The notes under the pieces: model-generated
Database searches by the model: none
Told to the model about the DNA's origin: nothing
Seen by the model: only the letters and a program-made list of their open reading frames with translations
Part shown: piece by piece, positions 1 to 64,000 of the stretch
Numbering within the stretch: the first letter of the stretch is position 1
Layout of the letters: each line of letters opens with the position of its first letter
Made by a program: the position numbers and the translations under genes
Source of the DNA: Aquisalimonas lutea
GTDB lineage: Bacteria; Pseudomonadota; Gammaproteobacteria; Nitrococcales; Aquisalimonadaceae
Assembly (NCBI RefSeq): GCF_030409225.1
Contig: NZ_JAUFPK010000001.1
Coordinates: forward strand, 492,191-556,190
Direction: 5' to 3'
DNA: 64,000 nt

Positions 1-80
1 GCCTGCGGCGCCAGGCCGTCGACGCCGCTGTCGCCGATGCCGATAATGGTGAGCCAGGGGGATGCGGCGCTCCGGGTCAT
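1..80 (-). CDS. cobL: Precorrin-6Y C5,15-methyltransferase, N-terminal fragment
   Basis: Only the first 26 codons are inside the window, read leftward from an ATG at 78-80. The translation starts MTRSAASPWLTIIGIGDSG and continues GVDGL; this glycine-rich N-terminal loop is typical of the SAM-binding tetrapyrrole methylases of the CobL/CbiE type. CobL methylates precorrin-6Y at C5 and C15 and decarboxylates it. The gene is divergent from cobK (starts at 245), and CobK makes the substrate of CobL, so context and sequence agree. Which tetrapyrrole methylase it is rests mainly on this context, because so little of the protein is visible. Confidence 0.72.
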   Translation of the reverse strand, partial: MTRSAASPWLTIIGIGDSGVDGLAPQ

Positions 81-127
81 GGGGCCTCCCGCCGGAGACT
101 CGGTGACAATGCCGACGCGCCAGCAGG

Positions 128-206
128 GTCGCGGCTGAAGCCGCTCCTACACGGCCGTGATCGCCGGTCGGGGCGCCCTCGCTGTGGGAGCGGCTTCAGC
201 CGCGAC
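128..206. repeat. REPIN: two inverted REP copies between cobL and cobK
   Basis: Two copies of the window's main REP hairpin face each other at 128-150 and 184-206, separated by 33 bases. Each carries the GCGGCT-TC-AGCCGC stem next to a GTAGGAG or GTGGGAG head. The pair could form one long cruciform between the divergent cobL and cobK starts. Similar pairs lie near 36.2-36.6, 40.7, 51.0 and 56.1-56.4 kb. Confidence 0.85.
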
Positions 207-244
207 CCTCCCGGACCATCCGTCTCCGGACACAGAGGCAACCA

Positions 245-988
245 ATGAACGTCCTGATCCTGGCCGGCACCGGCGAGGCCTCCGCGCTGGCCCACCGGCT
301 GGCCGACCACCCGATCATCCGCGCGCGGATGTCGCTGGCCGGCCGCACGCGGCAGCCGGAGGCCCAGGCGCTGCCCAGCCGCGTCGGCGGCTTCGGCGGG
401 GTCCAGGGGCTGGTGCAGTACCTGCGCGACCAGGGCATCGATGCCCTGGTGGACGCCACCCACCCGTTCGCCGCCGGCATGACGGCCAACGCCGCCGCGG
501 CGGCCCGGGCAACCGGCGTGCCGCTGGCGCTTCTCGCGCGCCCGGACTGGACACCGGCGCCGGACGACCGCTGGCTCCGGGTGCCCGACCTGGAGGGCGC
601 GGCGGAAGCCCTGCACCCCCTGGGCCGGCGCGTTCTGGTCACCACGGGCCGCAAGCTGGCCGCCTTCGAGCGCGTCCCGGATAAGCGCTACGTCATCCGC
701 ACCATCGATCCGCCGGAACCGCGGCCGGCGCTGCCGGACGCCGTCTACCTGCAGTCCCGCGGCCCGTTCCGGCTGGAGGACGAGCTGGCGCTGCTCCGGG
801 AGCACGCCATCGACGTCCTGGTGACCAAGGCCAGCGGCGGCGGCGCCACCCGGGCGAAGCTCGATGCCGCCCGGCAATGCGGCATTCCCGTGGTCATGGT
901 CGAGCGCCCGCCGCCACCGGAGGGCGTCGTCTCGTTCACGGACCCGGCGGACGTGGTCACGTGGCTGGAACAGCAGGTCCGGGGTTGA
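245..988 (+). CDS. cobK: Precorrin-6A reductase
   Basis: The 247-residue product matches CobK/CbiJ, which reduces precorrin-6A to precorrin-6Y with NADPH in the cytoplasm. Visible family marks are the N-terminal nucleotide-binding loop MNVLILAGTGEA, the DATHPFAAGMTANA segment (about residues 76-89), the VTTGRKLAAFE motif near residue 137 and VTKASGGGATRAKLDAA near residue 194. The length is normal. The ATG at 245 is preceded by AGAGG at a fitting distance. The gene is on the plus strand, divergent from cobL and convergent with the cobJ end of the main cob operon, so unlike the rest it is not downstream of the B12 riboswitch. Confidence 0.93.
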   Translation: MNVLILAGTGEASALAHRLADHPIIRARMSLAGRTRQPEAQALPSRVGGFGGVQGLVQYLRDQGIDALVDATHPFAAGMTANAAAAARATGVPLALLARPDWTPAPDDRWLRVPDLEGAAEALHPLGRRVLVTTGRKLAAFERVPDKRYVIRTIDPPEPRPALPDAVYLQSRGPFRLEDELALLREHAIDVLVTKASGGGATRAKLDAARQCGIPVVMVERPPPPEGVVSFTDPADVVTWLEQQVRG

Positions 989-1164
989 ATGACCGTTGAC
1001 CGGGCTCCGCGCGGATGGCGGGGTCCGGTTGCGGACCGTCTGCGGCCAGGACGGCCGCAGTCGAGCGTACAGGGATGTATTCACAGCGTGTCCGCGACCG
1101 GACGCCGCTATCCGGGCCCCCGCCCCGCCCCTGAACGGTTGCGTTCGCTCGGCGGACAGCTCCG

Positions 1165-1935
1165 TCATGTGGCCTCCGGCCGGTACTGGCGCGGCGTGTA
1201 GACCCACGTCCGGCCGCCGCGCTCCATCACCCGGGTGGTGGACGCCCCCACCAGGACCAGTGTGCGCATGTCCGCTTCGGCCGGGTCGACCCCGGCGAGG
1301 GTGGTCACATGGATGCGCTCCTGCTCGCCCCGGCCGACGGCGGTGCCCAGCACCACCGGCGTCGCCGCCGCACGCACGTCGCGGAGCGCGTCCAGCGCCG
1401 CGCCCAGCTGCCACGGGCGGGCGCGGGAGACGGGATTGTAGAAGGCCATGGCGAAGTCCGCCTCGGCGGCCAGGCGGATGCGCCGCTCGATCGCCGCCCA
1501 GGGCTTGAGGTTGTCCGACAGGGACAGCACGCAGAAATCGTTGCCCAGCGGCGCGCCGATCCGGGCCGCAACCGCCTGCATGGCGGAGACACCCGGCAGC
1601 ACCGTGACATCCACCCCCGCCCAGCGGCCGTCGGCATCGCCGTCCAGGGCCTCCATCACCGCCGCCGCCATGGCGAACACCCCCGGGTCGCCGCCGGAGA
1701 CCACGGCCACCCGGCCCCCGGCGCCGGCCAGATCCAGCGCCTGGCGGGCCCGGGCCAGCTCCTCGCGGTTGTCCGAGACATGGCGGCGCTGGCCCTCGCC
1801 GCGGACGCGGTCGACGTAGGGCCCGTAGCCCACCAGATCCGTGGCCCGCTCCAGGGCCGCCGCGGTCTCGGGCGTCTGCCACTGCGGCCCCGCCGGGCCC
1901 ACGCCCACCACGCACAGGCTGCCCGCCGCGCTCAT
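1165..1935 (-). CDS. cobJ: Precorrin-3B C17-methyltransferase
   Basis: The product has 256 residues. CobJ uses SAM to methylate C17 of precorrin-3B and contract the ring to precorrin-4. The N-terminal VVGVGPAGPQWQTPETAAAL loop followed by DLVGYGPYVDRV, the SGGDPGVFAMAAAVMEA motif (about residues 80-96), and the NDFCVLSLSDNLKPW and MAFYNPVSRARPWQL segments are typical of CobJ/CbiH. The start codon overlaps the stop of cobI by four bases (ATGA), so the two are translationally coupled. It is the last gene of the cbiD-ABC-cobGHIJ operon. About 176 bp separate it from the convergent cobK; that gap holds a GC-rich hairpin (1040-1060) without a T-run. Confidence 0.95.
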   Translation of the reverse strand: MSAAGSLCVVGVGPAGPQWQTPETAAALERATDLVGYGPYVDRVRGEGQRRHVSDNREELARARQALDLAGAGGRVAVVSGGDPGVFAMAAAVMEALDGDADGRWAGVDVTVLPGVSAMQAVAARIGAPLGNDFCVLSLSDNLKPWAAIERRIRLAAEADFAMAFYNPVSRARPWQLGAALDALRDVRAAATPVVLGTAVGRGEQERIHVTTLAGVDPAEADMRTLVLVGASTTRVMERGGRTWVYTPRQYRPEAT

Positions 1936-2678
1936 CGCCGCTCCCCCGTGCCCGGGACCACGATCATGGAGAAATACGGCGCCTTCCTGACCCGCGCTTC
2001 CGCCAGGGGCTGGACCACCTCGGCCTCCATGCTGGCGCGTTCCACGTACCAGGCGCGCTCGCTCATGCCCAGGGCGTCGAGGATGGCGACGACGCGGGCG
2101 AGGTTGCTGCCCACTTTCATGATCACCGCGGCATCCACGTTGGCGAGGCGGCCGCGCAGGTCGGCATCGGGCAGCGTGCCGGGCACCACGGTCAGGACAT
2201 CGTCGCGCATGGTCAGCGGCATGGGCAGCAGGGCGGCGCTGCCCATCACCGAGGCGACGCCGGGCACGATGGTGGACGGAAACCGGTCCTTGAGCCGTAG
2301 ATAGACGTGCATGAACGAGCCGTAGAAGAAGGGATCGCCCTCGTTGAGCACCGCCACCGAGCGCCCGGCCGCCAGGTGGCCGGCGAGCATCTCCGCGGAG
2401 GCATCGAAGAAGCCCTCGATGCTGTCACGGTACGCCGTGGACGTATGCGGCAGCTCCGTGGTCACGGGATAGACCATGGGCTCCTCGCGCTGGCCGTCGC
2501 GGATGTGGGGATCGGCCGACTCGCGGGCATTGCCGCGCTTGCCCTTCTTGCAGAAGTACGCCACCACGTCGCAGCCGCTCACCAGCCGCGCCGCCTTGAG
2601 GGTCATGAGCTCGGGATCGCCGGGCCCGGTGCCCACGCCGTAGAATCGTCCGCCTTCGATTGCCTGCAGGGTCGCCAT
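1932..2678 (-). CDS. cobI: Precorrin-2 C20-methyltransferase
   Basis: The 248-residue product matches CobI/CbiL, which adds the C20 methyl group to precorrin-2 with SAM. It begins with the methylase P-loop YGVGTGPGDPELMTLKAARL (about residues 14-33), followed by VLNEGDPFFYGSFMHVYLRL and the IVPGVASVMGSAAL motif. Length is normal for the family. It starts at an ATG three bases downstream of the cobH stop and overlaps cobJ by four bases. Upstream cobH and cobG and downstream cobJ are all corrin-ring genes, so the assignment is secure. Confidence 0.95.
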   Translation of the reverse strand: MATLQAIEGGRFYGVGTGPGDPELMTLKAARLVSGCDVVAYFCKKGKRGNARESADPHIRDGQREEPMVYPVTTELPHTSTAYRDSIEGFFDASAEMLAGHLAAGRSVAVLNEGDPFFYGSFMHVYLRLKDRFPSTIVPGVASVMGSAALLPMPLTMRDDVLTVVPGTLPDADLRGRLANVDAAVIMKVGSNLARVVAILDALGMSERAWYVERASMEAEVVQPLAEARVRKAPYFSMIVVPGTGERR

Positions 2679-2681
2679 GGG

Positions 2682-3317
2682 TCACCACCGATCCGTTGCC
2701 AGGGCGTTCACGGCGGCGGCCGCCATGGCGCTGCCGCCGCGCCGGCCGAACACCGTCAGATAGGGAAACGGGCGCGCCGCCAGCGCCTCCTTGCTCTCGA
2801 TGGCGCCCACGAAACCCACCGGGATACCGATGATCGCCGCCGGGCGCGGGGCGCCGTCGGCCAGCATCTCCAAGAGACGAAAGAGCGCCGTGGGGGCGTT
2901 GCCGATGGCCACCACCGCGCCCTCCAGGCGGTCGCGCCACAGCTCCAGGGCCGCCGCCGAGCGCGTGGTGCCCAGCTCCTGCGCCAGTGCAGCGACGCGC
3001 TCGTCGCGCAGGGTGCAGACCACCGGGTTGGCCGCCGGCAGCCGGGCGCGCGTGATGCCGTGGGCCACCATCTCGCTGTCGCAGAGAACGGGCCCGCCCC
3101 CGTCCAGGGCGCGGCGGGCCGCCTCCGCGACCCCCGGGGCAAAGCCCACGTCCGCCGCCACGTCGGTCATGCCGCAGGCGTGGATCATCCGCACCACCGC
3201 CGGCACCAGCGTGTCCGGGAACCGGCCCAGGTCGGCCTCGGCCTGGATGATGGCGAAGGACTGCCGGTAGATGGCGGCGCCGTCGCGCTCGTAGACCAGG
3301 TCCTGTTGCTCAGCCAC
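2682..3317 (-). CDS. cobH: Precorrin-8X methylmutase
   Basis: The 211-residue product matches CobH/CbiC, which moves a methyl group from C11 to C12 and converts precorrin-8X to hydrogenobyrinate. The [17 protein letters not shown] motif (about residues 43-59) carries the family's catalytic histidine. ALFRLLEML and the [13 protein letters not shown] segment near the C-terminus are also conserved. The best start is a GTG at 3315-3317 that overlaps the end of cobG by eight bases. Confidence 0.95.
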
Positions 3318-4710
3318 GTTCGCTCTCCTCGTTCACGGCCCGGACCACGGTGGCGCGGCCCAGGCGATGGATCAGCTGTTCCAGGGACTCCCCCTGCTGC
3401 CGCCGGCGCGCGTAGACGGCGTCCAGGGCGGCAATGCGGGCACGCACGGTGGCCGCTGGGGCGGGCGGCCAGTCCGGCGCCCCGGCGACGGAGCCGGTGA
3501 CTGCCATGGCGTAGCGGCCCTCGGCGGCGACGAGCATGATCGATGCCGTCGGCGGGGCACCGCAGCCCTTGCCGCAGCCGGATACGTGCAGCCGCTCGCC
3601 GGCGGCCAGCAGCGTCGGGGCCATGCGCTCCATGGCCGCGGCATCGCCGCGGGTCGGCGTACTGCCGGAGGCGCAGCCCGGGGCGCCGACGCATGCGCCC
3701 AGGCCCAGGCGCGGATCGTCGGCGGCGGTGATCGCACCCAGCGCGTTCAACGGCGCCAGGGCGTCGTCCCCCGCGCCGGCGAGCATGACGCTGCGCCAGG
3801 GCGTCAGCCGCAGGCTCGCCGATGCCGCGCCGGCATGGCCTTCGGCGATGGCCGCCAGGCCGTCGAGCGTGTCCGCATCCAGGGCGCCGAACGGGAACAC
3901 CGCGTGCACCCAGGCGCCCGCGGGACCCACACCGGGCGCACAGGGGCCGGACGCCGTCGTCATCCCGTGGGTGTCAGCGTCCAGCGTTTGCAGACCCGGC
4001 ACGCCGCGGAACGCGTCCGCGCCCCGCTCGGCGAGGGCGGCCGCCATGCGCGGCGGCGTCGCCCCGCCGATGCCCGCCAGGCGCCCCAGGACGCCGGCGA
4101 CGACCCCGGGCACGTCCTCCGCCCGGGCCCATCCCAGGATCACGGCATCGGCACCGCGGCCGGCCGCGGCGACGCGGTAGCCTACACCATCGGGCACCGC
4201 GACGGGGTCGACACGCACATCCGCGTAGACCCCGGGGATGCCGGCAACGCCGCCGCCGTCGATCACGACGCCCGTCTTGGCCGGCAGCCCGCGCAGCGCC
4301 GGATCCCCGGCGATGCGCCCGGCGACGGCGCGACCGAGGCCGGTCACGTCGGCCCGGGCCTGCGGGTCGAGATCGCTTGCCGGCGCCACCAGCACGTTGC
4401 GCACGGCCTCCCGCCCGGGGTCGTCGTCGGCCACGCCGGCCGCGACGAGCCGGGCTTGCGCCGCGGGCAGGGCGTCGCCGGCGACACCGCGCAGCTGCAG
4501 ATTGCCGCGGCTGGTGAGCTCCAGGGCGCTGTTGCCGCAACGCCGGGCCGTATCGGCGACGGCCCGGGCCTGCGCCGGGGTCAGGCCGCCGACGGGATGG
4601 CGCAGGCGCAGCAGCAGCCCGTCGCCGCTGGCCAGCGGCGCGGCCACACCGGGGCAGGCGCCCCGGGGCACCGGCCGCCCGCCGGCGATGGTGCGCGAGG
4701 AATCGTTCAT
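3310..4710 (-). CDS. cobG: Precorrin-3B synthase (oxygen-dependent)
   Basis: CobG uses molecular oxygen and an Fe-S/siroheme-type centre to hydroxylate precorrin-3A and form the precorrin-3B lactone; it marks the aerobic route. The 466-residue protein is built like a sulfite/nitrite reductase, with two ferredoxin-like half-domains. The cluster-binding cysteines are visible as CVGAPGC (C-x5-C) and, about 35 residues later, [10 protein letters not shown] (C-x3-C). The ATG at 4710 overlaps the stop of the ABC permease by four bases. Presence of cobG together with cbiD, a gene named for the anaerobic route, is discussed as a finding. Confidence 0.93.
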
Positions 4711-5477
4711 GGCTTCACCCGTACCCCCCGCGCCACCAGGGCCCAGGCCGCCGCGCCCGTGCCCGCCGTGACCACGGCAAGCACGGCGAAGGTGGCCGGC
4801 CAGGCGATGGCGCTGGTACCCAGCAGCCCGTGGCGGAAGCCCTCGATGATGTAGTGCATGGGATTGGCCAGGGACAGCGTCTGCCAGGGCTCGGCCAGCC
4901 GGCCCACGGGATAGAACAGCCCGCCCAGGTAGATGAGCGGCGTGAGCACGAAGGTGGCGATAACCGAGGTGTGGTCGAAGCTGCGGGCGAAGACGCCGTT
5001 GATGAGCCCCGCGAAGGCGAACAGCAGCGCCGCCAGCAGGGCCATGCCGGCGGTGGCCCCGGGATGCCGCAGCTCCAGGCCGGTGAGCGGCAGCGCCAGC
5101 GCGGCCACCAGCAGACCCACCAGCAGGCCGCGCAGCACCCCGCCGGTGACGAAGCCGGCAACGATGAGCCAGGCGGGCAGCGGCGCCACCAGCAGCTCCT
5201 CGATGTGGCGCTGGAGCTTGGCGCCGAAGAACGACAGCGTGACGTTGTTGTAAGCGTTGGTCACCACGGCCAGCATGATCAACCCCGGCGCCAGGAACTC
5301 GGTGTAGCTCACGCCGTCCAGGGCACGCACCTCACGGCCCACCAGCTCACCGAGGACCACCAGGAACAGCCCGGCGGTGACCACCGACGGCAGCAGCGTC
5401 TGCACCCAGGTGCGCAGGAAGCGCCGGAGCTGCTTGACCACCATGCCCCGGTAGGCGAACCAGTAGGCGGCGCTCAT
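4707..5477 (-). CDS. ABC-2 type transporter permease in the cob operon
   Basis: The product has 256 residues from the ATG at 5477. It looks like an ABC-2 (NodJ/DrrB-like) membrane subunit: about six hydrophobic segments, a cytoplasmic N-terminus starting [19 protein letters not shown], and the LANPMHYIIEGFRHG motif before the last helices that is typical of this exporter class. The start overlaps the ATPase stop (ATGA), and its own stop overlaps the cobG start. ABC-2 pairs usually export drugs, lipids or polysaccharides. Its place inside a riboswitch-controlled corrin operon suggests a cargo or function linked to cobalt or corrinoids, but the sequence does not show which. Confidence 0.85.
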   Translation of the reverse strand: MSAAYWFAYRGMVVKQLRRFLRTWVQTLLPSVVTAGLFLVVLGELVGREVRALDGVSYTEFLAPGLIMLAVVTNAYNNVTLSFFGAKLQRHIEELLVAPLPAWLIVAGFVTGGVLRGLLVGLLVAALALPLTGLELRHPGATAGMALLAALLFAFAGLINGVFARSFDHTSVIATFVLTPLIYLGGLFYPVGRLAEPWQTLSLANPMHYIIEGFRHGLLGTSAIAWPATFAVLAVVTAGTGAAAWALVARGVRVKP

Positions 5478-6409
5478 GCCCGCACCTCCCGTTCGTCGCC
5501 GTAGACGCGCTGGAAGAACAGCTGCTCCAGGCGGTTGCTCTTGTTGCGCAGGCTGGTCACCTGCACCCCCTGCCGGGAGAGCTCGGTGAACAGGGCATTG
5601 AGCGGCTGGCCGCGCGGCACGTCCACCTCCAGGGTGCGGGTGTCGACGCGCCGCGCGGCCACGTCGCCGAGCGCGGGTGCGCTGTGGCAGTCGGCGGCCA
5701 GGTCCAGCACCAGGGTGTCGTGATCCAGCCCGCGCAGGAGCTCGCCGGTGGCACCCCGGGCGATGACGCGGCCGCCGTCGATGAACGCCAGGTGGTCGCA
5801 CAGCTGCTCGGCCTCCTCCAGGTAGTGGGTGGTCAGCAGCACCGTGATGCCTTCGCCGTTGAGCCGGCGCAGCAGCGCCCAGAGCCCGTGGCGCGCCTCC
5901 ACGTCCACGCCGGCGGTGGGCTCGTCCAGCACCAGCAGGCGCGGCTCGTGGACCAGGGCCCGGGCGATCATCAGGCGGCGCTTGAAGCCGCCCGACAGGC
6001 CCCAGGCCGTCTGCCGGGCGCGATCCGTCAGCCCCAGCAGCTCCAGCACCGCGCGGGTGCGGCGGCGCGCGCGCCGCGGCGACAGGCCGTAGTAGGCGGC
6101 CTGGCCGGCGACGATCTCGCCCACGGGCTCGAAGCTGTTGAAGTTCACCTCCTGGGGCACCAGGCCGATGAGCGCCTTGGCGGCCACCGGGTCCCGGGCC
6201 AGGTCATGGCCGAACACGCGGATGCGCCCACGGTCCAGCCGCACCAGTGAGCTCAGCAGGCCGATCAGCGTGGTCTTGCCGGCGCCGTTAGGGCCGAGCA
6301 GGCCGAAGAACCCGCCGGCGGCGACCTCCAGGTCCACGCCGTCCAGCCCGACGCAGCCGCCCGCGTAGCGCTTGGCCAGCTGCTCCATGGTGATGGCCGG
6401 GGTGCTCAT
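5474..6409 (-). CDS. ABC-2 type transporter ATP-binding protein in the cob operon
   Basis: The 311-residue ATPase partners the downstream permease. The Walker A is GPNGAGKTT (near residue 40), the signature is [15 protein letters not shown], the Walker B is [12 protein letters not shown], and the switch histidine lies in [15 protein letters not shown]-terminal extension of about 80 residues is the regulatory tail common in DrrA/NodI-type ATPases. The start overlaps the cbiD stop (TGA within ATGA). It belongs to the exporter-type DrrA/CcmA class rather than the BtuD or CbiO importers. Confidence 0.87.
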
Positions 6410-7509
6410 GCGACGCCGCCCTCCGCGGCTCCCACCAGGCGGCCACCGCGGTCGACGGCGCATACGTCCAGGGCGATGTCCGGGGGCAGGTGCCGCCGGG
6501 CCTGGTCGAACGCCCGGGCACAGATCCGGTCGCCCAGGGCGATGCCCGCCTCGCGGCACAGGGCCAGGGCCTCGATGCTGGTGTTGCACCCGCGCACGGC
6601 CGCCTGCAGCGATTCCGCGGCGCCGAGGGCGCCGGCCTCGGCGGCCAGCCCGTCCAGATCGATGGCGGACTTGCGGCTGTGGGTATCCGTGTGGCCCGCC
6701 GCGAACTTGCTGAGCTTGCCGAAGCCGCCGGCCAGCGTGACCCGGGGTACGGGGTGGCGCTTGAGGTACTTGAGGGTGCCGCCGACCAGGTCCCCCATCT
6801 CGATGATGGCCATGTCGCCGAGGCCGTAGCGCGCGCGCACCAGGGCCTCGCTGGAGCCGCCGGTGCAGCAGGCGACGTGGGGCACCGCGTTGGCCCGGGC
6901 CACGTCGATGGACTGGTGGATGGAGGCGACGTAGGCAGCGCAGGAGAACGGCCGGACGATCCCGGTGGTGCCGAGGATGGATAGCCCACCCCGGATGCCC
7001 AGGCGGCCGTTCATGGTGCGCTCGGCAATGCGCTCGCCGCCGTCCACGCCCACGGTGACGGCGAAGCCGCCGGCGTGGCCGTGGGCAGCGCCGCACTCCA
7101 GCAGGTGGTCGGTGATCATCCGCCGCGGCACCGGGTTGATCGCCGGCTCGCCGACGGCCACGGGCAGGCCGGAGCGCGTCACCGTCCCCACCCCGGCGCC
7201 GGCGTGAAACGTCACCCCGGCCGCAGGCGTCAGCGCGATCTGCACCCATACGCGGGCACCGTGGGTGGCATCGGGATCATCGCCGCCGTCCTTGATCACG
7301 CCCGCCTCGGCGCCCGCTGCCACGCGCCGGAGATCGGCGAGGGCCACCCGGACCCGCTGGCCCCGGGGGAGCACCACCTCCTCCACGGTTGCCGCCGTAT
7401 CGCTGAGCATCAGGCGCGCGGCGGCCGTGGCGGCGGCCGTGGCGCACACGCCGGTGGTCAGCCCGGTGCGCAGGGCAGCGGGACCGCCGTCACGGGTCTC
7501 CGGGCGCAT
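6406..7509 (-). CDS. cbiD: Cobalt-precorrin-5B C1-methyltransferase (CbiD)
   Basis: CbiD methylates C1 of the corrin ring and takes the place of CobF in many genomes. Visible family marks are [18 protein letters not shown] near the N-terminus, [64 protein letters not shown] and [10 protein letters not shown]. From the ATG at 7509 the protein has 367 residues; a GTG at 7590 would add 27 residues, but these look unlike CbiD and have no good ribosome site. It is the first gene after the B12 riboswitch and its stop overlaps the ABC ATPase start. No cobF is visible in the window. Confidence 0.93.
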
Positions 7510-7659
7510 GGACGCCTGCCCCGGCTCTGCCTGATCATTGGTGGTCGCCAACAGAAGTCCCTCGTCGAGCGGCTGCGCGACGGGGTGCACGAACTGGGTG
7601 GGAACGATTCAGGACCAAAGGAGCGCTCCACCCGGCTCCGCCGCGCCCCGCGGCACCAG

Positions 7660-7858
7660 GTTCTCCAGGCCGGTCTCCGGGCTCGCGGACGGGGAGCACC
7701 CCGGCGGACCGCCTTCCCGGCCGCCGTTCGCGACGGCGCTGCCGGTGGCATAGTGTCCTGTCCGCCTACCGTTGCGGGGGCAGCGCCGGAATTGCGAGCC
7801 TGGCCCGCGCACCGGCTTCCCGATTCTCCCCGGGAACTGCGCCGGGGCACCTGGAGGT
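7660..7858 (-). promoter_or_regulatory. Cobalamin riboswitch
   Basis: On the minus strand, reading from about 7858 down to 7660, the order of conserved blocks is that of the B12 riboswitch: GGTGCC, then GGGAAGCCGGTGC, then GCTGCCCCCGCAACGGTA (about 7766-7783), and finally the B12-box region GAGCCCGGAGACCGGCC (about 7668-7684). It starts just downstream of a TTGAAA/TAAGGT promoter and ends about 150 bases before cbiD. It should repress the cbiD-ABC-cobGHIJ operon when adenosylcobalamin is plentiful. Confidence 0.93.
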
Positions 7859-7866
7859 CGACTCGT

Positions 7867-7895
7867 ACCTTAGGCGACCGGCCTGCCGGTTTCAA
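7867..7895 (-). promoter_or_regulatory. Sigma-70 promoter of the cob operon
   Basis: On the minus strand there is a TTGAAA -35 box (7890-7895), a 17-base spacer and a TAAGGT -10 box (7867-7872). The predicted start, about 7860, falls just before the first conserved block of the riboswitch, which supports both calls. It lies within the leader of the divergent SDR gene. Confidence 0.7.
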
Positions 7896-7927
7896 CAGAT
7901 ACCACCGGAACCGTCGAGGAACTGCAC

Positions 7928-8671
7928 ATGAACGCATCCGACCAGCCGGTCGCGCTGATCACCGGGGGCGCCAACGGCATCGGCCTGGGCATCGCCCGGC
8001 GGCTGCTGCACGAGGGCTGGCGTGTCGCCGTCGTCGACGCCGACAGCGAGGCCGTGACCGCCTTGCCGCGGACCCTCGGCCACGGCGCCGGCCGGCTGGC
8101 CCCGATCCACGGCGACGTGGCCGACGAGGCCAGCGTGCGCGCCGCCGTCGGCGAGGTCATGAACCGCTTCGGCCGCATGGACGGCCTGGTCAACAACGCC
8201 GCCATCGCCGACGCGTTTACCGGGCCGGTGGAGGCCCTCGCCCTGGAGGAGTGGAACCGCCGGCTGGCGGTGAATCTCACCGGGGCGTTCCTGCTGGTGA
8301 AGCACACTGCCGCGCACCTGGCCGCGAACCGCGGCGCCGTCGTCAACATCGCCTCCACCCGGGCGCTGCAGTCGGAGCCGGACAGCGAGGCCTACGCCGC
8401 CGGCAAGGGCGGCCTGGTGGCGCTGACCCACGCCCTGGCCGTGAGCCTGTCCGGCCGCGTGCGCGTCAACGCCGTCAGCCCCGGATGGATCAGTGAGGAC
8501 AGCGACCTCGCGCCGGAAGACCATGCACAGCATCCGGCCGGGCGCGTGGGCCGTCCCGACGATGTCGCCGGGCTGTGCGCGTTCCTGCTCTCCGACGCCG
8601 CCGGCTTCATCACCGGCGAGAACATTGTGGCCGACGGCGGCATGAGCCGAAGGATGATGTACGCGGAATGA
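7928..8671 (+). CDS. SDR-family NAD(P)-dependent oxidoreductase
   Basis: A classical short-chain dehydrogenase of 247 residues. The cofactor loop is TGGANGIGLGIA (residues 13-24), an acidic residue at the end of strand 2 (VVDAD) favours NAD, the NNAA motif is present, the catalytic serine lies in NIASTRA and the YxxxK pair in YAAGKGG. The C-terminal VADGGMS is also typical. The substrate cannot be read from the sequence. The stop overlaps the start of the flavin amine oxidase (ATGA), so both probably act on one substrate, perhaps with the MFS carrier downstream. The riboswitch-linked operon runs divergently and is likely unrelated. Confidence 0.88.
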   Translation: MNASDQPVALITGGANGIGLGIARRLLHEGWRVAVVDADSEAVTALPRTLGHGAGRLAPIHGDVADEASVRAAVGEVMNRFGRMDGLVNNAAIADAFTGPVEALALEEWNRRLAVNLTGAFLLVKHTAAHLAANRGAVVNIASTRALQSEPDSEAYAAGKGGLVALTHALAVSLSGRVRVNAVSPGWISEDSDLAPEDHAQHPAGRVGRPDDVAGLCAFLLSDAAGFITGENIVADGGMSRRMMYAE

Positions 8672-9912
8672 CCGACGCAATCGATGTGCTCGTCATCGGC
8701 GCCGGCGCCGCCGGCATCGCGGCCGCGCGGGAGCTGGACGCGGCCGGCCTGCGCTACCGCGTGCTGGAAGCCGGCCGCCGCGTCGGCGGGCGCGCCTGGA
8801 CGGAGGACGACAGCCTGGGCGTGCCCTTCGACCGCGGCTGCGCCTGGTTCCACTGCGCCGACCGCAACCCCCTGCGCGTCCTGGCGGACGAGCACGGCAT
8901 CGCCTACGGCGACAATCCGGCACTGGTGTATCACGTCGGCGGCCGTTTCCTGGACGATGCCGAGGCCCGGGCCCTGCGCGCCGCCGTCGCCGGGGACACC
9001 GAGCGGCTCTGCGCCGCCGGGCGCGCGGGGCGCGACGTCCCCGCCGCCGAGCTCCTGGACCCCGCCGCCGGCCACGCCCCGGTGCGCGACTACCTGCTCA
9101 CCGCCATCAACGGCGTGCCCCCGGAGGAGTACGCCACCACGGAGGCCGCCGCCGATGACGACAGCGGCCAGGACTGGGTCGCCCGGGACGGCATCGGCAC
9201 GCTGCTGGAGCGGCTGGCGCGCCCCCTGGCCATCGACGCCGGGCGCCCGGTGACCGCGGTGGACACCGGCGGCGCCCGGGTGCGGGTCGATACGCCGGAC
9301 GGGCCGCTGACGGCACGCGCGGCGGTGCTGACCGTCTCCACGGGGGTTCTCGCCGCCGGCGCCATCCGGTTCCGTCCGGCCCTGCCGCCGGCCAAGACAC
9401 GGGCACTGGCCGGGCTGCCCATGGGGGTGGCGGAGAAGATCGCCCTGCGCTTCCCCGGCAACCCGTTCCCGTTCGCCCCCGACACCTACCTGGTGGTCCA
9501 GCCCGGTGCCGACCGGCCGGCGTTCGGCTTTCACCTGTGCCCCGGCGGTCACCCGCTGGCGGTGGGCTATGCCGGCGGTCCCCTGGCGCGATGGCTGGGC
9601 CATCAGTCCACCGAAACCGCCCGCGCGTTCGCCCTGGATTCCCTCTGCCGCGCCTTCGGCGAGCGCCTGCGAGCTCAATGCCTCGCCGCGACCCGCACGG
9701 GCTGGCTGCACGACCCCCTGACCCTGGGCAGCTACTCCGCCGCCCGGCCCGGCGCCGGTGCCGGCGTCCGGGAGAGTCTGGCCGAGCCCGTGGGCGGACA
9801 GCTGTTCTTCGCCGGCGAGGCCACCGATCCCGTGGACTTCGCCACCGTTCACGGCGCCTGGCAGTCCGGCAGACGCGCCGCCAGGGAGGCCATGACCGCG
9901 CTGGCGGGATGA
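8668..9912 (+). CDS. FAD-dependent amine oxidase family protein
   Basis: From the ATG at 8668, which overlaps the SDR stop, the protein has 414 residues. It has the N-terminal dinucleotide motif VLVIGAGAAGIAAARELDAAG followed by VLEAGRRVGGRAWT, the arginine-rich loop that holds FAD in flavin monoamine oxidases and related desaturases. A C-terminal FFAGEATDPVDFATVHGAWQSG contacts the flavin. A GSYSAARPG segment before it is also typical. No secretion signal or covalent-flavin cysteine motif is evident. The substrate (amine, amino acid or polyamine) is unknown. Confidence 0.83.
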   Translation: MTDAIDVLVIGAGAAGIAAARELDAAGLRYRVLEAGRRVGGRAWTEDDSLGVPFDRGCAWFHCADRNPLRVLADEHGIAYGDNPALVYHVGGRFLDDAEARALRAAVAGDTERLCAAGRAGRDVPAAELLDPAAGHAPVRDYLLTAINGVPPEEYATTEAAADDDSGQDWVARDGIGTLLERLARPLAIDAGRPVTAVDTGGARVRVDTPDGPLTARAAVLTVSTGVLAAGAIRFRPALPPAKTRALAGLPMGVAEKIALRFPGNPFPFAPDTYLVVQPGADRPAFGFHLCPGGHPLAVGYAGGPLARWLGHQSTETARAFALDSLCRAFGERLRAQCLAATRTGWLHDPLTLGSYSAARPGAGAGVRESLAEPVGGQLFFAGEATDPVDFATVHGAWQSGRRAAREAMTALAG

Positions 9913-9998
9913 TCCCGACCTCTACCGGACGTCCTGTCGGGTCCCAGTGGTCGATTCGATAGGATACAATCGATTTCCTTTCCGCCCTGGAGCGCACC

Positions 9999-11270
9999 AT
10001 GGCCGAGACCGCATCCCGCCCGAACATCGTTCTCATGGTGCTCGCGGGCACGTTCACGGCGCTGGTGGTGATCGTCTTCGCCCGCCTCGCCTACGGCATC
10101 CTCCTGCCGCCCATGCGCGCGGATCTGGGCCTGGACTACCAGGCGGCGGGCGGACTGGGGACGGTCACCGCCCTGGGCTACCTCGGCTTCGTGCTGGTGG
10201 GCGGCGCGGCGGCGAGCCGCTGGGGCGCGCGCCGCACGGTGGTGTTCGGCCTGATCGCGGTCACCGCCGGCTTCGCGGGCCTGAGCGCAGCAGCGAGCTA
10301 TCCGGTGATCGTGTTCCTCATGGCGCTGCTGGGCTTCGGTACCGCCTTCAGCTTCGCCCCCATGGTCTCGCTTCTCGCCACCTGGTTCCCGGAGCGGCGC
10401 GGGCTGGTCATCGGCTGCATGACCGGCGGCATCGGCGCGGGCATGCTGCTCACGGGGCTGCTGGTCCCGTGGCTGTACAGCGTCTTCGGTGACCATGGCT
10501 GGCGCGTGGCCTGGGGCGTGTTCGCCGCCGCGGCGATCGCGGCCGCGGGCCTGGTGCTGGCGTTCGTCCAGGACCCGCCGGTATCAGCGCCGGACAGCGG
10601 GCAACGGCCGCCGTCAGCCGACAAGTGGCGCATCTACGGCAACCCGCGCGTGCTCACCGTGGCCGCGGTCTACGGCATCATCGGCCTGACCTACATCGTC
10701 CAGGCGGTGTTCATGGTCAGCTTCATGGTCGAGTCCGGCTACACCGAGGCGACCGCGGGCACCTTCATGGCCATGATGGGCCTGCTGTCCGTGGCCGCCG
10801 GACCGCTCTGGGGCCTGGTCTCGGATCGCTGGGGCCGCGGCAACGCCCTCACCGCTGCCATGGCGCTGGTCACCGTCGCCATGGCGCTGCCCCTGGCGAG
10901 CCAGACGCTGCCGGCGTTCTTCCTCCATTTCCTGATCATGGGCTGCTCGGTGAACGGCATGTTCGCCCTCACCCAGGCAAGCACCACCGACCAGGTAGCG
11001 CCCCGCTACATACCCATCGCCTTCAGTTTCGCCACGCTGTTCTTCGCCGGCGGGCAGTTCGTCGGCCCCGCCCTGGCGGGCTGGCTCATCGAGACCACCG
11101 GCGACTTCCGCTCGGCGTTCGCGTTCACCTCGGCAGGGCTGGTCGTGGGCGTCTACCTGACCCTGCGCATCCGGCGCTTCCCCGCGGGGTTCGCCGTGGA
11201 GGCGGACGCGGGAGCACACGGGGCCGGTGCGGGATCGCCGCAAGGCGCGGAGTGCCAGGCCCGGGAGTGA
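9999..11270 (+). CDS. MFS transporter, YbfB/YjiJ-like
   Basis: The 423-residue product has about twelve hydrophobic segments and a hydrophilic central loop (PDSGQRPPSADKW, near residue 200), the usual MFS plan. The FARLAYGILLPPMRADLGL start and the GWGARR-like loop between helices 2 and 3 (ASRWGARRTVV) fit the YbfB/YjiJ group. The second half repeats the motif as SDRWGRGNALT. The ATG at 9999 follows GGAG. It sits 86 bp after the amine oxidase and may move the same compound; the direction of transport is not known. Confidence 0.83.
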   Translation: MAETASRPNIVLMVLAGTFTALVVIVFARLAYGILLPPMRADLGLDYQAAGGLGTVTALGYLGFVLVGGAAASRWGARRTVVFGLIAVTAGFAGLSAAASYPVIVFLMALLGFGTAFSFAPMVSLLATWFPERRGLVIGCMTGGIGAGMLLTGLLVPWLYSVFGDHGWRVAWGVFAAAAIAAAGLVLAFVQDPPVSAPDSGQRPPSADKWRIYGNPRVLTVAAVYGIIGLTYIVQAVFMVSFMVESGYTEATAGTFMAMMGLLSVAAGPLWGLVSDRWGRGNALTAAMALVTVAMALPLASQTLPAFFLHFLIMGCSVNGMFALTQASTTDQVAPRYIPIAFSFATLFFAGGQFVGPALAGWLIETTGDFRSAFAFTSAGLVVGVYLTLRIRRFPAGFAVEADAGAHGAGAGSPQGAECQARE

Positions 11271-11280
11271 CGGGCGCGGA

Positions 11281-13056
11281 TCAGCCCTGCCCCGAGGGGC
11301 GCGTGGGCGCCGCATCGGCCCCGGGGGTCAGCCGGCGGCAGGCGGTAAGCTCGCGGCGCTGACACTCGGCACACAGGGGCGTGACGCTGAACACGGCGGC
11401 GATGGCCCGCTGCGGCGAGCTGTGGATGTGGTCGTCGCCGATGGCCTCACGGAAGACCGGGTGCCGCAGGGTGGCCACGGCCGGGTCCTTGAAGCTGCAG
11501 AACCACAGGCCGCCTCCCAGGGAGCGGAAGCGCTCGGCCTCCTGGGCCAGCATCTCCGCCGCCGCCACATCGACGAACTCGACGCCGCTGCCCTCCAGCA
11601 GCACGTGGCGATAGCCGGCCTCCGTGAGCCGCGCCAGGTGGCCCTGGATGTGATCGGCCGAGCCGAAGAACAGCGGCCCGTCCACCCGCAGGATGCGCAG
11701 TTGCGGGCACTCCGGCAGCTCCCGCTTGGCGGCGTTGCGCAGGGGCATACCCGGCCGGTCCAGCATGGGCGCCACGGCCACGACGTAGGGGCGCGCGCTG
11801 CGCTTGAGGAACAGCAGCAGCGACAGCAGGACGCCGGCATAGATGGCGAACTCCAGGTCCAGGAGCAGGGTGGCCAGGAAGGTGACCGCGAGAATCATGG
11901 TCTCTTCCCGGCTGACCCGGACGATCTGCCGCAGCCGGGTGAAATCCACCAGGTTCCAGGCGATCACCAGCACCACCGCCGCCATGGCCGGCATGGGCAG
12001 GTAGGCGGTCACGCCCGGCACGGCCAGGACCACCAGCAGCAGGATGCCGGCCGCGAATACGGCGGCCAGCGGCGTCCGGGCGCCGGCCTCGTAGTTGGCG
12101 CCGGTGCGGGTGAACGAGCCCGAGGCCGCGTAGCAGGAGAACAAGCTGCCCACGATGTTGGACAGGCCCTGGCCGATGAACTCCTGGTTGCCGTCGATGC
12201 GCTGGCGCGACTGCATGCCCACGGCGCGGGCGATGGCCACCGCCTCGATCAGGGCGATCACGGCCACCGCCAGCGCCCCCGATGCCAGCTCCGGCATGGC
12301 CTGGAAGGACAGCAGATGCAGCGACGGCGGCGGCAGCTCCCCGGGGATCGCCCCCACCAGCGCGACACCGTGGCGCTCGGCACCCAGCAGCATCCCGGCG
12401 AGGCTGCCCGCGACCATGGCGATGAGCAGCCCGGGCCAGCGCGGGCGAAGGATGCGTACCAGGACGGCGCTGGCCAGGGTGACGGCGCCGATGGCCACCG
12501 CGTACGGGTTGGTCTCGCCCAGCGACGACGCGAAGGAAGCCACGGTTGCCGGGAACGAACCCGTGCTGGGGAGCTCGACCCCGAAGAAGTGGCGCAGCTG
12601 GCTGGCGGCAATCACCACGGCGGCCCCCGTGGTGAAGCCCACGACCACCGTGTGGGAGATGAAATTCACCAGCGTGCCGACCCGCACCAGGCCCAGCAGG
12701 AACTGGATCACCCCGGCCATGAAGGTCAGCGTCAGCACGTAGGGGATGAACTGCGGGCTGTCCGGGGGCACGACCCCGCTGACCACGCTGAAAACGACGA
12801 TGGAGATGGCCGCCGTCGGTCCCGACACCAGGTGCCGGGACGAGCCGAACAGCCCGGCGATCACCGGCGGGATGATCGCGGTGTACAGCCCGTACTCCGG
12901 GGGCAGCCCGGCGATCAGGGCGTAGGCGACGCCCTGCGGCAGCACGATGACCGCCCCCGTCAGCCCGGCGAGCAGGTCGGCGCGCAGGGTGCGCCCGGTC
13001 ACCCCGGGCAGCCACGCCAGGAACGGCAGCATGCGTGCGGAGAATAATCGCGCCAC
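11281..13056 (-). CDS. SulP-family anion transporter with STAS domain
   Basis: The 591-residue protein fits SLC26/SulP: an N-terminal membrane domain of many hydrophobic helices (about residues 1-400), with the conserved GLPPEYGLYTAIIPPVIAGL stretch near residue 50 and GPTAAISIVVFS after it, then a cytoplasmic STAS domain (about residues 430-560). SulP proteins move sulfate, bicarbonate, dicarboxylates or other anions. The start is a GTG at 13054-13056. It is the last gene of the ALDH - enolase-superfamily - SulP operon, seven bases after the enzyme gene, so its anion is probably a substrate or product of that pathway (sulfite or sulfate in the sulfonate model). Confidence 0.9.
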   Translation of the reverse strand: MARLFSARMLPFLAWLPGVTGRTLRADLLAGLTGAVIVLPQGVAYALIAGLPPEYGLYTAIIPPVIAGLFGSSRHLVSGPTAAISIVVFSVVSGVVPPDSPQFIPYVLTLTFMAGVIQFLLGLVRVGTLVNFISHTVVVGFTTGAAVVIAASQLRHFFGVELPSTGSFPATVASFASSLGETNPYAVAIGAVTLASAVLVRILRPRWPGLLIAMVAGSLAGMLLGAERHGVALVGAIPGELPPPSLHLLSFQAMPELASGALAVAVIALIEAVAIARAVGMQSRQRIDGNQEFIGQGLSNIVGSLFSCYAASGSFTRTGANYEAGARTPLAAVFAAGILLLVVLAVPGVTAYLPMPAMAAVVLVIAWNLVDFTRLRQIVRVSREETMILAVTFLATLLLDLEFAIYAGVLLSLLLFLKRSARPYVVAVAPMLDRPGMPLRNAAKRELPECPQLRILRVDGPLFFGSADHIQGHLARLTEAGYRHVLLEGSGVEFVDVAAAEMLAQEAERFRSLGGGLWFCSFKDPAVATLRHPVFREAIGDDHIHSSPQRAIAAVFSVTPLCAECQRRELTACRRLTPGADAAPTRPSGQG

Positions 13057-13062
13057 GGGGAC

Positions 13063-14316
13063 TCACCAGCTCCGATCGGTTACCGCTTGCGAGAGGCGCA
13101 GGGTACACCACGAGCCGGCTGCGTCCAGATCCGGCTCGACGCCGAGGCCGGGCACCGTGGACAGTGCCATGCCGCCGTCTGCGACCCGGGGGAACGGCTG
13201 CGCCAGGGTCTCACGCAGGGGATTGGCGTTGACGTCGACTTCCAGCAGGCCGTCGCCGCCCACGGCGGCCAGGGCGTGGCCCGAGGCGATCAACCCGATG
13301 CCGCCGCCGAGATAGTGCGGACAGTAGCGGCGGCCGGCACCCAGCACGTAGCGGGCCACCGGGACGCAGCGGCTCACCCCGCCCCACTTGCACAGATCCG
13401 GCTGGATGACCTGCAGCCAGCCGCCGTCCGCGGCGTCGATGAACTGCGCCTCGGTGGCCAGGTTCTCGCCGCCGGCCAGCGGCACGGGGCTGTCCCCGGC
13501 CAGGGCCCGCCATGCGTCCACCGGGGTATCCGCCGGCATGGGCTCCTCCAGCCAGCCGGCGCCCGCCTCGGCCAGCGCCGGCAGCAGCCGGCGGGCCTGC
13601 GCGGGGGTCCAGGCCTGGTTGGCGTCCACCATGAAGCCCTCGCCCGGTCCCATGGCGGCGGCGAGACGCTCGATCACGGCGCGGTCGGCATCCGGGTCGA
13701 AGCCGATCTTGATCTTGAAGGCGCTGTAGCCCGCTTCGCGGGCCCGGGCCACGGACTCCACGGCGCCGTCCGGGTTGATGCCGCTGGCATACACCGGGAC
13801 GCGCGGCTGCGCCCCGCCGGCGCCCAGGCACTGCCACAGCGGCTGCCCGGCGCGACGCGCCACCAGGTCCCAGAGGGCGACGTCGACCCCGGCGATGGCC
13901 TGGGCAATGGGACCGTACTCGCGGGTCTGCAGCGCCAGGACCCGGGTCTCCCGCTCCAGCGCCGCGAATGCGTCCACCGGCGAGGGGAACGCCCGCCCCA
14001 GCAGCCTCGGCGCCAGCACCGATGCCGCCAGGCGCCCGCGGTGCTCGGCCCCGCAGGTGGGGAAGTTGCACCAGATCTCGCCCCAGCCATGGCAGCCGTC
14101 CTCGTCCTCGATGCGGACCAGCACGGCGGGTCGGTCCGTCATGGTCCCGAAGGACGTACGCACGGGCGTGTCGATGGGCGCGCGGAAGACGTGCACGTCC
14201 AGGCGGGTGAGGGGCGGGACCTCCAGCGGGACGCCCGGGGAGGGCACGACCGCGGGCAGGGCGGCGTCACCGCTCCGCCCTGCGCCGCCCGCCTCGTGGC
14301 CTGCCGTCGGCTGCAT
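13063..14316 (-). CDS. Mandelate racemase/muconate lactonizing (enolase superfamily) enzyme
   Basis: The 417-residue protein has the capping domain followed by a TIM barrel. The K-x-K catalytic pair is visible in FKIKIGFDPDADR, the three metal ligands in MVDANQAW, WLEEPMPAD and GGENLATE, and later QPDLCKWGG and RYCPHYLGGGIG with a candidate catalytic histidine. This arrangement supports metal-assisted proton abstraction next to a carboxylate, as in acid-sugar dehydratases, racemases and cycloisomerases. The first ~35 residues look dispensable, so a start nearer LTRLDVHVF is possible. It is three bases from the ALDH gene and seven from SulP. The reaction is not determined; see findings for a sulfolactate hypothesis. 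Confidence 0.85.
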   Translation of the reverse strand: MQPTAGHEAGGAGRSGDAALPAVVPSPGVPLEVPPLTRLDVHVFRAPIDTPVRTSFGTMTDRPAVLVRIEDEDGCHGWGEIWCNFPTCGAEHRGRLAASVLAPRLLGRAFPSPVDAFAALERETRVLALQTREYGPIAQAIAGVDVALWDLVARRAGQPLWQCLGAGGAQPRVPVYASGINPDGAVESVARAREAGYSAFKIKIGFDPDADRAVIERLAAAMGPGEGFMVDANQAWTPAQARRLLPALAEAGAGWLEEPMPADTPVDAWRALAGDSPVPLAGGENLATEAQFIDAADGGWLQVIQPDLCKWGGVSRCVPVARYVLGAGRRYCPHYLGGGIGLIASGHALAAVGGDGLLEVDVNANPLRETLAQPFPRVADGGMALSTVPGLGVEPDLDAAGSWCTLRLSQAVTDRSW

Positions 14317-14319
14317 GCC

Positions 14320-15765
14320 CTAGCCTCCGGCCTGCTTGACGTACGCCGAGTGCTCGGTGGTGTAGAACTGCACCGCCGAGGGCCCGACCGAGTACGCACC
14401 GACACCGGAGCTCTTGATGCCGCCGAAGGGCATGTGATCGTCCGGGACGGTGCCGTGGTTGACGTGGAGCATGCCGTTGTCGCTCTCGTCCAGGAAGCGC
14501 TGGATCAACGCGGCATCGTTGCTGAACAGCGAGGACGTGAGACCGTAGTCGACGTCGTTGAGGATCGACAGGGCCTGATCGAAGTCCCGGTAGGGCGTGA
14601 CGGTGAGCACCGGGCCGAAGATCTCTTCCCGGGCCGCTTCCATGCCGGGGGTCACGTCGGTGAGGACCGTGGGCTGATAGAAGTGGCCCCCGGGGCAGGC
14701 CTCCACCCGGGCATGCCCGCCGCCGGTGAGCACGGCCGCGCCCTCGGCCCGGGCCCGGTCGACGAAGCCGGCCACGCGCTCCAGCTGCTCCCGGTTGATC
14801 AACGGTCCCATGGTGGTGGCCGGGTCCTGGCCGCTTCCCAGCACCACGGCCTCGGCGCGGGCCCTGAGGCCGTCCGCCACGGCGTCGTGCATGCCCGCCG
14901 CCACGATGACGCGGCTGATGGCGGTGCAGCGCTGCCCGGCGCACTGGAAGGCGGCGCCGACGACCTGGTCCAGGCAGCCGTCCAGGTCGTCCGTATCGTT
15001 GATGACCACGGCGTTCTTGCCGCCCAGCTCCAGCGACAGCTCGGCGAGGCTGCCGGCTGCGGCGGCGTAGATCGCCTTGCCGGTGGCCACGGACCCGGTG
15101 AACGTCACGCCGTGCACCCGGCGGTCGCTCACCAGCGCACCGCCGACGCTTCCGCCCCCCTGAAGGATCTGCATCACTCCGTCGGGCAGAATGCCCCTGG
15201 CGGCCTCGGCAATGAGGCAGGCGGCCGCGGGTGTGAGCTCCGAGGGTTTCAGCACGATGGCGTTGCCGTGGGCCAGCGCCGGCGCGATCTTGCGCATGGG
15301 CGTGAGGACCGGGAAGTTCCAGGGCGTGATGGCGGCGATCACGCCCCGGGGGCGACGCAGCACCATGTTCCGGCAGCCGGGTTTCTGGGCCGGCACCACG
15401 CCGCCGTGGCTGCGAACGGCCTCGCCGGCCATGAAGCGCGCCTCGCGCAGTGCCTTGCCCGTCTCGCCCCGGCCTTCCGCCAGGGGTTTGCCCTGCTCCA
15501 GGGTCACGGCATGAGCGATGGCCTCGGTCTGCTGCTCGACCGCATCCAGGAAGCGGTTTAGCAGGCGGGCGCGTTCCGCCGGCGGGTAGGCCGCCCAGCG
15601 CGCCTGGCCCAGGCGCGCGGCATCCAGGGCGGCGCCGATGCCGTCCGCCGACGTGGCCCGATACGTACCGACCGTCTCGTCCGGGGCGGCGGGATTGAAC
15701 GTGGCGAACGCCTCACCCGTGCCCGCCTGCCATTCGCCGTCGATGAGAGAGTGAAAGGTATACAT
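14320..15765 (-). CDS. NAD(P)-dependent aldehyde dehydrogenase
   Basis: A 481-residue soluble ALDH. The cofactor/substrate motif ITPWNFPVLTPMRKIAPALA lies near residue 145, the catalytic glutamate in LSLELGGKNAVV, and the catalytic cysteine in FQCAGQRCTA. Length and motifs fit the succinate-semialdehyde / alpha-ketoglutarate-semialdehyde / sulfolactaldehyde dehydrogenase group; these cannot be separated by eye. It is the first gene of a three-gene operon, with AGGAGC before the ATG, and a LacI operator lies 33 bp upstream. It could oxidise the aldehyde made by the YihU-like dehydrogenase of the same regulon. Confidence 0.9.
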   Translation of the reverse strand: MYTFHSLIDGEWQAGTGEAFATFNPAAPDETVGTYRATSADGIGAALDAARLGQARWAAYPPAERARLLNRFLDAVEQQTEAIAHAVTLEQGKPLAEGRGETGKALREARFMAGEAVRSHGGVVPAQKPGCRNMVLRRPRGVIAAITPWNFPVLTPMRKIAPALAHGNAIVLKPSELTPAAACLIAEAARGILPDGVMQILQGGGSVGGALVSDRRVHGVTFTGSVATGKAIYAAAAGSLAELSLELGGKNAVVINDTDDLDGCLDQVVGAAFQCAGQRCTAISRVIVAAGMHDAVADGLRARAEAVVLGSGQDPATTMGPLINREQLERVAGFVDRARAEGAAVLTGGGHARVEACPGGHFYQPTVLTDVTPGMEAAREEIFGPVLTVTPYRDFDQALSILNDVDYGLTSSLFSNDAALIQRFLDESDNGMLHVNHGTVPDDHMPFGGIKSSGVGAYSVGPSAVQFYTTEHSAYVKQAGG

Positions 15766-15797
15766 GCCGAGGGCTCCTGATCATTTCCACTGAACGT

Positions 15798-15811
15798 TGT
15801 AAGCGCTAACA
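15798..15811. promoter_or_regulatory. LacI-family operator O1
   Basis: The 14-mer TGTAAGCGCTAACA is a near-perfect palindrome centred on the CG of AGCGCT, the classical LacI/GntR-type operator form. It lies between the divergent ALDH operon and the LacI-family gene, 33 bp from the former and 54 bp from the latter, so it can control both. Two close matches occur upstream of the ABC transporter operon. Confidence 0.78.
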
Positions 15812-15864
15812 TCCGGATTCGAAGCAACGGACTTCCCTGAACCTGCGAGCGCCGGAATCCCGCA

Positions 15865-16896
15865 ATGGAACGCAAGTCTGCCGTACGAATGGAGGATGTC
15901 GCCCGGCTCGCGGGGGTCTCCTCGATTACCGTGTCGCGCGTGCTCAACCACCCGGACAAGGTCGCCGAGGGGACCCGCGAGCGGGTCCTGGCCGCCGTCG
16001 AGGCCACGGGCTACATTCCCAACAGCGTGGCCGGCAGTCTCGCCTCCCGGCGCACCCGGGTCATCGGGGCGCTGGTTCCGACCATTACCAACTCGATCTT
16101 CGCCGACACCATCGACGGCATGGACGATGTCCTGCGGCCGGCGGGCTATCAGCTCCTGCTGGGCGCCACGGGCTACTCGCTGGACGAGGAGAGCCGGCTG
16201 ATCAGCGCCATGCTGGCGCAGCGCCCGGCCGGCCTTCTGGCCACCGGCCTGCAGCACCAGGCCCAGGCGTACACGCTGCTGCGGGCCACGGAGATCCCCA
16301 TCGTCGAGACCTGGAACGTCGACGGCGACCCCGTGGACATGGCCGTGGGCTTCTCCAACTTCCGGGCGTGCCACGCCATGGTCACGTGCCTGGCGGAACA
16401 GGGCGCGCGCCGGATCGGGTTCGTCAGCGCTCCGACCACGGCCAACGACCGGGCGGAGCAGCGCCTGCTGGGCTACCGCCGGGCCGTGCGGGACCTGGGC
16501 CTGGACGCCGACCCGGCGCTGGAGCGCGAGGCGAAGTTCTCCTTCCACGCGGGGGCCGAACGCCTGCTGGAGCTGCTGGCGGCGCGCCCGGACGTGGAGG
16601 CCATCTTCTTCGCCAACGACATCCTGGCCCTGGGCGCGCTGTTCGAGTGCCAGCGACGGGGCATCCGCGTACCGGAGGATCTCGCCATCGCCGGCTTTGA
16701 CGACGTGGAGCTCGCCGCCCAGGTGAACCCGGGGCTGACCACGGTGCGCATCCCGCGCTACGGCATCGGCCGGCAGGCGGCCCACATGATCCTGCGCCGG
16801 ATCGAGGGCGGCGTGGTGGATCCCTCGGTGGTGGACCTGGGATTCGAGATCGTCCAGCGGGCGAGCACACCGGCCGGGTCTGCCGCCCCGGCCTGA
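15865..16896 (+). CDS. LacI-family transcriptional regulator
   Basis: The 343-residue protein has an N-terminal LacI helix-turn-helix (VRMEDVARLAGVSSITVSRV, residues 7-26) and hinge helix (VAGSLASRRTRVIGALVP), followed by a periplasmic-binding-protein-like effector domain. The recognition helix SITVSRVLN is of the GntR (gluconate repressor) subtype. It is divergent from the ALDH operon and next to the YihU-like/ABC operon. Three near-identical operators (15798, 20705, 20818) mark its likely targets. The effector is unknown; by analogy it is the imported compound or an intermediate of its breakdown. Confidence 0.93.
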   Translation: MERKSAVRMEDVARLAGVSSITVSRVLNHPDKVAEGTRERVLAAVEATGYIPNSVAGSLASRRTRVIGALVPTITNSIFADTIDGMDDVLRPAGYQLLLGATGYSLDEESRLISAMLAQRPAGLLATGLQHQAQAYTLLRATEIPIVETWNVDGDPVDMAVGFSNFRACHAMVTCLAEQGARRIGFVSAPTTANDRAEQRLLGYRRAVRDLGLDADPALEREAKFSFHAGAERLLELLAARPDVEAIFFANDILALGALFECQRRGIRVPEDLAIAGFDDVELAAQVNPGLTTVRIPRYGIGRQAAHMILRRIEGGVVDPSVVDLGFEIVQRASTPAGSAAPA

Positions 16897-16933
16897 GGCG
16901 TTCTCCCTGCCGGGTGGCGGCACGGTACGCATG

Positions 16934-17836
16934 TCAGTCGCGCCGGCGCGACGGGGCATCCAGGGCCAGCGACCGCAGCGTGGGGTACAGCGCGGTCCAG
17001 TCCTCGCGGCCGCGCCCGGCCCGGCGTGCAAGCCCGTACGCCTGGTGGGCCACGGCGCCCATCCACGACGGCGCGTCCAGCTCCGCCGCCATGGTCAGGG
17101 CCAGACCCATGTCCTTGTGCGCCAGATCGACCATAAAGCCCGGCGTCAGATCGCCCTTGAGGACCTTGGCGGGATAGGTCGTGCCCATGTGCCCCTGGCC
17201 GGCGACGGTGCCCATCATCACCTCCCGGGCCTGCTCCGGGTCCAGGCCGGAGCTCTCGGCCATGGTCAGGGACTCCGCGGTGAGAACGTTCAGGGCGATG
17301 GACATGTAGTTGTTGACCAGCTTCATGCGCTCGCCGGCGCCGACGGGGCCGCAGTGGACGATGGTATCGCCCAGGGCCTCGAGATAGGGCCGGGCGCGTT
17401 CCACGTCCGCCTGTTCGCCACCCGCCATGATCAGCAGCTTGCCGTCCACCGCGTGCTGGGAGGAACGGCCCACCGGCGCGTCGACCAGCTGGACGCCGCG
17501 CTCCGCGAGTCGCTGCGCGAAGGCATCGGTCTGGCTCGGCAGCACCGTGCTCATGTCGATGCACAGCGCCCCCTCCGACAGGCCCTCGACGGCCCCGCCG
17601 TCGCCGAACAGGGCCGCTTCCACGACGTTGCCGTTGGGCAGCATGGTGATCACGGCCGCTGCGCCCCGGGCGGCATCCGCGGGCGAGCCGGCGACGTACG
17701 CGCCGGCGGTGCCGAGGTCGGCCGCGGCATCGGCGTTGACGTCGTAGACCCGCAGGGAGAATCCCGCCCGGATCAGGTTGCGCGCCATGGGCGCGCCCAT
17801 GGTGCCCAGTCCGACGAAGCCAAGAGTAGTGGCCAT
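16934..17836 (-). CDS. Beta-hydroxyacid dehydrogenase family, YihU-like (3-sulfolactaldehyde reductase type)
   Basis: From the ATG at 17836 (AGAGGAAA upstream) the protein has 300 residues. It has the Rossmann motif GFVGLGTMGAPMARNL and the NADH-binding ITMLPNGNVV. The substrate loop reads DAPVGRSSQHA instead of the usual DAPVSGG of hydroxyisobutyrate dehydrogenases. G123-R124-S125-S126, K172, N175 and S179 line up, one residue on, with the sulfonate-binding and catalytic residues of E. coli YihU as I recall them. The C-terminal MVDLAHKDMGLAL and AGRGREDWTALYP are also YihU-like. A 4-hydroxybutyrate dehydrogenase role, once ascribed to YihU, is the main alternative. It ends the ABC transporter operon. 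Confidence 0.75.
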   Translation of the reverse strand: MATTLGFVGLGTMGAPMARNLIRAGFSLRVYDVNADAAADLGTAGAYVAGSPADAARGAAAVITMLPNGNVVEAALFGDGGAVEGLSEGALCIDMSTVLPSQTDAFAQRLAERGVQLVDAPVGRSSQHAVDGKLLIMAGGEQADVERARPYLEALGDTIVHCGPVGAGERMKLVNNYMSIALNVLTAESLTMAESSGLDPEQAREVMMGTVAGQGHMGTTYPAKVLKGDLTPGFMVDLAHKDMGLALTMAAELDAPSWMGAVAHQAYGLARRAGRGREDWTALYPTLRSLALDAPSRRRD

Positions 17837-17913
17837 TGCTTTTCCTCTGTCGATGGTCGAGCGAATTCGGACCCCGTTCCGGGACGCCGAGGCGCCCCGG
17901 AACGGGAAACGGC

Positions 17914-18930
17914 TCATCGGGCGACGACGTCCAGGTACGGCCCGGTGTGGAAGTACTCACTGGCACGGCGCGGGTTGTCGATGCCGCCGAACTCGACGAA
18001 GAAGTCGGTCACCTGATCGAGCCACTCGGTCACCGTGCCGTCCTTGTAGCGGGAGACCCATTCCTGGCTGGTGAACACCCGTTCGGCCTCGTACTGGGCC
18101 TTGAGCTGCTCCAGGCTGACGTTCTGGTAGTAGTTCTGCTGCAGCGTCGCCAGGGCCTCGTCCGGGTTGTTGACCAGGTGGTCGTTGGCGGGCACCCAGC
18201 CGCGGATGATCTTCCTGATGACATCCGGGTTGTTGCGGTAGAACTCGCCCCGCGCGGCCCAGCCGCCGACGATGGCCGCCTCCGGGTAGTATTCCGAGGC
18301 ATCCACCAGCATGCGGGCCTCCGGGCGCTGCTCCTGCACCTGGACGTTGAAGGGAACCCACAGGGCCACGGCGGACACGGCGCCGGAGATGAACGCGGTG
18401 ACCGCGTCGCTCATGCGCTGGTTGATGATCTCCACGTCGTTCTCCGGGTCCAGCCCCGCCTCGGTCAGGGCCTGGTGGAGAAAGACATGGGCGGTGGTGC
18501 CCTCGGTGGTGGCGATCTGCTTGCCCTTGAGATCCTGGATGTCGTTGATGCCGGCCTCGGGATCGGCCCAGAGCTGCGCCGTGGCCAGCTCGACGTTGTT
18601 GATGAGGAAGACCTCCCCCTGCCCCCGGGCGGGGAAGTTGGAGACCACCGCGCCGGTGGCGAGAACGTCCAGGCTGCCGCCCACCAGGGCCTGGAAGAGC
18701 TCCAGCCCGGTGGTGAACTGGGTGAACTCCATGTCCAGCCCCTCGTCGCGCCAGGTACCCATGTGATCGGCGAGCCAGATCTGGCCGTCGACAGCAAGGG
18801 TATGCAGATAGCCGACCCGCACGGTCTGCCGGGACTGGGCGAACAGCGGCGGTACGCCGCCGACGGCGTACAGCGAGGCACCGGCACCGACGCCTTTCAG
18901 GAAGTTACGGCGTGTCGTGGAATTGCTCAT
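17914..18930 (-). CDS. ABC transporter substrate-binding protein, nitrate/sulfonate/taurine type
   Basis: The 338-residue protein starts with a twin-arginine (Tat) signal, TTRRNFLKGVGAG (residues 5-17), with likely cleavage after the alanine of LFAQS. The mature part has the NMT1/SsuA/TauA plan: VRVGYLHTLAVDGQIWLA, LDMEFTQFTTGLELFQALVGGSLDVLA, and DLKGKQIATTEGTTAHVFLHQAL. Such proteins bind alkanesulfonates, taurine, nitrate or thiamine precursors. Tat export implies folding in the cytoplasm. It lies between the ATPase and the YihU-like gene, which favours an organosulfonate ligand, but the binding residues cannot be judged by eye. Confidence 0.87.
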   Translation of the reverse strand: MSNSTTRRNFLKGVGAGASLYAVGGVPPLFAQSRQTVRVGYLHTLAVDGQIWLADHMGTWRDEGLDMEFTQFTTGLELFQALVGGSLDVLATGAVVSNFPARGQGEVFLINNVELATAQLWADPEAGINDIQDLKGKQIATTEGTTAHVFLHQALTEAGLDPENDVEIINQRMSDAVTAFISGAVSAVALWVPFNVQVQEQRPEARMLVDASEYYPEAAIVGGWAARGEFYRNNPDVIRKIIRGWVPANDHLVNNPDEALATLQQNYYQNVSLEQLKAQYEAERVFTSQEWVSRYKDGTVTEWLDQVTDFFVEFGGIDNPRRASEYFHTGPYLDVVAR

Positions 18931-18959
18931 GGCTTCTCCTCCTCACGATGGGGCGCTTG

Positions 18960-19790
18960 CTACGCCTGTTGTGTTCTTGCGGCCGTGGCCGAGCGGGCCT
19001 GGTCCTCCTGGGCGGCGTACTCCCGCATGACCATGTCGCGGACCTCGCTGCGCAGCTCGGCGAACTCCGGTGCGTCGCGCAGGGCTTCCGTGCGCGGGAA
19101 CGGGAAGGGCACCTCGATCACCCGGCGGATGCGGGACGGGCGCGCGCTGATCACCAGCATCCGCGACGACAGGTAGAGTGCCTCCTCCACCGAGTGCGTG
19201 ATGAGCATGACGGTCTTGCGCACCTCGCCCATGACGTTGAGCAGCAGGTCCTGCATGGCCGTGCGGGTCTGGGCGTCCAGGGCCCCGAAGGGCTCGTCCA
19301 TGAGCAGGAACTGGGGATTCACCGCGTAGGCCCGGGCCAGGGCCAGGCGCTGGCGCATGCCGCCGGACAGGGTCTTGGGGTAGGCCTTGCGGAACTCGGC
19401 GAGCCCCATGAGCTCCATGAAGTGGTCCACGGTCCTGCGCCGTTCGGCGGCGCTGACACGGTTGGCCTTGAGCTTGAGGCCGAAGGCGATGTTGTCCTCG
19501 ACGCTGAGCCACGGAAAGACGCCATAGTCCTGGAACATCATGCCGCGCTCGGCCCCGGGCCCGCGTATGGGCTCGCCGTCGAGGGTGACCGTGCCGGCGC
19601 TCGGCTGCATGAAACCGGCCACCATGTTGAGCATGGTGGTCTTGCCGCAGCCGGAGGGGCCGACCAGCGAGATGAAGTCGCCGTCACCCACCGAGAACGA
19701 GACGTCGTCGACCACCGTGAGGGGGCCGTTGTCGGTGTCGAAGGTCTTGCTGACACCGTCGAAGACAATGCGTGTGTCACTGCTCGTCAT
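18960..19790 (-). CDS. ABC transporter ATP-binding protein, TauB/SsuB type
   Basis: A 276-residue ATPase with Walker A GPSGCGKTT, Q-loop MMFQDYGVFPWLSVEDNI, signature LSGGMRQRLALARAYAV and Walker B FLLMDEPFGALD, followed by LITHSVEEALYLSSRM. The QDYGVFPWL-type Q-loop and the PFGALD D-loop are those of the nitrate/sulfonate/taurine importers. It lies 10 bp after the permease and 29 bp before the binding protein, all on the minus strand. Confidence 0.9.
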   Translation of the reverse strand: MTSSDTRIVFDGVSKTFDTDNGPLTVVDDVSFSVGDGDFISLVGPSGCGKTTMLNMVAGFMQPSAGTVTLDGEPIRGPGAERGMMFQDYGVFPWLSVEDNIAFGLKLKANRVSAAERRRTVDHFMELMGLAEFRKAYPKTLSGGMRQRLALARAYAVNPQFLLMDEPFGALDAQTRTAMQDLLLNVMGEVRKTVMLITHSVEEALYLSSRMLVISARPSRIRRVIEVPFPFPRTEALRDAPEFAELRSEVRDMVMREYAAQEDQARSATAARTQQA

Positions 19791-19800
19791 GCCGCCCCCT

Positions 19801-20655
19801 CTAGTCGTTGCGTTCCTGCCAGCTCAGCAGGCGTCGTGTCAGCCTGCGCAGCGCGAGATCCATGGCCAGCGCGATGAAGCCGATGCAGATGATGCCCATG
19901 TAGATGGTGTCCAGCTGGAAGTACGCGGAGGCGTCCTGGATCACCGCGCCCAGCCCCTCCTGCGCCGCCACCAGCTCGGAGGCCACCAGGGTGGCCCAGG
20001 CGACCCCCAGGGCCACCCGCAGCGCCGTCAGCGCGTGCGGCACGGCCAGCGGAATGATGACCCGGTAGAAGATCTCGAAGTCCGACGCGCCCAGGGTCTG
20101 CGCCACGCGGATGTACAGCGGCGAGATCTGGCTGATGCCCTCGTACATGACGATGACGCTGGCGAAGAACGCGGCATAGAAGAGGATGACGACCTTGGCC
20201 GTCTCGCCGATGCCGAAGTAGACGATGACCAGCGGAATGAGCGCGATGGGAGGCAGCGCCCGGAAGAAGTTGATGAGCGGGTCCATGAAGCTGCGCAGGC
20301 CCTTGTACCAGCCCAGCAGGAAGCCCACCGGAACCGCGCAGGCGGTTCCCAGCGCCACACCCACGAACACGCGCTGGGTGGACATGTACATGTCGATGAG
20401 CAGCTCGCCGCGGCTGAGCATGTCCCAGAAGCGCGCGGCCACCTGCCCGGGCGTAGGGATGAGCCCGGGCTCGAAGAACCCCGAGTAGCGGATCGCGTAC
20501 CAGAAGGCCAGGACCATGAGCCACGGCCCCAGGAACATGGCGACGCGCCGCAGCCACCGCATCACCGGCACGGGCCGGGAGCGGCGGTGCGGTGCCTGGT
20601 CGCGGGCGGCCGAGCGCTCTGCGTTCCCGTGGCCTGCGGACGGGCTGACGGTCAT
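19801..20655 (-). CDS. ABC transporter permease, TauC/SsuC type
   Basis: From the ATG at 20655, preceded by GGAGGAG, the protein has 284 residues; a GTG 24 bases upstream is less likely. It has six hydrophobic segments and the inner-membrane EAA loop near VYEGISQISPLYIRVAQTLGA, which docks the ATPase. A polar N-terminus of about 25 residues precedes helix 1. It is the first gene of the operon permease - ATPase - binding protein - YihU-like enzyme, downstream of two LacI operators. Confidence 0.9.
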   Translation of the reverse strand: MTVSPSAGHGNAERSAARDQAPHRRSRPVPVMRWLRRVAMFLGPWLMVLAFWYAIRYSGFFEPGLIPTPGQVAARFWDMLSRGELLIDMYMSTQRVFVGVALGTACAVPVGFLLGWYKGLRSFMDPLINFFRALPPIALIPLVIVYFGIGETAKVVILFYAAFFASVIVMYEGISQISPLYIRVAQTLGASDFEIFYRVIIPLAVPHALTALRVALGVAWATLVASELVAAQEGLGAVIQDASAYFQLDTIYMGIICIGFIALAMDLALRRLTRRLLSWQERND

Positions 20656-20704
20656 GGGCAACTCCTCCTCTCCCTGCACCGCCGGCGATCTGTCGTCACC
20701 TCGA

Positions 20705-20718
20705 TGGCAGCGCTAACA
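20705..20718. promoter_or_regulatory. LacI-family operator O2
   Basis: TGGCAGCGCTAACA matches operator O1 at 11 of 14 positions and keeps the AGCGCTAACA half. It lies 50 bp upstream of the permease ATG, where it would block the operon's promoter or early elongation. Confidence 0.65.
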
Positions 20719-20817
20719 TTACATTGTTATTCGTTTCCGTCGCCTCTCCGGGCGGCGCGTTTCGTCATCGGATTCATGCCGGCTCCGCTGTTCCGGATCG
20801 GCCGGACATGCAATGAA

Positions 20818-20831
20818 TGTTAGCGCAAACA
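20818..20831. promoter_or_regulatory. LacI-family operator O3
   Basis: TGTTAGCGCAAACA matches operator O1 at 12 of 14 positions. It lies 113 bp (centre to centre) upstream of O2, in the 225-bp gap before the permease. Two operators at this distance would allow a DNA loop, as in other LacI-family systems. Confidence 0.68.
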
Positions 20832-20880
20832 TTTAGCAACCGGACAAGCGCGCTGTCAACCGGAAATGCCACCGCGGTTG

Positions 20881-21663
20881 TCAGCGCTGCCCGGCGAGGA
20901 AAGCCGTGAGCATGTCCGCCACCAGCGCGGGCTGCTCGACGCACGGCAGATGTGCGGCTTCGGGGATGATACGGATGCGCGCGTCGCGGATTCTCTCCAC
21001 CAGCGCCTCGGCGGCGGAGACCGGTGTCCCGGGGTCGTCCTCGCCGACGATCACCAGGGCGGGGACGTCGATGGCCGCGGCCATGGGCTCGAGATCCATC
21101 TCCGCGATGGCGTCGCAGCAGCCGGCGTAGCCGGTGGGCGAGGTGCGCAGGAACATGTTGCGGATACCGGCGACCGTGGGCGTATCGCGGAAGGCGGCCG
21201 TGAACCAGCGCTCCATGGTGCCGTCCGCCAGGCCCTCGAGCCCCTCCGCGCGCACCTGGCGGGCGCGCTCCCGCCACATTTCGGGCTCCGGCATGCGCAT
21301 GGTGGTGTCGCACAGCGTCACGCTGGCCAGCCGCTCGCCGTGGGCACCGGCCAGCTGCTGGCCGACCATGCCGCCGATGGACAAGCCGCAGAAGTGCACC
21401 TGATCCAGCTCCAGGTGGTCCAGCAGGGCAATGCAGTCGTCGGCCAGGCCGGCCATGCTGTAGGAGCGCGGGGGCGCGGTGGTGAGACCATGGCCGCGCA
21501 TGTCGTAGCGCAGGATCCGGTAGCGGTCACCCAGCCGGGCGGCCATCGCGTCCCACATGCGGAAATCGGTGCCCAGGGAGTTGGCGAACATGATCACCGG
21601 GGCATCGGCCGGGCCTTCCAGGGCGTAATGGATGACGCCGTCGTCGTTGTGCAGGAATTGCAT
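20881..21663 (-). CDS. Alpha/beta hydrolase, 3-oxoadipate enol-lactonase-like
   Basis: The 260-residue protein has the alpha/beta-hydrolase fold: the nucleophile elbow is CGLSIGGMVGQ, the acid lies in VIVGEDDPGTPV and the histidine in IIPEAAHLPCVEQP. The MFANSLGTDFRMWD start and the GLSIGGM elbow resemble PcaD enol-lactonases, but no other protocatechuate genes are present. It is 11 bp downstream of the dienoyl-CoA isomerase gene on the same strand, so a thioesterase or lactonase role in the acyl-CoA pathway is possible. Confidence 0.82.
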   Translation of the reverse strand: MQFLHNDDGVIHYALEGPADAPVIMFANSLGTDFRMWDAMAARLGDRYRILRYDMRGHGLTTAPPRSYSMAGLADDCIALLDHLELDQVHFCGLSIGGMVGQQLAGAHGERLASVTLCDTTMRMPEPEMWRERARQVRAEGLEGLADGTMERWFTAAFRDTPTVAGIRNMFLRTSPTGYAGCCDAIAEMDLEPMAAAIDVPALVIVGEDDPGTPVSAAEALVERIRDARIRIIPEAAHLPCVEQPALVADMLTAFLAGQR

Positions 21664-21674
21664 CGTCGTCTCCT

Positions 21675-22529
21675 CTACTCATCCGGATCGGCAAGCGGCG
21701 GCCGCACCGGGGGAAGGTCGGCGAACTCCCCCGGGCGCTTCTCGGCGTTCGCCCGCAGGGCTTCCCGGATCTCGTCGTGCTGGAGCATGCTGGCGTTCCA
21801 GACCCCGACGTAGTCAAGCGTCTCCGCCACCGAGTGATCCCGGGCGTGGTTGGCCATGCGCTTGCAGCCGTGGATGGCCAGGGGCGGCTTGGCGGCGATC
21901 TCCCGGGCGATGGCGAGGACGCCTTCGAGCATCTCGTCGTGCCCGCCGTAGACCCGGTTGACCAGTCCCGCCGCCTGCGCCTCCGCAGCCGGCATGCGCC
22001 GGCCCGTGTAGGCGAGCTCCCGTGCCACACCCTCGGGCATGAGCTTGAAGATGCGCGGGAACGTGCCGACGTCGGCGGTCATGCCGATATTGATCTCGTG
22101 GATGGTCAGGAACGCATCCTCGGTGGCGTAGCGCATGTCGCACGCCGTCACCAGGTCCACGCCGCCGCCGATGCAGCCGCCCTGGATAGCAGCGAGCACG
22201 GGAATCCGGCAGCGCTCCAGGCAGGTGAACACCTCCTGCATGCCGCGCACGGTGTCCTGGAAGCGCAGCCCCGCCTGGCGCCGGGTCACGGGATCGTCGG
22301 CGTCCGCGGCGATGGCATCGAATACGGCGAGATCCAGCCCGGCGCTGAAGTGCGGCCCCGTGGACGAGATCACGATGACCCGCGCGCGGGCGTTGTCGTC
22401 GATGTCCCGGACGATTTCCGGCAGTTCCCGCCAGAACGCCGCAATCATGCTGTTGCGCTTGTCCGGCCGGTTGAGCACCACGTGGGCGACCCGGTCGGTA
22501 ATGGTGACCTCGAAACAGGTGTAGCTCAT
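21675..22529 (-). CDS. Crotonase family, delta3,5-delta2,4-dienoyl-CoA isomerase-like
   Basis: The 284-residue crotonase has the oxyanion-hole motifs HFSAGLDLAVF and GGCIGGGVDLVTACDMRYA. The key acids match the eukaryotic dienoyl-CoA isomerase ECH1: an aspartate in GGGVDL, a glutamate in HEINIGMTADVG and an aspartate eight residues later. A plain enoyl-CoA hydratase would show two glutamates at the hydratase positions instead. The enzyme shifts 3,5-dienoyl-CoA to 2,4-dienoyl-CoA during breakdown of unsaturated fatty acids with odd-position double bonds. It is followed by the alpha/beta hydrolase and preceded by two acyl-CoA dehydrogenases. Confidence 0.8.
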   Translation of the reverse strand: MSYTCFEVTITDRVAHVVLNRPDKRNSMIAAFWRELPEIVRDIDDNARARVIVISSTGPHFSAGLDLAVFDAIAADADDPVTRRQAGLRFQDTVRGMQEVFTCLERCRIPVLAAIQGGCIGGGVDLVTACDMRYATEDAFLTIHEINIGMTADVGTFPRIFKLMPEGVARELAYTGRRMPAAEAQAAGLVNRVYGGHDEMLEGVLAIAREIAAKPPLAIHGCKRMANHARDHSVAETLDYVGVWNASMLQHDEIREALRANAEKRPGEFADLPPVRPPLADPDE

Positions 22530-22558
22530 GCCCGCATTCCCCGTCGTCGTATCATGGG

Positions 22559-23701
22559 TCAGTAGCCGCGCAGCCGGGCGAAGCGGTCCGCATGATGGCG
22601 ATCATCGCCGTAGGTCTGCTGCGCAGCCCGCGCGCGCTTGAGAAACAGGCCGATATCGAACTCGTCGGTCATGCCCATGCCGCCGTGCAGCTGAACGCCC
22701 TCATTGGTGGCCAGCTCCGCCACCGTGCAGGCGCGGGCCTTGGCCACGCTGCACAGCGCCTCGGCCTCGGCATCGTCCTCGTCCAGGGCGGACAGGGCCG
22801 CCAGGACCGCGGATTGCAGCAGCTCGATCTCGCTGAACAGCTGCGCCATGCGGTGCTGCAGGGCCTGGAAGCTGCCGAGGGTGACGCCGAACTGCCTGCG
22901 CTCCCGGAGGTACTGCAGGGTCCGGTCCATGGCCTCCCGGGCAATGCCCAGGAGCTCCGCCGCCAGGTGGGCGTTGGCCACGGCCAGCACCCGGTCCAGC
23001 ACGTCGGCGCCCTCGTCGACGTGCCCGAGAACGGCCCCGGCCGGCACTTCCACGTCGTTGAACCGCACCTCGGCCGCCCGGCGGCTGTCGACGGTCACCA
23101 TTGGGACGATCTCCACGCCCGGCAGCCCCGGCTCCACCAGGAACAGCGTGATGCCGTCGCGGCCCCGGCATTCGCCCGAGGTCCGGGTGGTAACGATCAG
23201 CCGATCGGCCACGTGGCCGTCGATGACGAAGGACTTGCAGCCGTTGATGGTGTAGCCGGCACCGTTGTATTCCGCCCGGGTGTGCACGAGCTCCGGCCGA
23301 TGGCGCGGGCGCTCGTCCACCGCCAGGGCGGTGAGCAGCTCGCCGGCGGCCATGGGCGCGAGGAGCTCCTGCTGCTGCGCCTCGGTGCCCGCGTGCACCA
23401 GGGCGCATGCGCCGACGATGGCCGTGGCCAGCAGGGGCGACGCCGTCAGCGTGCGCCCGGCCTCCTCCTGGATCTGGCCCATGCCCACGTGGCCGAAGTC
23501 GAAGCCGCCGTGGGCCTCGGGGATCAGCGTGCCGGCGAAGCCCTGCTCCACCATGGCCGCCCAGGTGGCGCGGGAGAAACCGTCCGGGTCGCCCTCGTCA
23601 CGCAGCCGCCGCATGGCGCTGACGGGGGCGTTCTCCTGCAGGAACCCCCGGGCGGAATCCTTGAGCATCTGCTGCTCTTCGGTGAGTACCAACGTTGCCA
23701 T
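22559..23701 (-). CDS. Acyl-CoA dehydrogenase, shorter partner
   Basis: The 380-residue protein has the acyl-CoA dehydrogenase order: helical N-domain, beta middle domain (YTINGCKSFVIDGHVADRLIV) and helical C-domain (RRQFGVTLGSFQALQHRMAQLF, then VQLHGGMGMTDEFDIGLFLKRA). It lacks the EGGTSEIQ motif with the catalytic glutamate that the adjacent gene has. This pattern occurs in two-subunit enzymes such as pimeloyl-CoA or steroid side-chain dehydrogenases, so a heteromer with its neighbour is likely. The genes are nine bases apart. Confidence 0.85.
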   Translation of the reverse strand: MATLVLTEEQQMLKDSARGFLQENAPVSAMRRLRDEGDPDGFSRATWAAMVEQGFAGTLIPEAHGGFDFGHVGMGQIQEEAGRTLTASPLLATAIVGACALVHAGTEAQQQELLAPMAAGELLTALAVDERPRHRPELVHTRAEYNGAGYTINGCKSFVIDGHVADRLIVTTRTSGECRGRDGITLFLVEPGLPGVEIVPMVTVDSRRAAEVRFNDVEVPAGAVLGHVDEGADVLDRVLAVANAHLAAELLGIAREAMDRTLQYLRERRQFGVTLGSFQALQHRMAQLFSEIELLQSAVLAALSALDEDDAEAEALCSVAKARACTVAELATNEGVQLHGGMGMTDEFDIGLFLKRARAAQQTYGDDRHHADRFARLRGY

Positions 23702-23710
23702 GCCTGTTCC

Positions 23711-24886
23711 CTACCCGAGCCCGAGGATGTTGCGGGCGATGATGTTGAGCTGGATCTCCGAGGTGCCGCCCTCGATGGAATTGCCCTTGGAACGCAGCCA
23801 CTGCCGGGCGAGGGCGCCGTCGTGCCCGTCCTTGCCCTGCCACAGCAGCCCGTCGCTGCCGTTGAGCGCCATGAGCAGCTCGTGGCGGCGCTTGTTGAGC
23901 TCGGTGCCGTAGTACTTGAGCATGGCGGAGCTGTTGCCCACGCCCTGGCCGGCCCTGGCCTCGGCGCGCGCGCGCTCGGCGGTGAGCTCGAAGGCCCGGG
24001 CGTCCATCTCCCAGCGCGCGACCTCGCCGCGCAGGAGCTCGTCGGCGAGCCTGCCGTCCTCCAGGCCCACGGCCTCCACGGCCTGCTCGCCCACGGTCCG
24101 GGCGCCGGCGGCGGTGCGGCCGAAGCCGCCGATCATCTCCCGCTCGTGGGTCAGCAGGTACTTGGCGATGGTCCAGCCCTGGTCCACCTCGCCCACCACC
24201 TGGTCCTTCTCCACCCGGACGTTGTCCAGAAAGGTCTCGCAGAACGGCGAGCTGCCCGAGATGAGCGTAATGGGGCGGGTGCTGACCCCCGGCGTGTTCA
24301 TGTCGAAGAGCACCAGGCTGATACCCGCCTGCTTCTTGGCATCCGGGTTGGTGCGCACCAGGCAGAACATCCAGTCCGCCCGGTCGGCGTGGGAGGTCCA
24401 GATCTTCTGGCCGTTGACGATGAAGTGATCGCCCCGATCCTCGGCACGGGTCTGCAGCCCCGCCAGGTCGGAGCCGGCGCCCGGCTCGCTGTAGCCCTGG
24501 CACCAGCGGATCTCGCCGCGCACGATGGGCGGCAGATGCTGGCGCCGCAGGTGCTCCGGCCCGAAGCGCAGAATGGCCGGGCCGATCATCCAGATGCCGA
24601 AGCTGTGCAGCGGCGGCCGCGCCCGGATGCGGTCCATCTCCTCGCGCAGCACCCGGGTCTCGTCCTTGCCCAGCCCGCCGCCGTACTCCGCGGGCCAGTC
24701 GGGCGCCGTCCAGCCCCGCTCGGCCATGCGCTCCAGCCACAGGCGCTGATCCGTGCTCTTGAAGGTCCACTTGCGCCCGCCCCAGCAGACATCGTCATCG
24801 CCGGTCATGGGCGTGCGCATGCTCGCCGGGCAGTTCGCCTCCAGCCACGCCCGGGTCTCCCGCCGGAAGGTCTCCAGGTCGCTCAT
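23711..24886 (-). CDS. Acyl-CoA dehydrogenase, catalytic-type partner
   Basis: From the ATG at 24886 the protein has 391 residues. It oxidises acyl-CoA to 2-enoyl-CoA with FAD. CQGYSEPGAGSDLAGL is the FAD/substrate loop, FIVNGQKIWTSHADRADWMF the middle domain, and the C-terminal SIEGGTSEIQLNIIARNILGLG contains the usual catalytic glutamate site. Start choice rests on the family N-terminus MSDLETFRRETRAWLE and a GGAG upstream. It is probably cotranscribed with the next acyl-CoA dehydrogenase, the isomerase and the hydrolase, and is divergent from the acyl-CoA ligase. Confidence 0.88.
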   Translation of the reverse strand: MSDLETFRRETRAWLEANCPASMRTPMTGDDDVCWGGRKWTFKSTDQRLWLERMAERGWTAPDWPAEYGGGLGKDETRVLREEMDRIRARPPLHSFGIWMIGPAILRFGPEHLRRQHLPPIVRGEIRWCQGYSEPGAGSDLAGLQTRAEDRGDHFIVNGQKIWTSHADRADWMFCLVRTNPDAKKQAGISLVLFDMNTPGVSTRPITLISGSSPFCETFLDNVRVEKDQVVGEVDQGWTIAKYLLTHEREMIGGFGRTAAGARTVGEQAVEAVGLEDGRLADELLRGEVARWEMDARAFELTAERARAEARAGQGVGNSSAMLKYYGTELNKRRHELLMALNGSDGLLWQGKDGHDGALARQWLRSKGNSIEGGTSEIQLNIIARNILGLG

Positions 24887-25106
24887 GTGCCGTGCTTCTC
24901 CTCCTCTTGCTTGTCCCCGGAGCATGCCACGGCCGGGCACACCCGGGCCAGCGAGCGACCGCGCCGCCGTGGCGGGCGGTGGGACGGCAATGCGCGGTGC
25001 CCGGGGGTGGCGGACGAACCGCGATATTGTCTCGCGGCCGGCACGAGGCGACACTGCACGCAGGGTGCTTCCCTGCCAGTCGAATAATGAACCGGAGGAG
25101 GAGAAC

Positions 25107-26741
<1,635 letters not shown>

Positions 26742-26830
26742 GCGGGCGGGGTGGGCGCCCGCCGGAACCGCCGGTCCGGGGCACGAAAACGGTGCAGGCC
26801 CCCTGTCCGTGGCCCCGGAACGGTGCACTA

Positions 26831-27096
26831 GGGAAACGCTGAACCATTCACACGCGCTTCTGGCCGAGCGGCGCAGCTGCAGGCAAGGCGCGCTGCGCAG
26901 CGCTGTACTGGCGGTACAGTCAAGCAGCGCAACGCCGACTGCGGCTGTGCCGCTCGGCCCCGCAGGGCGCGCCGCAGCGGTGCTCTGGCAAGGCGGCGTT
27001 CGCCGTGAATGGCCGTCGCCCTTTACAAGAACGCCAACGCAGTCCAGAGCACCGCTGCGGCGCGCAGAAGCACGCGGGAATGGCTCAGCGTTTCCC
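26831..27096. mobile_element. MITE-like element A, 266 bp, IS630/Tc1-type ends
   Basis: The 436-bp gap between the acyl-CoA ligase and the ATP-grasp gene's promoter is mostly this element. It has 19-bp terminal inverted repeats (GGGAAACGCTGA..., one mismatch) at 26831-26849 and 27078-27096, flanked by TA on both sides; the empty site would be CACTAGCG. Inside are two long hairpins: A with 20-bp arms 26862-26881 and 26940-26959 (two mismatches), B with 18-bp perfect arms 26971-26988 and 27044-27061. There is no credible coding frame. CTAG targets with TA duplication are typical of IS630/Tc1 transposases, so this is a non-autonomous element moved in trans. Confidence 0.82.
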
Positions 27097-27142
27097 TAGC
27101 GCTCTTTCTGCCGCGGTCGCCCGGAAAATCCGGGCTTTGCTG

Positions 27143-27171
27143 TTGGCGCACCCGCCTCCGTTCGGTAGTCT
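27143..27171 (+). promoter_or_regulatory. Probable sigma-70 promoter of the ATP-grasp/alpha-E operon
   Basis: TTGGCG (27143-27148), a 17-base spacer and TAGTCT (27166-27171) precede the ATG at 27211. Just upstream a short hairpin CCCGGAAAATCCGGG followed by CTTTGCT may end transcripts coming from the left. Confidence 0.5.
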
Positions 27172-27210
27172 CGATCATCACTATCCCGCACGACAGCGCA
27201 GAGCAGCCGC

Positions 27211-28671
27211 ATGGCCGTCGACTGGCAGGCATACAGGAACCAGGACTTCTACGACGAGCTCGTCGACTCCAGAGGCCGCATCCGCGCCCCCGCCCGCGAG
27301 CTGATGACCTACCTGGACTCCCTGTCCACCGAGGAGATCCGGGAGCGGCAGCGGGCCGCCGACCTGGCGATCCTGGAGATGGGCATCACGTTCACGGTGT
27401 ACTCCGAGGGCGAGAACATCGACCGCTCCTGGCCCTACGACATCATCCCCCGGATCATCGACGCCGCCACCTGGAACGAGGTCGACGCCGGGCTGCGCCA
27501 GCGGGTGAAGGCGCTGAACCTCTTCATCGCCGACATCTACGGCGAGCAGGCGGTCATCGGCGACGGCGTCTTCCCCCGCGCGCTGCTGGACAACTCCGCC
27601 AACTTCCGCCCGGAATGCGTCGGCATCAAGCCGCCCCAGGGGGTGTGGGCGCACATCTGCGGCTCCGATCTCATCCGCGATCACCAGGGCCGCTTCATGG
27701 TGCTGGAGGACAACCTGCGCGTGCCCTCCGGCGTGTCCTACATGATGGAGAACCGCGTGCTCACCAAGCGGGTCTTCGGCGAGCTGTTCGAGAACACCAG
27801 CATCCAGCCCGTGGGCAACTACCCCACGCGGCTGTTCGACATGCTGGCGGCGCTGTCGCCCCGTCCCATGGACTACCCCGAGGTGGTGGTGCTCACCCCG
27901 GGCATCTACAACTCCGCCTATTTCGAGCACTCGTTCCTGGCCCAGCACATGGGCGCCGAGCTGGTGGAGGGCAAGGACCTGGTGGTGGGCGGCGATGACT
28001 GCGTGTACATGCGCACCATCGACGGGCCGCGGCGAGTGGATGTCATCTACCGGCGCATCGACGACCTGTTCCTGGACCCGGAGGTCTTCCGCAAGGATTC
28101 CGTGCTGGGCGTACCGGGCCTCATGCGGGCCTGGAGCAAGGGCAACGTCGGCCTGGCCAACGCCCCGGGCGCCGGCGTCGCCGACGACAAGGTCGTCTAC
28201 GCCTTCGTTCCCGACTTCATCCGCTACTACCTGGGCGAGGAGCCGATCCTGCCCAACGTGCCCACGTACCGGTGCTACCTGGACGACGAGCGCGACTACG
28301 TGCTGGAGCACCTGGACGAGCTGGTGGTCAAGCCGGCCAACGAATCCGGCGGCTACGGCATGCTCATCGGGCCGTCGGCCACGAAGAAGGACCGCAATGC
28401 CTTCGCCCGGCTCATCCGCAAGGACCCGCGCAACTACATCGGGCAGCCCCTGGTGCGCCTGTCCACGGTGCCCACGGTGACCGACGGCCAGGTGGAGCCG
28501 CGCCACGTGGACCTGCGCCCGTTCATCCTCCAGGGCGACGACATGTACGTCACCCCGGGCGGCCTCACCCGGGTCGCCCTGCGCCGCGGGTCCACGGTGG
28601 TGAACTCCTCCCAGGGCGGCGGCAGCAAGGATACCTGGATCGTCGACGACAGCCGGAAGGACACTTCGTGA
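27211..28671 (+). CDS. Circularly permuted ATP-grasp protein (COG2308 type)
   Basis: The 486-residue protein matches the circularly permuted ATP-grasp family (DUF404/DUF407 region). Recognisable segments are GITFTVYSEGENIDRSWPYDIIPRII (about 55-80), IADIYGEQAVI, PQGVWAHICGSDLIRDHQGRFMVLEDNLRVPSGVSYMMENR, FEHSFLAQHMGAELVEG and, near the C-terminus, ELVVKPANESGGYGMLIGPSATKK with the ATP-grasp lysine and glycine loop. The family is predicted to join amines and carboxylates using ATP. It leads an operon with a separate alpha-E protein (1-bp overlap), an ATP-grasp/alpha-E fusion, and a transglutaminase. Substrates are unknown. Confidence 0.9.
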   Translation: MAVDWQAYRNQDFYDELVDSRGRIRAPARELMTYLDSLSTEEIRERQRAADLAILEMGITFTVYSEGENIDRSWPYDIIPRIIDAATWNEVDAGLRQRVKALNLFIADIYGEQAVIGDGVFPRALLDNSANFRPECVGIKPPQGVWAHICGSDLIRDHQGRFMVLEDNLRVPSGVSYMMENRVLTKRVFGELFENTSIQPVGNYPTRLFDMLAALSPRPMDYPEVVVLTPGIYNSAYFEHSFLAQHMGAELVEGKDLVVGGDDCVYMRTIDGPRRVDVIYRRIDDLFLDPEVFRKDSVLGVPGLMRAWSKGNVGLANAPGAGVADDKVVYAFVPDFIRYYLGEEPILPNVPTYRCYLDDERDYVLEHLDELVVKPANESGGYGMLIGPSATKKDRNAFARLIRKDPRNYIGQPLVRLSTVPTVTDGQVEPRHVDLRPFILQGDDMYVTPGGLTRVALRRGSTVVNSSQGGGSKDTWIVDDSRKDTS

Positions 28672-29621
28672 TGCTCTCGCGGGTCGCCGAACGCGTGTAC
28701 TGGATGGGGCGCTACCTGGAGCGGGCCGAGAGCACCGCGCGCCTGGTGAGCGCGTACTCCAACGAGGCCATGGACCTGCCCCGCAGCCGCAGCCCGAGCT
28801 GGTACAGCCTCGCGGATATCACCGGGGCCAGCGACGCCTTCGCGGGCCACTACAAGAACTACGACGAGCGCAACGTCATCAAGTTCCTGCTCGCGGACAC
28901 GTTCAACCCGGGCTCCATTCTCACCTCCGTGCGCGCGGCCCGGGAGAACGCCCGCACCACCCGGGAGCTGCTGCCGGCGGAAGCCTGGGAGAACATGAAC
29001 CGCCTGTACCTCTACGTCAGCGAGTACGTGCAGAAATCCCTGGCGCGCCGGCACCGCTTCGACTTCCTGCATACCGTGATCTTCCGCTGCCAGCAGCTCT
29101 CCGGCCTGCTCGACGGCACCATGAGCCACGACTCCGCCTACGATTTCGTGCGCCTGGGGCAGAGCCTGGAGCGGGCGGACATGACCACGCGCATCGTCGA
29201 CAGCGCCGTGGCCATTCTCCTGCCGCAGCAGGACGAATCGGGCGAGTACGACAATGTCCTCTGGGTGAACGTGCTGCGCTCGCTGTCCGCCCTCCAGATG
29301 TACCGCCAGCACGTCCATCCGCGGGTGGTGGGCCACGACGCCGTGCGCTTCCTGTTGCAGGATCACTACTTCCCGCGCTCGGTGGCGTACAACATCGCCG
29401 TGGCGGAGAGCTGCGTCAAGGCGCTGCCGCGCAGCGACGCCCCGCTGCTGCGCGTCGGCCGCCTGCAGCGGCGCATCAACGAGGCCCAGCCCCGCGAGAT
29501 GCGCATGGAGGACCTGCACGCCTACATCGACACGCTGCAGGGCGGCATCGGTGCCATCCACGAGCAGGCCGCCGAGGTGTGGTTCCGCATCCAGCCGGAG
29601 ACGGCCGTTTCCGCCGACTGA
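28671..29621 (+). CDS. Alpha-E domain protein (COG2307/DUF403)
   Basis: The 316-residue all-helical protein starts MLSRVAERVYWMGRYLERAESTARLV, the signature of alpha-E proteins. MSHDSAYDFVRLGQSLERADMTTRIVD near residue 160 repeats the pattern ending with conserved glutamate and arginine. The function of the domain is unknown; it always accompanies circularly permuted ATP-grasp proteins, so it is thought to help in the ligation or to bind its product. The ATG at 28671 overlaps the upstream stop (TGATG); a GTG just before it is in frame. 65 bp follow before the fusion gene. Confidence 0.88.
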   Translation: MLSRVAERVYWMGRYLERAESTARLVSAYSNEAMDLPRSRSPSWYSLADITGASDAFAGHYKNYDERNVIKFLLADTFNPGSILTSVRAARENARTTRELLPAEAWENMNRLYLYVSEYVQKSLARRHRFDFLHTVIFRCQQLSGLLDGTMSHDSAYDFVRLGQSLERADMTTRIVDSAVAILLPQQDESGEYDNVLWVNVLRSLSALQMYRQHVHPRVVGHDAVRFLLQDHYFPRSVAYNIAVAESCVKALPRSDAPLLRVGRLQRRINEAQPREMRMEDLHAYIDTLQGGIGAIHEQAAEVWFRIQPETAVSAD

Positions 29622-29686
29622 CCCGCAATGCACGACGGCGCCCATCACGTTATGCTGACGCACGAGTAGCTGCGCCACGGAGCATC

Positions 29687-32236
29687 ATGTCTGCCATCCC
29701 GCAGTCCCCGCTTCTGGACGCCTACCGGCGCCGTGCGGGCCCTTCCGACGAGATGTTCTCCTCCCGGGGCGAGGTGAACGGCGTCTGGCAGTACGTCGCC
29801 GAGGCCCTGGACACCCTCGGCATCGACACCCTGCGCCAGCGCCACGAGCAGGCACGGCGCCTGCTGCGCGAGCGCGGCGTTACCTATAACGTCTACGGCG
29901 ACTCCCAGGGCGTGGAGCGCAGCTGGGACCTGGACCCGATCCCGGTGCTCATCGGCAGCGACGAGTGGGCCCAGCTCGAGGCCGAGCTGCAGCGCCGCGC
30001 GGAGCTGTTCAACCTCATCCTCAAGGACCTCTACGGCCCCCAGGAGCTGCTCCGCCGCGGCCTGCTGCCGCCGGAGCTGGTCTACGCCCACGGCGGCTTC
30101 CTGCGCCCCTGCTACCCGTTCGACCCCGAGCCGGCCCATCCCCTGACCCTCCATGCCGTGGACCTGGCGCGCACGCCGGAGGGCCGGATCCACGTGGTCG
30201 CCGACCGCACCCAGTCGCCGTCCGGGGCCGGCTATGCCCTGGAGAACCGGGTGGTCATGAGCCGCGCCATGCCGAGCCTGTTCCGGGAATCCCACGTGCA
30301 CCGGCTGGCGCTGTTCTTCCAGAACCTGCGCAGCAGCCTGGCCGCGCTGGCGCCGGAGCGGGACCGGGACGAGCCCAACGTCGTCGTGCTCACGCCGGGG
30401 CCGCTCAACGAGACCTACTTCGAGCACTCGTTCCTGGCCAGCTACCTCGGCTACACCCTGGTCGAGGGCGGCGACCTCACCGTCCGCGACGGCCGCGTGT
30501 GGCTGCGCTCCATGGGCCGCCTGGAGCCGGTGGACGTCATCCTCCGCCGGCTGGACGAGGACTACTGCGACGCCCTGGAGCTGCGCTCGGACTCCCTGCT
30601 GGGCGTGCCGGGGCTGGTCGAGGCGGTGCGGCGCGGCCGCGTCGCCGTGGTCAACCCCCTGGGCTCGGGCATCCTGGAGAACCCGGCGCTGAACGCCTTC
30701 CTGCCCGGGATCGCGCGCCATTTCCTGGGCCAGGAGCTGGACCTGCCGGGGCTGCCCACCTGGTGGTGCGGCGATCCCGACAGCCGCGAGCATGTCCTGG
30801 CGCACCTGGGCGAGCTGGTGATCAAGCCCGTGGACCGCCGCTCCGGCGAGCCGACTACCTTCGGCGGCGCCCTGGACCGGGACGGCCGCCGCCAGCTGGC
30901 CGAGCGCATCCGCCGCAACCCGCACCAGTTCGCGGCGCAGGAGCAGGGGCGCTTCTCCTCGGTGCCCACCCTCGGCCGCGACGGCCTGGAGCCGCGCTCG
31001 GCGGTGCTGCGCACGTTCCTGGTCGGGCGGCCGGACGGCTACGCCGTCATGCCCGGCGGCCTTACCCGGATCGCCCCGGGCCCCGACGAGGTCAATGCCT
31101 CCAACCAGGCCGGCGGCCTGTCCAAGGATACCTGGGTGGTCGCCTCGGAGCCCGTGCGCGAGGCCTCCCTCCTGGCCACCGAAGAGGGCGAGGACGCGCC
31201 CACGGACCGCTCCGCGGCGCTGCCGCCGGCGGCCACCGAGAACCTGTTCTGGATGGCCCGCTATGCGGAGCGCGCCGAGCACGGGCTGCGGCTCATCCGG
31301 CTCATCTTCGACCGCCTGCACACGGTCCGCGACGACGAGGACCCGCTGGACCGGTCGTGCCTGGAACAACTGCTCATGGCGCTGACCCGGGTGACGGCCA
31401 CCGGTCCCGGCTTCCTGGACGACGCCACGCTGCGCGGCGACCCGGTACCGGAGCTGCTGTCCGTTCTCAACGATGGCGCACGCACCGGCTCGGTGGCCTT
31501 CAACCTGCATGCCATGCTCGGGGCCTCCCACGCCGTCCGCGACCGGCTGTCCCGGGACATCTGGCGGGTCCTCGGCACCATCCGCACGCGCCTGGCCGAG
31601 GGCCGCAGCGCCGAGCCGGGCGCGGAGCTGGACGAGGTGATCACGCTCCTGGCGGCCCTGCGCGGGCTGCAGGAAGACACCATGGTGCACAGCCAGGCCT
31701 GGAGCTTCCTGGAAATGGGCCGCTGCATCGAGCGCGGCCTGCTCACCAGCCAGTTCCTGCGGGCCACCATGGTCACGGCCCGGGATACCGGGGACGACGC
31801 CCGGGTTCCGGAGGCCGTGCTGAGCCACCTGGAGAGCATCAACGCCTACCGGCGCCAGTACCACGAGCGGGCGCGGGTGCTGCCGGTGCTCGACCTGGTG
31901 CTGCTCAGCGAGACGAATCCGCGCTCGGTGGGCTACCAGCTGGCCCGACTCAAGCGGGCGCTCAAGGCCCTGCCCTCGACCAGCGGGGACGAGCGCCTCA
32001 GCGCCCAGGAGCGACTCGTCCTGGAGGCGCACACCGCGCTGCGCCTGAGCGATCCGGGTGCGCTGGCCGCGGGCCGTGAGACGGACGACTACCGCGGCGA
32101 GCTGGACCAGCTGCTGGTCCGTATCACGCATCTGCTCGACCGCGCGTCCCGGAGCCTGGGTGCGGCCTACTTCACCGACCCTGTGGGCCCGCGGCCGCTG
32201 GGGCCGGCGAGTCCCGAGACCACGGAATCGGCATGA
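29687..32236 (+). CDS. Circularly permuted ATP-grasp / alpha-E fusion protein
   Basis: The 849-residue product repeats both upstream families in one chain. Residues ~1-490 are a diverged circularly permuted ATP-grasp (GVTYNVYGDSQGVERSWDLDPIPVLI, LKDLYGPQELL, YALENRVVMSRAMP, FEHSFLASYLGYTLVEGGDL, LVIKPVDRRSGEPTTFGGAL). Residues ~530-830 are an alpha-E domain (ENLFWMARYAERAEHGLRLIRL and AWSFLEMGRCIERGLLTSQFL). The glycine loop after the ATP-grasp lysine (KPVDRRSGEPTTFGG) differs from the upstream paralogue (KPANESGGYG), so it may use another substrate or be less active. Its stop overlaps the transglutaminase start by four bases. Confidence 0.9.
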   Translation: MSAIPQSPLLDAYRRRAGPSDEMFSSRGEVNGVWQYVAEALDTLGIDTLRQRHEQARRLLRERGVTYNVYGDSQGVERSWDLDPIPVLIGSDEWAQLEAELQRRAELFNLILKDLYGPQELLRRGLLPPELVYAHGGFLRPCYPFDPEPAHPLTLHAVDLARTPEGRIHVVADRTQSPSGAGYALENRVVMSRAMPSLFRESHVHRLALFFQNLRSSLAALAPERDRDEPNVVVLTPGPLNETYFEHSFLASYLGYTLVEGGDLTVRDGRVWLRSMGRLEPVDVILRRLDEDYCDALELRSDSLLGVPGLVEAVRRGRVAVVNPLGSGILENPALNAFLPGIARHFLGQELDLPGLPTWWCGDPDSREHVLAHLGELVIKPVDRRSGEPTTFGGALDRDGRRQLAERIRRNPHQFAAQEQGRFSSVPTLGRDGLEPRSAVLRTFLVGRPDGYAVMPGGLTRIAPGPDEVNASNQAGGLSKDTWVVASEPVREASLLATEEGEDAPTDRSAALPPAATENLFWMARYAERAEHGLRLIRLIFDRLHTVRDDEDPLDRSCLEQLLMALTRVTATGPGFLDDATLRGDPVPELLSVLNDGARTGSVAFNLHAMLGASHAVRDRLSRDIWRVLGTIRTRLAEGRSAEPGAELDEVITLLAALRGLQEDTMVHSQAWSFLEMGRCIERGLLTSQFLRATMVTARDTGDDARVPEAVLSHLESINAYRRQYHERARVLPVLDLVLLSETNPRSVGYQLARLKRALKALPSTSGDERLSAQERLVLEAHTALRLSDPGALAAGRETDDYRGELDQLLVRITHLLDRASRSLGAAYFTDPVGPRPLGPASPETTESA

Positions 32237-33117
32237 CGCGCTATCGGGTCACGCACCGGACCGACTACACCTACCCGCAGGCCATCACCCGCGGGTACAA
32301 CGAGGCCCGCCTGGCGCCACGGGCCACGGCGGCCCAGCGCGTGCTGCGCCACGAGGTGACCATCCACCCGTACCCGGCCTACCACTCCGAGCGCACGGAC
32401 TACTTCGGCAACGGCGTGCTCCACTTCACCATCCAGCACCCGCACAGCCGGCTCACCGTCACCGCCGTCAGCGAGGTGGAGCTGGTGCGCCCGGCGCCGG
32501 AGCTGGGCCTGGAGACCAGCGTGGCCTGGGAGCAGGCGGTGTCGGCCACCCGCGAGGACCACTCCCCGGCGGGACTGGATGCACGCCAGCACCTGCTGCC
32601 GTCGCCGCTGGTCCCGCACCTGCCGGAGATCGGCGACTACGCCCGCGCCTCCTTCACCACGGGCCGGCCGGTGGCCGATGCCGTCGCGGATCTCATGGGC
32701 CGGATCTACACCGATTTCACCTATGACCCGACCGCCACCACCGTCACCACGCCGCTGGACCGGGTTTTCCGCGAGCGGCGGGGCGTGTGCCAGGATTTCG
32801 CGCACCTGGCCATCGGCTGCCTGCGGGCCATGGGGCTGGCGGCGCGCTATGTGTCCGGGTACCTGGAGACGGTGCCGCCGCCGGGCCAGGAGAAGCTGCG
32901 CGGGGCGGACGCCTCGCACGCGTGGTTCGCCGTCTATGACCCCCGTCTCGGCTGGCTGGACTTCGACCCCACCAACAACGTGGTGCCCGTGGACCAGCAC
33001 GTCACCACCGCCTGGGGGCGGGACTACGGCGACATCTCGCCGCTGAAGGGTATTATCTTCGGGGGAGGACAGGGCCAGCAGAGCGAGGTGGCCGTGGACG
33101 TAGAACGCCTGGATTGA
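32233..33117 (+). CDS. Transglutaminase-like cysteine protease/amidase
   Basis: The 294-residue protein has an N-terminal beta domain (TRYRVTHRTDYTYPQAITRGYN, the bacterial transglutaminase-like N-terminal region) and a papain-fold core. The triad is visible: C186 in RRGVCQDFAH, H229 in DASHAWFAVY and D245 in WLDFDPTNN. No signal peptide is seen, so it is probably cytoplasmic. Such proteins cut or transfer amide bonds. The ATGA overlap with the fusion gene couples it to the ATP-grasp/alpha-E pair, a linkage known from many genomes; presumably it trims or reverses the bonds they make. Confidence 0.9.
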   Translation: MTRYRVTHRTDYTYPQAITRGYNEARLAPRATAAQRVLRHEVTIHPYPAYHSERTDYFGNGVLHFTIQHPHSRLTVTAVSEVELVRPAPELGLETSVAWEQAVSATREDHSPAGLDARQHLLPSPLVPHLPEIGDYARASFTTGRPVADAVADLMGRIYTDFTYDPTATTVTTPLDRVFRERRGVCQDFAHLAIGCLRAMGLAARYVSGYLETVPPPGQEKLRGADASHAWFAVYDPRLGWLDFDPTNNVVPVDQHVTTAWGRDYGDISPLKGIIFGGGQGQQSEVAVDVERLD

Positions 33118-33127
33118 GGGAGACGAG

Positions 33128-35152
33128 TTGCAGACGGTTCACAGTTTTCCGCATCGCGTACGCACCATCGAGAACCTCTGGATTCCCCTTCCGGACGGCA
33201 CGCGGCTGGCCGCCCGGGCCTGGATCCCGGAGGACGCCGACGATCACCCGGTGCCGGCCATCGTGGAATACATCCCGTACCGCAAGCGGGAGTTCACGCG
33301 CCTGCGCGACGATGTCATGCACGGCTGGTTCGCGGGCCACGGCTATGCCTGCCTGCGGGTGGATCTGCGCGGCAGCGGCGAGTCCGACGGCCTGCTCACC
33401 GACGAGTACCTGCCGCGGGAGCTCGACGACGGCGAGGCCGTTCTCGCCTGGATCGCCGAGCAGCCCTGGTGCAACGGGCGCACCGGCATGATCGGCATCT
33501 CCTGGGGCGGCTTCAACGGCCTGCAGCTGGCGGCCCGGCAGCCGGCTTCGCTGAAGGCCATCATCACCGCCTGCTCCACCGACGATCGCTACACCGACGA
33601 TATCCACTACATGGGCGGCTGCCTGCTGGGGGACAACCTCTCCTGGGCCTCCACCATGTACAGCCACACGGCACTGCCGCCGGACCCGGCCATTGTCGGC
33701 GACCGCTGGCGGGAGATGTGGCACGCGCGCATGGAAGGCAGCGGCTTCTGGCTGGAGCAGTGGCTGCGCCACCAGCACCGCGACGAGTACTGGCGTCACG
33801 GCTCCATCAATGAGAACTACGACCGGGTGCAGATCCCGGTCATGGCCATCTCCGGATGGGCGGACGGCTATTCCAACGCCGTGTTCCGCCTGCTGGAGAA
33901 CCTGTCCGGGCCCCGCATGGGCCTCATCGGCCCGTGGGGGCACAAGTACCCTCACCAGGGCCGGCCCGGGCCCACCATCGACTTCCTGAGCGAGGCCGTG
34001 CGCTGGTGGGATCGCTGGCTCAAGGACACCGCCTCCGGCATCGACGCCGAGCCCATGCTGCGGGCCTGGATGCAGGACAGCGCACCGCCGGAGCCCAACC
34101 TGCGCACCCGCCCCGGCCGCTGGGTGGGGGAGAACGCCTGGCCGTCGCCGCGCATCGAGCATGTCTCCCACCCGCTGCTGCGCGGCCGGGTGGGCGGCCC
34201 CGGCGCGCCCGAGGGCAGCGGCCATCTGGAGGTGCAGTCGCCCCTGTCCGTGGGGCTGTTCGCCGGCCGCTGGGCCTCGTTCACCGCCACGCCGGACCTG
34301 CCCCATGACCAGCGGGAGGAGGACGGCGGCTCGCTGGTGTTCGACAGCGAGCCGCTGACCTCGCCGGTGGAGATCCTCGGGGCCCCGATGGTGCGGCTGC
34401 GCCTGGCGGTGGATCAGCCGGTGGCCATGGTGGCGGTGCGCCTGTCCGACGTGGCCGAGAACCAGGAGGCGACCCGGGTCACCTACGGCCTGCTGAATCT
34501 CACCCATCGCAACGGTCACGGCCAGCCCGAGCCGCTGGAGCCCGGCACGTTCTACACCGTCCGCATCCAGCTCAACGATATCGCCCAGCGGTTCCCGGTG
34601 GGCCACCGGCTGCGCGTGTCGCTGTCGACCTCCTACTGGCCCCTGGCCTGGCCGGCGCCGCGGCCGGTCAAGCTGACCGTGGACACCGCCGAGAGCCGCC
34701 TAGAGCTGCCCATCCGACGCGGCGGCGAGGCGGACGATGCCGCCCTGCGCGACCCCGGTCCCGCCCGGGGCGCGCCGGAATCGGAGACGGAGCTCCTGCA
34801 GCCGCGGGACTACGGCTGGACGGTGCTGCGCGACCTCGCCGCGGACCGTTCCACGCTGGAGGTCAAGAAGGACGAGGGCGCCTTCCGCATCAGCGCCCTG
34901 GAGCTGGACATGCGCATCCGCACCATCGAGTGGTACAGCCACCAGGGCAACGACTACGGCTCCGTGCGCGGCGAGACCCGCAGCGAGCGCGGCCTGACCC
35001 GCGGCGACTGGGCAGTCCACGTGCACACGCGCACCGTGCTCACCTCCGATGCCACCCACTTCCACCTGCGCGCCGAGCTGGATGGCTACGAGGGGGACCG
35101 GCGCGTTCATTCCCACAACATCGAGCGGTCCATACCGCGGGATCTGGTCTAG
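33128..35152 (+). CDS. CocE/NonD-family hydrolase, copy 1
   Basis: The 674-residue protein belongs to the X-Pro dipeptidyl-peptidase/cocaine esterase group. An alpha/beta-hydrolase domain carries the nucleophile S125 in GISWGGFN, an aspartate in SGWADGYSN and a histidine in GPWGHKYPHQGR; a C-terminal jelly-roll domain follows (from about residue 330: HLEVQSPLSVGLFAG, LGAPMVRLRLAV, HRLRVSLSTSYWPLAWP). It hydrolyses esters or peptide-like amides. The TTG start at 33128 has GGGAG upstream and lies 10 bp after the transglutaminase gene. A paralogue with the same plan is encoded on the other strand at 36614-38647. Confidence 0.88.
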   Translation: MQTVHSFPHRVRTIENLWIPLPDGTRLAARAWIPEDADDHPVPAIVEYIPYRKREFTRLRDDVMHGWFAGHGYACLRVDLRGSGESDGLLTDEYLPRELDDGEAVLAWIAEQPWCNGRTGMIGISWGGFNGLQLAARQPASLKAIITACSTDDRYTDDIHYMGGCLLGDNLSWASTMYSHTALPPDPAIVGDRWREMWHARMEGSGFWLEQWLRHQHRDEYWRHGSINENYDRVQIPVMAISGWADGYSNAVFRLLENLSGPRMGLIGPWGHKYPHQGRPGPTIDFLSEAVRWWDRWLKDTASGIDAEPMLRAWMQDSAPPEPNLRTRPGRWVGENAWPSPRIEHVSHPLLRGRVGGPGAPEGSGHLEVQSPLSVGLFAGRWASFTATPDLPHDQREEDGGSLVFDSEPLTSPVEILGAPMVRLRLAVDQPVAMVAVRLSDVAENQEATRVTYGLLNLTHRNGHGQPEPLEPGTFYTVRIQLNDIAQRFPVGHRLRVSLSTSYWPLAWPAPRPVKLTVDTAESRLELPIRRGGEADDAALRDPGPARGAPESETELLQPRDYGWTVLRDLAADRSTLEVKKDEGAFRISALELDMRIRTIEWYSHQGNDYGSVRGETRSERGLTRGDWAVHVHTRTVLTSDATHFHLRAELDGYEGDRRVHSHNIERSIPRDLV

Positions 35153-36178
35153 ATGACGAACAGGACTCTCACCATCGGCGTACTCAGCGGCGACCCGGAC
35201 CTGCCGTACAGCTACGGGGTCGACGGGCGCTTCGGACCGGAGGACATGGAGGCCGTGCGGCAGGCCGTGGCCGCCGTGGACGGCCTGGATGGCTACCGGG
35301 CGGTGCAGCTCAGCGATCACGCGTCGTTGCTGGACGGCCTCCGGCGGGAGCCGCCGGACCTGGCGCTGAACTTCTGCGATACCGGCTACCGCAACCTGCT
35401 GACCAACGAACGCAACGTGCCGGCGCTGCTGGAGCTCCTGGAGATCCCGTACACGGGCGCCGATCCCGGATGCATGAGCCTGTGCGGCGACAAGGCGCTG
35501 GTCCGCCTGCTGGCGGCGAGCCACGGCATTCCGGTGCCCAGCGAGACGGTGGTCGACCTCCGGGCCGACCCCCTGGTGCTGCCGGAGCTCTATCCGGCCA
35601 TGATCAAGCCCAACGAGGGCTGCGGCAGTCTCGGGGTGACCCCCGATTCCGTGGTTCACGACGCCGCCGCCGCCGACGCCTGCCTGCGGCAGCTGGCCGC
35701 GGACAGCCCGGCGACCCATCCGCGGGCGCTGATCCAGGACTTTCTCACCGGGCCGGAATACACCCTCGGGCTGGTGGGCAACCCGGGGGCGGGCTTCACG
35801 GTCCTGCCGGTGCTCGAGATCGACTACAGCCGCCTGGACCCGGAGCTGCCGCCCATTCTCTCCTACGGCTCCAAGGCGGACCCGGACTCGCCCTACTGGC
35901 AGGCCCTGCAGTTCCGCCGGGCGGAGCTGGACACGGCCACCGAGGCGGCAATGGTGGAGCAGGCGACCTGGCTGTTCGAGCGGCTGGGCTTCCGCGACTA
36001 CGCCCGTGTCGATTTCCGTGCCGGCGCCGACGGCGTTCCGCGGCTGCTGGATGCCAACTTCAACCCCACCTGGAGCCATGACGGCAAGATGGCGATCATG
36101 GCCGGCTGGGCGGGCTACGGCTACGGCGATTTGCTGGGCATGATCCTGGCCGCGGCACGGCAGCGGTACGGGCTGTAG
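35153..36178 (+). CDS. D-Ala-D-Ala ligase-like ATP-grasp protein
   Basis: The 341-residue ATP-grasp ligase starts at the base after the preceding stop. It has the N-terminal fold LTIGVLSGDPDLPYSYG, the substrate region VPALLELLEIPYTGADPGCMSLCGDKALV, the ATP lysine loop PAMIKPNEGCGSLGVTPDS, ALIQDFLTGPEYTLGLVGNP, and the metal site LLDANFNPTWSH. This is the DdlA/B-like class that joins an amino acid carboxylate to another amine, but it lacks close similarity to true Ddl and is not next to cell-wall genes. It probably makes a dipeptide-like bond in the pathway of this island. Its last codons recur twice downstream in a 167-bp tandem repeat. Confidence 0.85.
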   Translation: MTNRTLTIGVLSGDPDLPYSYGVDGRFGPEDMEAVRQAVAAVDGLDGYRAVQLSDHASLLDGLRREPPDLALNFCDTGYRNLLTNERNVPALLELLEIPYTGADPGCMSLCGDKALVRLLAASHGIPVPSETVVDLRADPLVLPELYPAMIKPNEGCGSLGVTPDSVVHDAAAADACLRQLAADSPATHPRALIQDFLTGPEYTLGLVGNPGAGFTVLPVLEIDYSRLDPELPPILSYGSKADPDSPYWQALQFRRAELDTATEAAMVEQATWLFERLGFRDYARVDFRAGADGVPRLLDANFNPTWSHDGKMAIMAGWAGYGYGDLLGMILAAARQRYGL

Positions 36179-36185
36179 GAACCCC

Positions 36186-36594
36186 GTAGGAGCGACGTGA
36201 GTCGCGACATTCCAGAGAACCGGAGGGCACTGCAAGGTCGCGGCTGAAGCCGCTCCTACGCGGCTCCGGTGACGCCAGGTGCAGGATGCTGTGGGAGGGG
36301 CTTCAGCCCCGACCGGCAGAGGCGCGGCAGCGGCACGGGCTCTAGTGGCAGCCGTAGGAGCAACGTCAGTCGCGACATTCCAGAGAACCGGAGGCACTGC
36401 AAGGTCGCGGCTGAAGCCGCTCCTGCACGGCTCCGGTAACGCCAGGTGCAGGATGCTGTGGGAGGGGCTTCAGCCCCGATCGGCAGAGGCGCGGCAGCGG
36501 CACGGGCTCTAGTGGCAGCCGTAGGAGCGACGTGAGTCGCGACGTTCCAGGGAACCTGACGCTCTGCAACGGTCGCGACTGACGTCGCTCCTAC
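36186..36594. repeat. REPIN cluster with 167-bp tandem amplification
   Basis: The 435-bp gap between the ATP-grasp gene and CocE copy 2 holds three REPINs (36186-36259, 36354-36426, 36521-36594) and two single REPs of the GGGGCTTCAGCCCC type (36291-36313, 36458-36480). The arrangement repeats with an exact 167-bp period. Each unit also contains a copy of the 3' end of the ATP-grasp gene, so the codons for RQRYGL-stop at 36178 reappear as RQRHGL-stop ending at 36345 and 36512. No gene is seen here. Confidence 0.88.
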
Positions 36595-36613
36595 GGCGAA
36601 CGGGCGGCCCCCG

Positions 36614-38647
36614 CTACAGGAACGCGCGCGGGATCACCTCGTCCCACTCCCGCCGCCTGACCCGCTCCTGGCCCTCGTAGGCGTCCAGGGTCGCCTGCAC
36701 GCGGAAGTTGTCCCGGTCCGACGACACGGCCGTGCGGGCCTCGATGCGCACGGACCAGTCATCGCGGCGGAAGACCGTCTTCTGCTCCACCTCGGCCCGC
36801 GCCGAGTTGGGGTCGTCCTCGCCGATGCGGAAGGTGCGGCGCAGCGTGTAGCCGATGGTCAGGTCGATGTCCTCGATCCGCGCCAGCGCCGCACCGCCGA
36901 AATCGCCGCCGTCGCCGAAGGCGGTGTAGACCATCTCGTCGGTGGTCAGGTCCATCTCCACCAGGCGCTGGGACTGGGCCCACTCCAGGGGCGTGAGATC
37001 GGACACGGGCCCTCGCTCCGGCGCCGCGAAGGGCGCCAGCTCGGCATCGGCGTCGCGCGGCGGCCGCACGGGAAGGTCCAGGGTGCTGACACCGGTGTGC
37101 ACGGTGAGCTCCACCGGCTCCGGCGGGGGCCAGAGAATGGGCCAGTAGGTGGTGGAAATCGCCACCCGCACGGTGTGGCCCGCGGGGAAGGCGTAGCCGA
37201 TGTCGTTGAGGCGCACGGGCACGCTGTAGCGCACGCCGGGTTCCAGCGCCTCCGGCTGCTCGTGGCTGTTGCGGTGGGTGAGATTGAGCACGCCGTAGCT
37301 CACCCGGCTGGAGCTGCCGTCCGGGGCGACGTCGTTGAGCCGCACGATGACGTGGGCCACCGGCGCATCCGCCGACAGATCCAGGGTCACCACCGGCGCC
37401 CCCAGGATCTCCATGCGCTCCGGCAGCGGGTCCGAGTCGAACACCAGCGACTTACCGTCGTCGGCGCGCTGGTCCAGCGGCGCGTCGCCGTGGGCGCCGA
37501 AGCCGTAGAAGTCGCCGCCGCGCAGGCCGGTGGTCTGGGGCGAGCGCACGCGCACGGCGTCCTCGGCGTCGGGCTTGTCGCCCAGGGAGAGCACGTTCAG
37601 GTGCCAGCGCCGCTGGTGGATCCGCGTGGACGGCCAGGCGTCCTCGGCGACCCAGCGGCCCGGGCGCTCGGGGTGATACGGCGCCGGCGGCAGCCAGTCC
37701 TCCATCCACACGCGGATGCGGGGCTCGTCCATGATGCCGGTGTCGATGCCCTTGAGCCAGTAGTCCCACCAGCGCACCGCCTCCTGGAAGAAGCCGATCT
37801 GCGGCCCGGGCTCGGCCGCATGGGGAAAGGCGTGGGGCCAGGGGCCGATGAGGGCCTTGCGCGGCGCGCTGAGCCCCTCCATGAGCCGCGGGATGGCATT
37901 GACATAGCCGTCCGCCCAGCCGCCGACGGCATAGACGGCACACTGGATGGCCTCGTAGTCCTCGCACACGGACCCGTGCTTCCAGTAGTCGTCCCGGGTG
38001 GGATGGCGCATCCACAGGTCCGGGAACAGACGGTTGTTGTCGATGCGCGCCAGCCACTGATCGCGCCAGCCGGGACCGGAGATCTCCGGGTCCGGCGGGC
38101 AGGCGTTCAGGGAGAAGAACGCCGAGCCCCAGGCCAGGTTCTCGTTGAGCAGGCACCCGCCCTTGTAATGGGCATCGTCGGCGTAGCGGTCGTCGGTGGA
38201 GCACATGGTGATGATGGCCTTGAGCGCCGGCGGCCGGCGCGCGGCCACCTGCAGGGAGTTGAAGCCGCTCCACGACAGGCCGATCATGCCCACGTTGCCG
38301 TCGCACCACGGCTGCCGGGTGAGCCAGTCGATGGCGTCCACGGCGTCGTCCTGCTCCTGGACCAGGTACTCGTCCCGGAGAATGCCCTCGGAGTCGCCGG
38401 TGCCGCGCACGTCCAGGCGCACCCCGATGTAGCCGTGGCCGGCGAAGTAGTGGTGCAGGGGCTCGTCCCGCAGGCGCGTGAAGTCGCGCTTGCGGTAGGG
38501 CATGTACTCCAGCACCGCCGGCACCGGATGGGCCTCCGCGTCCGCGGGCATCCAGATGCGCGCGGCCAGGTGGACGCCGTCGCGCATGGGAATCCAGACG
38601 TTCTCGATGACCTCCACGTCCTCGCGGAACGAGTCCACTACCTTCAT
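36614..38647 (-). CDS. CocE/NonD-family hydrolase, copy 2
   Basis: The 677-residue protein has the same design as copy 1: nucleophile elbow GLSWSGFNSLQ, aspartate in GGWADGYVN, histidine region GPWPHAFPHAAEPGP, and a C-terminal jelly-roll (MEILGAPVVTLDLSADAP, HTVRVAISTTYWPILWPPP). The two align along their length by eye but differ in many residues, so the duplication is old. It is downstream of the M20 peptidase (100-bp gap) on the minus strand and convergent with the ATP-grasp operon. Keeping two copies suggests two related substrates in one pathway. Confidence 0.88.
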   Translation of the reverse strand: MKVVDSFREDVEVIENVWIPMRDGVHLAARIWMPADAEAHPVPAVLEYMPYRKRDFTRLRDEPLHHYFAGHGYIGVRLDVRGTGDSEGILRDEYLVQEQDDAVDAIDWLTRQPWCDGNVGMIGLSWSGFNSLQVAARRPPALKAIITMCSTDDRYADDAHYKGGCLLNENLAWGSAFFSLNACPPDPEISGPGWRDQWLARIDNNRLFPDLWMRHPTRDDYWKHGSVCEDYEAIQCAVYAVGGWADGYVNAIPRLMEGLSAPRKALIGPWPHAFPHAAEPGPQIGFFQEAVRWWDYWLKGIDTGIMDEPRIRVWMEDWLPPAPYHPERPGRWVAEDAWPSTRIHQRRWHLNVLSLGDKPDAEDAVRVRSPQTTGLRGGDFYGFGAHGDAPLDQRADDGKSLVFDSDPLPERMEILGAPVVTLDLSADAPVAHVIVRLNDVAPDGSSSRVSYGVLNLTHRNSHEQPEALEPGVRYSVPVRLNDIGYAFPAGHTVRVAISTTYWPILWPPPEPVELTVHTGVSTLDLPVRPPRDADAELAPFAAPERGPVSDLTPLEWAQSQRLVEMDLTTDEMVYTAFGDGGDFGGAALARIEDIDLTIGYTLRRTFRIGEDDPNSARAEVEQKTVFRRDDWSVRIEARTAVSSDRDNFRVQATLDAYEGQERVRRREWDEVIPRAFL

Positions 38648-38747
38648 TGCTCACCTTCCCGGAAATGCTGCCTTGGCGGAACCGGACCCCGCCGGGACAT
38701 CCCGGGGAGCCCACGGCAGCGACTGTCTGACAACGGAGCGGGCCGGC

Positions 38748-40043
38748 TCACGCCTCGCTCTTGAGCAGGCTCAGCGACTCGCGGTCCATGTCGAGCAGAC
38801 GCTCGGTGGTCTTCACCAGGGTGCGCGCCGTCTTGTAGGTGGCCTCCAGCGAGATGGACTCGTTGGGCGCATGGGCCAGATCGATCTCGCCGGGGCCGTA
38901 GACCACCGTGGGCACACCCGCCAGCCGGACCCAGCCGGACATGTCGCAACCGTACGGCGCGGCGGCGATGCCGGGGCTCGCGCGGAACTCCTCCTCGGCG
39001 GACTCGGCCAGTGCGGCAACCAGGGGATGGTCCTCGCGGGTCTGGGCCGAGCCGAAGCCGGACGCCAGCCGGGTGATGACGGGGGGATTGTCCCGCAGCC
39101 AGGGGTCGTCCTTGATGTACTCCATGATGGTGTTGCGGAAGCGCTCCTCGGCCTGGTCGATGGTCTCGTCCAGGGCCACGCCCACGCGCACCTGGGCCTC
39201 CAGCTGGTCCATGACGCTGGACGACCACAGCCCCCCGTGGATGGTGCCCACGTTGGTGGCGTAGGGCAGCGGATGGACTTTCATGAGCGGATGATTCTCG
39301 CGCTCGTTGAGCGCCCGCTCGTCTTCGCGCATGGCCTGGTAGATGGTCAGGAAATGATCCAGGGCGCTCTCGCCCTGGAGCCGCTTGCTGGCGTGGGCCG
39401 ACTTGCCGGGCACCTTGATCTTCAGCGACATGGCGCCGGCGTGGGCGACGACCAGTTCCGGGACACCGCTGGCCCCGGTGGTGGGCTCGGGAATGATGCA
39501 GGCGTCCGCCTGCCAGCCGCCGCGGATGGCCGCCAGCGTCCCCAGCCCGCTGTCCTCCTCGGCGGGCACGGCGGCCAGGATGATCCGCCCGGGGAAGTTC
39601 CGCCCGCTCTCGGCGAACGCCTCGAAACAGGCCATGGCCGCGACCATGCCGCCCTTCATGTCCGAGGCTCCGCAGCCGTACACGCGGTCGCCCCGGGTGA
39701 CGCCGGAGAACGGCTCGTCGCGCCAGCGCGAGTAGTCGCCGGGGGGCACAACGTCCACGTGCCCGGTCAGCAGGACCGTCGGCCCGGGCTGCTCACCGCG
39801 CAGCACGCCCACAACCACCGGGGCCCAGGCGCGCTCGACCTCGTGGCCCGGATAGCGGGGATCACGCTGCAGGGCGGCGATGCCGTCGTTCCAGTAGTCG
39901 ATCTCGGCGTCGAACTGCTGCATCCACGTGGCGATGTGCGACACCACCGCGTCCTCCTCGCCGGTCACGGACGGGATGCGGATCAGCGAGACCAGTCGAT
40001 CCCGGATGCGGTCGATATCAACATACGAGGTTCGTCGTGCCAT
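38748..40043 (-). CDS. M20-family metallopeptidase (ArgE/DapE-like)
   Basis: From the ATG at 40043 (GAGGAAA upstream) the protein has 431 residues. Two-metal ligands are visible: LLTGHVDVVPPG, YGCGASDMKGG, AVPAEEDSGLGT with the catalytic glutamate pair, IIPEPT, and the C-terminal histidine in DLAHAPNESI. A dimerisation domain with GKSAHASKRLQGESALDHF lies in the middle. Such enzymes remove acyl or amide groups from amino acids or small peptides. It is divergent from the GNAT gene and precedes CocE copy 2, so it fits the degradative arm of the island. Confidence 0.9.
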   Translation of the reverse strand: MARRTSYVDIDRIRDRLVSLIRIPSVTGEEDAVVSHIATWMQQFDAEIDYWNDGIAALQRDPRYPGHEVERAWAPVVVGVLRGEQPGPTVLLTGHVDVVPPGDYSRWRDEPFSGVTRGDRVYGCGASDMKGGMVAAMACFEAFAESGRNFPGRIILAAVPAEEDSGLGTLAAIRGGWQADACIIPEPTTGASGVPELVVAHAGAMSLKIKVPGKSAHASKRLQGESALDHFLTIYQAMREDERALNERENHPLMKVHPLPYATNVGTIHGGLWSSSVMDQLEAQVRVGVALDETIDQAEERFRNTIMEYIKDDPWLRDNPPVITRLASGFGSAQTREDHPLVAALAESAEEEFRASPGIAAAPYGCDMSGWVRLAGVPTVVYGPGEIDLAHAPNESISLEATYKTARTLVKTTERLLDMDRESLSLLKSEA

Positions 40044-40148
40044 GACTCGCTTTCCTCGGCTGCCTGCGGGCGGTGTGGCCCGGTTCCCCCAATATGACGC
40101 CTTCAGCATCCGATGTCATGTGCCACCGGGGAATGTATCCTTGCGGAC

Positions 40149-40691
40149 ATGCATGACATGGATCCCCGCGAGGCCCCACCCCGGCCGGTGATCACCGGCC
40201 ATGGGCTGACGCTGCGCCCCACCACGCCCGCGGACTGCGCGTTCGTCGTCGCGGTGGAGCGCCACCCGGACAACGCCGCCCACGTGGAGCACTGGAGCGA
40301 GCGGCAGCACCGCCGCTCCCTGGAGCGGCCGGGCTCGGTTCACTGGATCATCGAGAGCCGCGGACACGCGGTGGGCTACGCCCTGCTGGAGGACGCCGAC
40401 GACCCCAACGAGAGCCTCCTGCTGCGCCGCATCGCGCTGTTCAGCAAGGGCCGGGGGCACGGCCGCGCCGGCGTCCTGCTGGTGGCGCGCTACTGCTTCG
40501 ACGTGCTGGGCTTCCACCGCCTGTGGCTGAACGTCGCCCGGGACAACCGCCGCGCCTACAACCTCTACCGCCGCATCGGCTTCGTCGAGGAGGGTATCGC
40601 CCGCGAGAGCGTCAAGAAGGGCGAGCGCTTCGTGTCCATGTGCGTGATGTCCCTTTTGGAGCCGGAATACCGGGCCCTGCCGCGTCGGTAA
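40149..40691 (+). CDS. GNAT-family N-acetyltransferase
   Basis: From the ATG at 40149 the product has 180 residues; the longer frame start at 40113 looks unlikely. It has the RimJ/SpeG-like GNAT plan: LRPTTPADCAFVVAVERHPDNA, RIALFSKGRGHGRAGVLLVARYCFD (acetyl-CoA loop with R/Q-x-x-G-x-G/A) and LWLNVARDNRRAYNLYRRIGFVEEG. It would move an acetyl group from acetyl-CoA to an amine. It stands between the M20 peptidase and the second ATP-grasp gene, so it could modify a product of this island. A REPIN follows the stop at once. Confidence 0.85.
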   Translation: MHDMDPREAPPRPVITGHGLTLRPTTPADCAFVVAVERHPDNAAHVEHWSERQHRRSLERPGSVHWIIESRGHAVGYALLEDADDPNESLLLRRIALFSKGRGHGRAGVLLVARYCFDVLGFHRLWLNVARDNRRAYNLYRRIGFVEEGIARESVKKGERFVSMCVMSLLEPEYRALPRR

Positions 40692-40699
40692 CGGCAGGT

Positions 40700-40772
40700 G
40701 TAGGAGCGGCTTCAGCCGCGACTTTCCAGAGAACCTAATGCCCTGGAAGGTCGCGGCCGAGGCCGCTCCTAC
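40700..40772. repeat. REPIN after the GNAT gene
   Basis: Two inverted REPs (40700-40722 and about 40750-40772) with a 27-base centre. The left stem is GCGGCT/AGCCGC and the right is GCGGCC/GGCCGC, so both arms of the right stem changed together. The remaining ~90 bases to the next gene hold AAAACTGAACACTGAAAACT, a short imperfect repeat also seen near 51330. Confidence 0.82.
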
Positions 40773-40861
40773 GGCCCTATGGATCGCGCCTCGGTCCCGT
40801 CAACCGACACCGGCGCACCGGCACCGGCAACTGCAAACCGAAAACTGAACACTGAAAACTT

Positions 40862-42160
40862 TTAACTATAGTTCGTCGGCACCACGTCGGCGAACTGGAA
40901 GTCGAGGATTTCCATGATGTTGCGGAACTTCTCGTGGAGCTCTTCCTCGGTATCAGCGCCCATGAAGAGATCGGCGATCTCGAAGCTGTAGCTGTCCTGG
41001 GCGCGCAGATCCGACAGGCGCATGCCCTCTTCCACGCCGACGTTGACGATGAGCTCGGGATGCTGCTTGTGCAGGGCCTCGATCTCCTCGGGCGGCGGCA
41101 CCCGGGTGACCACCGTGTCGCCGAACACCCGCGGCATGAACTTGCCCGCCATGCGGAAACGCCCCTCCTTGCGCGGGAAATCCGGGCGGCGGCCCAGGGC
41201 GATATCGATGGCCACCTCGTGATGGGAGGCGCCGGTGGCGATCTGGAAGATGGGGCAGTGGGACTTGGAGATGCGCGGATTGATCTCCAGCAGCCAGAGC
41301 TTGTCCGTGGCCTCGTCCCAGAAGAACTCCATGTTGAACGGAGTGTGATCCATGCCGATGTGATCGAGGATCTTCTCCGCGTTCGCGACCATGCGGTTCT
41401 GCACGCCGTCGGGCAGGTGCGACGGGTACTGGTAGCTGAAGAAACTCACCTGGTTGGAGGCGCGCAGGGAGTCGATGATGGCGTAGACCACCACCTCGCC
41501 GTTGTAGACGTAGCCTTCCAGCGTGCACAGCCGTCCGCTGATCAGCCCCTCGGCGATGCAGGTGGCGCCGCTGCCGCGATCCGGCAGGGCCTGGCGGTTG
41601 TTGCAGTACTGCAGGATGTTGTCGAAGGGCTCGGCGAAGACGTGGATCTTGTCCCGGATCGTCGCCATGGCCTTGAGGTACTGCTCCTCGTTCTCGATGC
41701 GGAAGCCGAGATAGGAGGAGAACGCCACGCAGGGCTTGAGCCAGAACGGGTACGCCATGTCCAGGTCACCCAGCGGGTCGTCGCTGTAGGGGTCCAGGCC
41801 CTGGAAGTCCGGGGTGCACTCCGGCAGCGCCTGCTCCCCGGCGAGACGGTTCCAGTACTTGCTCTCGCAGTACAGCACGCTCTCCAGGGTCGGTGTCGGC
41901 AGCCCCCATTCCCGCCGCAGGATCGGCAGCATGGACGTCGTCGGAAAGTCCCAGTGGCCGATGATGCCGTCCACAGCGGGAGCGTTGTTCAGCGTCTCCC
42001 GGGCCTCGGCCATGATGGCGTCCATGGGGTAGGACGGCGGGTTGACCATGGTGTCGTAGTCCACCAGCCCGTGGAACGTGTACTCGCCGGCGTTGTGGAC
42101 CGTCTTGAGCTCACCGAGATTGAAGTCGTCCAGGCCGATCACGAAGATGTGCTTGGTCAT
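40862..42160 (-). CDS. ATP-grasp carboxylate-amine ligase-like protein
   Basis: From the ATG at 42160 (GGGAG upstream) the protein has 432 residues. It looks like a carbamoyl-phosphate-synthase-type ATP-grasp: an N-terminal Rossmann-like part (HIFVIGLDDFNLGELKTV), the ATP lysine in YPFWLKPCVAFSSYLGF, VVVYAIIDSLRASNQ, and the metal/ATP acid motif DKLWLLEINPRISKSHCPIFQIATG. A C-terminal portion of about 100 residues (FGDTVVTRVPPPEEIEAL onward) is not assigned. Substrates are not readable. It is the fourth ATP-grasp protein of the island and the only one on the minus strand. Confidence 0.82.
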   Translation of the reverse strand: MTKHIFVIGLDDFNLGELKTVHNAGEYTFHGLVDYDTMVNPPSYPMDAIMAEARETLNNAPAVDGIIGHWDFPTTSMLPILRREWGLPTPTLESVLYCESKYWNRLAGEQALPECTPDFQGLDPYSDDPLGDLDMAYPFWLKPCVAFSSYLGFRIENEEQYLKAMATIRDKIHVFAEPFDNILQYCNNRQALPDRGSGATCIAEGLISGRLCTLEGYVYNGEVVVYAIIDSLRASNQVSFFSYQYPSHLPDGVQNRMVANAEKILDHIGMDHTPFNMEFFWDEATDKLWLLEINPRISKSHCPIFQIATGASHHEVAIDIALGRRPDFPRKEGRFRMAGKFMPRVFGDTVVTRVPPPEEIEALHKQHPELIVNVGVEEGMRLSDLRAQDSYSFEIADLFMGADTEEELHEKFRNIMEILDFQFADVVPTNYS

Positions 42161-42397
42161 GCTGGCTGGCTCCCGACGCTTGCGGTTGCCCGGAGGCGCC
42201 CGAATGGATTTCGCTGTCCCAGCATACATTCATCCGGGGCGGTTACCAGAACGTGTCGTACACCGAAGGGCGCGCAACAAGTCGACAGAACGCCCCAGTT
42301 GCGGTAGCGTCCTCCATCAACAAGAGGGCATCGCGGGCTACTCCCGTGGAACGCCGACGCCCCATAACGACAAACCGGGTACGGAGCGCTCAACCCT

Positions 42398-44635
42398 ATG
42401 CACGATGCATCCCGCGCGTCGGGGATGGGATCACCGGATCAATCGAATCGTGACACGGCGTCCGGCACCGATTTCGACGCCGACGAGCTCGATGCGCTGC
42501 TCGCCGACACCAGCGAGCGCGTCCTGGTTGTCGACGCAGCAGGGCACATCCGCAAGTACCGCCCCGGGGATGACGCACCTGCCCCCGCCACGGACACCGC
42601 CGTCCCCCTCGCGGACCGGCAGCAGCTCGTCGACGCCATCGCCACCTGCCTGCAGCACGGAACCCCCGGGCAGGTCGACTATCGCGTGCAGCACGCCGCG
42701 GGACAGCGCCGCATGACCGCCCGCCTGCGCCGCATCGATGCGGATCGCGCCCTGATGACCATCGGCGAGGCCGCGAATCACGGCTCCGCCCAGGCGGCGC
42801 TGGCGACGCGCTACGCCGTGGAGCGCCTCATCGGCCGGGTCTCCGGCGAGTTCATCAACGTCGCCCCGGACCGCATCGATGCCGCCGTGGATGCCGCCCT
42901 CGCCCAGGCCGCCCGGTACTGCGGTGCCGACCGCGCCTATCTGTACGAGCTCGCCGAGGGGCATCAGCAACTCCTCTACACCCACGGCTGGCGCCGCAAG
43001 GGGGCGAGCCAGGGAGGCCGCCCGCTGCAACGGCTCGCGGTGCAGGACATCCCCTGGTTCATGGACGCGCTGCGCCAGGGACGGACGCTGCGCATCGACG
43101 ATCCGGACTCGCTGCCCGGGGCCGCGGACGCCGAGAAGCGCATGCTGGCCGATCGGCAGGTGCAGTCGGCTCTCCTGGTGCCCGTCGTCTACTCCGGGCA
43201 GCTCCAGGGCATGCTCGGCTTCGACACCGTCCGCGAGCCGTTGCAATGGCCGGCGGATACGCTGCACCTGGCCGGCCGGGTCGGCGAGCTCATGGCCAGC
43301 GCCCTGCAGCGCAAGCTGTCCGAGCAGCGGATCTTCCGGCTGGCCTACTACGACCAGCTGACCGGGCTTCCCAATCGCCTGCTGCTGCGCAGCCATCTGC
43401 ACACCCTGCTGCGCCATCGGCGCCGCCCCTTCGCCCTGGTCCTCATCGATCTGGACGACGCCAGCACCCTCAACGATCTCATGGGTCATGACGTGGGCGA
43501 TCTGCTGCTGCAGAGCATCAGCGCGCGCCTGCAGGAGCTGGTCGGCGACGGCGAGATCCTGGCCCGCTGGGGCGGCGACGCGTTCATGCTGACGCTGCCC
43601 CTGGAGGAAGACGAGCGCGAGCACACGGCCGCGGCGCTCGCTGCCATTCGCCGGGCCCTGACCGCGCCCGTACGGGTCGACCACAGCGAGCTGCGCGTGT
43701 CGTGCTGCATGGGCATGGCCCGCCACCCCCGGGATACCAGCAGCGTCGACGAGATGATCCGGTTCGCCGAGCTGGCACTGGGGCAGGCGAAACAGCAGGG
43801 CCGGGATTCGCTGGTCGTGTTCACCACGGAGATGCAGCAGCGGGCCGCGCAGCGGTCACGGATGGAGCATCGCCTGCGGCGGGCGGTGGAGACCGAGGCC
43901 TTCGACCTGCACTATCAACCCCAGGTCTGCATGCGCTCGGGCCGGCTGCTGGGCGTGGAAGCCCTGATTCGCTGGCACGATGCCGAGCTCGGCCATGTCG
44001 CCCCGGACCGCTTCATCGAGCTCGCCGAGGACACGGGCCTGATTCTGCCCATCGGCGAGTGGCTGGCACGGCGCGCCTGTGCGGAGCTGGCGCGCTGGCA
44101 CCACCAGGGACTGGACGTTCCGCAGGTGGCCATCAACATCTCCGGCCAGCAGCTGCTGGGCGATCACCTTCCGGCCGTTCTGGAAGAGGAGCTGCGTCGC
44201 CACCGGCTCGCGCCCGGCGCGCTGGAGCTGGAGATCACCGAGAGCGCGCTCATGGACCGCGACGACGGGGCCGTGGCGCTGCTGCACCAGCTGCGCGCCC
44301 TGGGCGTCGGCATCGCCGTGGACGACTTCGGCACCGGCTATTCCTCGCTCAGCCAGATCAAGCATCTTCCGGTATCCAAGCTCAAGATCGATCGTTCCTT
44401 CATCCAGGATCTCCTCCGGGATGCCGACGATCGCGCCATCGTCACGGCCATTATCGCCATGGCGCACCAGCTCGGCCTGCCGGTGGTCGCCGAGGGCGTC
44501 GAGAGCCGCGAGCAGCTCCGGTTCCTGCAGGAACAGGGATGCGACATGGTCCAGGGCCATCTGCACGGCGCAGCGGATACCGCCGCGGTTCTGGAGCAGC
44601 GGCTGCGCGACGCCGCCGGAGAGAAGTGCTCCTGA
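42398..44635 (+). CDS. GAF-GGDEF-EAL protein; probable c-di-GMP phosphodiesterase
   Basis: The 745-residue protein has an N-terminal PAS-like segment (about 20-115), a GAF domain (about 140-305), then GGDEF and EAL. The cyclase signature is degenerate: RWGGDAFML, GGDAF at residues 392-396, with alanine in place of the catalytic/metal glutamate, so cyclase activity is unlikely. The EAL domain looks intact: E521-A-L, EITESALMD, DDFGTGYSSLS, KIDRSFIQD, VAEGVES and QGHLHG. The degenerate GGDEF may bind GTP and regulate the EAL. No transmembrane segment is seen. It is divergent from the ATP-grasp gene at 40862, with a 237-bp gap. Confidence 0.9.
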   Translation: MHDASRASGMGSPDQSNRDTASGTDFDADELDALLADTSERVLVVDAAGHIRKYRPGDDAPAPATDTAVPLADRQQLVDAIATCLQHGTPGQVDYRVQHAAGQRRMTARLRRIDADRALMTIGEAANHGSAQAALATRYAVERLIGRVSGEFINVAPDRIDAAVDAALAQAARYCGADRAYLYELAEGHQQLLYTHGWRRKGASQGGRPLQRLAVQDIPWFMDALRQGRTLRIDDPDSLPGAADAEKRMLADRQVQSALLVPVVYSGQLQGMLGFDTVREPLQWPADTLHLAGRVGELMASALQRKLSEQRIFRLAYYDQLTGLPNRLLLRSHLHTLLRHRRRPFALVLIDLDDASTLNDLMGHDVGDLLLQSISARLQELVGDGEILARWGGDAFMLTLPLEEDEREHTAAALAAIRRALTAPVRVDHSELRVSCCMGMARHPRDTSSVDEMIRFAELALGQAKQQGRDSLVVFTTEMQQRAAQRSRMEHRLRRAVETEAFDLHYQPQVCMRSGRLLGVEALIRWHDAELGHVAPDRFIELAEDTGLILPIGEWLARRACAELARWHHQGLDVPQVAINISGQQLLGDHLPAVLEEELRRHRLAPGALELEITESALMDRDDGAVALLHQLRALGVGIAVDDFGTGYSSLSQIKHLPVSKLKIDRSFIQDLLRDADDRAIVTAIIAMAHQLGLPVVAEGVESREQLRFLQEQGCDMVQGHLHGAADTAAVLEQRLRDAAGEKCS

Positions 44636-44655
44636 CCTTGAGGCCTTGTCGGGTC

Positions 44656-45471
44656 TCAGGGCACCAGGATCACGGACTCCGGCAGGCGCACCTCCATGGC
44701 CACGGGCAGGTGATCGGAGACCGGGTAGTCCACCACCTCGGCCCGTTCCACGGTCAGCGATGACGACACCAGGATGTGATCCAGCGGCCGCATGGGACGC
44801 CAGCTCGGATACGTCGGCCGCGTCAGCGCGGGCTCGCTGAGGCTGGTCCGGTCCAGAAGGGCCCGGATTTCCGGGCTGTCCGCGGTGCAGTTGAGATCCC
44901 CCATGACCACCACGTGCTCCAGGGGAGCGATCAGGTCGGCGACGTATCCGAGCTGCCGCATGCGGGTGCGCGGCCCCAGGGCCAGGTGCAGGAGGATGAC
45001 GTGCAGGGGCTCGCCGGGGCCGCCGAAGGTCATGTGCAGCGCACCGCGCCCCGGGATCATGCCCGGCAGCGCGTGCTCGCGGATCGCCAGCGGCCGGAAT
45101 CGGCTCAACATGCCGTTGCTGTGGCGGGCGATGCGCCCGATACGGCGATTGGTCTGATCGTGCCAGTACGGGAAGCCGCCGGCGCGGCTGACGAACTCCG
45201 TCTGGTTGACGAAGCCGCTGCGGAGGCTGCCGCCGTCGACTTCCTGCAATCCGACGAGATCGTAGGGCCGGGTCAGGCGCGCCACGCGCTCCAGGGTTCG
45301 CGGACGATCGGCGTGCGGGAACAGGTGCTGCCAGCTGCGGGTCAGGTAGTGCCCGTAGTGGCTGCTCTGGATGCCGGTCTGGATGTTGTAGCTGAGCAGG
45401 CGCAACCGGCCCGGCACGTCGCCGGCTGCGGCAGTCTGCTCCCTGGCCTCCGGTGCGGCGTCGTCAGTCAC
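44656..45471 (-). CDS. Endonuclease/exonuclease/phosphatase family protein
   Basis: The 271-residue protein has the EEP fold: LLSYNIQTGIQSS, DLVGLQEVDGGSLRS (metal glutamate), ILLHLALGPRTRMRQL, VVVMGDLNCTADSPE and the C-terminal PLDHILVSSSL with VDYPVSDHLPV. Such enzymes cleave phosphodiesters in DNA, lipids or metabolites; which is not clear. The GTG start at 45471 overlaps the dsbA stop, so it is cotranscribed with dsbA. Confidence 0.88.
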   Translation of the reverse strand: MTDDAAPEAREQTAAAGDVPGRLRLLSYNIQTGIQSSHYGHYLTRSWQHLFPHADRPRTLERVARLTRPYDLVGLQEVDGGSLRSGFVNQTEFVSRAGGFPYWHDQTNRRIGRIARHSNGMLSRFRPLAIREHALPGMIPGRGALHMTFGGPGEPLHVILLHLALGPRTRMRQLGYVADLIAPLEHVVVMGDLNCTADSPEIRALLDRTSLSEPALTRPTYPSWRPMRPLDHILVSSSLTVERAEVVDYPVSDHLPVAMEVRLPESVILVP

Positions 45472-46097
45472 TGGGCGTCATCGTATTCCCGATCCACCAG
45501 GTACCGGATCACCTCCGTCATGCGCTGCTGGCCTCCGGCCTGGCGGACGTCCACCACATACTTGCCGGCAACCGCCACGGTGGGCGTGCTCCGCACGCCG
45601 TAGGTCCGGGCGACGCGCTGGGCGCGGCGCATGCTCGCATCCACGGTAAACGAATCCCAGGCCTCCTTGAACGCCTCGGGGTCCACGCCCTGCTCGGCCA
45701 CCACGTCGGCGACGGCATCGACGGATTGCAGGCGGCGCCCCTCGTCGTGGATCGCCCGGAACAGGGCATCGTGCGTCGCCTCGACGGCGTCCAGCGCGGC
45801 GGTGGCGTGATAGGCGCGCGCCACCGGCTCCCAGCTGCGGTTGAACACCACCGGCGTACGCACCAGCTCGGCGCGCTCCCCCAGGTCCTCCATGAGCGAA
45901 TGCATGCGGGGGTTGAAGCTGTTGCAGTGCGGGCAGGCGTAGGAGAAGAACTCGCGCACCTGGACAACTTCTCCGGTATCCATGGATACCGGCTCGTCCA
46001 GCTCGCGGTAGTCCTCGCCCGCCTGGAACGACTGCCCCCAGGCCAGGGCGGGAACGACAAGCAGCAGCGTCGCGAGCAGTTTGTGGATGCCTTGCAT
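45468..46097 (-). CDS. dsbA: Thiol:disulfide interchange protein DsbA
   Basis: From the ATG at 46097 the precursor has 209 residues: a Sec signal (MQGIHKLLATLLLVVPALAWGQ) and a mature DsbA with the redox site FFSYACPHCNSFNP and the cis-proline loop VRSTPTVAVAGKYV. It puts disulfides into periplasmic proteins. It sits 52 bp after ccsA, which fits the thiol-redox needs of cytochrome c maturation. Dual placement with cytochrome genes is common in gammaproteobacteria. Confidence 0.95.
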   Translation of the reverse strand: MQGIHKLLATLLLVVPALAWGQSFQAGEDYRELDEPVSMDTGEVVQVREFFSYACPHCNSFNPRMHSLMEDLGERAELVRTPVVFNRSWEPVARAYHATAALDAVEATHDALFRAIHDEGRRLQSVDAVADVVAEQGVDPEAFKEAWDSFTVDASMRRAQRVARTYGVRSTPTVAVAGKYVVDVRQAGGQQRMTEVIRYLVDREYDDAQ

Positions 46098-46149
46098 GGA
46101 TTGCCTCCGTTGAACCCGTCGGTTGCAGCACGGCACCGGCCCGGCGGCG

Positions 46150-47313
46150 TTACAGCTCGCCGTAGGAGTGCAGGCCGCTGAGGAAGATATTGACGCCCAG
46201 GAAGGTGAACGTCACCACGAACAGCCCGGCCACGGCCCACCACGCCATGGGCGTGCCGCGCCAGCCCTTGCTGAAGCGCAGGTGCAGCCAGGCCGCATAG
46301 TTCAGCCAGGTGATCAGGGACCAGGTCTCCTTGGGGTCCCAGCTCCAGTACCCGCCCCAGGCCTCGGCCGCCCAGAGCGCACCGAGGATGGTCGCCACGG
46401 TGAAGAAGGCGAACCCGAGGGCCACCGTCTTGTACATGAGGTCGTCCAGCAGCTCGGCCGACGGCAGCCCGTGGCGCTCCCAGCCCCCCGGATTGCGGGC
46501 GCGGATGAGATACGCCACCCCCATCATGGCGGAAATGGCGAAGGAGCCATAGCCGATGAAATTGGCGGGCACGTGGATCTTCATCCACCAGCTCTGGAGC
46601 GCCGGGATCAAGGGGTCGATGTGATGGGCATCCTGGGCGAAGTGGTACCAGAGCAGGAAGCCGATGGCCGCACTGATCACCAGGCCGACGAAGCCGCCCA
46701 GCGCACGCGTGCCGTAGCGGTACTCGTAGTAGAGGTAGATCAGCCCGGTGGTGAAGGCGAACAGGACGAACACCTCGTAGAGGTTCGTCACCGGGATACG
46801 GCCCACCTCGGGACCGATCAGGTACGACTCCCACCAGCGCACCAGAAGCCCCACCAGGCCGGCGCCGCAGGCAACCCAGGCGAGCGCCGAGCCCACCTGC
46901 TGCGGGAAGGGGGCACGCGCCACGAGACCGCCCAGGTAGGCCAGTGTCGCAGCGGGGAAGAGCGCGCACATCCACATGATGGCGGCCTGGCTGGACAGGA
47001 GGTAGTTCAGGAAGAAATCCGTCTCCGCCGCCTCCAGCGCCGGATAGCGGAACACCGCGAACAGCGACGCCGCGGCCACCGCCAGGACGAACACGCGGGC
47101 GGGCTTCCACAGCCAGCCCACCAGCAGGACCATGCCGCAGGCCATGTAGAGAATGCCCTGGTTGTAGACATCCATCCACGGCGAGTACTGCACGCTGGCA
47201 TAGACGGTGCCGGCGATCAGGGCCAGCGCCCAGGCCCAGTCGAACCACGACAGGCGCGCCAGGAAGCTGCGGTCATCGTAGGTGTCCTGCCCCAGGACCT
47301 GCTGCGTGCTCAT
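46150..47313 (-). CDS. ccsA: Cytochrome c biogenesis protein CcsA/ResC (system II)
   Basis: From the ATG at 47313 (GGAGAGAGAC upstream) the protein has 387 residues and about eight transmembrane helices. The tryptophan-rich haem motif WGGYWSWDPKETWSLITWLNYAAWLHLR lies near residue 305 and conserved histidines flank it (LWYHFAQDAHHI, KIHVPANFIGYGS). With ResB it carries haem across the membrane and attaches it to apocytochrome c. The start overlaps the resB stop by four bases. Confidence 0.93.
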   Translation of the reverse strand: MSTQQVLGQDTYDDRSFLARLSWFDWAWALALIAGTVYASVQYSPWMDVYNQGILYMACGMVLLVGWLWKPARVFVLAVAAASLFAVFRYPALEAAETDFFLNYLLSSQAAIMWMCALFPAATLAYLGGLVARAPFPQQVGSALAWVACGAGLVGLLVRWWESYLIGPEVGRIPVTNLYEVFVLFAFTTGLIYLYYEYRYGTRALGGFVGLVISAAIGFLLWYHFAQDAHHIDPLIPALQSWWMKIHVPANFIGYGSFAISAMMGVAYLIRARNPGGWERHGLPSAELLDDLMYKTVALGFAFFTVATILGALWAAEAWGGYWSWDPKETWSLITWLNYAAWLHLRFSKGWRGTPMAWWAVAGLFVVTFTFLGVNIFLSGLHSYGEL

Positions 47314-49352
47314 TGTCTCTCTCCGGGTCTCGCTCCGGTTGAATCGGCCGGCCCGTGGGGCCGGAACCGCTGCGCCAGGTCCGCCTGCAGGCGCTCGAAC
47401 ACCCGCGCGAAGCCGATGGGATCGCGATGGCTCGAGCCCGCCAGCAGCACGTGGGCGCCGTTCGCGCCGGGACGGACCCAGCACCACATGCGCCGATGCG
47501 CCACGTAGAAGAGCAGGAACACCCCGACGGTGAGCATCAGCGCCCCGGTGTAGACGACATTTTGCCCGGGCGCGCGCGCGATCTGCAGCCCCGTCGCCTG
47601 GCGATGATCGAAGTTCGTCAGCTCCAGGAAAACCGGAGCGCCGTAGTCCGCCAGCGCCGTCATCGCCGTGATGGCGTCACGGTAGAAGACAAGATCCTCC
47701 TCCGTGGGTTCCGCCGGGTCGCTGCCCTCCCGGGTCAGCACCCGAGCATAAGCCTCCCACAGGGTCCGTTCCAGCACCAAGCGATAGAAGTCCATGAGCC
47801 GCTCCGGCGCCTCGCCCGCACGCGCCTCGGCCCGTTGCCGCTGCTGCTCCAGCACGGCATCGAAGCCGGACTCCAGCAGGGTGTCGATCATGCCGTGGGC
47901 CTCCCGGGCTACCTGCCGGCGCACCTGCTCCTGCTCCACGCCGATGTCCTGCATGGCCCGGTCCGCCGCCGCAGCCACCGACTCCTCGCCGCGCAGCTGC
48001 TCCAGCAAGGCCATGAACCGGTCCAGCTCGCCGTCGGGATCCGCCGGGATGTGGAGATAGCGGAACTCGTCGGCCGGCGAACGGCGCATGCCGCTGAGAT
48101 AGTACCGACCGCCGTCCATGGCCACCGGCTGCATGTAGTTCCGGTACTCGACGGCCTCACCGGTCTCCCGGCGCAGGCGGAACGTGAAGCTGGGGCCCAC
48201 GTTGCGCACGTCCCGGTTGTTTACGGCATCGGGGCGCGGATGGATGTTGAATACGCTGAAGTCCGTGACCTCCAGGCGGGGGCCGCTATCGGGCAGAGGG
48301 GCCTCGCCGTTGACCCGCGCCTCCATGGTGGCGGGCTCGCCGCCGTCGAGGGGCCACAGGCGCAGGTCCAGCCGCGAGCCGCCGTCGCCGAAATTGGCCT
48401 GATAGATGGCGTAGCCGTTGTACTCCAGCGGCTCGTTCACGCGGATGGTCTGCTCGATGGGCTCCTCGAGGCCGGGCGCCTGCAGGACGACGTCGCTCTC
48501 GAAGGACTGCGGCTGGCCCGTGTCGTAGTGCTCGATACGGAAGTCCTCCACCTTCAGGCGGAACGGCAGCTCCTGGACCACGTAGCCTTCCCCCATCCGC
48601 AGGAACGCGACCCCGGCACTGCCGCCCTCGGGGATGGTGACATTGCCGCGGAAGGCACCGGGCCGCGGCGGCAGCCGGCTGCTCTCGTCCACCTGCGAGA
48701 CCGGTATATCCCGGGTCTCCACCGTCAGATCGCCGGTCCAGTACTGCCACTGCAGCAGGACGTTGCCGTCGATCAGCCCGCCGACGCAGATGACGACGAT
48801 CCCCAGGTGGGTGAACACGTAGCCCAGCCGGTTGGCCGCACCACTCATGGCGGCCACCAGCTCGCCGCGCTTCCGGGGCTTGCGGCGCACGCGAAAGCCG
48901 TGGCGGCGCAGCGCCGCTTCGGCGGTATCCGCGGCCGCGCCCGGGTCCATGGCCACGTCCCACTCGCTGCGATGGGACAGCGCGCGCAGCGAGCGCTCCT
49001 GCTGGTGCTCCCGGAAGCGCGTCATCTCCTTCCACATGAACGGGGTATGGCGCACCAGGCACACGGAGGTGGACACCACCAGGAACGACAGGATGAACAG
49101 GAACCAGGGCGCGGAGTAGACGTCGTACAGCCCCAGCGCCTTGTAGACTTCGAACCAGAAGGGGCCGAACTTGAGCAGGTAGTCCGGGTAGGGCTGGCCC
49201 TGCTGCAGCACGGTCCCGATCACCGAGGCGACAGCCAGCGCCACCAGCAGGGTGATGGCGAGGTTCATCGACCCCAGGAACGTCAGCAGGATGGATGCCG
49301 TGCCCCTGCGCGGTCGCCGCTCCCTGCGTACGGACTGTGCGGCTGTGGCCAT
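47310..49352 (-). CDS. resB: Cytochrome c biogenesis protein ResB/Ccs1 (system II)
   Basis: The 680-residue protein has the ResB layout: an N-terminal pair of helices (SMNLAITLLVALAVASVIGTVL), a third and fourth near residues 80-100 and 165-190 (GYVFTHLGIVVICVGGLIDG), a long periplasmic domain, and a last helix VVYTGALMLTVGVFLLFYVAHRRMWCWVRP near the C-terminus. VCLVRHTPFMWKEM and FTHLGIV carry candidate haem histidines. With CcsA it forms the system II cytochrome c synthase. Cytochrome c4 is the next gene upstream. Confidence 0.93.
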   Translation of the reverse strand: MATAAQSVRRERRPRRGTASILLTFLGSMNLAITLLVALAVASVIGTVLQQGQPYPDYLLKFGPFWFEVYKALGLYDVYSAPWFLFILSFLVVSTSVCLVRHTPFMWKEMTRFREHQQERSLRALSHRSEWDVAMDPGAAADTAEAALRRHGFRVRRKPRKRGELVAAMSGAANRLGYVFTHLGIVVICVGGLIDGNVLLQWQYWTGDLTVETRDIPVSQVDESSRLPPRPGAFRGNVTIPEGGSAGVAFLRMGEGYVVQELPFRLKVEDFRIEHYDTGQPQSFESDVVLQAPGLEEPIEQTIRVNEPLEYNGYAIYQANFGDGGSRLDLRLWPLDGGEPATMEARVNGEAPLPDSGPRLEVTDFSVFNIHPRPDAVNNRDVRNVGPSFTFRLRRETGEAVEYRNYMQPVAMDGGRYYLSGMRRSPADEFRYLHIPADPDGELDRFMALLEQLRGEESVAAAADRAMQDIGVEQEQVRRQVAREAHGMIDTLLESGFDAVLEQQRQRAEARAGEAPERLMDFYRLVLERTLWEAYARVLTREGSDPAEPTEEDLVFYRDAITAMTALADYGAPVFLELTNFDHRQATGLQIARAPGQNVVYTGALMLTVGVFLLFYVAHRRMWCWVRPGANGAHVLLAGSSHRDPIGFARVFERLQADLAQRFRPHGPADSTGARPGERQ

Positions 49353-49485
49353 ACCTCGTGGATCACCCGGTGCCGGGGAACCCGGCTGCTTGAGGCACCC
49401 GCCCCGGAGGCGGGTGATGCATGGACTGCTTCACCGGATCACGGCGATTATTGCGCCGGCGGCACGCCCGCGCACCCTGCGGGAG

Positions 49486-50109
49486 TCAGTCGCGAGCCCT
49501 GTAGAGCCCGGAAACGTAGGACGAAACCGCCTGGATCTCCTCGTCGGAGAGCTGCTCGGCCACCGTGCGCATCATGGCGTTGCGATCCGTGTCCCGCTCA
49601 CCGCTGCGATAGGCGCGCAGCTGTGTCGCGACGTACTGGGCGTGCTGACCGCCGATGCGCGGGAACCCGGCCCCGGGCATGCCGGCGCCGGACGGGCCGT
49701 GGCAGGCCATGCAGGCGGCGACGCCCTTGTCCGGCAGCCCGCCGCGATAGATGGTCTCCCCCAGGTCGCGGAGATCCTCGCTGACACTGCCGGAGATGAC
49801 CGGATCCTGGCTGGCGTAGTAGGCCGCCAGATCCCGCATGTCCTGCTCGTCGAGGTTCGCCACCTGCCCGGCCATCACGGCATTCTGGCGCTCGCCGCTC
49901 TTGAACGCCCGGAGCTGCTCGAACAGGTAGCGCTCGCTCTGGCCGGCCAGATTGGGCCATTCGGGGTTGCTGCTCTCGCCTTGCGCGCCGTGACACGCGG
50001 CGCAGGAGCCCGACAGCTCCTCACCGCGCGAGACATCGCCGTCGGCATGCAGCAGGGGCGCGGCAACAAGCATCGAACCGGCAATGAGCACCTTGACCCA
50101 GTTGTTCAT
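49486..50109 (-). CDS. Cytochrome c4 (dihaem)
   Basis: From the ATG at 50109 (AGGAGC upstream) the precursor has 207 residues: a signal peptide (MNNWVKVLIAGSMLVAAPLLHA) and two similar class I cytochrome domains. The haem sites are CAACH and CMACH, each followed by a methionine ligand region (NAVMAGQVANL and NAMMRTVAEQL). Cytochrome c4 passes electrons from the bc1 complex to terminal oxidases in the periplasm. It has its own promoter at 50231-50259 and is next to the ResB/CcsA genes that mature it. Confidence 0.95.
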   Translation of the reverse strand: MNNWVKVLIAGSMLVAAPLLHADGDVSRGEELSGSCAACHGAQGESSNPEWPNLAGQSERYLFEQLRAFKSGERQNAVMAGQVANLDEQDMRDLAAYYASQDPVISGSVSEDLRDLGETIYRGGLPDKGVAACMACHGPSGAGMPGAGFPRIGGQHAQYVATQLRAYRSGERDTDRNAMMRTVAEQLSDEEIQAVSSYVSGLYRARD

Positions 50110-50230
50110 GAACACACTTGCTCCTGGATAGAGGGGATCCCCGGACGCGAGCGCGCGGCACACCCCGTCGCGTGCGGGCGGACAGCAACCCGGAGGAACG
50201 GCACCCGGCCCGTGGATAAAACGACTCGAA

Positions 50231-50259
50231 TTTATACCAGCCGGCCCGGTTGCGGTCAA
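50231..50259 (-). promoter_or_regulatory. Sigma-70 promoter of the cytochrome c4 gene
   Basis: On the minus strand TTGACC (50254-50259), a 17-base spacer and TATAAA (50231-50236) give a near-consensus promoter about 120 bp upstream of the cytochrome c4 ATG. Confidence 0.72.
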
Positions 50260-50273
50260 TTTGCCGACCGCTA

Positions 50274-50286
50274 GTGTCCTGTAACC
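50274..50286. repeat. Solo terminus of MITE-like element B
   Basis: The 13 bases GTGTCCTGTAACC, preceded by CTA, equal the outer end of element B at 54900-54912. No second end or internal part follows, so this is a remnant or a chance match of an end. It lies between the cytochrome c4 promoter and engB. Confidence 0.5.
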
Positions 50287-50344
50287 ACCGCGGCCCGGAC
50301 ATCTGTACCATGTTCGCCTGAATCCTCCGACGGCGAGAATCGTC

Positions 50345-50953
50345 ATGGCAGATCGCTATGCACGGGCATGGTTCCTGAAAAGCGCCAGCACCCTGGAGCA
50401 GCTGCCTCCGGACTCCGGCACGGAAGTAGCGTTCGCCGGGCGCTCGAACGCCGGCAAGTCCAGCGCGCTCAACGCCATCACCGGCCGCAGGCAGCTGGCC
50501 CGGATCAGCAAGACCCCGGGGCGCACGCAGCTGATGAACATCTTCCCGCTGGACGAGCGCCGCGCCCTGGTGGACCTCCCCGGCTACGGCTACGCCCGGG
50601 TGCCGGCATCGGTGAAGGCCCACTGGGACGAGGTCCTGCCGGCCTACCTGGACCGCCGGCGGGCGCTCCGGGGCCTGATGCTGATCATGGACATCCGCCA
50701 CCCGCTCAAGGAGTTCGACCGGCAGATGCTGGCCTGGTGCGACCATGCCGGGCTGCCGGTGCACGTGCTGCTGAACAAGGCCGACAAGCTCAAGCACGGT
50801 GCCGCGACCCGTACGCTCGCCGACGTCCGCCGCACCCTGGAGGCCGAGTTCCCGGACGCCACGGCCCAGCTGTTCTCGTCGACGCGCCCCGCCGGCGTCG
50901 AGGAGGCGCACCAGGTCCTCGACCGGTGGTTCGCGTTCGACGAGGAAGAATGA
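50345..50953 (+). CDS. engB: Ribosome biogenesis GTPase YihA/EngB
   Basis: The 202-residue GTPase has G1 GRSNAGKSS, a G2 threonine region ([13 protein letters not shown]), G3 DLPGYGYA, G4 NKADKL and G5 SSTRPAG. It acts in assembly of the large ribosomal subunit. Length is normal. Its position, divergent from cytochrome c4 and before a small RNA and polA, matches the gene order I recall in Pseudomonas, where engB lies beside ersA and polA. Confidence 0.96.
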
Positions 50954-50971
50954 GACGCCGTATGAGCGGCC

Positions 50972-51137
50972 GTAGGAGCGACGTCAGTCGCGACGTTCCA
51001 GGGCATCCGGTTCCTCTGGAAGGTCGCGGCTGAAGCCGCTCCTACAGCATCCTGCGGCAGGCCTTGCCGGAGCCACGTAGGAGCGGCTTCAGCCGCGACT
51101 TTCCAGTGCGTCGGGATCTCCGGAACGTCGCTCCTAC
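50972..51137. repeat. Two REPINs downstream of engB
   Basis: A complete REPIN (50972-51045) pairs a GCGAC/GTCGC copy with a GCGGCT/AGCCGC copy. A second (51077-51137) has one full copy and a shortened right copy ending GTCGCTCCTAC. They lie in the 427-bp gap between engB and polA, the rest of which is the small-RNA locus. Confidence 0.85.
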
Positions 51138-51173
51138 GGGTCCTAGGGCCCCTCCGGATCCGTCGCCGCCGCG

Positions 51174-51201
51174 GAACTTCACCGGTGCCGGCGCGGTCTG
51201 A
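51174..51201 (+). promoter_or_regulatory. Sigma-E (AlgU/RpoE)-type promoter of the small RNA
   Basis: GAACTT (51174-51179), a 17-base spacer and TCTGA (51197-51201) fit the ECF sigma-E/AlgU consensus. The predicted start is near 51208, and a terminator follows 75-115 bases on. Confidence 0.72.
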
Positions 51202-51207
51202 CTAAAT

Positions 51208-51324
51208 GCGCCAGTGCCCGGCGCTGCCCGCTCACCCCCCTGTATGCTGAGCGGGCGACACGACCCTCCCCAGGGTCGTCGTTGGCCCCGGTCTTTCCCC
51301 CCGAGAGCCGGGGCCTTTTCTTTT
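51208..51324 (+). ncRNA. Predicted ~117-nt small RNA between engB and polA, ErsA/Spot 42-like by position
   Basis: The transcript would run from the sigma-E-type promoter to a strong terminator. It folds into three stem-loops: CCCGCTCA/TGAGCGGG (51227-51234 with 51248-51255) with a C-rich 13-base loop, GACCCT/AGGGTC (about 51262-51277), and the terminator stem. A C-rich exposed loop could pair with Shine-Dalgarno G-runs. In Pseudomonas the AlgU-dependent RNA ErsA, and in E. coli Spot 42, lie at the same place beside polA and engB. Position, promoter class and size all agree; I did not see clear base similarity to either, and no open frame with a ribosome site is present. Confidence 0.72.
51284..51324 (+). 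terminator. Rho-independent terminator of the small RNA
   Basis: An 8-bp perfect stem GGCCCCGG/CCGGGGCC (51284-51291 with 51308-51315) and a 16-base loop are followed by TTTTCTTTT. It points away from engB toward the 3' end of polA and is the clearest intrinsic terminator in the window. Confidence 0.88.
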
Positions 51325-51380
51325 GCCGTTTTCAGTTTTCAGTGGAGGTCGTGCCATGCACTGAAACTGCCAACGCTGTA

Positions 51381-54065
51381 TCAATGCGCCTCGTCCCAGT
51401 TGCTGCCCACGCCGATGTCCACTTCCAGCGGAACATCCAGGGCGGCGGCATCCACCATGAGCGAGCGCACGTGCTCGCCCACGGTGTCCGTCTCCGAAGC
51501 CGGCACCTCGAAGACCAGCTCGTCGTGGACCTGCATCACCATGAGCACGTCCGGCTCGGCCGTCTGCAGCCACTGGTCGACGCGGATCATGGCGCGCTTG
51601 ATGATGTCCGCGGCCGTGCCCTGCATGGGCGCGTTGATGGCGGTGCGCTCGGCGTACTGGCGGCGCTGGGCGTTGCTGGAGTTGATCTCGGGCAGGTACA
51701 GGCGCCGACCGTAGACGGTCTCCACGTAGCCCTGCTCGTGCGCCTGGGCCCGGGTTCGATCCATGTATTCCTTCACCCCCCGGAAGCGGTCGAAATACAG
51801 ATCGACGTACTCCTGGGCCTGACCCCGCTCGACGCCGATCTGGCGCGCCAGCCCCCAGGCGGACATGCCGTAGATAAGCCCGAAGTTGATGGCCTTGGCC
51901 GCCCGGCGCTGCTCGTCGGTGACCCGGTCCGGAGACGCCCCGAAGACCTCGGCCGCCGTGGCCCGGTGGATGTCCAGCCCCTGCTCGAAGGCCTGCCGCA
52001 GCCCGCTGTCGCCCGACAGGTGGGCCATGATGCGCAGCTCCACCTGCGAGTAGTCCGCCGCCATGAGCCGGTAGCCCGGGGTGGCGATGAACGCCTTGCG
52101 GATCCGCCGCCCCTCCGGGGTGCGCACGGGAATGTTCTGCAGGTTGGGGTCGCTGGAGGACAGCCGCCCGGTGGCCGTCACCGCCTGATGATAGGACGTG
52201 TGCACGCGCCCGGTCCGCGGGTCGCACATCTGCGGCAACTTGTCGGTGTAGGTGGACTTGAGCTTGGACAGCCCGCGGTGCTCGATGATCAGCCGCGGCA
52301 GCTCGTAGTCCTCGGCCAGCTCCTGGAGCACGGACTCCGCGGTGGACGGCTGCCCCTTGGGCGTCTTCTGCACCACCGGCAGGCCCTGGCGCTCGAACAG
52401 GATCTCCTGGATCTGCTTGGGCGATCCCAGGTTGAACGGCCCGCCGGCCGCCCTGTGCGCCGCCGCCTCGACCTCCTGCATGCTCTCGGCCAGCTCGCGG
52501 CTCTGGGTCCGCAGCAGATCCCGGTCCACCAGCACGCCGTGGCGCTCCATGCGCGAGAGCACGGGCAGCAGGGGGACCTCGATGTCCTCGTAGACCCGGC
52601 GCAGGCTGGGGACCGCCTCCAGCCGCGGCCACAGGACGTCGTGCAGCTGGCGGGTGACGTCCGCGTCCTCGCAGGCATACTCCGTCGCCTCCTCGACGCC
52701 CACCTGGTTGAACGTGATCTGCTTCGCGCCCTTGCCGGCAACCTCCTCGAACTTGATGGTACCGCGCCCGAGGTACTTCAGCGCCAGGGAGTCCATATCG
52801 TGGCGGGTGGCCGTGCTGTCCAGCACGTAGGACTGCAGCATGGTGTCGTGGCGCACGCCCTGCAGGTGGATGCCGTAGCGGGCGAGGACGCTCATGTCGT
52901 ACTTGAGGTTCTGCCCGAGCTTGGGCCGCTGCGGGTCCTCCAGCAGGGGCCGGAGGGCCTCGAGGACGGCATCACTGTCGAGCTGATCCGGGGCCCCGGG
53001 ACCGTCGTGGGCGACGGGGATGTACACGGCCTCGCCCGGGTCCACGGCAAAGGACAGCCCGACGATGCGCGCCTGCATGTAGTCCAGGCTGTCGGTTTCC
53101 AGGTCGAAGGCGAACAGCGATGCCTCCCGCAGCCGCGCCAGCCAGCCGTCCAGCTCCGCCTGCGCGGTGATCATGCGGTAGTCGCCGCCGCTGCCGCCGG
53201 CGTCGGCGTCGTCGGCATCCGGCGCACCGAGCTGGGACAGCCAGCCGGAGAACTCGTGGCGGCGATAGAGCTCGCGCAGTGCGGCCGTGTCCGGCTCGCC
53301 ACGGACCAGATCCCCCGGCTTCTGGTCGAGCTCCAGGTCGCACCGGATGGTGGCGAGCTCCCGGGACAGGGCGAGATCGTCCAGGTGCTCGCGCAGGCTC
53401 TCGCCCACCTTGCCCTTGATGTCGTCGGCGTGGGCGATGACGCCGTCCAGGTCGCCGTAGGCGTCCAGCCACTTGGCCGCGGTCTTGGGGCCGACCTTGG
53501 GAATGCCCGGGATGTTGTCCGAGGTATCCCCCACCAGCGCCAGGTAGTCGATGATCCGCTCGGGGGGCACGCCGAACTTCTCGCCCACTCCGGCCGGGTC
53601 CAGGACCGTGCCGCTCATGGTATTGAGCAGGGTGATGCGGTCGCTGACCAGCTGCGCCATGTCCTTGTCGCCGGTGGAGATGACCACGTCCCAGCCGTCC
53701 CTCTCGGCCTGCCGGGCGAGCGTGCCGATGGCGTCGTCGGCCTCGACACCGGGGATCTCCACCAGCGGCAGGCCCAGGGCGCCGACAATGTGCTTGAGCG
53801 GCTCCACCTGGGGCCGCAGGTCCTCGGGCATGCTCGGGCGGTTGGCCTTGTACTCGGCGAACAGGTCGTCGCGGAAGGTCCGCCCCGGGGCGTCGAAGAC
53901 CACGCCGATGTGCCGGGGGTCGTACTCGGCCAGGAGCTTGCGCAGCATGTTCACCACGCCGTAGACGGCCCCGGTGGGCTCGCCGGCCGAGTTGCTCAGC
54001 GGGGGCAGGGCGTGGAAGGCCCGGTACAGGTACGAGGAACCGTCCACCAGGATCAGATCGGCCAT
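51381..54065 (-). CDS. polA: DNA polymerase I
   Basis: The 894-residue protein has all three parts: an N-terminal 5'-3' exonuclease (ADLILVDGSSYLYRAFHAL, GVEADDAIGTLARQAE, STGDKDMAQLV, YLALVGDTSDNIPG), a 3'-5' exonuclease (FAFDLETDSLDYM with the D-x-E metal pair, near residue 315) and the polymerase (RVHTSYHQAVTATGRLSSSDPNLQNIP, ADYSQVELRIMAHLSGD, AAKAINFGLIYGMSAWGLA, VMQVHDELVFEV). It fills gaps and processes Okazaki fragments. The proofreading acids appear intact. It ends 57 bp from the small-RNA terminator. Confidence 0.97.
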   Translation of the reverse strand: MADLILVDGSSYLYRAFHALPPLSNSAGEPTGAVYGVVNMLRKLLAEYDPRHIGVVFDAPGRTFRDDLFAEYKANRPSMPEDLRPQVEPLKHIVGALGLPLVEIPGVEADDAIGTLARQAERDGWDVVISTGDKDMAQLVSDRITLLNTMSGTVLDPAGVGEKFGVPPERIIDYLALVGDTSDNIPGIPKVGPKTAAKWLDAYGDLDGVIAHADDIKGKVGESLREHLDDLALSRELATIRCDLELDQKPGDLVRGEPDTAALRELYRRHEFSGWLSQLGAPDADDADAGGSGGDYRMITAQAELDGWLARLREASLFAFDLETDSLDYMQARIVGLSFAVDPGEAVYIPVAHDGPGAPDQLDSDAVLEALRPLLEDPQRPKLGQNLKYDMSVLARYGIHLQGVRHDTMLQSYVLDSTATRHDMDSLALKYLGRGTIKFEEVAGKGAKQITFNQVGVEEATEYACEDADVTRQLHDVLWPRLEAVPSLRRVYEDIEVPLLPVLSRMERHGVLVDRDLLRTQSRELAESMQEVEAAAHRAAGGPFNLGSPKQIQEILFERQGLPVVQKTPKGQPSTAESVLQELAEDYELPRLIIEHRGLSKLKSTYTDKLPQMCDPRTGRVHTSYHQAVTATGRLSSSDPNLQNIPVRTPEGRRIRKAFIATPGYRLMAADYSQVELRIMAHLSGDSGLRQAFEQGLDIHRATAAEVFGASPDRVTDEQRRAAKAINFGLIYGMSAWGLARQIGVERGQAQEYVDLYFDRFRGVKEYMDRTRAQAHEQGYVETVYGRRLYLPEINSSNAQRRQYAERTAINAPMQGTAADIIKRAMIRVDQWLQTAEPDVLMVMQVHDELVFEVPASETDTVGEHVRSLMVDAAALDVPLEVDIGVGSNWDEAH

Positions 54066-54095
54066 GGTCGTGCTCTCAACCTCCCCCGGGCATGG

Positions 54096-54857
54096 TCAGA
54101 AACGGGCCGAGACGCCCACGTACGGGCCCTCGATGGTCAGGTCCGCGTCCACGTCGTCCAGGTCATCCAGGCGCAGGTTCTGGTGCTTCCAGCCGCCTTC
54201 CACGGCCAGGGACCCGGCGCCCAGATCGGTGCGGTAGCCGCCCCGCAGCGTGACATCGGCGATGCGATGGCCGTCGACGGACAGATAGCTGCCTTCGCCG
54301 CCGGCGAACAGGCCGGTGCCGGGCAGGCGCGCCTCCACACGGGCATAGAGCAGCGGCAGCGGCGCCGCGAACTCCACCCGCTCGCGGTCGCCGCTCTGCT
54401 GCCCTTCCACCTCGGCGTAGCCGTCCACGTACTTGACGTTCACGCCCAGGTCCAGGTCCACCAGGGTGCTCCACGGCGTCCAGTAGAAGATGGCGTCCAT
54501 CTGGTCCAGCTGCAGCTCGGAGGAGACGTCTTCGTTGACATTGAAGCTGGTGCCCTGGAACTCGAAGCTCCGCGTCACGCGACCGTCCCCGCTCATGCTC
54601 ACGGGCGTGTACTGGAGCTTGAGCCGGGGCAGCAGCGGTACCGGGTGGCGCAGATCCGCCCAGACGAAGACGTCGGTCTCGGAGTCGAGCTGCAGGCCGT
54701 CGTCGACATCGGCCCGGTCGCCGTCGCTCTGGATGTAGCCGTCCGGATTCTGTTTCCAGACCCCGGCGCCGACGCTGATGCCGGTGATATCCGCATGGGC
54801 GGCGCCCACCGGCACGGCAGCGACGACGGCGAAAAGCAGCATGGAACGCGAACGCAT
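54096..54857 (-). CDS. Outer-membrane beta-barrel protein, TIGR04219 type
   Basis: The 253-residue protein has a Sec signal (MRSRSMLLFAVVAAVPVGAAHA) and a mature part of alternating polar/hydrophobic strands ending in phenylalanine (VGVSARF), the usual outer-membrane barrel signature. ITGISVGAGVWKQNPDGYIQ and FYWTPWSTLVDLDLGVNVKYVDGYAE fit the TIGR04219 outer-membrane family. The function of that family is unknown. It lies 30 bp upstream of polA on the same strand. Confidence 0.83.
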   Translation of the reverse strand: MRSRSMLLFAVVAAVPVGAAHADITGISVGAGVWKQNPDGYIQSDGDRADVDDGLQLDSETDVFVWADLRHPVPLLPRLKLQYTPVSMSGDGRVTRSFEFQGTSFNVNEDVSSELQLDQMDAIFYWTPWSTLVDLDLGVNVKYVDGYAEVEGQQSGDRERVEFAAPLPLLYARVEARLPGTGLFAGGEGSYLSVDGHRIADVTLRGGYRTDLGAGSLAVEGGWKHQNLRLDDLDDVDADLTIEGPYVGVSARF

Positions 54858-54899
54858 GGGTCCTCCCGGGCATCATTCCGGGCCGCAACGCGGCCCCTA

Positions 54900-55164
54900 G
54901 TGTCCTGTAACCCAAATTCGTTGGATTTTGCCTGACCTCTGGGCCGCTGAGGCAAGGCCGCCGGCCCGAAGGCGTAGCGCGTCCTACGGCGAGGGCCAGC
55001 AACGCCGCCTCAGCGGCCCAGAGGCAGGCCCTGCGGGAGCGTCTGTGCGGCGCCAGGGCTTCGTTGCGCCTCTTGCCAAGGGCGACGGCCATTGCCTGCG
55101 AGTCGCGCCTCGCCCTGGCGCCGCACAGACGCTCAAAATCCAACGAATTTGGGTTACAGGACAC
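54900..55164. mobile_element. MITE-like element B, 265 bp, IS630/Tc1-type ends
   Basis: The 469-bp gap upstream of the LOG-family gene holds this element. It has perfect 31-bp terminal inverted repeats (GTGTCCTGTAACCCAAATTC...) at 54900-54930 and 55134-55164, flanked by TA; the empty site would be CCCTAGCGG. Two hairpins lie inside: one with perfect 18-bp arms (54936-54953 with 55007-55024), one with perfect 23-bp arms (55037-55059 with 55112-55134). It has no coding frame. Its plan and length equal those of element A, and the second hairpin's loop shares a core with A in opposite orientation. The rest of the gap (55165-55326) is the LOG leader. Confidence 0.87.
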
Positions 55165-55326
55165 TAGCGGTTCATGGATGTCATGGATGCGCCGCCTGCG
55201 CCATAATGGAGGCCGCACCCCGCTGCGGAACACTCTATACCAGTCGCGGAAGCGGCTGACCATTGCACACCGTACGGCGATCCCGGGACTGTACACGCCC
55301 GGGGCGGCCGGGAGCCACTGTTCACG

Positions 55327-56046
55327 ATGTCATCACACGACAAGTTCACGGGCCGCGCGCCCATCAACGATTCACTCATGACCCGCGAGTCCTGGAAGAT
55401 CTTCCAGGTCATGGCGGAGTTCGTGGAGGGCTTCGAGCGCCTGGCGCAGATCAAGCCCTCCGTCAGCATGTTCGGCTCCGCCCGCACGCCCGCCGATCAC
55501 CCCTGGTACGAGCTGGCCGAGGAAACCGCCCGCCAGCTCTCCGAGGCCGGCTTCTCCGTGGTCAGCGGCGGCGGCCCCGGCATCATGGAGGCCGCCAACA
55601 AGGGCGCCTACCGGGGCAAGGCGCCGAGCATCGGGCTGAACATCCAGCTGCCCGCCGAGCAGGGCGGCAACGACTACCAGGACATCAGCCTGAATTTCCG
55701 GCATTTCTTCTCGCGCAAGGTCATGTTCGTCAAGTACGCGTCCGCCTACGTGGTACTGCCCGGCGGCTTCGGCACCCTGGACGAGCTGGCGGAGATCCTG
55801 ACGCTGGTGCAGACGGGCAAAACCCGGCGCATCCCCATCATCCTGGTGCACGGCACGTTCTGGCAGGGGCTCATCGACTGGTTCCGGGACAAGCTGGTGG
55901 GCGAGGGCACCATCAACGCCGAGGACATGGACCTCTTCCGGGTGGTGGAGCACCCCGGCGAGGTGGTCACCGCCATCTTCGACCACTACGAGCACCGCGG
56001 CTTCGAGCCGTCGGCGCGGGAGCGGGAGATCCTGCTCGATCTTTAG
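55327..56046 (+). CDS. LOG-family protein (TIGR00730, Rossmann-fold nucleotide-binding)
   Basis: The 239-residue protein has the LOG signatures SVVSGGGPGIMEAANKGAY (about residues 77-95) and YVVLPGGFGTLDELAEIL (about 140-157), with the conserved arginine/lysine in FFSRKVMFVKYA. Proteins of this family release free bases from nucleoside monophosphates (cytokinin-type phosphoribohydrolase or PpnN-like). This one is longer than plant LOG at its N-terminus. Exact substrate is not known. A REPIN group follows its stop. Confidence 0.88.
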   Translation: MSSHDKFTGRAPINDSLMTRESWKIFQVMAEFVEGFERLAQIKPSVSMFGSARTPADHPWYELAEETARQLSEAGFSVVSGGGPGIMEAANKGAYRGKAPSIGLNIQLPAEQGGNDYQDISLNFRHFFSRKVMFVKYASAYVVLPGGFGTLDELAEILTLVQTGKTRRIPIILVHGTFWQGLIDWFRDKLVGEGTINAEDMDLFRVVEHPGEVVTAIFDHYEHRGFEPSAREREILLDL

Positions 56047-56084
56047 CCGTCGGCAACTGCGTCGCGCCGGCGGCCGACGGAGCC

Positions 56085-56358
56085 GCAGGAGCGACGTCAA
56101 GAGAGCCAAACACCCTGGAAAATCGCGGCTGAAGCCGCTCCTACACGGCTCCGGCAAGGCTTGCCGCAGGATGCTGTAGGAGCGACGTCAGTCGCGACCG
56201 TCGCAGAGCATCTCAAGCGGCCGACAGCGGTCGGGGCTGAAGCCCCTCCCACAGCGCCGCCGCAGAAAACTTTGTCAATATGATGTGGGAGCGGCTTCAG
56301 CCGCGACGGTCCAGAGAACCTGATGCTCTGCAACGGTCGCGACTGACGTCGCTCCTAC
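56085..56358. repeat. REPIN cluster between LOG-family gene and uvrD
   Basis: The 350-bp gap between the convergent genes is mostly REP sequence: a decayed pair (56085-56144), a pair joining a GCGAC/GTCGC copy to a GGGGCT/AGCCCC copy (56176-56252) and a pair joining GCGGCT/AGCCGC to GCGAC/GTCGC (56285-56358). The hairpins may help end transcription from both sides. No gene is seen. Confidence 0.85.
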
Positions 56359-56396
56359 GGCTCTGTCGACCGCTCGGGCGAACAGGCCCAGCGCGG

Positions 56397-58562
<2,166 letters not shown>

Positions 58563-58601
58563 GGGGGCGCAGTGTAGCAAGTCGATACGGCTGATGGGGC
58601 G

Positions 58602-59522
58602 CTACAGCGACGCCGACAGCTCCCGCACGGCGTCGAGCCCCCGGATCAGCTCCACCAGCGCCCGGACCGTCGGCTCCCGCGCCGAGCCCTTGCGCCACAG
58701 GGCGGCGATCCGGCGGCGGGGCTGCGGGTCCCGGAAGCGCCGCAGCACCAGGCCGCCATCCGCTCCCTGCCGGGGGCCGGCGTGGGCCGCCATCTCCGGC
58801 AGCAGCGTCAGCCCCGCGCCGCTGACCGCCATCTGCCGCAGCGTCTCCAGGCTCGTGGCGCGGAACTCCCGGGCCTCGCGGGCGCCCACGGTCTGGCAAA
58901 GGCTCAGGGCCTGATCCCGGAGGCAGTGCCCCTCCTCGAGCAGCAGCACCCGGGTATCGGTAAGATCGTCCAGGTCGACCACCTCCCGTGCCGCCAGGGG
59001 GTGGTCCTCCGGCGCGGCGAGCAGGAACGGCTCGTCGTAGAGCACGCGCTGGGGGAAGGCGTCCGCGCCTTCCACCGGGACCGCGATGATGGCGACGTCC
59101 AGCTGGCCCTGGCGCAGCCGCTCGAGGCAGCTGCCGGTGCGCTCCTCGTTGAGCACCGGCCGCAGCCGCGGCATCTGCTCGGTGAGCGCGGCGAACAGGT
59201 GGGGCAGCAGGTAGGGCGCCACCGTGGGGATGACCCCCAGGCGCAGATCGCCCGCCAGGGGATCGCTTGCGGCACGGGAGAGCTCGACGATATCGTCCGC
59301 GAGGCTCAGCATGCTGCGCGCCCGCTCGGCCACCTCCTGCCCGATCACGGTGAGCAGCACCTGCTTGCTGGAGCGCTCCACCAGCTGCACGCCGAGGAAC
59401 CCTTCCAGCTTTTTCAGCTGCGCGCTCAGGGTCGGCTGGCTGACATAGCAGGCCTCTGCGGCGCGGCCGAAGTGGCGGTGCTCGGCGACGGCGACCAGGT
59501 AGCGGAGATCACGAAGATTCAT
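58602..59522 (-). CDS. oxyR: Hydrogen peroxide-inducible regulator OxyR (LysR family)
   Basis: The 306-residue protein has a LysR winged helix (MNLRDLRYLVAVAEHRHFGRAAEACYVSQPTLSAQLKKLE begins the chain) and the redox cysteine pair in LEEGHCLRDQALSLC. The two cysteines are nine residues apart, as C199 and C208 of E. coli OxyR, and the GHCLRDQ context is diagnostic. Oxidation forms a disulfide that turns on peroxide-defence genes. The targets are not in this window. It is 39 bp from uvrD on the same strand and divergent from the response regulator. Confidence 0.95.
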   Translation of the reverse strand: MNLRDLRYLVAVAEHRHFGRAAEACYVSQPTLSAQLKKLEGFLGVQLVERSSKQVLLTVIGQEVAERARSMLSLADDIVELSRAASDPLAGDLRLGVIPTVAPYLLPHLFAALTEQMPRLRPVLNEERTGSCLERLRQGQLDVAIIAVPVEGADAFPQRVLYDEPFLLAAPEDHPLAAREVVDLDDLTDTRVLLLEEGHCLRDQALSLCQTVGAREAREFRATSLETLRQMAVSGAGLTLLPEMAAHAGPRQGADGGLVLRRFRDPQPRRRIAALWRKGSAREPTVRALVELIRGLDAVRELSASL

Positions 59523-59656
59523 GGGGTATTCCCGTGCACGAGGATGGCGGTCATCACCGGCGGATCGATAGTATGATACGTGTTCGAGGGGCCGCGCTGG
59601 CTACCCGTGATGGCGGCCGGCGGCGGTTTGAGGAAGGACCCACAAGGTGACCCTGC

Positions 59657-60640
59657 ATGTCGGCAGCGTATCCCTCCTGGGGTGAAAACACGGTACCGGT
59701 GGTGGTCGTCGACGACGCCCGCTTCACGCTGGAAATGCTCCGCCGCGTGCTCCATGGCACCGGCTTTACGGACATCCGCGTCGCCGCCTCCGCGGCGGAG
59801 GCGCTGGAGCTGCTTCGCCAGCGGCCGGCGGACGTCCTGGTGGCCGACTGGCTGATGCCGGACGTCGACGGCCTGGCGCTGACCAGGCAGGTGCGCCGCA
59901 TGGACGCGGACACCAGCCACTACACCTATATCCTCCTGCTGACCGCCCGGGAAGGAGCGGCGTCGCTGGACCAGGCGTTCGCCAGCGGCGTGGATGATTT
60001 CGTCAACAAGTCCCCGGACAGCCAGGAGCTGCTTGCACGCATCCAGGCGGCCGGCCGTATCGCCCGCCTCCAGAACGACCTGCTGGCCGCCGGGCGCGAG
60101 CTGGCGGAGCTCCGGCAGCAGGGGGCGGACGACGACTCCCTGGCGGCCGGCCTCGGCAATCGCGGCTACGTGGAGGAACAGCTGGAACGCCTGCTGCGCC
60201 ACGTGGAAGGCCGGGGGGGCAGCGCCTGCGTGGCGCTGGTGCGCCTGAACGATCCGGAGACCCTGGCCGCCAGCCACGGCGACCGCGTGGTCGCGGAGAT
60301 CCTCGCCGCCATGGGGCGGCGGCTGGTGCAGTCCGTCCGCCCCCTGGACCGCATCGGGACCACCGACGGGCGGACCTTCGCCGTGCTCATGCACCACGAC
60401 GCGCCGGGCGGCTGCCACCCCAACACCTTCCGCCGCGTCGAGCGCGCCGTGAACCTGCGCGCCTACGACACCCCGGCCGGTTTCGTGAACGCCACTGCGG
60501 CCATGGTTCTGTGCAGTCTCGATCAGCAGGCGGCAAGCGCGCGTCCCGATCCCGCCGCGGTCCTGGCGACGGCCGGGGAATGGCTGGACGAGGCGCGGGC
60601 CGCCGGGCGGATTCTGGTAGCCCCATTGCCAGCGGATTAG
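59657..60640 (+). CDS. Response regulator with degenerate GGDEF domain
   Basis: The 327-residue protein has an intact receiver domain: the acidic pair D19-D20, phospho-acceptor D64 in LVADWLMPDVDG, the switch threonine in LLLTAREG and the lysine in DFVNKSPDS. A linker helix leads to a GGDEF-like domain (from about 165: LGNRGYVEEQLERLLRHVEG, HGDRVVAEILAAMGRRLV) whose signature is TTDGRTFAVLM in place of GGDEF. Cyclase activity is therefore unlikely; it may act by binding nucleotide or a protein. A cognate kinase is not nearby. AAGGTGA precedes the ATG. Its stop overlaps the end of the convergent dehydratase gene. Confidence 0.85.
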   Translation: MSAAYPSWGENTVPVVVVDDARFTLEMLRRVLHGTGFTDIRVAASAAEALELLRQRPADVLVADWLMPDVDGLALTRQVRRMDADTSHYTYILLLTAREGAASLDQAFASGVDDFVNKSPDSQELLARIQAAGRIARLQNDLLAAGRELAELRQQGADDDSLAAGLGNRGYVEEQLERLLRHVEGRGGSACVALVRLNDPETLAASHGDRVVAEILAAMGRRLVQSVRPLDRIGTTDGRTFAVLMHHDAPGGCHPNTFRRVERAVNLRAYDTPAGFVNATAAMVLCSLDQQAASARPDPAAVLATAGEWLDEARAAGRILVAPLPAD

Positions 60641-61605
60641 CCGGGGTCGTCGGGCAGGAAGCCGCGCAGCTCCGCGGCCGCCATGTTGCCGCCGGTGACC
60701 ACGGCCACGATCTCTCCTTCCGGCGGCAGCAAGCCGTCCACCGTGCCGTCGAGCAGCGCGCCGGCGCCGACGGCCGCCCCGGGCTCGGCATGCAGCTTCG
60801 CGGAACCGAGGAGATGACGCACGCCGCGGGCGATGGTCGCCTCCGGCACGGTCACCAGCTCGTCCACCCACGCGCGGGAGAGCCGGTAGGCGTTGTCGCC
60901 GGTGATCGCCGGCGCCAGGCTGCCGGCGCAGGTGGTCACCGACCCCAGCCGGGCCGGGCCGCCCCGGCGCCAGGCGTGAGCCAGGGCGGCCGCGCCTTCG
61001 GGCTCGACGCCGATCACCCGCACCGCCGGATTGCGCTGCTTCACCGCAATGGCCAGGCCGCTCACCAGGCCGCCGCCGCCCACCGGGCAGAGAATCGCGC
61101 CCGCCCCGGGCATCTGATCGCCGATCTCCAGGCCCACCGTCCCCTGCCCGGCGATCACCCGCGGGTCGTCGAAGGGGTGGACCAGGGTCAGGCCGCGCTC
61201 GGCCACGAGCGCCTCCATGCGCTTCCAGGCGGCGTTGATGTCGCCGCACAGGATCACCTCGGCACCGAGCGCCCGGGTGGCCTCGACCTTCGCGGTGCTG
61301 GCGCCCTGCGGCATGACCACCGTGACCGAGGCGCCCGCGGTGGCCGCCGCCCAGGCCAGCGCCGCCGCGTGATTGCCCGCCGAGACCGCGGCCAGGCCGG
61401 CGGCGAGCTCGTCGCGGGTGGCGGTTCGCACCCAGTTGAGAGCCCCGCGCGGCTTGAAGGCGCCGGTACGCTGGAACAGCTCGCACTTCAGGTGCACGGG
61501 CCGTCCCAGGCGCTCGCTCAGCCCGTGATCCCGGATCGTCGGCGTCGCCTCGACGCGATCACGGATGCGTCGATGCGCGGCCAGGATATCGTCGCCGTCG
61601 ACCAT
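60637..61605 (-). CDS. PLP-dependent serine/threonine dehydratase-like ammonia-lyase
   Basis: From the ATG at 61605 (GGAGGAGAC upstream) the protein has 322 residues. It is a fold-type II PLP enzyme: K51 in TGAFKPRGAL forms the Schiff base, SAGNHAAALAWAA contacts the substrate carboxylate, and PVGGGGLVSGLA holds the phosphate. There is no C-terminal ACT-like domain, so it fits catabolic threonine/serine dehydratase, hydroxyaspartate ammonia-lyase or the ectoine-pathway EutB type rather than IlvA. These cannot be told apart by eye. It shares its last bases with the convergent response regulator. Confidence 0.87.
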   Translation of the reverse strand: MVDGDDILAAHRRIRDRVEATPTIRDHGLSERLGRPVHLKCELFQRTGAFKPRGALNWVRTATRDELAAGLAAVSAGNHAAALAWAAATAGASVTVVMPQGASTAKVEATRALGAEVILCGDINAAWKRMEALVAERGLTLVHPFDDPRVIAGQGTVGLEIGDQMPGAGAILCPVGGGGLVSGLAIAVKQRNPAVRVIGVEPEGAAALAHAWRRGGPARLGSVTTCAGSLAPAITGDNAYRLSRAWVDELVTVPEATIARGVRHLLGSAKLHAEPGAAVGAGALLDGTVDGLLPPEGEIVAVVTGGNMAAAELRGFLPDDPG

Positions 61606-61731
61606 GCTCGTCTCCTCCTGGCACAAGTCTGTGCCACTCCCGCAAGCGCCGCCAATCCGCCGCACCGGGCCCGTCCGGGCTAGACTTGCAGGGAGTAACC
61701 GGTGGAGGGCAGCACCGGTACGGAGCGCGAC

Positions 61732-62217
61732 ATGACGAGCCAGCCACAAGGCGCCGGCGCGGTCTTCTCCGCCGACGGCATCTATCGCTATCGGCTGTGG
61801 CGTCGCTGGGCCGCGGGAGCGCAAGCGAACTTCCTCCTGCTGAACCCGAGCACCGCCGACGCCGACACCAACGACGCCACGGTGGAACGGTGCGTACGGC
61901 GTGCGCGCCGGCTGGGCTGCGGCGGGCTGGAGGTAACGAACGTGTTCGCGCTGCGCACGCCGTCGCCGGCCGGGCTGTACCGTGTCGACGACCCCGTGGG
62001 ACCGGGGAACGACGGCCACGTCCTGGACGCCGCCGGCACCGCGGGCCTGGTGATCTGCGGCTGGGGCAACCACGGTCGCCTGCGGGCACGCGGCGCCGCC
62101 GTGCTCGCCATGCTGCGTGCCCACGGGATCGTGCCCCTGGTGCTGGACATCACCCGGGCCGGTGAGCCGCGGCACCCGCTGTACCTCCGCTATGGACTCC
62201 GGCCGCGCTGCCTGTGA
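61732..62217 (+). CDS. DUF1643 family protein
   Basis: From the ATG at 61732 (CGGAG upstream) the product has 161 residues. It matches DUF1643: RYRLWRRW, FLLLNPSTADADTNDATVERCVRRARRLGCGGLEVTNVFALR near residues 35-75, and VICGWGNHGRL. The family's function is unknown; it is small, cytoplasmic and widespread in bacteria and phages. A GTG at 61702 would add ten residues but lacks support. Neighbours give no clear link. Confidence 0.85.
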   Translation: MTSQPQGAGAVFSADGIYRYRLWRRWAAGAQANFLLLNPSTADADTNDATVERCVRRARRLGCGGLEVTNVFALRTPSPAGLYRVDDPVGPGNDGHVLDAAGTAGLVICGWGNHGRLRARGAAVLAMLRAHGIVPLVLDITRAGEPRHPLYLRYGLRPRCL

Positions 62218-62248
62218 CCGGCGCCCGGCGGCCGCCCCGGGCCGGCGC

Positions 62249-63136
62249 TCATGCCGAAGGCTCGGCCTCGGCGACCAGCCAGTCCCACAGCAGGATCGCT
62301 TCGTCGCGCACGGGCGCCCGCCCCGGGCGGGTCAGGTAGAACGCCTCGTCCACCTCCAGCCACAGGGGAAAGGGGGCGACCAGCGTGCCGTCGGCGATCG
62401 CCTCCGGCATGAAGCTGCTGCGACCCATGGCCACCCCCGCGCCATGCCGCGCCAGGGCGTGGCTCGTGGCCATGGTGTCGCACAGCAGGCTGTGCGTGCG
62501 GCCCGCGAGATCCGCAACGCCGGCCTCCGCCAGCCACTGCGGCCAGCCGGCCTCGAAGCCGGTGGCGTGCACCAGGGTGTGCTCGCTCAGGTCCGCCGGC
62601 CCGGCCAGCGTGCCGGCGATCGCCGGTGTACACACGGGGGTCATCTGCTCGCGGGTGAGACGGACGACGTCCACGCCGCTCCAGTCCCCCTGCCCGTACC
62701 GGATTTCCATGTCCGCCCCGTCGCCGCCGAAATCCCCGGGCCACACCGCCGTGGCCAGGCGCAGCGGTACCTCCGGGTGCGCCTGCTGGAACCGGGCCAG
62801 GCGGGGCGCCAGCCAGAAGCGCATGAAGCCGGGTGTGGAGCGCAGGGTCACCGGGCCTTCCCGCTCCGGGCCGAAGGCCTCCTCCACGCCGCTGGCCAGG
62901 CGCTCGAAGGCATCCCGCACGGCCGGGACGAAGGCGCGACCGGCTTCCGTGAGCTCCAGCGCCCGGGCATGCCGGATGAACAGGGCCTGGCCGGTCTGGT
63001 GCTCCAGCAGCCGGATCCGCTGGCTCACGGCAGCCTGGGTAATACCCAGCTCGCGCGCGGCCTCGGTGAAGCTCATGTGCCGGGCGGCCGCATCGAAGGC
63101 GTGCAGCGCCTGGGCGGAGGGCAGACGTCGGGGCAT
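62249..63136 (-). CDS. LysR-family regulator, GcvA-like
   Basis: From the ATG at 63136 the protein has 295 residues. The start MPRRLPSAQALHAFDAAARHMSFTEAARELGITQAAVSQRIRLLE contains the LysR helix-turn-helix, and TLRSTPGFMRFWLAPRLARFQQAHPEVPLRL the first effector subdomain; both fit the GcvA group. It is divergent from the gamma-butyrobetaine dioxygenase-like gene, with a 211-bp shared control region, so it likely regulates that gene. Confidence 0.9.
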   Translation of the reverse strand: MPRRLPSAQALHAFDAAARHMSFTEAARELGITQAAVSQRIRLLEHQTGQALFIRHARALELTEAGRAFVPAVRDAFERLASGVEEAFGPEREGPVTLRSTPGFMRFWLAPRLARFQQAHPEVPLRLATAVWPGDFGGDGADMEIRYGQGDWSGVDVVRLTREQMTPVCTPAIAGTLAGPADLSEHTLVHATGFEAGWPQWLAEAGVADLAGRTHSLLCDTMATSHALARHGAGVAMGRSSFMPEAIADGTLVAPFPLWLEVDEAFYLTRPGRAPVRDEAILLWDWLVAEAEPSA

Positions 63137-63347
63137 GGTGCGGCACTCCAGGGATAAGCGCGGTATAAGCAAACCAGTGAAGGCAGGTTCACCGGCGCCC
63201 GGCGATCGGGTCAAGCGGTTTCCGCGGCGCCGCCATGTCCATGCGATCAGTTTTCTTGGGTCTTTGGGGCCGGATTCTTCGTTTGCGACCCGCACCCGCG
63301 GCACCGAGCATGACGGTGTCATACGCCAACGCAACGAGAGGGAGCCA

Positions 63348-64000
63348 ATGACCGCGACCGCAACCGAGACGCAACGCCCCGAGCCCCTGGTGGACATGGG
63401 CGAGCTTTCCGCCTATGCCGGCGACCACCGACTGCGCAGCGCCCAGCTCGACGGCGAGACGGTCCGGGTCACCTGGGACGACGGGCGCACCGCAGGCTAC
63501 CACCCGTTGTGGCTGCGCGATCACTGCCCCTGCCCGGCGTGCCGTCATCCCCAGACCCGGGAGCGCACGTTCCGTCTCCTCGACCTTCCGGAGACCCTTC
63601 CGCGACCGGAGGTAGAGGCCAGTGCCCGGGGCACCCTGATCGTACGCTGGCCGGCGATGGCGGAGCACGCCGCCCACGAGAGCGAGTTCGACCCCGGCTG
63701 GCTGCGCCAGCGCGCCGCCGCGGACGAAGACCTCGACGACAGCGGGCGCACGCAGCTGTGGGACGCCGCGATCGCCTCCAACCCGCCCTCCGTGGACTTC
63801 GGCGAGGTCACCGGCTCCGACGCCGGCCTGCGGCGCTGGCTCGACCAGCTCAGCCGCTACGGCTTGGCGCTCATCGACAACGGCCCCACCGAGCCCGGCA
63901 GCATCGAAGCCGTCGTCGCCCGGATCGGCTGGCCCCGGGAGACCAACTTCGGCCGCTACTTCGACGTGGTCTCCAAGCCGAACCCGAACAACGCCGCGTT
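63348..64000 (+). CDS. Gamma-butyrobetaine dioxygenase-like protein, 5' part
   Basis: The gene starts at an ATG with GAGAGGGAG upstream and runs out of the window after about 217 codons. The visible part has the N-terminal DUF971-like zinc domain with LRDHCPCPACRHPQTRER (near residue 53) and the start of the TauD-like oxygenase domain (WLDQLSRYGLALIDNGP, WPRETNFGRYFDVVSKPNPNN). Full-length relatives hydroxylate gamma-butyrobetaine to carnitine or trimethyllysine, using 2-oxoglutarate and iron. The iron-binding HxD...H triad lies beyond the window, so catalytic competence is not checked. Confidence 0.83.
   Translation, partial: MTATATETQRPEPLVDMGELSAYAGDHRLRSAQLDGETVRVTWDDGRTAGYHPLWLRDHCPCPACRHPQTRERTFRLLDLPETLPRPEVEASARGTLIVRWPAMAEHAAHESEFDPGWLRQRAAADEDLDDSGRTQLWDAAIASNPPSVDFGEVTGSDAGLRRWLDQLSRYGLALIDNGPTEPGSIEAVVARIGWPRETNFGRYFDVVSKPNPNNAA

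Follow-up and report, generated by a model that had tools for sequence, protein, structure and literature searches.

The window, the whole stretch of 64,000 nucleotides from Aquisalimonas lutea that was analysed, contains eight ORFs (11281-20679) arranged as two operons around one LacI gene, and together these genes probably form a LacI-controlled regulon for catabolism of a C3 sulfonate. The complete scheme, in which 2,3-dihydroxypropane-1-sulfonate (DHPS) would be oxidised to sulfolactate, an enolase-superfamily enzyme (MRen) would carry out the elimination and a SulP permease would export the anion, all under LacI repression, is assigned a probability of roughly 0.5. Within the regulon MRen alone qualifies as a candidate C-S-cleaving enzyme, and its action as a C-S lyase is put forward tentatively.

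Gene content and operators

Family assignments were made with NCBIfam and Pfam profiles (Table 1). All eight genes that a preliminary description had placed around a single LacI gene were present as ORFs. From the ORFs and alignments, judged by eye, the likelier starts of the YihU-like and permease genes are at approximately 17836 and 20655, respectively. SulP is the last gene of its operon, 6 bp after MRen. Of 58 related genomes covered by the kind of search proposed in that description, four carry both the gene set and the operators (loci L101-L104); SulP lies beside the cluster in three of these loci and is absent beside it in L102. The flanking genes at 7928-11270 and 20881-25171 were dropped as regulon members because no operator was found there. 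A scan of 15600-21000 for sigma-70-like promoters was uninformative (0 found, 0.4 expected).

Table 1. Features of the putative regulon. Positions are those of the window.
Feature	Position	Strand	Basis
SulP-family anion permease with STAS domain; putative sulfite/sulfate exporter	11281..13056	-	TIGR00815, PF00916 + STAS
MRen, mandelate-racemase-subgroup enolase-superfamily enzyme; candidate sulfolactate sulfite-lyase	13063..14316	-	PF13378 + PF02746
Aldehyde dehydrogenase (ALDH); proposed sulfolactaldehyde to sulfolactate	14320..15765	-	PF00171
LacI operator O1, between divergent ALDH and lacI	15797..15812	.	Operator search; kept in L101-L104
LacI-family repressor, GntR/IdnR-like	15865..16896	+	PF00356; NF052440 350 bits, below cut-off 400
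YihU-like dehydrogenase; proposed DHPS to sulfolactaldehyde	16934..17917	-	NF012005; best PDB 6sm7
SsuA/TauA-type substrate-binding protein with twin-arginine signal	17914..18930	-	PF09084; TIGR01409 passed
ABC ATPase, Tau/nitrate/Ssu type	18960..19790	-	PRK11248 243 bits, below cut-off 357
ABC permease, TauC/SsuC type	19801..20679	-	PF00528; PRK10160 182 bits, below cut-off 342
LacI operator O2, near permease start	20704..20719	.	Operator search; kept in L101-L104
LacI operator O3, best match; 113 bp further upstream than O2	20817..20832	.	Operator search; kept in L101-L104

Near-identical LacI operators had been claimed for both control regions, and three sites in total were found. Allowing up to 3 mismatches, six matches were counted over both strands against a chance mean of 0.09, and none of 100 shuffles reached six. 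Across the 4.2-Mb genome, at up to 2 mismatches, only the three regulon sites match, and a reversed control pattern gave 0 matches in the same search. Moreover, each of the orthologous loci L101-L104 has three correspondingly placed sites that differ from ATGTTAGCGCTAACAT by 1-3 mismatches, the paired ones at a spacing of 88-101 bp; in 1,355,895 bases of 80 other loci the pattern was absent at up to 3 mismatches. These operators, conserved in four orthologous loci, support the earlier suggestion that one LacI would co-regulate both operons. The repressor misses the cut-offs of the GntR/IdnR gluconate regulators (NF052440, Table 1; NF047913, 257 against 500 bits), and its assignment as a gluconate regulator was therefore set aside.

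Predicted import and oxidation steps

In the proposed pathway the ABC importer would take up DHPS, the YihU-like enzyme would oxidise it to 3-sulfolactaldehyde and the ALDH would convert this to 3-sulfolactate. MRen would then abstract the proton alpha to the carboxylate, the beta-sulfonate leaving as sulfite to yield pyruvate. SulP would export sulfite or sulfate, and a pathway metabolite would release LacI. We infer the substrate, the direction of each step and the lyase role of MRen; the gene set, its conservation, the operators and the YihU subfamily are read from the DNA itself.

The dehydrogenase passes the sulfolactaldehyde 3-reductase equivalog NF012005 (385 bits against a cut-off of 348; next family 235), and its closest solved structure is 6sm7, E. 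coli YihU, at about 50% identity. It carries both the PVGR[ST]S motif with its Arg (as PVGRSS) and NNYMS, which we take to be DHPS-contacting residues of YihU, whereas the aligned 1vpd, 3cky and 3w6u have PVSGG or PVTGG. A YihU homologue from NT-25 is without the Arg of PVGR. The earlier YihU-like call can thus be narrowed to a YihU-type enzyme as opposed to a generic hydroxyisobutyrate dehydrogenase. E. coli YihU is described as a reductase in sulfoglycolysis; unlike it, the window enzyme adjoins an importer and an ALDH, and therefore probably serves as a DHPS dehydrogenase. A C3 sulfonate is the likeliest substrate, as had been suggested; DHPS, the example then given, is the most likely such compound, although this we still infer.

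The neighbouring genes are less specific. Among the 25 NCBIfam matches listed for the ALDH no cut-off is reached, and its best solved relatives are succinate-semialdehyde dehydrogenases, with 8c54, presumably GabD of R. leguminosarum, in seventh place. Two arginines have been proposed for sulfolactaldehyde binding; the equivalent of Arg171 is kept and that of Arg289 is Gln. The Pfam domains of the importer fit the SsuA/TauT family and its nearest NCBIfam models are of the Ssu/Tau type, all below cut-off, the binding protein falling 7 bits short of TIGR01728 (SsuA; 156 against 163.5). The importer family was set aside as proof of a sulfonate by itself because it is too broad.

The DHPS route described for Desulfovibrio sp. 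DF1 comprises a candidate SsuA/TauT-family importer, the COG2084 dehydrogenase DhpA, the ALDH SlaB and then SuyAB (PMC6278857). A COG2084 dehydrogenase, an ALDH, the three-step logic and, at the level of Pfam domains, the importer family are common to both; import and oxidation are therefore already on record. DhpA is 27% identical to YihU (PMC6278857), compared with 49-54% between the window enzyme and enteric YihU. Unlike DF1 as described, the window has LacI control and SulP. The entire route had been called potentially new; this claim falls for import and the two oxidations, published for DF1, and would stand for the cleavage step, the published lyase (SuyAB in DF1) not being found in the five genomes with the cluster, where MRen may take its place.

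MRen as candidate lyase and its wider contexts

The sulfolactate lyase named in the literature consulted is SuyAB, a UxaA/GarD-family enzyme, for which MRen would be a non-homologous stand-in. A profile search for the SuyB domain PF04295 found it in 0 of the 5 genomes carrying the cluster; as a positive control, a UxaA-family protein that its hps/slc surroundings mark as SuyB matches the domain with 111 bits. HpsN was not found in the five genomes; each has a single HisD, which shares 32-35% identity with the HisD homologue that is linked to hps genes and regarded as HpsN. Xsc was above cut-off in none, with sub-cut-off relatives in all five. The absence first remarked for the window (SuyAB, HpsN, YihT/YihQ) therefore extends to the whole genome for SuyB and HpsN, to which Xsc can be added. 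The HpsOPN-SuyAB route of Cupriavidus and Roseobacteraceae has its proposed substrate and intermediate in common with the window, but uses HpsN and SuyB. Cleavage and anion export had been proposed without naming a gene for cleavage; both are plausible final steps, and comparative evidence suggests MRen as the cleaving enzyme.

MRen has the fold domains and the KxK, D/E/E and D-H residues of the mandelate racemase subgroup, positions that we take to be catalytic; K201/K203, D231, E257-258, E284, D307 and H334 are kept in at least 90% of 94 MRen rows. A GAEHR loop is conserved as well. It reaches no NCBIfam cut-off, including the equivalog cut-offs of known enolase-superfamily dehydratases (talarate/galactarate, galactonate, arabinonate and others; best 107 against 500 bits). 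Its closest solved relative, 3ddm (411 bits), is annotated just as a putative mandelate racemase/muconate lactonizing enzyme and offers no function to transfer. We know of no activity for any member of the family. Among the open-access matches listed, the passages retrieved do not link the enolase superfamily to sulfolactate cleavage, and the listed papers with both terms make no such link. In the sulfofucose pathway described for Paracoccus wurundjeri, SfcF, like MRen a PF13378/PF02746 enzyme, acts on a sulfonated acid by removing water from sulfogalactonate; SuyAB is the proposed desulfonase and the proposed route ends via sulfolactate and sulfite (PMC12421959). The second MR/MLE gene of a sulfofucose-type Chelativorans locus (L033), taken as SfcF, is 27-28% identical to window MRen.

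Exporters recur beside MRen. Of the 94 MRen loci, 7 contain TauE/TSUP genes, in six cases at no more than 450 bp from MRen; these six fall into roughly three lineages (four plasmids of Rhizobiaceae, Sulfitobacter THAF37 and one alphaproteobacterial MAG). SulP directly follows MRen in the window and three relatives; in L109 and L084 the distance between the two is 7.1 and 2.1 kb, respectively. Rerunning the search with 30 TauE and 19 SulP seeds from outside MRen loci returned the same 7 and 5 matches. Neither exporter was found in 83 of the 94 loci within the available stretch (under 12 kb in 16), nor in 11 wide loci of a second genome draw. That draw, in which 11 of 12 other places were taken with wide flanks, is not independent of the first: two of the 12 are the same DNA as L051 and L060, and the three kinase-aldolase cases all belong to a single genus (g130). 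Both families are common (63 TauE and 36 SulP matches in 10 genomes), and the host has two further SulP matches elsewhere. The window SulP passes TIGR00815 (407 bits, cut-off 380).

Some loci point to sulfosugars. For the kinases beside MRen in L119 (Neorhizobium) and L057 (Granulosicoccaceae), the closest relative of known structure is sulfofructose kinase (220 and 203 bits), ahead of the next best (157 and 163) and of ribokinase (88 and 107). The L110, L119 and L057 kinases share 39-46% identity with YihV. Shinella L110 also has a TSUP and an ALDH in which the two arginines proposed to bind the sulfonate are both present. A LacD-type aldolase near MRen was rejected as an SFP aldolase (69 bits to YihT against 483 to the DUF2090 protein 8tnf), so the kinase alone supports a sulfosugar at those loci. 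No ALDH or TSUP was found beside the kinase-aldolase-MRen operons L153, L154 and L156. In L033, MRen ends an operon with a sulfolactate-type importer; the TctC encoded there shares 58% identity with the TctC beside SuyAB in P. seriniphilus.

Other contexts differ. Tagging by tblastn within 9 kb, which misses divergent genes, placed sulfatases near MRen in 25 of 94 loci, sugar-acid genes (AraD/HpcH) in 11 and ALDH in 33, the last far beyond the window clade. MRen of sugar-acid loci is 49-57% identical to window MRen, like most other MRen, and the exporter-linked plasmids L115 and L119 also carry sulfatases. An arbitrarily rooted MRen tree covers the window and 93 of 94 loci, one row having been removed because of its length. 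The family is therefore not uniformly a sulfonate lyase. A still more tentative proposal is that this mandelate-racemase-like family splits the C-S bond of 3-sulfolactate and perhaps of further beta-sulfocarboxylates: with assistance from the metal, the alpha proton would be abstracted and sulfite eliminated. Such enzymes, unrelated to SuyAB, would offer a second way to carry out the same reaction. In the window they would act once DHPS has been oxidised; on some plasmids and in some MAGs they would follow an EMP-like sulfosugar pathway and a fumarase/succinate-dehydrogenase-like module.

Alternative explanations and implications

The sulfatase and sugar-acid counts also fit a substrate that is no sulfonate. 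Either a sulfate ester or a polyol or hydroxy acid free of sulfur would be imported, oxidised to an acid and then dehydrated or epimerised by MRen, in the manner of sugar-acid dehydratases within the superfamily. In relatives, most of them Burkholderiales, orthologous importers (54-75% identity) occur together with a GMC dehydrogenase, ALDH and MRen; plasmids of Rhizobium and Neorhizobium combine MRen, TSUP and sulfatases; LacI is nearest to gluconate regulators; and TSUP and SulP could export sulfate. However, the alcohol dehydrogenase of the window clade is YihU-type, and no annotated sulfatase lies within 9 kb of the exporter-linked MRen of Shinella (two plasmids) or THAF37. Moreover, of seven sulfatase-domain matches in the cluster genomes, the five compared are at most 33% identical to MRen-linked sulfatases; four were scanned, giving two choline-sulfatases over cut-off and two PehA-like proteins below. 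We consider a non-sulfonate substrate unlikely. A role for MRen as a sulfolactate racemase, using the mandelate racemase reaction in place of SlcC/ComC, with cleavage by an unrecognised lyase elsewhere or export of sulfolactate, appears more doubtful still. It would draw on the Lys and His/Asp sides kept by MRen, which we take to serve 1,1-proton transfer, on the SuyA homologue (69%) on the same stretch as MRen in L033, and on the SlcC/ComC racemase pair proposed in such pathways, but with SuyB in 0 of 5 genomes racemisation by itself would be a dead end, and the adjacency of MRen and exporter fits release of an inorganic anion.

YihU is promiscuous and acts on 4-hydroxybutyrate too, the alternative named in the preliminary description. 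The YihU-like enzyme and ALDH could then lead from this or a similar compound via a semialdehyde to succinate, in keeping with the solved relatives of the ALDH; some SulP carry dicarboxylates, and the DauA (dicarboxylate-type) model matches the window SulP below cut-off. This would leave MRen and SulP unrelated to the route and the conserved ALDH-MRen-SulP operon and MRen-exporter links unexplained, and MRen and ALDH co-occur far outside the window clade; it is very improbable. Given the reductase role of E. coli YihU, the pathway could also run in reverse, with DHPS or sulfolactate made or excreted. However, a binding-protein-dependent importer shares the operon, LacI represses, and among ten window proteins scanned the YihU-like enzyme is the only sulfosugar enzyme, making this hardly credible.

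Sulfolactate cleavage by MRen would have consequences beyond this genome. The importer-dehydrogenase-MRen module appears widespread, and surveys of organosulfur turnover based on SuyAB would miss genomes using another lyase. If MRen is a lyase, its carriers in Burkholderiales, Rhizobiales, Rhodobacterales and Gammaproteobacteria can be counted, and a concrete, easily assayed reaction can be assigned to one uncharacterised branch of this superfamily, which serves research on how enzyme function evolves. C3 sulfonates of this kind are made by algae and plants, and an unusual C-S cleavage would, if true, bear on the recycling of organic sulfur.

Gene layout and LacI operators

By an ORF check, the eight genes of the cluster lie where the preliminary description had placed them, and its family assignments were upheld by NCBIfam and Pfam profiles. 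It had also reported near-identical LacI operators in both control regions; these are present in both, at three sites in all. With up to 3 mismatches, 6 strand-wise matches were found in the window against 0.09 expected, and with up to 2 mismatches the whole genome was matched at these three places only, the reversed pattern used as a control giving none. Because the operators are confined genome-wide to these places, it is very likely that LacI is a dedicated local regulator.

Coordinates of the features compared (in the window unless another stretch is named)
Feature	Position	Content
Operon 1	20679 down to 16934	permease-ATPase-binding protein-YihU-like
Binding protein	17914-18930	
Operon 2	15765 down to 11281	ALDH-MRen-SulP
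lacI	15865-16896	divergent from ALDH-MRen-SulP operon
LacI operators	15797-15812, 20704-20719, 20817-20832	ATGTTAGCGC(A/T)AACAT-like
Same-strand neighbours	20881-25171	lactonase and acyl-CoA genes
PF03601 putative sulfate exporter	L103 3140-4234; L104 about 15389-16315	about 5 kb from MRen
L116 (Sulfitobacter THAF37 pTHAF37_b)	4150-18119	MRen, TauE, TctCBA-type, fumarase-like, succinate-dehydrogenase-like genes, TPP enzyme
L111 (plasmid 2 of arsenite-oxidising NT-25)	1-11541	YihU-like, gabD, TRAP importer, TauE, PF03601-type exporter
L120 (E. coli pSTEC639_1)	9888-10804	expected yihT place, between yihU and yihS

MRen, the mandelate-racemase-subgroup enzyme of the window, was found at 62-67% identity in four other genomes among 59 searched (own included), all other matches in that set being at most 36% identical. 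The wider stretches of these relatives (L101-L104) share the gene order at 62-88% identity, save that SulP is missing from L102, and the three operators lie at equivalent places in each.

The binding protein scored above cut-off with TIGR01409, the twin-arginine signal model, and may be exported folded. The same-strand neighbours comprise a PcaD-like lactonase (304 bits, cut-off 256), then an enoyl-CoA hydratase and two acyl-CoA dehydrogenases, judged by eye; the operator scan of the window placed no LacI operator in this stretch.

Proposed oxidation steps and the missing lyase

The YihU-like dehydrogenase scored 385 bits with the sulfolactaldehyde 3-reductase model (cut-off 348), compared with 235 bits for tartronate semialdehyde reductase and 208 bits for hydroxyisobutyrate dehydrogenase. 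Moreover, its nearest solved chain is 6sm7, a 3-sulfolactaldehyde reductase (300 bits; next 189). PVGRSS and NNYMS are kept in an alignment of the protein with its four orthologues (PVGRTS in the E. coli version), while the corresponding motif is PVSGG or PVTGG in 1vpd, 3cky and 3w6u, which also differ at the NNYMS position. Of 13 plasmid records with matches, nine are enterobacterial and show 49-54% identity. In L120, the yihT place is without a listed gene, its longest open piece being 184 aa.

For Desulfovibrio DF1, published work describes a candidate SsuA/TauT-family importer found by proteomics, oxidation of 2,3-dihydroxypropane-1-sulfonate by DhpA (COG2084, like YihU) and then by the aldehyde dehydrogenase (ALDH) SlaB, and cleavage of sulfolactate by SuyAB (PMC6278857). 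Candidates for the first three parts of the route so described lie in the window: an importer, a COG2084-type dehydrogenase and an ALDH. Arg171 and Arg289 are proposed to bind the sulfonate in the R. leguminosarum sulfolactaldehyde dehydrogenase (PMC10599462). By alignment, the window ALDH keeps the Arg171 equivalent and has Gln at that of Arg289, a residue pattern that is neutral. The comparison extended to six further ALDHs found near MRen or YihU elsewhere: four have the second Arg (L109, L110, NT-25, L057), both arginines occur in L110 and NT-25, and L049 and L024 are without the second.

SuyAB and HpsN had been described as absent from the window, and neither SuyB nor HpsN was found across the five cluster-bearing genomes (A. 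lutea and the four relatives). A profile search gave the SuyB domain PF04295 in 0/5; as a control, the Paracoccus seriniphilus UxaA-family protein that lies next to hps- and slc-like genes, and is read as SuyB on that ground, scored 111 bits. SuyAB is assigned to the UxaA/GarD superfamily in PMC6336799. Each of the five genomes has one HisD, which shares 32-35% identity with the hps-linked homologue taken as HpsN. Xsc was above cut-off in 0/5, with weaker relatives in all five.

Genomic contexts of MRen

Ninety-four MRen loci were tagged: the best 80 of 409 relatives from a GTDB genome scan, the four relatives, and 10 plasmids opened out of 16 plasmid matches; 16 loci were under 12 kb. An orthologous Ssu-type importer was present at 33, GMC dehydrogenase at 51, ALDH at 33, sulfatase at 25, AraD/HpcH at 11, a TauE/SafE-family (TSUP) transporter at 7, SulP at 5, LacD-type aldolase at 5 and YihU at 4, with 9 untagged. 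Judging from these tags, the common module seems to be importer, alcohol oxidation and MRen, the window clade seemingly having YihU in place of GMC and LacI in place of GntR. In the MRen tree (root arbitrary) the YihU clade is sister, with support 92/80, to a clade with TSUP, LacD and fumarase contexts, which also includes two AraD/HpcH loci (L117, L118).

Several neighbourhoods connect MRen with sulfite and sulfolactate. The TSUP gene lies within 450 bp of MRen in 6/7 TSUP-bearing loci, several overlapping it (examples are from Shinella, Rhizobium, Neorhizobium and Sulfitobacter); four of the six close pairs belong to one clade, so about three lineages are represented. The first seeds were themselves MRen neighbours, and a repeat with 30 TauE proteins from elsewhere in ten genomes returned the same seven loci and none in 11 further loci. 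Against a background of 63 TauE matches in these ten genomes (about 49 Mb), an estimated ~2 would fall by chance within the 94 loci (1.6 Mb in total), and the number expected next to MRen is far below one. With 19 outside seeds, the same five SulP-bearing loci were recovered. In the window 6 bp separate SulP from MRen; the two genes adjoin in three relatives, and SulP is on the opposite strand in L109 (7.1 kb away) and L084 (2.1 kb). The PF03601 exporters of L103 and L104 are 47-48% identical to that of the P. seriniphilus suy cluster. A MOFRL/DUF4147 (glycerate-kinase-like) gene adjoins the one in L103.

Kinases adjoining MRen in L119 and L057 have sulfofructose kinase 7ag6 as nearest solved chain (220 and 203 bits); identity to YihV is 39-46% for these two and the L110 kinase. 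In Chelativorans (L033), TctC and two TctA/TctB-like genes precede MRen; this TctC and the one in the P. seriniphilus suy cluster share 58% identity. The stretch also has a SuyA homologue.

When 398 genomes were drawn from across the phylum in a second round, 12 (own included) had MRen at E <= 1e-80, in 13 places; this set is not independent of the first, two of the 12 other places being the DNA of L051 and L060. Kinase and LacD genes adjoin MRen at three places, all in one genus, and short flanks held the orthologous Ssu-type permease at three. Wide flanks, at 11 places, contained a fourth importer (L159), chloride-channel-like matches (L155), sulfatases (L155, L157) and AraD/HpcH (L152), and no TSUP or SulP. 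MRen-exporter linkage is a minority pattern.

In many relatives, sulfatases next to MRen suggest that sulfate esters are involved; such sulfatases are also present on two of the TSUP-bearing plasmids, L115 and L119. As read from gene neighbourhoods, sugar-acid contexts show that the MRen family has more than one job. The five cluster-bearing genomes have 7 sulfatase-domain matches, of which the 5 compared are at most 33% identical to MRen-linked sulfatases; four scanned gave choline-sulfatase in genomes G000 and G016 and PehA-like matches below cut-off in G000 and G034.

Further loci and a candidate sulfite-lyase

Class-I fumarase-like subunits and TctCBA-type genes accompany MRen in L116 and L039, with a TPP enzyme nearby (judged by eye in L039); TauE is in L116 only, where a succinate-dehydrogenase-like complex was noted. 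By analogy with succinate-fumarate-malate, these loci could convert 3-sulfopropionate through sulfoacrylate and sulfolactate to pyruvate and sulfite. Sulfofucose induces P. wurundjeri cluster 3, which has fumarate/tartrate genes and TauE, according to PMC12421959. The L111 YihU-like protein is 47% identical, with PVGG where PVGR is expected, and the PF03601-type exporter is 50% identical to the suy-cluster one; fumarase/fumarate-reductase-like genes are also present, and neither MRen nor SuyAB is annotated in the stretch. By gene content, L111 is possibly another C3-sulfonate route with a different lyase. The P. seriniphilus p420573 cluster (L131/L118) reads as hps (TRAP, hisD-like, SDR, ADH) and suyAB (two UxaA-family genes), with slcC/comC-like dehydrogenases and a sulfate exporter; the suy cluster adjoins an MRen gene in a sugar-acid-like setting (AraD, TctABC, LacI).

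The mandelate racemase subgroup residues are kept in MRen by alignment, and we take their roles to be those of the subgroup. There, an enediolate forms beside the carboxylate, and dehydratases then lose the beta-hydroxyl. On 3-sulfolactate the beta substituent would be the sulfonate, and loss of sulfite would give pyruvate, which would be the SuyAB reaction via a different fold. PMC12421959 describes SfcF as an MR/MLE sulfogalactonate dehydratase acting on a sulfonated acid; SfcF eliminates water, whereas MRen is proposed to eliminate sulfite. In the open-access literature no link was found between the enolase superfamily and sulfolactate or C-S cleavage.

Taken together, the LacI-controlled eight-gene regulon is confirmed, and its earlier interpretation is supported in part. 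A role in the use of a C3 sulfonate is likely (probability about 0.75). That reading is sharpened by a new element, put forward tentatively and at slightly under even odds: MRen may be an enolase-superfamily sulfite-lyase.
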